Positions 1 through 24,356 of a stretch of 24,356 nt of DNA are shown piece after piece (positions within the stretch are counted from its first letter, which is position 1; every line of letters begins with the position of its first letter). Source of the DNA: Candidatus Zixiibacteriota bacterium. Lineage in GTDB: Bacteria > Zixibacteria > MSB-5A5 > SM23-73-2. Below the pieces are notes generated by a model. The model was not told where the DNA came from and searched no databases. It worked only from the letters and a program-made list of their open reading frames with translations. Position numbers and translations under genes: made by a program. The stretch spans positions 1 through 24,356 of the forward strand of contig JAUWYR010000039.1 in assembly GCA_030615745.1 (NCBI GenBank), read 5' to 3'.

Positions 1-2
1 CC

Positions 3-239
3 TATAAAGGCGGATCACCATTAAAACTCTTAAAGGAATCAAAAGACCATAATTATCCACAGGAAATTTTTAACTTGTCTCCTGTGCTTTTAGATAATTA
101 TATTAACAAAATGACTGGATACAATCTACCTGTAAAGTACATGCTTCGCATATTTTTTACTTGCTTTTTTCAGAATAAGTTATTACTATTAGAAATTTGC
201 TTTAGCACTCTTTTCAAGAGAGTGCTAACAAAATTTTAA
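3..239 (+). CDS. Open frame running in from the left edge, unidentified
   Basis: An open frame without stop runs from base 3 to a TAA at 237-239, about 78 codons, and enters from outside the window. The first ~50 codons read like real protein (GGSPLKLLKES, NYPQEIFNLSP, MTGYNLPVKY); the phrase SPLKLLKE is vaguely like the C-terminal part of DDE integrases, but I do not recognise the family. The last ~25 codons run through the groES promoter and CIRCE operator, so the natural 3' end may be lost and the final stretch may be chance reading. I treat it as a possible truncated gene remnant. Confidence 0.3.
   Translation, partial: YKGGSPLKLLKESKDHNYPQEIFNLSPVLLDNYINKMTGYNLPVKYMLRIFFTCFFQNKLLLLEICFSTLFKRVLTKF
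161..189 (+). promoter_or_regulatory. Probable sigma70-type promoter of groESL
   Basis: TTGCTT at 161-166 and TACTAT at 184-189 are separated by 17 bases, resembling a vegetative promoter. The predicted start of transcription falls just upstream of the CIRCE element, the normal arrangement for HrcA repression. Confidence 0.5.
202..228. promoter_or_regulatory. CIRCE operator (HrcA binding site)
   Basis: TTAGCACTC, nine spacer bases, then GAGTGCTAA: a perfect match to the CIRCE inverted repeat. It lies about 90 bases upstream of groES, between the promoter and the start codon. In known systems HrcA binds this site and represses groESL until heat or misfolded protein titrates GroEL, which HrcA needs for activity. 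No hrcA gene is in the window. Confidence 0.95.
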
Positions 240-316
240 ATTCTTCGTAATTAGATTTAAGCTGGAGTTGTAAGTATCTGTAAAATAAAAACTTATTTTC
301 AAAAAGGAGGTTTTAG

Positions 317-607
317 ATGAAGGTTAAGCCGTTATCTGACCGTGTGTTAATAAAAACCCTTGAGCCTGAACAAGAGAGCAAAAAAGGAGGTATCATCATT
401 CCTGATACCGCCAAGGAAAAACCTCAACAGGGTGAGGTGATCGAAGTTGGTCCTGGAAGGGTAACTGAAGAAGGGAAAAAAATCGAAATGGAAGTAAAAA
501 AAGGGGATAAGGTATTATATGGAAAGTATTCTGGAACAGAGGTAACAATAGATGGTGTTGAATATCTGATTATGCGCGAGTCTGATATTTTAGCAATAAT
601 AGGTTAA
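317..607 (+). CDS. groES: Co-chaperonin GroES (Cpn10)
   Basis: This 96-residue protein has the GroES family layout: N-terminal [10 protein letters not shown], then the mobile loop near residues 17-32 ([17 protein letters not shown]), which contacts GroEL, and the closing strand DILAIIG. The heptameric lid caps the GroEL ring in the cytoplasm and closes the folding chamber. The ATG at 317 is preceded by AAGGAGG six bases upstream. groEL follows after 24 bases, so the two form the usual operon under the CIRCE operator at 202-228. Length is normal and nothing is missing. Confidence 0.97.
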
Positions 608-2257
<1,650 letters not shown>

Positions 2258-2280
2258 TCATCGATATCTTGCTTTTACAA

Positions 2281-2311
2281 AAAAAGCCCCGCTTGTAGCG
2301 GGGCTTTTTTT
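2281..2311. terminator. Bidirectional rho-independent terminator
   Basis: GCCCCGC and GCGGGGC form a GC-rich stem around TTGTA, flanked by an A-run on the left and seven Ts on the right. It can therefore terminate groESL on the plus strand and the esterase-like gene coming from the minus strand. Confidence 0.92.
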
Positions 2312-2324
2312 CACCTCAAACTTA

Positions 2325-3941
2325 CTACTCTTCCTTAACTCTTATTGATACTACCTCCTCATCCCATAACCTACCATCAGAGGCTTTGAACTTAACCCTA
2401 AATATACCAATTTGAGAAGTATCAGGAATAAACGAAAGCAAGCCTTCTCCATTGCCAAAATCAGTAAACTCTGCGTTTGGAGGCCATTCCTCAATTGGTT
2501 CTAAATTAAAGGTCAAAAATTCAGCTGTCAAAACCAAAGAGTCATCATCGGGATCTGTAGCTGTAACTTCGACCTTTAAAGTACTATCTACAACCACTTC
2601 CTGTGGTTCTATAGCAACAATCTCTGGTGCTTCATTCTCTGGTTTAGGAAAGATTTCCGAGTGGAATTTTAAAACCTTCTCCAATCTATCGTAAAGGAAG
2701 TTATCACTTCCTGCAAAAAAATCACCATATCCAGAATATTCATCATAAAGGTGATCAACTTCCTTTTCACTCAAGAACAAATGGAAAGCTCGAGTCTGAG
2801 CTAATGCAAATTGGTCCTGATTACCACAATCCAGATAAAGCCTTGTCTCTTCAAAGGGATTCATATTTTCATCCTCGAAAAGGCTATCCAAAATGACTTT
2901 AAGATCATGTTTTCTCCAGAGATGGTTCCATGCAAAAAACATAGTTTTTGCAGAGTCATCCATTGGCAAATCTATTCCTAAAGCTCCTTCGAAGCTCCTT
3001 TTGAAGAAAGTGCTAACAGTCTCGGGTTCAGCAACTCTAACACCTGGATGTGGAGAGAAAGCTGAAGCCATTGCAAACAACCTGGCAGTGTGAGGCATTT
3101 TGAAAATCCCTTCTTCTTGTAGCTTTTCATACATATGATAATATGACGAGGTATCTCCGAGAGAATCAAATCCGTTCTCCTCAAAAAAAATAGTATTGAT
3201 CCATTCCTGAGGCACCCTAAATCGACTTTCTCCATCTATCAATGTATCTTTTTCACCCAATGTGAAATATACCGGGTATGGACTCAAAGCGCTAACAGAG
3301 CCGAATAATCCGGGATATTTCATAGCGATCTTTAAAGCACCATAACCTCCCATATCATAACCGCTAATCGCACGGTGGGTCTTGTAATATATTGTATCCT
3401 CAAGTGTGGAGGAGGGTTTAAGTTTGCCTCTGACAAATAGAAGTGAGTCGATGAATGACCTGAGCTCTTTTGCTATATAATCCTCATATCTCCCACCGAA
3501 ATCAGAATATATAACTTCTTTAGTAAGAATTTCAGAGTTAGTATAGTAACTTCCGCCAAAAAGGTTGGACCCATCTGGCATCACTATCAACATGGGTTGA
3601 ATCTCTTTACGTGCAATCAGCCTGTCTGAAATTTTTGAAATGTTGTGGATTTTGTCATAATAGTAAAAGCTTTCTCCATAACCATGAAGAAGATAAAGAA
3701 CCGGATATCTTCTACCACCCTCTCCACAATTAGGTGGAAAGTATACGTAAAAGATTCTACCTGATGGATCTCCATAAGCGTTATTCTCCAAGTTATCAGA
3801 GCTAATCCACATAGTCATCACCGTTCCCTCAGGGGGTATTATGGCTCTTTCCGGATTTTTCCTTTTGCTACAACCGAAAGTGATAATAATGAATAGAACA
3901 AAAAGAGCTAAAATGATAAACCAATACCAAACTCTTCTCAT
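2325..3941 (-). CDS. Lipoprotein with esterase (alpha/beta hydrolase) domain, altered nucleophile, and Ig-like tail
   Basis: This 538-residue precursor begins with a hydrophobic segment ending in a lipobox (ITFGC, Cys about 24), so it is probably membrane-anchored outside the cytoplasm. Residues ~50-430 follow the putative esterase family (esterase D / enterochelin esterase-like): YPVLYLLHGYGES holds the oxyanion region, then a nucleophile-elbow segment, and LDCGNQDQ supplies the likely acid. The elbow reads SGYDMGGYGAL, so the usual Ser of G-x-S-x-G is Asp (codon GAT). I also find no obvious His in the expected C-terminal place (GYGDFFAGSD). Residues ~440-538 are an Ig/cadherin-like domain (ATDPDDDSL, SFIPDTSQIG). 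GGAGG precedes the ATG. It follows the FadL-like gene by 22 bases, so they are probably co-transcribed. Substrate is unknown; it may not be a serine esterase. Confidence 0.8.
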   Translation of the reverse strand: MRRVWYWFIILALFVLFIIITFGCSKRKNPERAIIPPEGTVMTMWISSDNLENNAYGDPSGRIFYVYFPPNCGEGGRRYPVLYLLHGYGESFYYYDKIHNISKISDRLIARKEIQPMLIVMPDGSNLFGGSYYTNSEILTKEVIYSDFGGRYEDYIAKELRSFIDSLLFVRGKLKPSSTLEDTIYYKTHRAISGYDMGGYGALKIAMKYPGLFGSVSALSPYPVYFTLGEKDTLIDGESRFRVPQEWINTIFFEENGFDSLGDTSSYYHMYEKLQEEGIFKMPHTARLFAMASAFSPHPGVRVAEPETVSTFFKRSFEGALGIDLPMDDSAKTMFFAWNHLWRKHDLKVILDSLFEDENMNPFEETRLYLDCGNQDQFALAQTRAFHLFLSEKEVDHLYDEYSGYGDFFAGSDNFLYDRLEKVLKFHSEIFPKPENEAPEIVAIEPQEVVVDSTLKVEVTATDPDDDSLVLTAEFLTFNLEPIEEWPPNAEFTDFGNGEGLLSFIPDTSQIGIFRVKFKASDGRLWDEEVVSIRVKEE

Positions 3942-3963
3942 TTATTTTCCTCCTATTTTATGT

Positions 3964-5472
3964 TTAAAATCTATAGCTTATTGTGAAATGGGAAATGTGA
4001 GCTTCCATCCAATAATCTCCAGGATAATTGTCAAAAATCCCATCTTCGTTCAAATCGCTTAAGTTCTGGACAGTTCGTTTTTTATAACTTTGATATTCAT
4101 AGTTATACCCTATCTCTGTATTCCCGAATTTATATCCTATGCCAAATGTGATGCAACTTTTATCTCCTATATCAGGTAAAATAGGTGAGAGGGTATTATC
4201 AGGGATGGGTGAAGGGTCAAAATAATAACCCCCATAGACTGGTAGATTCTCCAAAGGAAGATATTCGAATCCAAAGCTTATGCGGGTTACATCCTCCCAG
4301 TTAAACAGTATCTCGGACTCTTTAGCAGATTCTAAATTCTCTTTTAATGGAACTAAAGTGTCATTTTCAACTGTAAGTGGATCAACTGAAAATTTTGGAT
4401 TTATTTTCTCAAGCCTTGACCAATTAACCCGATTAACATCGAAGGTGAGAGTAATTTTCTCATTTGGCTTAAAAGCTACTCCTGCTCCTAAATCACCGGG
4501 CAAGGATAAATCAACTTCCTCCTCAAGCTCTGCACGAAGAAGATCACCTAAAAAGAGTACATAAATTCCAGGATATTTTTCATCCAAGCTCAAGCCTAAC
4601 CAGGGATTATAAGGTAAATAAATATCTAAAGTGGAGGTTCCTGACAGATTCAAATCGACCGGACTCCGATAAGAGACCCCCAATTGTAGTTTAGGGCTAA
4701 TTTTATATAAAAGCCCTAAGTTAAATCCAAAGCCCCACCCATCCTCATCTAATTTAGCATCCATAGGAAAGTTCTCATAAGGTCTGTCGATTTGTAATTG
4801 TGGATTTGTTGGAACTAAAATGGTTTTTCTAAAAAGAAAATTTGCAAATTGAACACTTATCCCAAGTCCCGCTGAGAGTCTATCTTTGATTAGCTCCTTG
4901 GCTACACAGGGATGGAAGTCAAAGACGTCCAAGTTGATCTGGTGGTTTGCTTTGGGATAGGGAGTACCTGTTTCGTATCCTGGGGGTGGATGGTATATAT
5001 CCCAGCCATATTTTGCGGTATAGGGAATAAAGAAAGACATCCCGGTGTTAAATCCTCCCCATTTGCCTATTTTGATAAAACCTCCGAAATTTGGTAATCC
5101 AATATTCTTATCATCCGGATACCATTTTATTCCATTTTTGAAGCCCACATCATAACCCTCAAAAGTTATCTCTGGCTGATAAGAGGGTCTGGGGCTGAAA
5201 ATGAAAAGAGAAGCATAAAGCTCAGAATTTTCCATAGTTGCCAATCCAGCTGGATTCCAAAAAGAAGCGCTCCAATCATCAGCCAACCCTCTGAATGCAC
5301 CACCCATCCCCATAGCCTTAAGACCTATACCTGATACCGCAAACCCAGAGCCCCAGGATGAGGTAAAGCTGAAAAGGACAACTAAAATAAAAACAAAAAG
5401 GCTAAAAACTTTTCTCTTGATGTCTCTTGACCTTCGGTCTCTTGATGCATACGCACATACGCATTTCCTCAT
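3964..5472 (-). CDS. FadL/OMPP1-type outer membrane transport protein
   Basis: The mature N terminus (GSGFAVSGIGLKAMGMGGAF, then ADDWSASFWNPAGLA) is the hallmark of the FadL/TodX/OMPP1 family, which import hydrophobic compounds through a 14-strand outer-membrane barrel. The chain ends in HFTISYRF with C-terminal Phe, as barrel proteins do. I chose the ATG at 5472 (GGAG six bases upstream) because a normal signal peptide core (VFSLFVFILVVLF) then follows at a usual distance. A TTG at 5529 with a stronger GGAGG is an alternative and would add 19 residues. Codons 4-20 after the ATG come from a palindromic repeat (5413-5463) that seems to have been inserted into an ordinary MRK-KVFSLF start. The esterase-like lipoprotein follows in the same operon. 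Confidence 0.85.
   Translation of the reverse strand: MRKCVCAYASRDRRSRDIKRKVFSLFVFILVVLFSFTSSWGSGFAVSGIGLKAMGMGGAFRGLADDWSASFWNPAGLATMENSELYASLFIFSPRPSYQPEITFEGYDVGFKNGIKWYPDDKNIGLPNFGGFIKIGKWGGFNTGMSFFIPYTAKYGWDIYHPPPGYETGTPYPKANHQINLDVFDFHPCVAKELIKDRLSAGLGISVQFANFLFRKTILVPTNPQLQIDRPYENFPMDAKLDEDGWGFGFNLGLLYKISPKLQLGVSYRSPVDLNLSGTSTLDIYLPYNPWLGLSLDEKYPGIYVLFLGDLLRAELEEEVDLSLPGDLGAGVAFKPNEKITLTFDVNRVNWSRLEKINPKFSVDPLTVENDTLVPLKENLESAKESEILFNWEDVTRISFGFEYLPLENLPVYGGYYFDPSPIPDNTLSPILPDIGDKSCITFGIGYKFGNTEIGYNYEYQSYKKRTVQNLSDLNEDGIFDNYPGDYWMEAHISHFTISYRF
5413..5463 (-). repeat. In-frame palindromic repeat inside the porin signal peptide
   Basis: This 51-base segment holds three TCTCTTGA units, a GACC-TTC-GGTC mini-hairpin, and CATACGCACATACGCA (plus-strand reading). 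It adds 17 codons, rich in Arg and Ser, between MRK and KVFSLF. Removing it restores a plain signal peptide. Its first 25 bases are identical to the copy in tatD. Confidence 0.75.
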
Positions 5473-5645
5473 AGTCTTCTCCACTTTATTATAGGTTTTC
5501 TTTTTTGATTTGAGTTGAATCTTTAACAAATTTCACCTCCTTGGTCAAAAAATACCCTAATTATTATTTATTTAAGTATGTCATTAAACTCTGCATCTTT
5601 AAAACATTTTTTATCAAAAGTGTTTTGCGCCATAAATTATTCAAA

Positions 5646-5674
5646 ATATTACAATAAAAAAATTTGTTTGTCAA
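5646..5674 (-). promoter_or_regulatory. Probable promoter of the FadL-like/esterase operon
   Basis: On the minus strand TTGACA (5674-5669) and TAATAT (5651-5646) are separated by exactly 17 bases. The leader to the chosen ATG would be about 165 bases and includes a strong GGAGG near 5536-5540. Confidence 0.6.
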
Positions 5675-5762
5675 TATTTTTTTTAAAAAAGCAAAAAAAA
5701 ATTTCAAATGGGCGAAATTAAGCATTGCTTTAACAGAAAGACTTAAAAAGTCAAATTATGTC

Positions 5763-5792
5763 TTGACAATACTCAAAAAAGGATTTTATCTT
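5763..5792 (+). promoter_or_regulatory. Possible promoter of the M16 protease gene
   Basis: A perfect TTGACA (5763-5768) is followed after 18 bases by TATCTT (5787-5792). The predicted start would be about 20 bases before the ATG, so the leader is short but includes the ribosome site AAGGAG at 5807-5812. Confidence 0.45.
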
Positions 5793-5818
5793 TTCTCAAC
5801 AAAAGAAAGGAGAGGAAA

Positions 5819-8419
5819 ATGTATAAAAAGATCAATTTATTATTTTTATTATTTTTAATTTTTTCGTTCTTTTTTACCCCTTTTGTTAGAGCAGACAATA
5901 AGACTTTAACTTTCAATTTATCCAATGGGATGAAGGTGATATTAAAAGAAAACCACGCCAATCCGATGATAGCTTCTTTGATCTATGTTAATGCTGGAAG
6001 CAAATATGAAAAAGATTACAACAATGGTGTGAGTCATCTTTTAGAACACCTTTTATTTGATGGAACAAAAAAAAGAACAAGACAACAGATAACCGATGAG
6101 ATAAAATCCAAAGGTGGCTACATCAATGCATTTACACAAAAAGAACTAACCTGCTATATGGTGCTTTTACCTTCTGAGTTTATCGAATATGGCTTGGATG
6201 TCCAATCGGATATGCTTTTCTGTTCCATCTTTCCAGATTCTGAATTAGCCAAGGAAAGGAAAGTGGTGATAGAGGAAATTAAAAAGGATGAGGATAATAT
6301 CGACTATCAGGTTGAGAAGTTTTTCGACTCCCAAGCTTATAAGGGAACTCCCTATGCCCGTCCGGTACTTGGGTATGAGAATATAATCGCAACTATCTCA
6401 AAAGAACAGATAATAGATTATTATGAGAGTTATTATAAGCCTAATAATATGATTGCTTTGATCATAGGTGATTTTGAATCCGAAAGGATGCTTGAGCTTT
6501 TAGAAAAGTATTTTGGAGAAACTCAACCAAAGCCACTTTTAGAATTTCCCAGAATCGAATTTTTACCCCCTTTGGAAAAAAAGGTCCGATATAAGGAAAA
6601 AGAAACTAAAAACACCTACTTATCTTTATCATTTGATGCTCCACATTTTACTGACCCGGACTTTTTTCCTTTTGATATATTAACTTTCTATTTGAATTCA
6701 AAAGAGATCTCACCCCTTTACAAAGCACTTTTAAAAGGAGAAAATCCTCAAGCTTTAGATTTTTCAATAGATCTGGAATTACAAAAAGAATTTTGTCGTC
6801 TAAACATCCACATAACCACTGATTCGCCTGAAAAAGTAAAAAAGATTTTTAAAACAATAGAGAATTCTTTAGAAGGACTTCCCGAAGATAATCTAACCCA
6901 GGAAGACTTAAACCGGATAGTTGTTTCCAAAAAGACCGGTGAATATTATTTAGAGGAGAAACTCCATCACTATGCAATGTATAAAGCTTCGGTGATTGTT
7001 AATTGTGGAATAGAATTTTTAGATTCTTATCTTGACCAGCTCGAACTGGTTACGCCAAAATCCATAAAAAGGGTTGTGGAGAAACATTTTTCAAACCCTG
7101 TTTATATTGCCACAGTTGTGGTTCCGAAAAAGGATGAAAAAGAAAAAAGGGAAGAAAAATCTTTTAGCCATTATCATAAAGAGATTTTAGATAATGGCTT
7201 GACTGTCATAATAAAGGAAAATCCTGATTCAAAGGTTTTAGGGATAAATATATTAGGGGAAAATCGTTCTGCTTTTGAACCGGAAGGGAAAACAGGTATT
7301 GCTGACCTTTTAAACAGAGTCCTTTTAAAAGGAACAAAAAAAAGACCTGCTGAAAAAATCATAGAGGATAAAGAAAAAATAGGTGCGGAGATAACATTAG
7401 TTGATAATCCTTACATTCCTTATGATGACCTTTACACCACCCCTCTTTTTAGCTTCATAAAATTCCAGACAATCGATGAATTTGCAGAGAGTGGATTTGA
7501 GCTTCTGTCTGATATAATCCAAAATCCTGTTTTTTCTGAACAGGAGATAGAGAATTCAAAAAAGGAGATGATCGGTCTTATAAAAAGAGGGGAAGGAAGC
7601 CCTTATAAAAGTGCAAGAAGACTTTTTTATTCGAAGCTCTTCAAAGACCATCCCTATGGTAAAAGCATAATGGGTGATCCCACAACACTTGCGTCTATAA
7701 AAAGAGATGATCTGGTTGAATTTCATCAAAAATTTTACTCGCCAGAAAATATCATCATGACAATTGCCACAAACATAAAAACAGAAGAGATGATAAAGCT
7801 GGTTAAAAAATATTTCGGGGATATGCCAAAAGTAGGCTTTACTTCTTTTGAGGTACCTGTTCCATCAAAAATTACAGCACCTATCAAAGCCAAAAAAGAG
7901 ATGCAAAAAGAACAGATTTATATCTATTTAGGCGGGCTTCTTCCAGGAATAAATCATCCTGATGCACCGGCGCTTAAGGTGATGAACTCGATTTTATCCT
8001 CAAGATTGGGACAAAGCTTAAGAGAAAAAAAGGGACTGGCTTATTCAGTGGGGTCAAATGTTTCTTTCGATAAGGACTTCGGCTGGTATATTGCCTCCAT
8101 AGGGACCAGACCCCAAAACTATGATGAGGCTCTGGGTGGAATCCTAAAAGAAATGAACCAGATTAAAATCACTTTGGTCTCGAAACAGGAATTAGAAAAA
8201 GCTCAAAACGCTATCTGGGGCAGTTTGCTTTTCTACCGCCTTTCTAGGATAAACCAGGCATTCTGGATGGGGGTGAATGAATTTAAGGGTGCAGGATATG
8301 ATTACGATGATAACTATATCGATATTATCACAACTGCAACCAGAGAGGATGTTAAAAGGGTTGCTGAAAAATATCTCGATACAAAAAATTATCTCTTAGC
8401 AGTGGTTGGTAAAATATAA
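5819..8419 (+). CDS. Exported M16 (pitrilysin/insulinase) zinc protease, two tandem halves
   Basis: This 866-residue protein has an N-terminal signal peptide (core LLFLLFLIFSFFF, ending near VRA). The first M16 unit (~28-450) has the inverted zinc motif HLLEH at residues 73-77 and a downstream Glu in ERKVVIEEI near 152-153, the third ligand. The second unit (~460-866) aligns in outline (NGLTVIIKEN, LLNRVLLKGTKKR) but has LLNRVL where HxxEH should be, so it is the non-catalytic partner. It keeps the family's substrate-binding segment LREKKGLAYSVG. This is the usual arrangement of fused periplasmic M16 proteins, which clamp and cleave unfolded peptides. GGAG precedes the ATG. It is followed by the DUF6249-like gene. 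Confidence 0.93.
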   Translation: MYKKINLLFLLFLIFSFFFTPFVRADNKTLTFNLSNGMKVILKENHANPMIASLIYVNAGSKYEKDYNNGVSHLLEHLLFDGTKKRTRQQITDEIKSKGGYINAFTQKELTCYMVLLPSEFIEYGLDVQSDMLFCSIFPDSELAKERKVVIEEIKKDEDNIDYQVEKFFDSQAYKGTPYARPVLGYENIIATISKEQIIDYYESYYKPNNMIALIIGDFESERMLELLEKYFGETQPKPLLEFPRIEFLPPLEKKVRYKEKETKNTYLSLSFDAPHFTDPDFFPFDILTFYLNSKEISPLYKALLKGENPQALDFSIDLELQKEFCRLNIHITTDSPEKVKKIFKTIENSLEGLPEDNLTQEDLNRIVVSKKTGEYYLEEKLHHYAMYKASVIVNCGIEFLDSYLDQLELVTPKSIKRVVEKHFSNPVYIATVVVPKKDEKEKREEKSFSHYHKEILDNGLTVIIKENPDSKVLGINILGENRSAFEPEGKTGIADLLNRVLLKGTKKRPAEKIIEDKEKIGAEITLVDNPYIPYDDLYTTPLFSFIKFQTIDEFAESGFELLSDIIQNPVFSEQEIENSKKEMIGLIKRGEGSPYKSARRLFYSKLFKDHPYGKSIMGDPTTLASIKRDDLVEFHQKFYSPENIIMTIATNIKTEEMIKLVKKYFGDMPKVGFTSFEVPVPSKITAPIKAKKEMQKEQIYIYLGGLLPGINHPDAPALKVMNSILSSRLGQSLREKKGLAYSVGSNVSFDKDFGWYIASIGTRPQNYDEALGGILKEMNQIKITLVSKQELEKAQNAIWGSLLFYRLSRINQAFWMGVNEFKGAGYDYDDNYIDIITTATREDVKRVAEKYLDTKNYLLAVVGKI

Positions 8420-8490
8420 AATTTAGGAAACTATTTAATTCCACCATCGTAAGTTTTTATGAAAATTTGAGGAAAAAAAGGAGGTGGAAT

Positions 8491-8874
8491 TTGCTCGAAA
8501 ATATCGATGTAACCGGGATAATAATCGCAGTGACTGCTCTGGCAATTGGCGCTGCCATAGCCATCGTGGCAATAATCACAGGATATGGTGGTAGAAAAAT
8601 GGACCATGAGGCAAGGATGAAAGCGATCGAAAAGGGCACAAACGTTCCTATAATTACCGAAAAAACTCGAACACCCTATCAAACCTTCAAAGCCGCTTTA
8701 GTCTGGGCAGCTGTGGGATTGGGAATTTTTATATCTTTTGTCTTTTTCGCAAAAGAACCAGATGCTGCGTTCTTAGGAATCATCCCGTTTCTTGTCGGAG
8801 TAGCTCTTTTAATCTCCTGGATGGTGGAGAGAAAAGGTCTTAAGGAAAAAGAGGAGAAAAAGACTTCGGTTTAA
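8491..8874 (+). CDS. Small DUF6249-like membrane protein
   Basis: From the TTG at 8491 the product has 127 residues. I chose this start because GGAGG (8480-8484) sits six bases upstream; an in-frame TTG at 8467 lacks such a site. Three hydrophobic segments are visible: ~8-30 (IIIAVTALAIGAAIAIVAII), ~67-84, and ~91-108. Between the first two is the cytoplasmic-looking stretch MDHEARMKAIEKGTNVP, which resembles DUF6249 proteins. The tail is Lys/Glu-rich. The function of this family is not known. It may share a transcript with the M16 protease 71 bases upstream; the terminator at 8988-9018 follows. Confidence 0.7.
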   Translation: MLENIDVTGIIIAVTALAIGAAIAIVAIITGYGGRKMDHEARMKAIEKGTNVPIITEKTRTPYQTFKAALVWAAVGLGIFISFVFFAKEPDAAFLGIIPFLVGVALLISWMVERKGLKEKEEKKTSV

Positions 8875-8987
8875 ATGAAATTCAGCAATTCCTGGTTGCA
8901 ATCATAAAAATTGTAATCCTTCAAAAAAGCCACAGGCAAAAATTCTATTCGTGTCCTTTCGTGATAAAGGATGCTTTATTACTTGTT

Positions 8988-9018
8988 GGTTCAGGGCGCA
9001 TCACCCTGAACCTTTTTT
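8988..9018 (+). terminator. Rho-independent terminator after the M16/DUF6249 genes
   Basis: GGTTCAGGG and CCCTGAACC form a nine-pair stem around a seven-base loop, followed directly by six Ts on the plus strand. Confidence 0.8.
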
Positions 9019-9058
9019 CGGGTAGGGTCTCCAGAAAAAAACAGGAGCAATCAAATAG

Positions 9059-9766
9059 TCAAAACCTCGTTGTTAGACCAAAAACTAAATGTCTTGTCCT
9101 TCCTTTCATCTCAGCATGACCATAAGCTATCTTGGCATCTTTTACTTCAACATAGGTATATTTGTATTCTAATAAAAGACAAACTCCTTTCCAAAAATCT
9201 ATTTCACTCCCCAAGGCTAATTGATAAGCTGGAAAATGTATCTCATATTGTTCTCTTTTAATATTGTCAATAACGCTCTCAGTATGTGGAATTAAAGGTC
9301 CAAGACCCAAACGACCGCAAACTTTTACCTTATCGAATCGATATCTCCCCACTAAGTTGAGAAATAAAAAGTTAAAACCATGGGTCATTGAAAATCCTTG
9401 AACTATATCTCCGAGCCTGATAGCAGAGTCAATCGGTTCATCCTTTCTTATTCCAGAAACAAAAACCATCTGAGATGCATTGGAGTGTATTTTAGCATGG
9501 ATAAACTCTGCTTCTAAACCGAAATTGGGATAAGAATTAAAAAAATAAGCTCCCCTGATACCATAATATAGAGGTGTTGAGAACGATTTATCTTTGAACT
9601 CTATATCCTGGAAAAGAAGGTCATTTTTTCTTGAAGGTTGAACAATCTTTAAGTCACTTTTTGAAGTGGAAGCTTTTCCAAGAAATATTCCAACCTCCCA
9701 TTCAGCTTTAAGATTTGGGCATATTATAAAAAAGGTTACAGAGAATAATAAGAATTCCTTTCTCAT
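9059..9766 (-). CDS. Outer-membrane beta-barrel protein, 235 residues
   Basis: The product starts with a signal peptide (MRKEFLLFSVTFFIICPNLKA) followed directly by EWEVGIFLGKAS. It continues in alternating polar/aromatic stretches and ends in HLVFGLTTRF with C-terminal Phe, as outer-membrane barrels require for BAM recognition. Size and the AEWEVGIFLG / GIRGAYFFNS / LGLGPLIPH segments resemble small 8-10-strand OmpW/OmpX-like or opacity-type barrels. I cannot assign a transported substrate. No strong ribosome site precedes the ATG. It stands alone between the convergent M16 operon and the pdxJ operon. Confidence 0.7.
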   Translation of the reverse strand: MRKEFLLFSVTFFIICPNLKAEWEVGIFLGKASTSKSDLKIVQPSRKNDLLFQDIEFKDKSFSTPLYYGIRGAYFFNSYPNFGLEAEFIHAKIHSNASQMVFVSGIRKDEPIDSAIRLGDIVQGFSMTHGFNFLFLNLVGRYRFDKVKVCGRLGLGPLIPHTESVIDNIKREQYEIHFPAYQLALGSEIDFWKGVCLLLEYKYTYVEVKDAKIAYGHAEMKGRTRHLVFGLTTRF

Positions 9767-9879
9767 TCAATTTTTTAAAGCTAAACAACTCAAATCTTTT
9801 TCCAAAAAACTTAACTTGATGGTTCAGAGTGCCCCTTTCCTGAACTTGTTTCTCAAGGTGGAATATCCTGAAAAAAAGA

Positions 9880-9907
9880 GTAAAGCTGAAGCTTTACACT
9901 CCAGAAC
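9880..9907 (-). repeat. Dispersed CTGGAGTGT palindrome
   Basis: On the minus strand CTGGAGTGT is followed by AAAGCTTCAGCTTTAC, a small inverted repeat. A close relative in the other orientation lies at 13782-13807 and a composite one at 17841-17894. Confidence 0.65.
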
Positions 9908-9952
9908 TTTTATATGTTAGTCCGACTTAGGGTAGGACATAACTGATATATT

Positions 9953-10672
9953 TTAGACTTTCTTTAAAAGCTCAAGCATCTCTTTCACCGCTTTTTCGAA
10001 CCCGACTAAAACAGCCCTGGCAACAATAGCATGACCGATAGATACCTCTTCTATCTGCTCAATTGTTGTGATTCCTGTGATGTTTTGATAATTCAGTCCA
10101 TGCCCCGCATTCACCCCTAAACCAAAATCTCTGGCAAGCTTTGCCATCTTCCTTAAATTTTCCAACTCAGAGAATCTTTTTTTCTCTTCTTCTGCCTCAG
10201 CGTATGAGTCAGTGTTCAGCTCCACAAAATCTGTTTTGAGCTCAGATGATTTTTTCACTGAATCCGAATCAGGGTTGATAAACAAACTTATTTTGATTTT
10301 TTCTTCCCTCAACTTGGTTATAGTATCTGAAAGAAGGTCGAAATTTTTAAAAACATCCAATCCGCCTTCAGTTGTTATTTCCTCGGGTTTTTCCGGAACC
10401 AAGGTAACCAAATTCGGTTTATACTTTTTTGCTAAGGATACCATCTGTTGGTTTGCTGCCATCTCCAGGTTCAGGGGTTTTTTAATAAATTTTTTTAAAA
10501 GCTCTAAATCATTCTCCTTGATATGTCTTCTATCCCCTCTGAGATGAACTGTGATCCCATCTGCTCCAGCTATTATAGCCATCTGGGCAGCCTCTTTTGG
10601 ATCAGGATATAATGCCAATCTTGCCTCCCTTAGGGTTGCAACATGGTCAACATTTACACTTAATCTTATCAT
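9953..10672 (-). CDS. pdxJ: Pyridoxine 5'-phosphate synthase PdxJ
   Basis: This 239-residue TIM-barrel enzyme joins 1-deoxy-xylulose 5-phosphate with 3-amino-2-oxopropyl phosphate to make pyridoxine 5'-phosphate, the last ring-forming step of the DXP-dependent vitamin B6 route. The family signatures are clear: RLSVNVDHVATLREAR at the start, GADGITVHLRGDRRHI, NLEMA, TLVPEKPEE, VELNTD and GVNAGHGLNYQN. I chose the ATG at 10672, four bases after GGAGG, over a GTG one codon earlier that would be too close. It is the last gene of a tight minus-strand run, 12 bases after a lipoprotein gene, with no functional link apparent between the two. Confidence 0.96.
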   Translation of the reverse strand: MIRLSVNVDHVATLREARLALYPDPKEAAQMAIIAGADGITVHLRGDRRHIKENDLELLKKFIKKPLNLEMAANQQMVSLAKKYKPNLVTLVPEKPEEITTEGGLDVFKNFDLLSDTITKLREEKIKISLFINPDSDSVKKSSELKTDFVELNTDSYAEAEEEKKRFSELENLRKMAKLARDFGLGVNAGHGLNYQNITGITTIEQIEEVSIGHAIVARAVLVGFEKAVKEMLELLKKV

Positions 10673-10684
10673 CACTCCTCCAAA

Positions 10685-11245
10685 TCATAAAGATCTATCA
10701 TACCACCTGACAATCCTCCACCACCCATCCTCAGATTTTCTGAACATAAACTTGGCAAATCCGGTTGCCTCGAGATGCTCAAAGTTATAATCGCCATCAG
10801 TATCCCTCAAAGAGAGATGGAAGCTCACGTTTCTCACCTCCCATTTTTCTCCTGTTACTGTATCAATCTCTACGCTATCAGCTCGCACAATCCAGGTGTC
10901 GAGGCGAATATCGTCAAATACCCGGAACAACCTGTTAGTTCGATAAATATCTCCACCCTTTCCCTCCCTTGGGACCTGAACCCAGACCTCCCCGGTCTGA
11001 GGTAGCTGGTCCTGGTCTTTGTAATAGAAGATAAAATCGTAATCAAGGCAGTTCTCATATACGATGGAGTCACGATATTCATAGGCATATTTGAAATTAT
11101 GCAGAACTGAATCCGGTGAGGCTTGTTGAACTATGGGCTTAAAAGTCCCAGGACCTAACAAAGGTGGGGCAAATGGATTTTCACAGCTATAGAGAATAAA
11201 AAGAAAGAAAACAAAAGCAGTTAAAATTAAACACTTTTTTTTCAT
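10685..11245 (-). CDS. Lipoprotein of unknown function (paralogue of the next gene upstream)
   Basis: The 186-residue precursor has a hydrophobic leader ending in the lipobox LYSC, then ENPFAPP. I see no catalytic motif. Two stretches match the neighbour at 11248-11865 closely in pattern: SVLHNFKYAYEYRD with an adjoining aromatic strand, and the C-terminal ATGFAKFMFRKSEDGWWRI. The size and these features suggest an NTF2/SnoaL-like fold, which is only inference. It starts two bases after the stop of its paralogue, so translation is probably coupled. Confidence 0.75.
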   Translation of the reverse strand: MKKKCLILTAFVFFLFILYSCENPFAPPLLGPGTFKPIVQQASPDSVLHNFKYAYEYRDSIVYENCLDYDFIFYYKDQDQLPQTGEVWVQVPREGKGGDIYRTNRLFRVFDDIRLDTWIVRADSVEIDTVTGEKWEVRNVSFHLSLRDTDGDYNFEHLEATGFAKFMFRKSEDGWWRIVRWYDRSL

Positions 11246-11247
11246 AA

Positions 11248-11865
11248 CTAATACCTGTATTCTGCCTTGAAATCAGCCCAGTTATATCCACCTGAACTTT
11301 TAGGGCGATCCTCCCAGAAATAGATAGACCACCAGTTCAAACCGGTCTCCTTTAGATGAAAAGTTGAAGTCCCTGTAGCTTCAATCGTATCCTGTTTGGG
11401 CTTAAATCTCCAGATGGATAATTTATAATCAATAAATAGAACCTCTGTGGAATCAGTTTGCTCACCTTTGGAAATAGTCTCGAAATTTAGATATAAAGAG
11501 AAATCGATTGAGTCCGGGTATTGTTTGAATATATTAAAAATATTAGCGGTAACTCTTTTTTCCGTGTTCTGGTTCCAATCTGCAAAAAGGTAGTCCTGAT
11601 TAATGTTAGCCGCTTCAATAGAATCCTCAGGCGCAGAAAATACAAAGGTATCGGAAAGGCACAGATTAAAATTTTCTATTATCTTCTCGTTATATGAGTG
11701 CATTAAATTTTCTAAGACTATCTCAGGCTTTGAGGGAGTGCTCCAGGTCCCTACCTGGCCTTTTGGTGGAGGAGACTTTCTTGTTTTGAAAGGATTTTTA
11801 CATCCTGAAAGGATAATTAAAATAAATAGAATCGAAAAAATCTGTAAGTTTCTTCCCTTAAGCAT
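11248..11865 (-). CDS. Lipoprotein of unknown function (tandem paralogue)
   Basis: This 205-residue precursor has the lipobox LSGC followed by KNPF, echoing the CENPF of its neighbour. Shared landmarks are IVLENLMHSYNEK near residue 50 and ATGTSTFHLKETGLNWWSI near the end. The pair therefore looks like a tandem duplication that has diverged strongly. It begins three bases after the stop of the large barrel gene and ends two bases before the next lipoprotein gene. Both may serve that barrel at the cell surface, but this rests on position only. Confidence 0.75.
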   Translation of the reverse strand: MLKGRNLQIFSILFILIILSGCKNPFKTRKSPPPKGQVGTWSTPSKPEIVLENLMHSYNEKIIENFNLCLSDTFVFSAPEDSIEAANINQDYLFADWNQNTEKRVTANIFNIFKQYPDSIDFSLYLNFETISKGEQTDSTEVLFIDYKLSIWRFKPKQDTIEATGTSTFHLKETGLNWWSIYFWEDRPKSSGGYNWADFKAEYRY

Positions 11866-11868
11866 TTT

Positions 11869-13683
11869 CTAAAACATATACTCCAAACTTAAAGATAAAA
11901 AGTCCGCCTCATCTTTTTTTGAATTTTTAGCCTGCTGAAACCTGTGAGTCCAAGAAATTGATATATAGTTTTTTTCTTTAAAAAGATAATTCAAAGAAAT
12001 TGAAAACATATTTCTATAAAACCAATAATCTAACTCTTTTTTAATCTGAGTAAGGTCCCACTCATTTTTTCTCTCATAGGTATACCCTGGAGAAAAAGTT
12101 ATATAGTTTATAAACTTATATATTAGCCCAAAATTAACCCTGTGGGTTTTCCTCTCCCAGGATTTTCTTTGAGTCCATTGATTCCTCCAAAAAAGCTGAC
12201 CATAGTCCTCATATCTGTATACGTAGGCAAATTCAAAGTCTGTCCTTTTGCTAAAAGAGTAGTTTATTTGAGTTGTGGACGAAGCTCTACGCAAGATCTT
12301 GTTTTTTGGCGAATAGGTGTCTGTCTCATAGTCGTAGGTTATGTAATTAGCCTGAATAGAATAGGTTTGGGACAGTTTTGTTTTTTTGTTGGGTCTGAAA
12401 GTTAAAATAGGGGAGAGAATATAGGTCTCATTATAATTGTTGTTAGCTGAAAGCTTTTCTGAGATATAAATTTGATGAAAATTTTTAAACCCCAATCTAA
12501 CCCTTAAATCAAAAGATGGATTGAAAAGATGGAGATACTCTGTATGCCCGAACTTTGTCAGAATATCACGGTCGCTGAAATTAGCAGACCCCTTAGGTGT
12601 GAAAAAAGAGATAACACCAAAAGAGCCAGAAAGATATAACGAATCAGAACTGGTTAACTTCATCTTCAGCTCAAAATTTATCTCACCTGATTCCATCTTT
12701 TGATTTTTATTTATATCTCCATAATCCTCACAGCCCTTCTGGTATTCATACATAGTTTGCAAAAAGAATCTTTTTAAAAATTCTTTTCCAAAATTAAAAT
12801 AAAGATTATGAAAACTTAATATATTATCCTCTATTCTGAAAGGGTCAAAAATTGCGTCTTTTTCCTGGGTATAATGATATTGGCTTTTGGAGAAATCATA
12901 TCCTACTCCTATCTGAAACCCTAAAAAGATTTTTTTGGAAGAGGCGATCTTTAAAATACTCTCAGACCTTTTCTGGGTATTGACCCTTTCCGAAGTATAG
13001 CCTTGATAATATTTGCTCTTTGACCATCCTTTTTCAAAATAGAATCTTAAACTATCAGAAGAACTTAGAACTTTCTCATATTCCAAAATCATTCTTCTTT
13101 TCACCTTAGGAATATTTTTGAATTCATCTGTTTTTTGATCAAAATTAAAAGAAAAAACAGAGCCAAAAAACTCAGGTGTAAAAGAGAGGGTAAAAAGATG
13201 ATTGTATCCCTCATCCGGTCTTCTTTTTCCACCAAACTTTCTCTGAATCCCTTTGAATCCTAAGGATTGAGATAATTTCATTTTAGAAAAAATCTTATAA
13301 TCCGCAAAAACTCCAAATTTTTGCATATATACATCTCTTCCCTCAAGGGAGCTTCCATCATAGGATAAAAAGGCGCCCCAGGATAATCTTCTACTTGATT
13401 TATAAGTCAGTCTCAAATCGACCCCACCATTCTCCTGCCACCTTTTTTTATATGAGCCTTCTTTTGAGCTTTTTATCAGGACAGAGTTAGCCTTGCTTTT
13501 TAATTCCAGCTTTGTTTTGGGGTTAAAAATTTTTGTATATTTAAATCTCTCCTGCCAGGTATAGGTGAGATTGTCCTGGAAAAAATAGAGCTTAAGCTGT
13601 GCTGCCTGTCCATTGGGGACAACTGAGATCATAAAGAAGATTAAACCCCAGACAAATATAGTAAAAATTTTCCTCATAGGCAT
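11869..13683 (-). CDS. Large probable outer-membrane beta-barrel protein, unidentified
   Basis: From the ATG at 13683 the product is about 604 residues: MPMRKIFTIFVWGLIFF starts a signal peptide ending near QAA, then QLKLYFFQDNLTYTWQ. The open frame extends upstream to 13794, but those codons cover dispersed hairpins, so I exclude them; a GGGGG nine bases before 13683 may serve as the ribosome site. The body is an unbroken series of amphipathic, aromatic-rich strands with short charged turns. It ends in LSLSLEYMF, the C-terminal Phe of a barrel. I do not recognise the family. Two lipoprotein genes and pdxJ follow with gaps of 2-12 bases. Confidence 0.7.
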   Translation of the reverse strand: MPMRKIFTIFVWGLIFFMISVVPNGQAAQLKLYFFQDNLTYTWQERFKYTKIFNPKTKLELKSKANSVLIKSSKEGSYKKRWQENGGVDLRLTYKSSRRLSWGAFLSYDGSSLEGRDVYMQKFGVFADYKIFSKMKLSQSLGFKGIQRKFGGKRRPDEGYNHLFTLSFTPEFFGSVFSFNFDQKTDEFKNIPKVKRRMILEYEKVLSSSDSLRFYFEKGWSKSKYYQGYTSERVNTQKRSESILKIASSKKIFLGFQIGVGYDFSKSQYHYTQEKDAIFDPFRIEDNILSFHNLYFNFGKEFLKRFFLQTMYEYQKGCEDYGDINKNQKMESGEINFELKMKLTSSDSLYLSGSFGVISFFTPKGSANFSDRDILTKFGHTEYLHLFNPSFDLRVRLGFKNFHQIYISEKLSANNNYNETYILSPILTFRPNKKTKLSQTYSIQANYITYDYETDTYSPKNKILRRASSTTQINYSFSKRTDFEFAYVYRYEDYGQLFWRNQWTQRKSWERKTHRVNFGLIYKFINYITFSPGYTYERKNEWDLTQIKKELDYWFYRNMFSISLNYLFKEKNYISISWTHRFQQAKNSKKDEADFLSLSLEYMF

Positions 13684-13781
13684 TTCAGCAAACCCCCATA
13701 GGAGAGCCTTTATGGCTCTCATTCTGTTCATCGGAGGGATAAACCCTCCGCTACGCGGAAAATCATTTTGATAAATCGCAT

Positions 13782-13807
13782 ACTGGAGTGTCAAGCTTTA
13801 GCTTGAC
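13782..13807 (+). repeat. Dispersed CTGGAGTGT palindrome
   Basis: CTGGAGTGT runs into TCAAGCTTTAGCTTGA, an inverted repeat. It is the same family as 9880-9907 and lies in a spacer packed with hairpins (13684-13880), including GAGAGCC/GGCTCTC near 13712 and GGAGGG/CCCTCC near 13735. Confidence 0.65.
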
Positions 13808-13818
13808 TTTTATTTTCT

Positions 13819-13879
13819 GGTAGCCGCCCATATGGGCGTAAATTGTTATCTTCGTCCCGCTTTTAGCGGGACGCCTACC
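13819..13879. repeat. GTAG...CTAC double-hairpin element
   Basis: GGTAG opens and CCTACC closes an element that holds two stem-loops: CGCCC/GGGCG and GTCCCGC/GCGGGAC, joined by about 15 bases. It begins one base after the rsmA stop codon (minus strand). Sister elements lie at 18010-18061 and 22809-22868. Confidence 0.75.
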
Positions 13880-13880
13880 A

Positions 13881-14699
13881 TCATTTCAATATTTCGGACA
13901 GACTCTTTGGAAAATTCCTTTTTACTCCCAACTCCGCAAATTCTTTTAAACTCAAAGATTCAGCTCTTCTTTTCGGATCTATTTTTGCCTTTTGTAAGGC
14001 AGAAAGAACAACAGATTTTTCCAATCCTAAATTCAAAGATAAAGAATTCAATATAGTCTTCCTTCGCTGGGCAAAGGAGGCTTTGACTATTTTAAAGAAA
14101 AACTCCTCATCTTCTAATTCAACCTTCGGCTTTTTCAAAAAAACTATCTTTATAACTTTTGAGAAAACCTTTGGAGCGGGGAAAAAAGAGGTCGGTTTTA
14201 ACCTGTATAACATCTTCACATCCGAATAAAGTTGAACTGCCAAAGACAAAGATGACCAATCCTTTGAGCCCGGCTCAGCACAGATTCTTTGTGCTACTTC
14301 TTTTTGAACCATAAGAACACATAGCTCAATTAACTCTTTTTTCCCCAAAAGTAAAGATAAAACCGGGCTGGTGATCTTATAGGGAAGATTTCCAACGATC
14401 TTTATTTTATCATCTTTTGAGCCGAATTTATCCAGATCGATTTTTAAAAAATCCTTGTTTATAATAATTAAATTTTTGTTCTCTTTAAATTTATCCTTAA
14501 GGTATTCGCATAGATTTTTGTCGATCTCAACACCAATTACCCTTTTTGATAATTTAACAAGATGTCTGGTCAAAGCACCTTTTCCAGGTCCGATCTCCAG
14601 AACCTTTTCATCTTTTTTTAAATCCAAAGCATCAACAATCCTTTTTGCCGCATAATCATTTATCAAAAAGTGCTGGGACAAACTCTTTTTAGGCTTCAT
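13881..14699 (-). CDS. rsmA: 16S rRNA dimethyladenosine transferase RsmA (KsgA)
   Basis: This 272-residue SAM-dependent enzyme dimethylates the two adjacent adenines in the 3' terminal helix of 16S rRNA, a late step of small-subunit assembly. Visible family motifs are KKSLSQHFLIN at the start, the SAM loop VLEIGPGKGALTRHL, GVEID, and the catalytic NLPYKITSPVL. The C-terminal part (SFAQRRKTILNSL) is the usual helical domain. A ribosome-like AGGTGAT precedes the ATG. tatD lies 55 bases upstream, a common pairing, and a double-hairpin element abuts the stop codon. Confidence 0.95.
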   Translation of the reverse strand: MKPKKSLSQHFLINDYAAKRIVDALDLKKDEKVLEIGPGKGALTRHLVKLSKRVIGVEIDKNLCEYLKDKFKENKNLIIINKDFLKIDLDKFGSKDDKIKIVGNLPYKITSPVLSLLLGKKELIELCVLMVQKEVAQRICAEPGSKDWSSLSLAVQLYSDVKMLYRLKPTSFFPAPKVFSKVIKIVFLKKPKVELEDEEFFFKIVKASFAQRRKTILNSLSLNLGLEKSVVLSALQKAKIDPKRRAESLSLKEFAELGVKRNFPKSLSEILK

Positions 14700-14733
14700 C
14701 CTATCACCTAAAATTTAGCAAACATCTTAATTC

Positions 14734-14768
14734 TTCCCTATCACCTACCACCTATTACCTATTACCTA
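14734..14768 (-). repeat. Five tandem heptamers TAGGTAA-type
   Basis: On the minus strand the array reads TAGGTAA, TAGGTAA, TAGGTGG, TAGGTGA, TAGGGAA without a break. It overlaps the tatD stop codon, supplying its last codons, and a sixth partial unit (TAGGTGATAGG) lies just before the rsmA start. Confidence 0.85.
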
Positions 14769-15558
14769 ACCCGAACAAATTGAACGCATTTTTCTCAGTG
14801 ATTTCTTCTACTTCTTGGAAACTTGAATCAGAAAAAATCTCTGAGAGTTTTTCTACTACAAATCTTACATAGGATGGTTTGTTCCTTTTTCCCCTGAAAG
14901 GGGCTGGTGAAAGATAAGGGCAGTCTGTTTCTGTTAAGATAAAATCTATTGGGGTATTTTTTGCAATATCTTTTGCTTTTGATTTAGGGTAGGTCAAAGT
15001 TCCGTTGAAGGATAGATAAAATCCTAAAGAAAGACCAAAATTTGCTTGCTTTTGGTTACCTGAGAAGCAGTGCAAAACCCCGCCAATTTTTTGCACATCG
15101 TTTTTTTTCAGAATGTTTAAAGCATCATCATATGCATTTCTTATCTCTTGATGTCTCTTGACCTTCGGCATACGCATATGCACAACAATCGGGAGATTAA
15201 GCTTTTTTGCAAGATCTATTTGCTTTTCAAAAGCTTCTATCTGAATTTTTTTAGGAGATAGATTCCTGTAAAAATCCAGCCCGATCTCCCCTATTGCAAC
15301 GACTTTTTCGTTTTGAGCTAAAATCTCAAGATTTTTTAAAACACCATCATCCAGAGTTTTTGCATCGTGAGGATGAACCCCAACAGTGGCGTAAACAAAG
15401 GGATACTTTTTGGCAAGCTCCAGAGATTTTCTGCTGGACTTCAAATCCACCCCTATATTTATAATCCTTTTCACCCCGGAAGCTTTCGCCTCAAAAATTA
15501 TCTTTTCCCTGTCAGGGTCAAACTGGGAAAAATCCAAGTGTGCGTGAGTGTCGATCAT
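14755..15558 (-). CDS. tatD: TatD-family metal-dependent hydrolase with an in-frame repeat insertion
   Basis: This 267-residue TIM-barrel protein belongs to the TatD/YcfH DNase family. Metal ligands are visible: THAHLDF (His5, His7), GEIGLDF (Glu91), PIVVH (His127), HCFSG (His163) and ETDCPYL (Asp212). PAPFRGKRNKP is also typical. In this family His127 is followed as H-x-R-[DN]-A; here HMR is separated from RNAYDDAL by 11 extra residues (129-139) that come from the palindromic repeat at 15142-15174. Without them the protein is 256 residues, the family norm. A TATAAT-like box at 15585-15580 (minus) may drive the tatD-rsmA run. Whether the insertion permits activity is unknown. Confidence 0.93.
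   Translation of the reverse strand: MIDTHAHLDFSQFDPDREKIIFEAKASGVKRIINIGVDLKSSRKSLELAKKYPFVYATVGVHPHDAKTLDDGVLKNLEILAQNEKVVAIGEIGLDFYRNLSPKKIQIEAFEKQIDLAKKLNLPIVVHMRMPKVKRHQEIRNAYDDALNILKKNDVQKIGGVLHCFSGNQKQANFGLSLGFYLSFNGTLTYPKSKAKDIAKNTPIDFILTETDCPYLSPAPFRGKRNKPSYVRFVVEKLSEIFSDSSFQEVEEITEKNAFNLFGLGNR
15142..15174 (-). repeat. In-frame palindromic repeat inside tatD
   Basis: The 33-base insertion contains TCTCTTGATG, TCTCTTGA, CCTTCGG and CATACGCAT (plus-strand reading); exact ends are ambiguous by a few bases. Twenty-five bases match the porin copy exactly. It adds 11 codons and keeps the frame. Confidence 0.8.
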
Positions 15559-15700
15559 GGGGAAAATTTAGGGATATAGATTATATTCATATTTAGACAT
15601 TAAGTATTAGCGACATTGCAACAGAAGAAGCAATTTCATGAGAGGGAAGTGAGATAGACTATTACATATATGCCTTGTTAAAGGAGCTGTTAGTTGACTA

Positions 15701-16285
15701 TCACAATACTTCTCCATAATCTACCTCAATTCCATCGTCAATCTTTCTATAATAGATAATTTTGATGTCTATATGCTCTGGTAATGCAGCTTTAGCCTCA
15801 TAGGTGTAGGGCTTTATAGACACTGGAACATCCCCTATATATCCATCAATTCCTTTTGACTCTTCATCCTGCTCAGATAAGCGGTAATTAGTTCCTTTTT
15901 TCTCAGCGCCTTTCTTTAGTATTGCTTCCTGAAACCTCAATCCCATAAAGGTTTTCACAATCACTAAATCTCTTACCCATTGCTCAACTACGGTTTGGTC
16001 AATTTTATCTATTGCGTTCTTTAAATTTTTCAACATTTGCAGTATCTTTTCTGTTGCGTTTCTGATCGCATCAGGTTTTTGTTCCAAATACCATCTTTCC
16101 CATTCAGATAAGGACTTCCCTGTGAATTGTTGAATAAGCTCGCTCATTTGACCAACAACTTTTGGTCGTGTCCCTTGTGCGTATTGATTTGCTAAATTGA
16201 CCAATGGAGCCACATACTTGGGAAACTCAGGCGTTTCTATGTCCAAATATCTCCGGATTTCTTCATTGCTGATTTTCACTTTCAT
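15701..16285 (-). CDS. Type II restriction endonuclease, MjaI family
   Basis: This ~194-residue protein matches what I recall of the MjaI restriction endonuclease family: ETPEFPKYVAPLVNLANQ, GTRPKVVGQMSELI, and the probable nuclease core EESKGIDGYIGDVPVSIKP, a PD-(D/E)xK-like arrangement with Asp, a following hydrophobic strand and Lys. MjaI itself cuts CTAG; the specificity here is inferred from the family only. I chose the ATG at 16285; a TTG at 16297 overlapping the methyltransferase stop (TTGA) is possible. The cognate methyltransferase gene lies directly upstream on the same strand. If that gene is truly broken, an active endonuclease would be dangerous to the cell. Confidence 0.75.
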   Translation of the reverse strand: MKVKISNEEIRRYLDIETPEFPKYVAPLVNLANQYAQGTRPKVVGQMSELIQQFTGKSLSEWERWYLEQKPDAIRNATEKILQMLKNLKNAIDKIDQTVVEQWVRDLVIVKTFMGLRFQEAILKKGAEKKGTNYRLSEQDEESKGIDGYIGDVPVSIKPYTYEAKAALPEHIDIKIIYYRKIDDGIEVDYGEVL

Positions 16286-16293
16286 CTTATATC

Positions 16294-17625
16294 TCAATCA
16301 ACTATTTGTTTTTGTAAACTTAAAAACTTTGACTTATATTTGTAATCAAATGCACTGTCCACGTCAACCAAACCATTTTTAACCAAATGGGCGTTTAAAA
16401 AGGTCTTGTTCCGCAAATAAAGATAGCAAAGTAGGTTGTTTTTCTCATCATATTTTATATTGTCAAACCTCAGAAATACTTTTTGACCACGGGTTTTTTC
16501 TCTTAAAAATTGAATAGCCTCTCCGTTTTTCTCTGGTAGCTCTTTTACTCCTAATAATCTAATTTTTAAACCATTATTTAAGACTAATATTTCAGGGTTA
16601 ATTATCTCTTTCACAGTATAGTATGTTTCCCTCTCGGAATGAGAATTGTCTATCTTTGAACCAAATCTCAATTTTTTTTGGTCAACTTTTTTATCAAACT
16701 TTATCGGATCTTTGAAAATATATGGCAATTTTTTAATCTCTTCTTTAAAGTCTATTTTGGCATCTTTTTGTTTGATTATCTCAAAATCCGAAGGACTCTT
16801 CGAGTCTCTTGATCGATACCGACTTGCATCTTGAAAAATAGTGTTTTGTTTTAATCCTAATTTTTCCTTTATAACTGGCAAAAATTTTTCTGATATTTCA
16901 TACCCAATAGAGTTTCTTTTTAGGTTTTTAGCTGCCAGAGATGTTGTTCCACTTCCTAAGAAAGGATCAAGAATAGTATCACCAACAAAACTAAACATCT
17001 TGATAAGTCGCCTTGGTAATTCCTCGGGAAACATTGCTAAATGCTTATCCTGTTTTTCACCGGGAAAATTCCAGTGCCCTGTAAAATATTGATTCTATTC
17101 TTTCTGGGTTAATTTTGACTGCTCTTTAATTTTTCTACTCACCTTTGGAGGATTTCCATATTTCTTAAAGATTAAAATGAACTCATAATCTAATTTAAGA
17201 ATCCCACTTCTTGGATAAGGGAAAGAACCCATAACTGTTGCACCGCCAGTAGTATGACAAGTAGTGACCTTTTGCCAGATAATGGCACCCATATAATCAA
17301 ACCTCACACTTTCACAAAACTTGATTATCTCTGTTCTTATTGGGATAATCTTATATCTTCCATAATAGACAGAACGAGCGAACTGGTCGCCAATGTTAAT
17401 ACATAAACGACAACCCTTATGTAAGACCCTGTGGCATTCATTCCAGACTGAGTTGAGATTGTTGATATACTCTTCATAAGTATCATTGAAACCTATCTGC
17501 TTTCCACCTCCATAGTCTTTTAGTTGCCAATAAGGTGGGGAAGTAATGATAAGATGAACGGATTCACTTGAGATTTCTCTCATCCATCTTGAATCACCGA
17601 TAATTATTTTATGTTTTGTTTTCAT
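16294..17625 (-). pseudogene. Beta-class DNA methyltransferase with in-frame TAG and C-terminal SNase-like domain
   Basis: Two fragments in the same frame make one 443-codon gene. The N-terminal part (~1-176) has the catalytic TSPPYWQ near residue 29 and IGFNDTYEEY; the C-terminal part has the SAM motif DPFLGSGTTS near 220. Catalytic before SAM motif is beta-class order, as in N4-cytosine enzymes such as M.MjaI. Codon 177 is TAG (17097-17095), within GAA-TAG-AAT-CAA-TAT-TTT; homologues have Trp here (EWNQYF-TGHWNFPGE), so a single TGG-to-TAG change explains it. Residues ~334-443 resemble a staphylococcal nuclease fold (IRLLGVKELPEKNGEA, FLNAHLVKNGLVDV), but the second catalytic Arg is not seen. 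Residues ~268-279 come from the palindromic repeat. It could be a pseudogene, a read-through gene, or a sequencing error. Confidence 0.8.
16788..16826 (-). repeat. Diverged palindromic repeat inside the methyltransferase gene
   Basis: The segment contains GACTC-TTC-GAGTC followed by TCTTGATCGATACC (plus-strand reading), parallel to GACC-TTC-GGTC then TCTTGATGCATACG in the porin copy. It encodes SRYRSRDSKSP, very like SRDRRSRD in the porin. Boundaries are uncertain. Confidence 0.55.
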
Positions 17626-17840
17626 CTTATACACTTTAAAGGATTTGGGTTATTGAAAGCCTCGATTTTGCTTAACTTGTTCATATTCGAACTCGGTTCG
17701 ACTTCTTTTTATGTCCTCCAATTCTCGAAATATCCCCTATAATAAACTCCAATTTTTTTCAAGATAAACAGAAAAAAATAAAAATCAATATTTTTTATTA
17801 TTTGGTAACCCCCGCACTTTGCGGAATCCCTACAAATCTT

Positions 17841-17894
17841 CTGGAGTGTAGAGCCCCCCGCAAAAGGCGGGGGATCTACGACTTTAGCTTTACT
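17841..17894 (+). repeat. Composite repeat: GTAG hairpin nested in a CTGGAGTGT palindrome
   Basis: CTGGAGTGT is followed by GTAGA-GCCCCCCGC-AAAA-GGCGGGGGA-TCTAC and then ACTTTAGCTTTAC. The outer parts match the elements at 9880-9907 and 13782-13807, while the inner GTAG...CTAC hairpin interrupts them, so one element seems to have entered another. Confidence 0.6.
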
Positions 17895-17934
17895 AAAAAG
17901 ACTTATTTTGACAAACCGAAAGGTTTATCGTCAA

Positions 17935-17978
17935 TCTCTTGAACCATACGGAGATGTCATCAAGACTCTTCGAACTTC
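17935..17978. repeat. Non-coding copy of the TCTTGA/CATACG repeat family
   Basis: Here TCTCTTGAACCATACGGAGATG is followed by TCATCAAGACTCTTCGAACTTCGCATAC. All the modules of the coding copies are present in scrambled or diverged form. Confidence 0.5.
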
Positions 17979-18009
17979 GCATACTCCAATGTTAAATTCT
18001 AAAAAGCTT

Positions 18010-18061
18010 GTAGGCACGAATTTATTCGTGCATTCTTTGCACAGATGAAATCTGTGCCTAC
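18010..18061. repeat. GTAG...CTAC double-hairpin element
   Basis: GTAGG and CCTAC enclose two hairpins, CACGAAT/ATTCGTG and CACAGAT/ATCTGTG, joined by CATTCTTTG. On the minus strand its first bases, GTAGG, supply the TAG stop codon of the toroid gene at 18058-18060. Confidence 0.8.
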
Positions 18062-19044
18062 AATTTCAATCTCCCCGCTGTTTTCAACACATACAAAGCA
18101 TCCACTGTTACGAATTCGTTCATATGTCTCTTACTGGTCCCGCCCCAATCAACAAGTGAGCGCCCGGTAGCTTTCTTTTCTGTAACTCGATAATACTTCT
18201 TTTCCGCAGGAAACCCACCGTCGGGCAGGCGCTTCGATTCCAAAAGGTCCAGAGCATCACAGCAGCGTTTATCAGAGATAAAACCTGCCTCTGCCATGAC
18301 CTTTAAACCGAAAAGCATATCATAATGCCAAAAACAAGGATAATGAAATCTTACAAAGTCATCCGATATGATTTTCCCATCTTTTTGCCTCTTGAACATT
18401 TTTCGCTTGAGGAAAATCTCCGATGCTTTTTCTGCAGTTTTTTTTGCTTCCCTGTTACCGGTTAGCTTTCCATAAAGGGCTAATGCACGAAGTGGAATAA
18501 GGCTTTCATGAAATGACGAATTTATCGCTTTGGGGTTTTTGTCACAATTCCACCCACCATCGGGCCACTGCCATTTTATAAGACGACGTGCAAGCTCATC
18601 AGTTCGGGAATCTGCCAAGCCGAGAGTAAGTAGATAGTAAAGCGCATTCCCCTCCTGTGAAGCACATCTTCTCACCCTGCCCTCGATCAATCTTATGCTC
18701 TTTTCATGCTTTTTTGAGAAAAGCCACTGGTAAACCTGCGCCCTTAATGGAATGAGTGATTCATCACCTGGGGGATAACCGATCTCTTGATGCATACGCA
18801 TATCCGCAAGACATGCCAGAACCCAGTGACCACCATACCATTTGGCATAGGGATGAAGTGGTATTTTACCATCCTCCCCTCTTTCAGAAAGAAGCAATTT
18901 TACTCTCTGAGACGATTTTATCTTCTGTTGAAGTTTTTTAATCTCAATCGATTCTTTTTCTTTGCATAAAACATTCACCAAAACTTTGAATCTTACAGAT
19001 GGCTCATCTGATTTGAGTAGCCTGTCAATTATACTGTCCATCAT
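18058..19044 (-). CDS. Alpha/alpha-toroid (prenyltransferase/squalene-cyclase-like) protein of unknown function
   Basis: The 328-residue product has the repeated toroid signature: WQWPDGGWNCDKNPKAINSSFHESLIPLRAL near the middle and RLPDGGFPAEKKYYR near the end, each a Gly-rich turn between helices, as in squalene cyclase/prenyltransferase repeats. No DxDD-type catalytic motif is evident, so no reaction can be assigned. I chose the ATG at 19044, five bases after AGGAG, over the ATG at 19059. Residues near 85 read LADMRMHQEIGYPPGDES; removing an 18-base repeat (18784-18801) gives the smooth LADIGYPPGDES. The stop codon lies inside a double-hairpin element. An IS remnant lies directly upstream. 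Confidence 0.75.
   Translation of the reverse strand: MMDSIIDRLLKSDEPSVRFKVLVNVLCKEKESIEIKKLQQKIKSSQRVKLLLSERGEDGKIPLHPYAKWYGGHWVLACLADMRMHQEIGYPPGDESLIPLRAQVYQWLFSKKHEKSIRLIEGRVRRCASQEGNALYYLLTLGLADSRTDELARRLIKWQWPDGGWNCDKNPKAINSSFHESLIPLRALALYGKLTGNREAKKTAEKASEIFLKRKMFKRQKDGKIISDDFVRFHYPCFWHYDMLFGLKVMAEAGFISDKRCCDALDLLESKRLPDGGFPAEKKYYRVTEKKATGRSLVDWGGTSKRHMNEFVTVDALYVLKTAGRLKL
18784..18801 (-). repeat. Short in-frame copy of the palindromic repeat inside the toroid gene
   Basis: The 18 bases read ATGCGTATGCATCAAGAG on the minus strand, lying between the GAT and ATC codons of LAD-IGYPP. The same TCTCTTGATGCATACGCA string (plus) occurs in the porin copy. Confidence 0.7.
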
Positions 19045-19062
19045 CTCATCTCCTGTCATATA

Positions 19063-19330
19063 TTATCTTTCGCCTTCTATGAATGAGTGAATGGCTGGAA
19101 GCAACGGATCATCACCCTTGATCTCCTTAGGATCAATTACGGTAAAATAGGTCTGTTCTGGGTTATATTCACGATATTTTACATTCATGGATACCTCACC
19201 TCCTCAAGATATTAACTCTGTTCAAATCATCTGAATAATATATCTTCTTGAAGAAGAAAAGACAACTATTTATGATGTGTTTACAAAACCATAAATCGAT
19301 CTTTAGAGGGTTTTTCGACGAACTCCCCTG
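19063..19330 (-). mobile_element. Remnant of an insertion-sequence left end with truncated transposase start
   Basis: On the minus strand an end-like segment (GGGGAGTTCGTCGAAAAACCC, near 19327-19308) is followed by a leader, GGAGGTGAGG, and an ATG at 19188 opening a 41-codon frame to TAA at 19063. It begins MNVKYREYNPEQTYF and continues to LLPAIHSFIEGER. The (F/Y)REYxPEQ opening resembles the N terminus of IS1182-type transposases, which continue for 400 residues or more; here the rest is missing. The frame stops 18 bases before the toroid gene start. Family assignment is from memory of sequence style only. Confidence 0.45.
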
Positions 19331-19371
19331 TTAGGTTATCATATTTCCACTATTCAATTTATGTTAAGTAG

Positions 19372-20551
19372 TTAAAGAAATTTTTTGAAGTAAACTTCCA
19401 TTCTATCAAAAGCTTTATTTATTATCTCTTCTGGAACACAGAATGATAACCTTAAATGCCCCTCCCCAGTGGGTCCAAAATCTACGCCAGGTGTCGTCGA
19501 AATCCTTGCTTCCTTTAAAAGCTTTTCACAAAACACTTTTGAATTTTCACCCTCTTTCAATAATATTTTAGGAAACATAAGATAAGAACCACCAGGCTTC
19601 TGGTATTCAAAAACATAATCAAAGTTATCCAACCGTTCGCACAAAAGATTCCGAGCTGACAGATACTTGTTTCTAAATTCTTCAACACAATCCTGTGGTC
19701 CTTTTAAAGCGGCAAGGCCTGCATATTGAGAGACCACGGGAGCGCAAATCGAAAATGGAATATGGGCTTTGTTAATCTGAGGAATCAACTCTTCTGTGGC
19801 ATGTAGATAGCCAATCCTCCAGCCGGTCATGGCGTATGTCTTGGTAAATGTAAAACAACTAACCACATTCTTTTGCACCTCTGGAATCGAGGCAATGCTG
19901 AAATGTTTATGCTCATCATAGGTAAAGTATTCATAAGCTTCATCTGTGATAACCATCAAATTATGCTCCAATGCAACCTCAGCTAACTGACGAAGTTGAT
20001 CCTCGCTGAAAACTGTACCAGTAGGATTGCTTGGTGAACAATATATAATAGCTTTTGTCTTTGGAGTTATGGCTTTCTTAATTTTTTCAATATCCAAAAT
20101 AAATCCCTCTTTTTCAATGGTCGGAACAAGAATCGGCTTTGCCGAAGCAAAAACAACTTGATTTATATGGGTAGAATATGTTGGGGAGGGCAGAATCACC
20201 TCGTCACCCACATCTATCAGAGCCATTACCGCCGTCATTAATCCTTCAATCGCACCGGCGGTTACGAGGATTTGAGAAGGGTTGGCATTTATTTGGTTGT
20301 CTCTTCTAAGTTTTTTGACAATCTCTTGTCGCAATTCCAATAGTCCCGGGCTCTCAGAATAAACCATCTACAAGTCCATCCTTGATGGAGGAAATTGCAG
20401 CTTTTCTGATATGCTCAGGAGCATTAGAAGTTGGTTTTGCCCAGGATAGGAACGCAACATCTTCTATTTCTTTTGATAATCTCGTCATCTCATGGATTGC
20501 AGATTTTGGCATCTGCATAACTCTATCAGATACTTTTTGTTTATTATTCAT
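19372..20551 (-). pseudogene. PLP-dependent class I/II aminotransferase broken by a frameshift
   Basis: The N-terminal 64 codons (from ATG 20551: VMQMPKSAIHEMTRL, LSWAKPTSNAPEHIRKA) end at TGA 20354-20356, and the rest continues in another frame from about 20367. Dropping one T in GATGGTTTATTC restores VDGYSESPGLLELRQEI, the normal join. The large part has all the hallmarks of a fold-type I aminotransferase: YCSPSNPTGTVF, TDEAYEYF, FTFTKTYAMTGWRIGY with the PLP lysine, and LRLSFCVPEE with the carboxylate-binding Arg. Substrate cannot be told. A single-base insertion, natural or from sequencing, is the simplest explanation; GAGG precedes the start codon. Confidence 0.85.
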
Positions 20552-20610
20552 TTTACATCCTCTTTATTAGTATTCACTTTCTTTTAACATCACAAAATCT
20601 CAAGGATTAA

Positions 20611-20725
20611 CTAACAATACTGATTTTACTGTTGGTGTGAACACCAACAGAGAACAAGAGGAATTTTCCAGTTAGCTAACAATACTGACTTTTCTTTTTT
20701 GTGTAAAACACAACAGAGAACAAAG
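20611..20725. repeat. Two ~48-base direct repeats, each with an internal inverted repeat
   Basis: Copies at 20611-20657 and 20676-20724 share CTAACAATACTGA at the left and ACAGAGAACAA at the right. Each has a different central palindrome: GTTGGTGT/ACACCAAC in the first and TTGTGT/ACACAA in the second. The stems vary while the flanks are conserved. Confidence 0.7.
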
Positions 20726-20726
20726 G

Positions 20727-20750
20727 CGGGGTAAGGTACCCCGCCATAAC
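20727..20750. repeat. 24-base palindromic direct repeat, copy 1
   Basis: CGGGGTA and TACCCCG form a stem, followed by CCATAAC. The same 24 bases recur exactly at 21168-21191, so the pair brackets the zinc-finger gene. Confidence 0.8.
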
Positions 20751-20831
20751 TTGTATTGCAGTATAATATACCCCGACACAACTTCTCAATAACTATTTAC
20801 TCTTTCTTTTTAAAAAACAGGGGAAACTTTT

Positions 20832-21089
20832 TCAAAGGGAATATACCTGCATACAGATTTCTCCATCTGCTTTTCGCCTCCGACGGACGGTTACCTCAAT
20901 TGTTTTCAAGACATTGGCTGCGAAGTAGCGGGTGCCACATTCCTTGCACACGCCTACTGGGACGTTTTTGATAAGAACATATCTTTTACCAACTTTGAGC
21001 GGGAGATCGATTATCTTTTCAACTATGGGTCCATCACAGTATTCGCAACGCTCACTCCTCCAAAATCCCATTTTACTTTCTTTTTTCAT
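20832..21089 (-). CDS. YgiT-type zinc-finger protein (antitoxin-like)
   Basis: The 85-residue product has two CxxC pairs, CEYC near residue 14 and CKEC near 50, in the frame of YgiT/MqsA N-terminal zinc-finger proteins (IIDLPLKVGKRYVLIKNVPVGVCKECGTRYF). Such proteins are usually antitoxin-side partners in two-gene modules. The C-terminal part keeps KTIEVTVRRRRKADG but no MqsA-like HTH domain. GGAGG lies just before the ATG at 21089. That ATG overlaps the stop of an upstream frame (ATGA), of which only ~19 codons remain, so the gene appears orphaned. In-frame sequence upstream to 21188 is probably not translated. Confidence 0.75.
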   Translation of the reverse strand: MKKESKMGFWRSERCEYCDGPIVEKIIDLPLKVGKRYVLIKNVPVGVCKECGTRYFAANVLKTIEVTVRRRRKADGEICMQVYSL

Positions 21090-21145
21090 CTCCTCCTTTG
21101 TCCGAATAAGTCTGTTGGGTCGAGGACATCTTTCAGAGTAAATCT
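21086..21145 (-). pseudogene. 3' remnant of the gene that once preceded the zinc-finger gene
   Basis: A short frame reads RFTLKDVLDPTDLFGQRRR and stops at TGA overlapping the zinc-finger ATG as ATGA. Its protein-like composition and the coupling suggest the C-terminus of a lost partner, possibly the toxin. It is closed upstream by TAA, just before the palindrome at 21168-21191. Confidence 0.4.
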
Positions 21146-21167
21146 TTACCTTCAACTTTTTATTTGT

Positions 21168-21191
21168 CGGGGTAAGGTACCCCGCCATAAC
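21168..21191. repeat. 24-base palindromic direct repeat, copy 2
   Basis: Identical to 20727-20750. It lies directly after the stop codon of the chimeric pseudogene and before the zinc-finger module. Confidence 0.8.
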
Positions 21192-21978
21192 CTAAATCAC
21201 CCCCATCTTTTTCCCCGCCCTTTGAAAAACCTCCAAAACCCTGTCCATCTGCTCATCGGTGTGGGTTGCGGTATAGCTTGTTCTCAAAAGCTGAGAGCCT
21301 GGTGAAACTGCTGGAGAAATTATCGGATTGGTGAATATTCCTTCATCGAAAAGTATCCTCCAGAACACAAAGCACTTCATGTCATCACCAACATATATTG
21401 GAATTATCGGAGTCTGAGTTTTTCCGATGTTAAATCCTATCTTCTTGAATTCCTTTTGCATCCTCTTTGTTATCTCCCATAACCTTTTTCTTCTTTCAGG
21501 CTCCTCGATTTTCTCGATTTCAAGCTTAATCTTCGCTAGGTCTTGAATAACCGGAGGCCTAAACCAGTAGTCTATATTAAAGAAGTTGGGAATTTCAGGT
21601 CTGGACGGATTGAAATAAATGAAATTTATCAACTCATTAGCTGTCTTTGTCAATCGCCGAGGCTCTATAGGCGTGGTTTTGACCCTCGCAAGAAGTAATG
21701 CAAGTGGATTCAGATCAATCCCTGCAGAATTTCTGCTGTTCAACATTGATTCCACCAGAACTATTCCTGATCCGCAATAAGGATCTACTACGTTATTGCT
21801 TTTCCTGCTATGCTTCAGTATAAATCGATTAGCAATCTGAGGTATCATCATAGCAGGGTAAGGAAGGATACCGTGCACCGAGTACTTTAGTGTCTTCCTC
21901 TCGGAAATCCCAAGAGAAATCTTCTCTCTTTTTTTCTAAACTTTGAGCAACATTTTCTCGGCTTAATTTGCGACCCAT
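21192..21978 (-). pseudogene. Chimera of a DNA methylase 5' part and an alpha-oxoamine synthase 3' part
   Basis: Translation could start at ATG 21978 (GAGG seven bases upstream): MGRKLSRENVAQSLEKKRED, then FSWDFREEDTKVL. A one-base excess (CTCGGTGCAC for CTC-GTG-CAC, near 21880) shifts the frame; the rest reads HGILPYPAMMIPQIA and VVDPYCGSGIVLVES, an exocyclic-amino DNA methylase with SAM motif, but its later SPPY catalytic motif is absent. From about residue 120 of the downstream frame (near 21510) the text changes to PERRKRLWEITKRMQKEF, KTQTPIIPIYVGDDMK, NPIISPAVSPG, LLRTSYTATHTDEQMDRVL: the C-terminal end of an alpha-oxoamine synthase (KBL/BioF/serine palmitoyltransferase type). Neither half keeps a complete active site. 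Confidence 0.8.
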
Positions 21979-22255
21979 ATACATTCCTCAAAATCACTTA
22001 ATATTTGCATCGCGAAACTTAAAAATCCCTATCGTTCTACTCAAGTTTAGTTAACAAACTTCAAAGTATCAAGCATTTTTATTATCTGGGAATTTTACCC
22101 TATTACATCTTGAGACCTTAAGTAAATTTGTGCCATATTCAAGTCGAAATAAGCCGAAAAACCTATTTTCGTTTTGGTTTGGATGATTTCGATTTATTTT
22201 GTTTAAGTTCTTGTTGCTTAGAGGGTTGCTTTTTGTGGGCTTTGGATATAAAAAG

Positions 22256-22330
22256 CGTCCCCAACCGGATTTGAACCGGTGCTGCCGCCGTGAAAGGGCG
22301 GTGTCCTAGGCCGGGCTAGACGATGGGGAC
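22256..22330 (-). tRNA. tRNA-Glu (anticodon TTC)
   Basis: A full cloverleaf on the minus strand: acceptor GTCCCCA/TGGGGAC, anticodon arm CCGCC-CTTTCAC-GGCGG with anticodon TTC, and T-arm CCGGTTCAAATCCGG. The 3' CCA is not encoded; a run of five Ts follows closely and may help end transcription. It is downstream of the tRNA-Arg gene and probably in the same transcript. Confidence 0.95.
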
Positions 22331-22335
22331 GTGTT

Positions 22336-22419
22336 CGGTTCACGGTATACAGCTTACAGTAAACAGCTTTCCCTTTACTTTTCTGTTTTCTGTGAACTGT
22401 TTACTGTCAACCGTCAACG
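22336..22419. repeat. Inverted heptamer arrays between the two tRNA genes
   Basis: Left arm (plus): CGGTTCA, CGGTATA, CAGCTTA, CAGTAAA, CAGCTTT. Right arm (minus): CGGTTGA, CAGTAAA, CAGTTCA, CAGAAAA. Both arms are tandem heptamers of the form C(A/G)GNNNN and are largely complementary, so the spacer could fold into one long imperfect hairpin. The last right-arm unit reaches into the tRNA-Arg 3' end. Confidence 0.8.
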
Positions 22420-22491
22420 CGCCTAGAGGGACTCGAACCCCCAACTCTCGGATCCGAAGTCCGATGCTCTATCCAATTGAGCTATAGGCGC
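22418..22491 (-). tRNA. tRNA-Arg (anticodon TCG)
   Basis: Minus-strand cloverleaf: acceptor GCGCCTA/TAGGCGC, D-arm AGCTCAATTGGATAGAGC, anticodon arm TCGGA-CTTCGGA-TCCGA with anticodon TCG (reads CGA), and T-arm GGGGGTTCGAGTCCCTC. CCA is not encoded. A strong promoter lies just upstream. Confidence 0.95.
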
Positions 22492-22505
22492 TTTTTTACC
22501 TCAAC

Positions 22506-22534
22506 AATATAATCCTTATCCAAGTCCTTGTCAA
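22506..22534 (-). promoter_or_regulatory. Promoter of the tRNA-Arg/tRNA-Glu unit
   Basis: On the minus strand a perfect TTGACA (22534-22529) and TATATT (22511-22506) are spaced by exactly 17 bases. Transcription would start about eight bases before the tRNA-Arg 5' end. Confidence 0.75.
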
Positions 22535-22808
22535 CTTGTATTTATTTGCGTAGTATCAAGAGATACGAAAATCCCGAAATTTTTTTGGATTTTCATCTCT
22601 TAAAATCTTTACTGATTAACTCCAATGGTTTCTTTATAATTGTCGGACAATAACTACATAACTTTGAATTTAAGCCTTATTATCAATTGCTCAAAGCTTT
22701 TAAATACTTAGACTTTAACCTGTTGTGAAAGAAAACTAAACATATCCGAAGAATTCATAGAAAAAACTTTTTAAAGATAGTGCCTTTCCAACAAAATAAA
22801 CCTACTAC

Positions 22809-22868
22809 GTAGGGGAGACCCTCGTGGTCTCCCGCTTTTTGTTGGGAGGGGACAAGCCCCTCCCCTAC
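22809..22868. repeat. GTAG...CTAC double-hairpin element
   Basis: GTAG and CTAC enclose GGGAGACC/GGTCTCCC and GGGAGGGG/CCCCTCCC, joined by about ten bases (GCTTTTTGTT). The architecture is that of 13819-13879 and 18010-18061 with different stem sequences. CCTAC directly upstream (22801-22805) forms a further small palindrome with its GTAGG end. Confidence 0.8.
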
Positions 22869-22956
22869 TGAATAACTTGCATTATTTAATTGGAACAGCA
22901 CTGGGGTAATTTTTTGAAAAATTAAAGATCAATAAAAACTAAAAACTCTGTTTTAC

Positions 22957-22985
22957 TTGACCTGAAAGCTTTGATTTTGTAAATT
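22957..22985 (+). promoter_or_regulatory. Possible promoter of the ccm genes
   Basis: TTGACC (22957-22962) and TAAATT (22980-22985) are 17 bases apart. The predicted start is within a few bases of the ccmA ATG at 22994, which has no clear ribosome site, so the message could be leaderless. Confidence 0.35.
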
Positions 22986-22993
22986 GATGGTAA

Positions 22994-23611
22994 ATGATTT
23001 CTCTACAGGTAAACAATTTAACCAAATATTTCGACCAAAGAAAAGTTTTCAAGGACTTGAGTTTCATAGTAGAGGATAATAGTTGCCTGGTGGTGATTGG
23101 TAAAAACGGCTCCGGGAAAACCACACTTTTAAAAATCTTAGCCGGGCTATATTCTCCAAATGAAGGGGAGATAAAATATAATCTTGGTGGCAAAACCATA
23201 AAAAAAGATCAGACAAAGAAGTTTTTGAGCCTGGTTGCTCCTGATCTGAATTTGTATGATGAGTTAACAGCTCTGGAAAATCTTAAGTTCCTCTCGAAAA
23301 TTCAAAGCCTGAGTTTTGGAGAAGACGACCTTTTAAAAAAAATTCATGACGCAGGATTAAAGAGCAGGGAAAACGATCTGGTTGGCTCATTTTCCTCGGG
23401 GATGAAGCAGAAACTTAAAATTGTTTTTGCCCTTTTGAACCAGCCCAAGTTTTTGCTTTTAGATGAGCCAAGCTCAAATTTAGACGAAGATGGTATAGCA
23501 TATCTGGAAAGGAGAATCTCTGAGCAGAAAAAAAGAGGTATTTTAATCTTAGCCACAAATAATAAAAAAGAGACTGAATATGGAGAGAAAATTCTTTCCC
23601 TTGATAATTGA
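22994..23611 (+). CDS. ccmA: Heme exporter ATP-binding subunit CcmA
   Basis: This 205-residue ABC ATPase has Walker A GKNGSGKTT (36-44), a signature FSSGMKQKL, and Walker B FLLLDEPSSNLD. Its small size, the ccmB gene that overlaps it and the ccmC-like start after that identify it as CcmA of the system I cytochrome c maturation pathway. With CcmB it powers release of holo-CcmE from the CcmC heme complex at the inner membrane. Taken alone it could be any small ABC ATPase; the assignment rests on context. No good ribosome site is visible before the ATG. Confidence 0.88.
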   Translation: MISLQVNNLTKYFDQRKVFKDLSFIVEDNSCLVVIGKNGSGKTTLLKILAGLYSPNEGEIKYNLGGKTIKKDQTKKFLSLVAPDLNLYDELTALENLKFLSKIQSLSFGEDDLLKKIHDAGLKSRENDLVGSFSSGMKQKLKIVFALLNQPKFLLLDEPSSNLDEDGIAYLERRISEQKKRGILILATNNKKETEYGEKILSLDN

Positions 23612-24263
23612 ACCTTTGACATTGTTTTCAAAGGAGATAAAATCAGAGCTTCGCACCCGCTATGCCTTAAATGCGGTCTTGATGTTCGCAATTGTTACCC
23701 TTACAGTGATAGGCATTAGCGTGGGACAGTATGCTCTTAACTCTAAAATCTTGGCATCTTTGTTCTGGGTTGTTCTGTTTTTCTCCTCTATGTCCGGTTT
23801 AGCAAATGTATTTATAAAAGAGGAGGAAAAAAAGACCTCTGATCTTTTGAAACTGGTGGCAAAGCCATCGACTGTTTTTTTAGGAAAATTTTTTTTCAAT
23901 CTTTTGTTTTTTTTCTTTTTGGAACTTATAATCATTCCTCTTTTCATCTTGCTTTTAGGTCTTGAAATACAAAATTTTTTGTTCTTTTTCTCCGTATTGA
24001 TTTTAAGCAGTTTAGGATTGGTGAGTGCCACAACCATTATAGGTGCGATAGTCTCTAAAGCCCAGGTGAAATCTGCATTATTTCCAGTTTTGTCTTTTCC
24101 AATTCTCCTACCTCTTTTGATCACTGCGATAGACGGAACATACCTCTCGATCCAGAAAATCGGGTTATCCTATAATGCAGATAATTTAAAGTTTCTTTTC
24201 TCCTATTTTATGGTCATGCTGGTTTTATCATTTTTGCTTTTTGAATTTATCTGGAAGGAGTAA
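23580..24263 (+). CDS. ccmB: Heme exporter membrane subunit CcmB
   Basis: The 227-residue protein has about six hydrophobic segments and the CcmB opening SKEIKSELRTRYALNAVLMFAIVTL. Also typical are FWVVLFFSSMSGLANVFIKEEEKKTSDLL, and SALFPVLSFPILLPLLITAI. It is the permease partner of CcmA. The ATG at 23580 overlaps ccmA by 32 bases; TTG codons downstream (for example 23613) would avoid the overlap but have no ribosome site, so the true start is uncertain. The ccmC-like gene begins six bases after its stop. Confidence 0.88.
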   Translation: MERKFFPLIIEPLTLFSKEIKSELRTRYALNAVLMFAIVTLTVIGISVGQYALNSKILASLFWVVLFFSSMSGLANVFIKEEEKKTSDLLKLVAKPSTVFLGKFFFNLLFFFFLELIIIPLFILLLGLEIQNFLFFFSVLILSSLGLVSATTIIGAIVSKAQVKSALFPVLSFPILLPLLITAIDGTYLSIQKIGLSYNADNLKFLFSYFMVMLVLSFLLFEFIWKE

Positions 24264-24268
24264 AACTT

Positions 24269-24356
24269 TTGTTAAAAATCATAACAGGAATTTTGCTCAG
24301 CATAGTCATAATCTTTGCCTTTCTTTTACCTCCGCCTCAAAAAGAGTTGGGTGAGG
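24269..24356 (+). CDS. ccmC: Start of a probable CcmC-type heme-handling protein, cut by the window end
   Basis: A TTG at 24269, eight bases after AAGGAG, opens a frame that runs off the window: a hydrophobic helix (IITGILLSIVIIFAFLL) followed by PPPQKELGE. A first helix ending in a Pro-rich turn before a conserved (M/L)G is how CcmC proteins begin. Position after ccmAB supports this. Only 29 codons are visible. Confidence 0.6.
   Translation, partial: MLKIITGILLSIVIIFAFLLPPPQKELGE

Follow-up and report, generated by a model that had tools for sequence, protein, structure and literature searches.

How does one and the same family of short palindromic sequences come to lie in frame in unrelated protein genes, and what put it there? 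The question is raised by a stretch of 24,356 nucleotides (the window) from the draft genome of a Candidatus Zixiibacteriota bacterium (2.28 Mb in 74 contigs, 98.6% complete), for which a preliminary description had proposed in-frame insertions in four genes. We followed these sequences through 1.36 Mb (about 59%) of the genome, the part on which all by-frame counts rest, and through 0.89 Mb of Zixibacteria SM23_73_2, the only congener compared, which is about 77% identical in alignable DNA.

Units and their copies in the window

Each unit is 15 or 18 nt long and begins with the 8-nt core TCTCTTGA, behind which comes a mini-hairpin. The hairpin of the 18-nt unit has 3-bp arms and a 4-nt loop and that of the 15-nt unit 2-bp arms and a 3-nt loop, examples after TCTCTTGA being TGC-ATAC-GCA, TCG-ATAC-CGA and CC-TTC-GG. 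The arm pairs vary yet match (TGC/GCA, TCG/CGA, TCC/GGA, CGC/GCG, TAC/GTA and others); seven different pairs occur and the arms are fully paired in 85 of the 97 units with an NTNC loop. The loop itself is constrained to (N)TNC in nearly all units, which would place it in the stable d(GNA)/d(GNAB) class. Unusual stability of the hairpin as a whole was rejected, the value under a standard DNA energy model being about -1.5 kcal/mol and not beyond that of shuffled sequences. Units are also combined into larger structures. The 33-mer is an 18-mer interrupted after TCTCTTGATG by a 15-mer, and the 51-mer is a 33-mer with a further 18-mer at the split point (Table 1). A 33-mer counterpart is present for all four common 18-mer loop variants, and units occur in tandem as well. 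Only three 17-nt copies were found, none of them well inside a gene.

Table 1. Unit copies in the window (positions are those of the whole stretch)
Copy	Position	Strand	Location	5' flank
51-nt compound TCTCTTGATG[TCTCTTGACCTTCGG][TCTCTTGATGCATACGCA]CATACGCA	5413..5463	+	FadL-like porin gene (3964-5529, - strand)	CTTT
33-nt nested copy TCTCTTGATG[TCTCTTGACCTTCGG]CATACGCA	15144..15176	+	tatD homologue (14755-15558, - strand)	CTTA
18-nt TCG-subtype unit TCTCTTGATCGATACCGA	16805..16822	+	DNA methyltransferase reading frame (16294-17034, - strand)	CGAG
Diverged TCC-type copy TCTCTTGAACCATACGGA	17935..17952	+	intergenic, within longer intergenic repeat	
18-nt unit TCTCTTGATGCATACGCA	18783..18800	+	toroid-repeat protein gene (18058-19059, - strand)	CCGA
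Diverged 17-nt copy TCTCTTGATACTACGCA	22547..22563	-	intergenic	CGTA, consistent with the target rule (by reading)

All four genes named in the preliminary description carry a unit, at the places and in the sizes (51, 33 and 18 nt) that it gave, and the 25-base core said to be shared by the copies at 5413 and 15144 is an exact match. Its inventory nevertheless needs amending, in that the methyltransferase copy is of another subtype (TCG-ATAC-CGA), the 33- and 51-mers are compounds of units lying within units, and the two diverged intergenic copies had been missed. A C stands at position -4 of all four in-gene copies. In the porin gene the 51-mer lies in frame directly behind Met-Arg-Lys, the likely start codon being the ATG of MRK, and exactly these 51 nt, or 17 residues, are absent from the congener. 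The 33-mer in tatD adds 11 residues right behind the His of the VVH motif (predicted junction peptide ..HMRMPKVKRHQEIR..), and the unit in the toroid-protein gene adds six (..AD[MRMHQE]IGYPP..). One in-frame stop (17095-17097), upstream of the unit, splits the methyltransferase frame (16294-17634) into two parts that share one frame, and this host may therefore be a pseudogene.

Several other features of the window were recorded. Its intergenic regions contain mosaics of small hairpins (13680-13880, 17810-18060, 20607-20750 and 21168-21191), among them REP-like GTAG..CTAC hairpins and two copies of CGGGGTAAGGTACCCCGCCATAAC. The open reading frame at 21192-21878, in which what looks like the beginning of a DNA methyltransferase runs on into the C-terminal portion of an 8-amino-7-oxononanoate synthase-like protein, is possibly a gene broken by insertion. 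Upstream of groES-groEL, the sequence TTAGCACTC-N9-GAGTGCTAA at 201-227 is like a CIRCE heat-shock operator. An Rfam search of the window returned two tRNAs only.

Distribution, insertion sites and host genes

The window copies are not a product of chance, since matches across the genome far exceed those of reversed controls: the 18-mer pattern TCTCTTGATGNNTACGCA with up to three mismatches has 145 matches against 10 for its reversed control, and TCTCTTGACCTTCGG with up to two mismatches has 51 against 3. The exact 18-mer TCTCTTGATGCATACGCA occurs 42 times. Within the phylum the family is limited to this genus and its expansion to one species. A tighter pattern matches 82 times in this genome and twice in the congener, while TCTCTTGATNNATACNNA is found 75 times here, four times in the congener and not at all or once in each of 130 other genomes of the phylum. 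The density of TCTCTTGA is 191/Mb in the first 1.11 Mb read of this genome as against 46/Mb in the congener, with little difference between the two for related control words; the few congener copies are in tandem and stand behind CATA at both sites read. A scan for the exact 18-mer in 84,980 species genomes gave four single matches, one of them the congener, and no Rickettsia record. A viral source was rejected, as viral contigs gave one chance-like match and none for the 25-mer.

Alignment to the congener reveals an exact empty site with both borders unambiguous (CCTC/TCTCTTGATGCATACGCA/CAGTG against CCTC/CAATG), and 13 of the 27 host proteins whose alignment spans the site have a gap that equals the insert in length exactly. 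When the joined flanks were searched for in both genomes, 24-nt junction matches appeared only with a net length change of zero, one of them within an intergenic hairpin of REP-like form (gtaggcacgaa^tttattcgtgc). At the empty sites, whether in the congener or elsewhere in the genome, there is no sign of a duplicated target. What is inserted is thus exactly one unit, in either orientation, 3' of a degenerate Y-N-W-A. Position -4 is C in 71 of 106 copies (P = 1e-26) and G in none of the 106 (P = 2e-10), A is the commonest base at -1, and the rule is alike for coding and non-coding copies. On the 3' side, TGC-type units favour A at +2 and T at +3. The unit ends on the same base as is found at -1 (A for the TGC and TCG types, G for the CC type), and the 3' ends of the 18-mers (CGCA, CCGA) themselves match the target rule, which accounts for the tandem copies; the nested 15-nt unit, behind GATG, is an exception to the C at -4. 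The core is carried by the C-rich strand, as judged by contig skew, in 70 of 113 units, but a replication-strand bias was rejected because this is close to the 3:2 expected from open frames and non-coding copies have no clear bias.

The genome also harbours another such family, with a 15-nt insert, CCCTGGCCGGGCAGG, and 60 copies of its 12-nt core in 1.36 Mb (for example, outside the window, at L112:19868 and L111:2238). These copies are almost all intergenic, often within other hairpins, and none was found in the 0.89 Mb of the congener. For about 13 of them an exact 24-nt empty site turns up at another place in the genome, and in essence this holds for an insert length of 15 nt alone. The exact insertion of ultra-short hairpins thus seems to be characteristic of this genome.

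For copies inside genes, the unit was deleted before the junction was checked for a long open frame, so that circularity was avoided. On this test 76 of 127 junctions (60%) lie in a long open frame, compared with 81% of random positions, and most in-gene copies leave the host gene unbroken. A stop is created in only one of 59 well-supported cases against 14.7 expected from random orientation and phase, and none of 100,000 simulated runs gave a value as low. In-gene lengths are multiples of three. With 36 antisense and 22 sense insertions, five of the six frames are in use, namely all three antisense phases and two sense phases, whereas the avoided third sense phase reads TC TCT TGA and so contains a stop. 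The peptides encoded in the five frames are unrelated (SLDAYA, LLMHTQ, CVCIKR, AYASRD and RMHQE). Hosts named by eye include priA (three copies), smc, mutS2, a relA/spoT homologue, dxs, purH, gatB, murG, obgE and lptF/G-like and mltG-like genes; structure-database searches back the names TatD, GatB, PriA and Dxs. The preliminary description held that deletion of an insert restores the family sequence, and this is borne out not only by the congener alignments but also by more distant proteins: solved TatD homologues have an 11-residue gap, and GatB homologues a 6-residue gap (predicted junction peptide ..ETGLLMHTQKK..), at exactly the insert, so the extra residues are not shared with unrelated lineages.

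Insertions lie at poorly conserved protein positions (mean percentile 0.25, P = 1e-4, n = 24), with TatD, where the conserved histidine directly precedes the insert, as an apparent exception. Because they occupy such sites, in both orientations and five frames, and because about 40% of copies fall outside long ORFs, the units are a tolerated invasive DNA element and not a peptide donor, and the suggestion that they donate peptides is not supported. Given the exact empty sites in the congener, the avoidance of stops and the low conservation of the targets, they also provide a clean natural record of protein positions that tolerate 5-17 extra residues.

Mobilisation and alternative origins

A mechanistic puzzle follows, which is what agent inserts exactly 18 nt after Y-N-W-A without duplicating the target. 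We consider it probable that the units form a family of mobile elements acting at the level of DNA and tolerated in genes. As the data show, units insert exactly, in either orientation and without target-site duplication, behind Y-N-W-A, and purifying selection purges those insertions that add a stop or strike conserved positions. Since the units are multiples of three and a stop is present in only one of the six frames of the 18-mer, in-gene insertions mostly add 5, 6, 11 or 17 residues. The logic of insertion resembles that of HUH single-strand transposition, and as mobiliser we tentatively propose a trans-acting, sequence-specific HUH-type enzyme, which would act on hairpin-forming, probably single-stranded DNA with a short target and no duplication. 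An equally tentative proposal is that these sequences are a class of bacterial mobile DNA smaller than any so far recognised, in which mini-hairpins of 15-18 nt, moved by a dedicated single-stranded DNA recombinase specific for Y-N-W-A, would have colonised essential genes and rebuilt protein loops, the 15-nt family being a second, independent case in the same genome.

Clustering of loop variants within 10 kb is not what a freely transposing element predicts. The same variant is found in 21 of 32 pairs within that distance against 12.1 expected (P = 0.002), and because neighbouring copies share loop variants in this way, template switching stays a rival. A stalled nascent strand with a C..A-like end would copy a nearby unit and then return, the end CGCA being similar to the target, with no dedicated enzyme involved. 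The lack of target duplication, the identity of the last base with the base at -1 and the growth by tandem and nested copies are all consistent with such a process. However, C at -4 and A at -1 make a spaced target rule, free in the middle and uniform genome-wide, which is unlike microhomology without gaps. Units also have the same exact boundaries at many sites, and a single species shows the expansion. On balance we regard template switching as unlikely.

We regard as quite unlikely that the units are REP-type elements moved by REP-associated tyrosine transposases that the genome itself encodes. The genome does encode three intact HUH/Y1 proteins, from single-copy, RAYT-like Y1_Tnp genes on C17, C25 and C65 (L215, L216 and L217), and it contains REP-like hairpins; stems of 5 bp can suffice for TnpA-REP, which can cut at CT or CA (PMC8266576). 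The congener, moreover, offers nothing close to the C25 gene (41% identity). Yet the units carry neither a GTAG nor a CGTC tag, and the transposase genes keep company with other hairpins, as is seen at the two with the clearest flanks: the C17 gene is flanked by GTAG-tagged inverted REP hairpins of another sequence, and the C25 gene lies between grpE and dnaK amid unrelated hairpins. No unit was found within about 5 kb of any of the three genes, and no autonomous copy was seen around them, which speaks against linkage of the units to these transposases. Y1_Tnp genes are present in 18 of 20 related genomes searched, and unit-free relatives have equally many of them. Another potential agent, a reverse transcriptase, was sought as a PF00078 (RVT_1) match, and none was found in the 98.6% complete genome although controls were positive, making an origin from a retro-element or diversity-generating retroelement unlikely.

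Two further explanations start from the protein or its message. Adaptive peptide tags, spread through selection on the protein, might account for the many translation-compatible copies in housekeeping genes, but are highly improbable when five frames give unrelated peptides, when so many copies lie outside long ORFs and when the insertions fall in some of the most weakly conserved stretches of the proteins. It is barely conceivable that the insert is removed from the mRNA or skipped by the ribosome, in an intron- or bypass-like manner as the TatD copy adjoining a conserved histidine might suggest, since a removed insert would need neither stop avoidance nor lengths in multiples of three.

Comparison with known systems

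The preliminary description likened the units to the Rickettsia palindromic elements (RPEs), dispersed palindromic repeats of about 150 bp that lie both outside genes and, in frame, within unrelated genes whose reading frames remain open, and whose mobilising enzyme is not established (PMC10969869). The parallel is apt, in that both are short palindromic families whose copies sit in frame in protein genes with no relation to one another, and also in non-coding DNA. Unlike RPEs, however, which are about 100-150 bp with a long palindrome, the units measure 15 or 18 nt with arms of 2-3 bp, and their compounds reach at most 51 nt. The five frames in use, the nesting and the Y-N-W-A target rule set them further apart, as do the zixibacterial host and the apparently different core sequence (Rickettsia is absent from the exact 18-mer matches).

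REPs are elements of 20-40 bp with stems of 5-13 bp, a GTAG or CGTC tag and high copy number, and intragenic examples, some in frame, are known from Opitutus terrae, Thauera and R. conorii RPE-4/-6 (PMC3733652). The units are like them in being short hairpins in many copies, with alternative complementary stems and loops and some in-frame occurrences in genes. Unlike REPs, which are mainly extragenic and have stems of at least 5 bp, they have 2-3 bp arms and lie in long ORFs in 60% of cases, and the terminal GTAG or CGTC is absent from all unit types. The description of the family as new stands for the family itself, but not for in-frame intragenic palindromic repeats in general, which are known in Rickettsia and among REPs (PMC10969869, PMC3733652). 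Because the defining features of size and tag fail, we file the units under neither heading.

Elements of the IS200/IS605 type insert one strand 3' of a short target without target duplication. The units are like the non-autonomous members of this group in both the lack of duplication and the short conserved 5' target. They are unlike them in having one mini-hairpin per unit, at the 3' end, instead of subterminal hairpins at both ends with guide sequences that are shared with an autonomous copy, in having no linked transposase and in showing a 3'-flank preference too. The hairpin recognition and short cleavage sites of IS200/IS605 and of the TnpA-REP strand-transfer systems (PMC8266576) are a further parallel.

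A comparison can also be made with the mitochondrial ultra-short elements (MUSEs) of Podospora and the double-hairpin elements of Allomyces, which are described as very small invasive elements (PMC7272585, PMC7218506). The units are likewise ultra-short, invasive and repeated, whereas MUSEs inhabit fungal mitochondria. To our knowledge MUSEs do not occur as in-frame insertions across a bacterial proteome. Set beside all of these systems, the units extend in-frame palindromic insertion beyond Rickettsia and a handful of genomes with REPs into an uncultured phylum, and they are several-fold to an order of magnitude shorter than earlier in-frame palindromic elements.

Follow-up and report, generated by a model that had tools for sequence, protein, structure and literature searches.

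An 11-residue insertion in a Zixibacteria TatD protein and the family of very small, probably mobile repeats to which it belongs

The tatD gene of a Candidatus Zixiibacteriota bacterium carries a 33-nt insert beside the codon of a metal-ligand histidine. We consider it likely that this insert belongs, as one of many copies, to a family of ultra-small mobile repeats that amplified recently, movement of the units included. The gene lies in a stretch of 24,356 nucleotides (contig JAUWYR010000039.1), hereafter the window. TatD is not special in this respect: dozens of further genes in this genome carry the same element, and it is the family of elements that constitutes the actual finding. Insertion and a species-level expansion are well established at the level of sequence comparison, and mobility would follow from the comparison with one diverged relative (about 73–79% DNA identity).

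The insert in TatD

The tatD gene (14755..15558, minus strand) encodes a TatD-family metal-dependent hydrolase of 267 aa. Its ORF covered positions 1–253 of the TatD_DNase profile (Pfam PF01026, 7e-84), a full-length match that places the protein in this family. All ligands of the HxH, E, H, H, D set are kept, namely H5, H7, E91, H127, H163 and D212. The insert of 33 nt, or 11 residues, is located between the metal-ligand His127 and the conserved Arg (R140). In an alignment of 29 orthologues from related genomes (45–85% identical), H-x-R was contiguous in 29 of 29 with both residues invariant, and none had residues at the insert site; the loop is likewise absent from solved TatD structures such as 1j6o. 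A previous sequence-only reading had proposed a repeat insertion adjoining the ligand His, with all other ligands remaining, and the alignment agrees on both points, H5, H7, E91, H163 and D212 being intact in it. Loops of equal length in relatives, which that reading had named as the counter-evidence to look for, occurred in 0 of the 29 orthologues.

The repeat origin of the 11 residues was confirmed as well, and their string recurs in the window at 5413-5463 and 18783-18800. The position that had been given, 15142-15174, did not hold: this register leaves H-M-R-N after excision, and the repeat consensus fits 15144-15176 (15144..15176, minus strand). Excising 15144-15176 yields CAT ATA AGA AAT (V-H-I-R-N-A), as in the H-I-R-N of the same-genus relative SM23_73_2, which has a clean empty site at tatD, CAC ATC AGA AAT. 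Since this register restores the H-I-R-N of the relative, M128 and R129 are element-derived, and R140 is the ancestral Arg. The composite, TGCGTATG[CCGAAGGTCAAGAGA]CATCAAGAGA, hence encodes R129–I139 (RMPKVKRHQEI) together with M128. It splits the H-x-R motif by 11 residues, and its own R129 gives H127-M-R129, a duplicate of the conserved Arg.

The AlphaFold2 model of the window's TatD had an intact barrel (pLDDT 94.8, pTM 0.92), compared with a pLDDT of 97.0 for the insert-free TatD of the relative, and it matched TatD crystal structures with TM-scores of 0.90–0.91. Residues 130–139 were predicted as disordered (block mean pLDDT about 51), in a low-confidence loop with a strand ending at 129 before it and a helix starting at 142 after it. 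In the model, the insert leaves the fold intact and forms an 11-residue surface loop past the His127-bearing strand, outside the barrel. Between a barrel that tolerates a loop and an altered enzyme, the two outcomes that the sequence-only reading had considered, the prediction favours the former, and we regard the insertion as a tolerated passenger, presumably not an adaptation.

Unit architecture

The main unit comprises 18 nt, of which the first 10 nt form a mini-hairpin (3-bp stem and GNAN loop, e.g., TGC-GTAT-GCA) and the remaining 8 nt the tail TCAAGAGA. A perfect 3-bp/4-nt hairpin was found directly upstream of TCAAGAGA at 79 of 128 non-redundant places sampled, as opposed to 2% of random positions. 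TGC/GCA was the most frequent stem among these 79 (66), followed by TCG/CGA (8), with TGG/CCA, TCA/TGA, TAC/GTA, TCC/GGA and TGT/ACA occurring once each. Among 17 distinct units, each of the three stem pairs varies on both sides, and 98% of cells are paired versus 66% after shuffling; the stem covariation score is 0.814, compared with 0.189 for shuffled units and no more than 0.123 with slid partners. The hairpins are short and, with standard DNA parameters, weak (main unit, −1.5 kcal/mol; TCCGAAGGATTCATAGAA, 0), and because the thermodynamic z-scores are weak, the case for the hairpin rests on covariation. Extraordinary stability is known for DNA hairpins that combine a GNA/GNNA loop with two or more G-C pairs (PMC4686876). 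Heads such as TGCGAAGCA include exactly GCGAAGC; GTAT, the loop found most often, falls outside the classic GNNA type. Possibly, the low stability under standard parameters reflects a missing GNA/GNNA loop bonus.

Sister units combine a 9-nt GNA-triloop head (TCCGAAGGA, TGCGAAGCA, CTCGAAGAG or TGCGGAGCA) with a 9-nt tail (TTCATAGAA, TTCTTCGAA, TCTTGACGA or CTCTTCGAG), again adding up to 18 nt, and nest likewise. When a 15-nt unit (CC-GAA-GG + TCAAGAGA) is nested inside an 18-nt unit, the 33-nt form results, as in tatD, and larger forms are a 51-nt nested composite and a 54-nt tandem array. The 51-nt nested composite occurs in the window within the leader of a gene for a FadL/TodX-type outer-membrane protein (5413..5463, minus strand), where it adds 17 residues to the signal-peptide n-region; the relative has an empty site and encodes MKKKALSLF. 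A single 18-nt unit in a 333-aa ORF (18783..18800, minus strand) adds six residues, MRMHQE/I; the corresponding site of the relative, GATTTG|GGTTAT, is empty too. Two tandem 18-nt units, TCGGTATCGA+TCAAGAGA and CTCGAAGAG+TCCTTCGGA, lie in an N6/N4 DNA methylase-fragment ORF (16787..16822, minus strand), for which the relative offered no alignable empty site. Two further copies are less regular. The degenerate unit CCGTATGGTTCAAGAGA (17935..17951, minus strand) sits within a longer dispersed repeat, of which a further copy (L004) is without it, and TCCGAAGAATTCATAGAA (22745..22762, plus strand) probably belongs, in decayed form and with an imperfect stem, to the TTCATAGAA-tail family.

Expansion in one genome

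The 2.28-Mb genome contains 111 copies of CATCAAGAGA versus 2 of the reversed control; the same-genus SM23_73_2 contains 6, and the other relatives searched 0–24. The excess over the control is far above chance. Further work on the copies used the sequence surrounding the sites. A scan for the general unit grammar gave 27.7 hits per 100 kb in this genome, compared with 4.4 in the relative and 2.3 for the reversed control; the sample had been picked by CATCAAGAGA, so that the share of TCAAGAGA is inflated. Clean empty sites were found in SM23_73_2 at all three window elements checked (33, 18 and 51 nt) and at many others too. Along 99 kb of syntenic alignment, about 40 insertions (12–90 nt) are specific to the window's genome, of which by our judgement about 26 are TCAAGAGA-tail or sister units. 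The reverse comparison over the same 99 kb gave 17 relative-specific insertions, including one unit, CTCGTATGAGTCAAGAGA, of the same design with another stem (CTC/GAG), and two tandem units are present in the SM23_73_2 contig LJUW01000104.1. Against a wide distribution, the exact 18-mer was found in only four contigs among 84,980 genomes, a set that may lack the records for the genome of the window; one of the four is from a same-genus Zixibacteria. A literature search on Zixibacteria repeats and in-frame micro-repeats found nothing.

A phage origin was rejected: none of 2.9 million viral contigs contained the core of the 33-nt form, and the 17-nt core matched 6 times in this set, by our estimate about the number expected by chance. 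Separately, a longer intergenic dispersed repeat (L133:18135-18271) represents a distinct, larger family that matches the relative's genome some 20 or more times.

Target sites and proposed movement

From the flanks of 38 GTAT-loop units we derive the preferred target [AT]TN^TNNG, with T at −2 (29/38), A or T at −3 (34/38), T at +1 (29/38), G at +4 (30/38) and never G at +5. In the GGAA class, G stands at +5 in 10 of 10, which equals a one-base register shift. As the units themselves start with TNNG, this preference may explain the tandem arrays. Units are present in either orientation, and none of the empty sites examined showed an apparent target duplication. A replication-strand bias by GC skew was marginal (t about 1.8) and was set aside.

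We also propose how the units may move. The hairpin would act as single-stranded DNA and would be cut and pasted by a putative single-strand transposase or recombinase provided in trans, and the length of 18 nt would persist because it is frame-neutral. No enzyme could be linked to the units: the genome has three Y1_Tnp genes, and no TCAAGAGA-tail unit lies within their 3.2-kb contexts; Y1 (RAYT-type) transposase loci were hence rejected as the source. We tentatively propose that the 18-nt mini-hairpin is among the smallest known mobile elements, mobilized in single-stranded form by a trans-acting enzyme, exchanging heads and tails and selected in length for colonizing coding sequence, essential genes included, although we would put this at somewhat below even chances.

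The main rival mechanism, which we judge rather unlikely, would mobilize the units through templated copying in the course of replication or repair, by hairpin- or microhomology-driven template switching or an RNA intermediate, and would do without a dedicated transposase. Sites free of apparent target duplication and the lack of a linked enzyme are in agreement with such copying, as are the nested and tandem growth of the units and the many combinations in which heads and tails recombine. In contrast, the target preference WTN^TNNG and the precise 18-nt ends suggest a specific enzyme.

Units in host genes

Out of 98 insertions, 68 fall within ORFs of 100 aa or more; both orientations occur. 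The coding share of 69% is lower than the 83.5% of target sites (p = 0.0004). Sense insertions use the three phases 10/21/10 times and antisense insertions 19/0/8 times, the zero being the sole stop-containing frame. When the element was removed from the 30 non-ORF insertions, one possibly broken gene appeared versus about nine expected from simulated insertion at 6,000 target sites. This only candidate (L038:158-175, minus strand) has a unit in the stop-containing frame; without the unit its ORF, near a contig end, would have 253 aa. Lengths not divisible by three (17 nt, n=3; 34 nt, n=2) all occur outside ORFs. Judged from the sequences, in-gene units come in multiples of three, almost never use the stop frame and amount to insertions of 6, 11 or 17 residues (STATISTICALLY). 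As the stop frame is avoided and the 17- and 34-nt variants stay outside ORFs, translation of the inserts is the most likely outcome, with those that break the frame purged; it is the frame statistics that speak for translation.

These statistics also bear on the idea that a normal TatD protein is still made, either because the insert is a tiny intron removed after transcription or because the ribosome skips it in the manner of mitochondrial byps. A hairpin with stem covariation and units in essential genes would fit this idea. With removal, however, the frame would be irrelevant, whereas the stop frame is avoided, no 17- or 34-nt variant lies in an ORF and the frames used contain no stop codon within the units, and we consider it quite improbable.

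Among the host genes, priA (L134:10806-13319) carries three independent 18-nt units, two antisense and one sense, with the frame open over 838 residues, and an IF-2B/MtnA-like gene carries two. Further hosts are gatB, purH, a Mur ligase gene (murF-type), the smc hinge, lptF/G and relA/spoT, as well as a phosphomannomutase-type, a DHH and a SurA-type gene. Many of the unit-bearing proteins (PriA three times, GatB, PurH, SMC and others) are essential in other bacteria. This amounts to a natural insertion scanning, in which dozens of proteins received 6–17 extra residues at sites set by the DNA sequence, not by protein structure. One genome thereby offers a means to study how short insertions enter proteins, together with a testable search for the responsible enzyme.

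Relation to known elements

The best reading of the family is that of a mobile, frame-neutral micro-element that may be regarded as a miniature functional analogue of the Rickettsia palindromic elements (RPE). RPE and the Wolbachia elements (WPE) are dispersed repeats found in frame in unrelated genes and read through as peptide (PMC10969869, PMC3767692). The units likewise stand in frame within ORFs, in 68 of 98 cases, with translation suggested by the frame statistics. RPE measure 100–150 bp (PMC3767692) and are palindromic over their full length, whereas here an 18-nt unit in a Zixibacteria-type genome bears a hairpin of just 3 bp within the first 10 nt and a separate tail. If mobile, the units would have roughly a sixth to an eighth of the RPE size and raise the question of how little sequence suffices for mobility.

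Mitochondrial repetitive or double-hairpin elements and GC clusters feature tandem hairpins with compensatory stems, lie in genes and are kept in transcripts (PMC2800124). Compensated stems, tandem and nested growth and a location in genes, most likely with no excision, are shared with the units, which does not imply shared ancestry. In contrast to the mitochondrial arms of 10–18 bp (PMC2800124), the units have 3-bp arms, a bacterial chromosome as host and a frame-neutral length of 18 nt. By size or structure, they belong to neither RPE nor mitochondrial hairpin elements.

Like REP/REPIN sequences with their RAYT, the units are short hairpin DNA in high copy number, for which single-strand movement by Y1 enzymes is plausible, and the genome has three Y1 genes. 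REPs are described as extragenic tagged palindromes of 20–40 bp (PMC3733652). The units, however, are single, lie to about 70% inside ORFs and, in their TCAAGAGA-tail form, flank none of the three Y1 genes. MITEs are small non-autonomous repeats as well. Unlike in MITEs, the unit ends TGCG...AGAGA are not inverted repeats, and the empty sites examined had no apparent target duplication; to our knowledge, the units are also far shorter than any MITE. By these comparisons, they count neither as REP nor as MITE.

A short signal motif, i.e., a DNA-uptake sequence, Chi or a replication or partition signal, would accumulate by substitution and biased uptake instead of insertion. The very high frequency of the units, both within and between genes, would suit such a motif. 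DNA-uptake sequences, however, arise without length change, whereas the copies here are clean 18-, 33- and 51-nt length insertions relative to SM23_73_2, with stems that are free to vary while pairing and units that nest, which makes a signal motif very improbable. It is hardly credible that the insert is a regular TatD loop or an adaptive feature of the domain in this lineage: the intact AlphaFold barrel with the loop outside would allow it, but the alignment refutes it, with 29 of 29 orthologues lacking residues there and the same string present in unrelated genes. An assembly or library artefact of adapter-like sequence, to which near-identical copies in one draft genome might point, can be dismissed with similar assurance, as compensated stem variants, sister tails and the avoidance of stops and frame shifts are not adapter behaviour and the independently assembled relative has two tandem units.

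Further features of the window

At 15701-17634 (minus strand), an MjaI-type restriction endonuclease adjoins an N6/N4 DNA methylase that is split into two ORFs, 17095-17634 and 16294-17034; the latter ends in a staphylococcal-nuclease-like domain and is the ORF with the two tandem 18-nt units. Another ORF, 21192-21878 (minus strand), is chimeric and looks like a deletion fusion, with a match to a DNA methylase over the initial quarter and to the C-terminal end of a class I/II aminotransferase in the last part. Finally, a cluster of short direct repeats at 20607-20782 and 21168-21191 contains CGGGGTAAGGTACCCCGCCATAAC in two exact copies and one diverged copy, along with two more repeated blocks at a spacing of about 66 nt.
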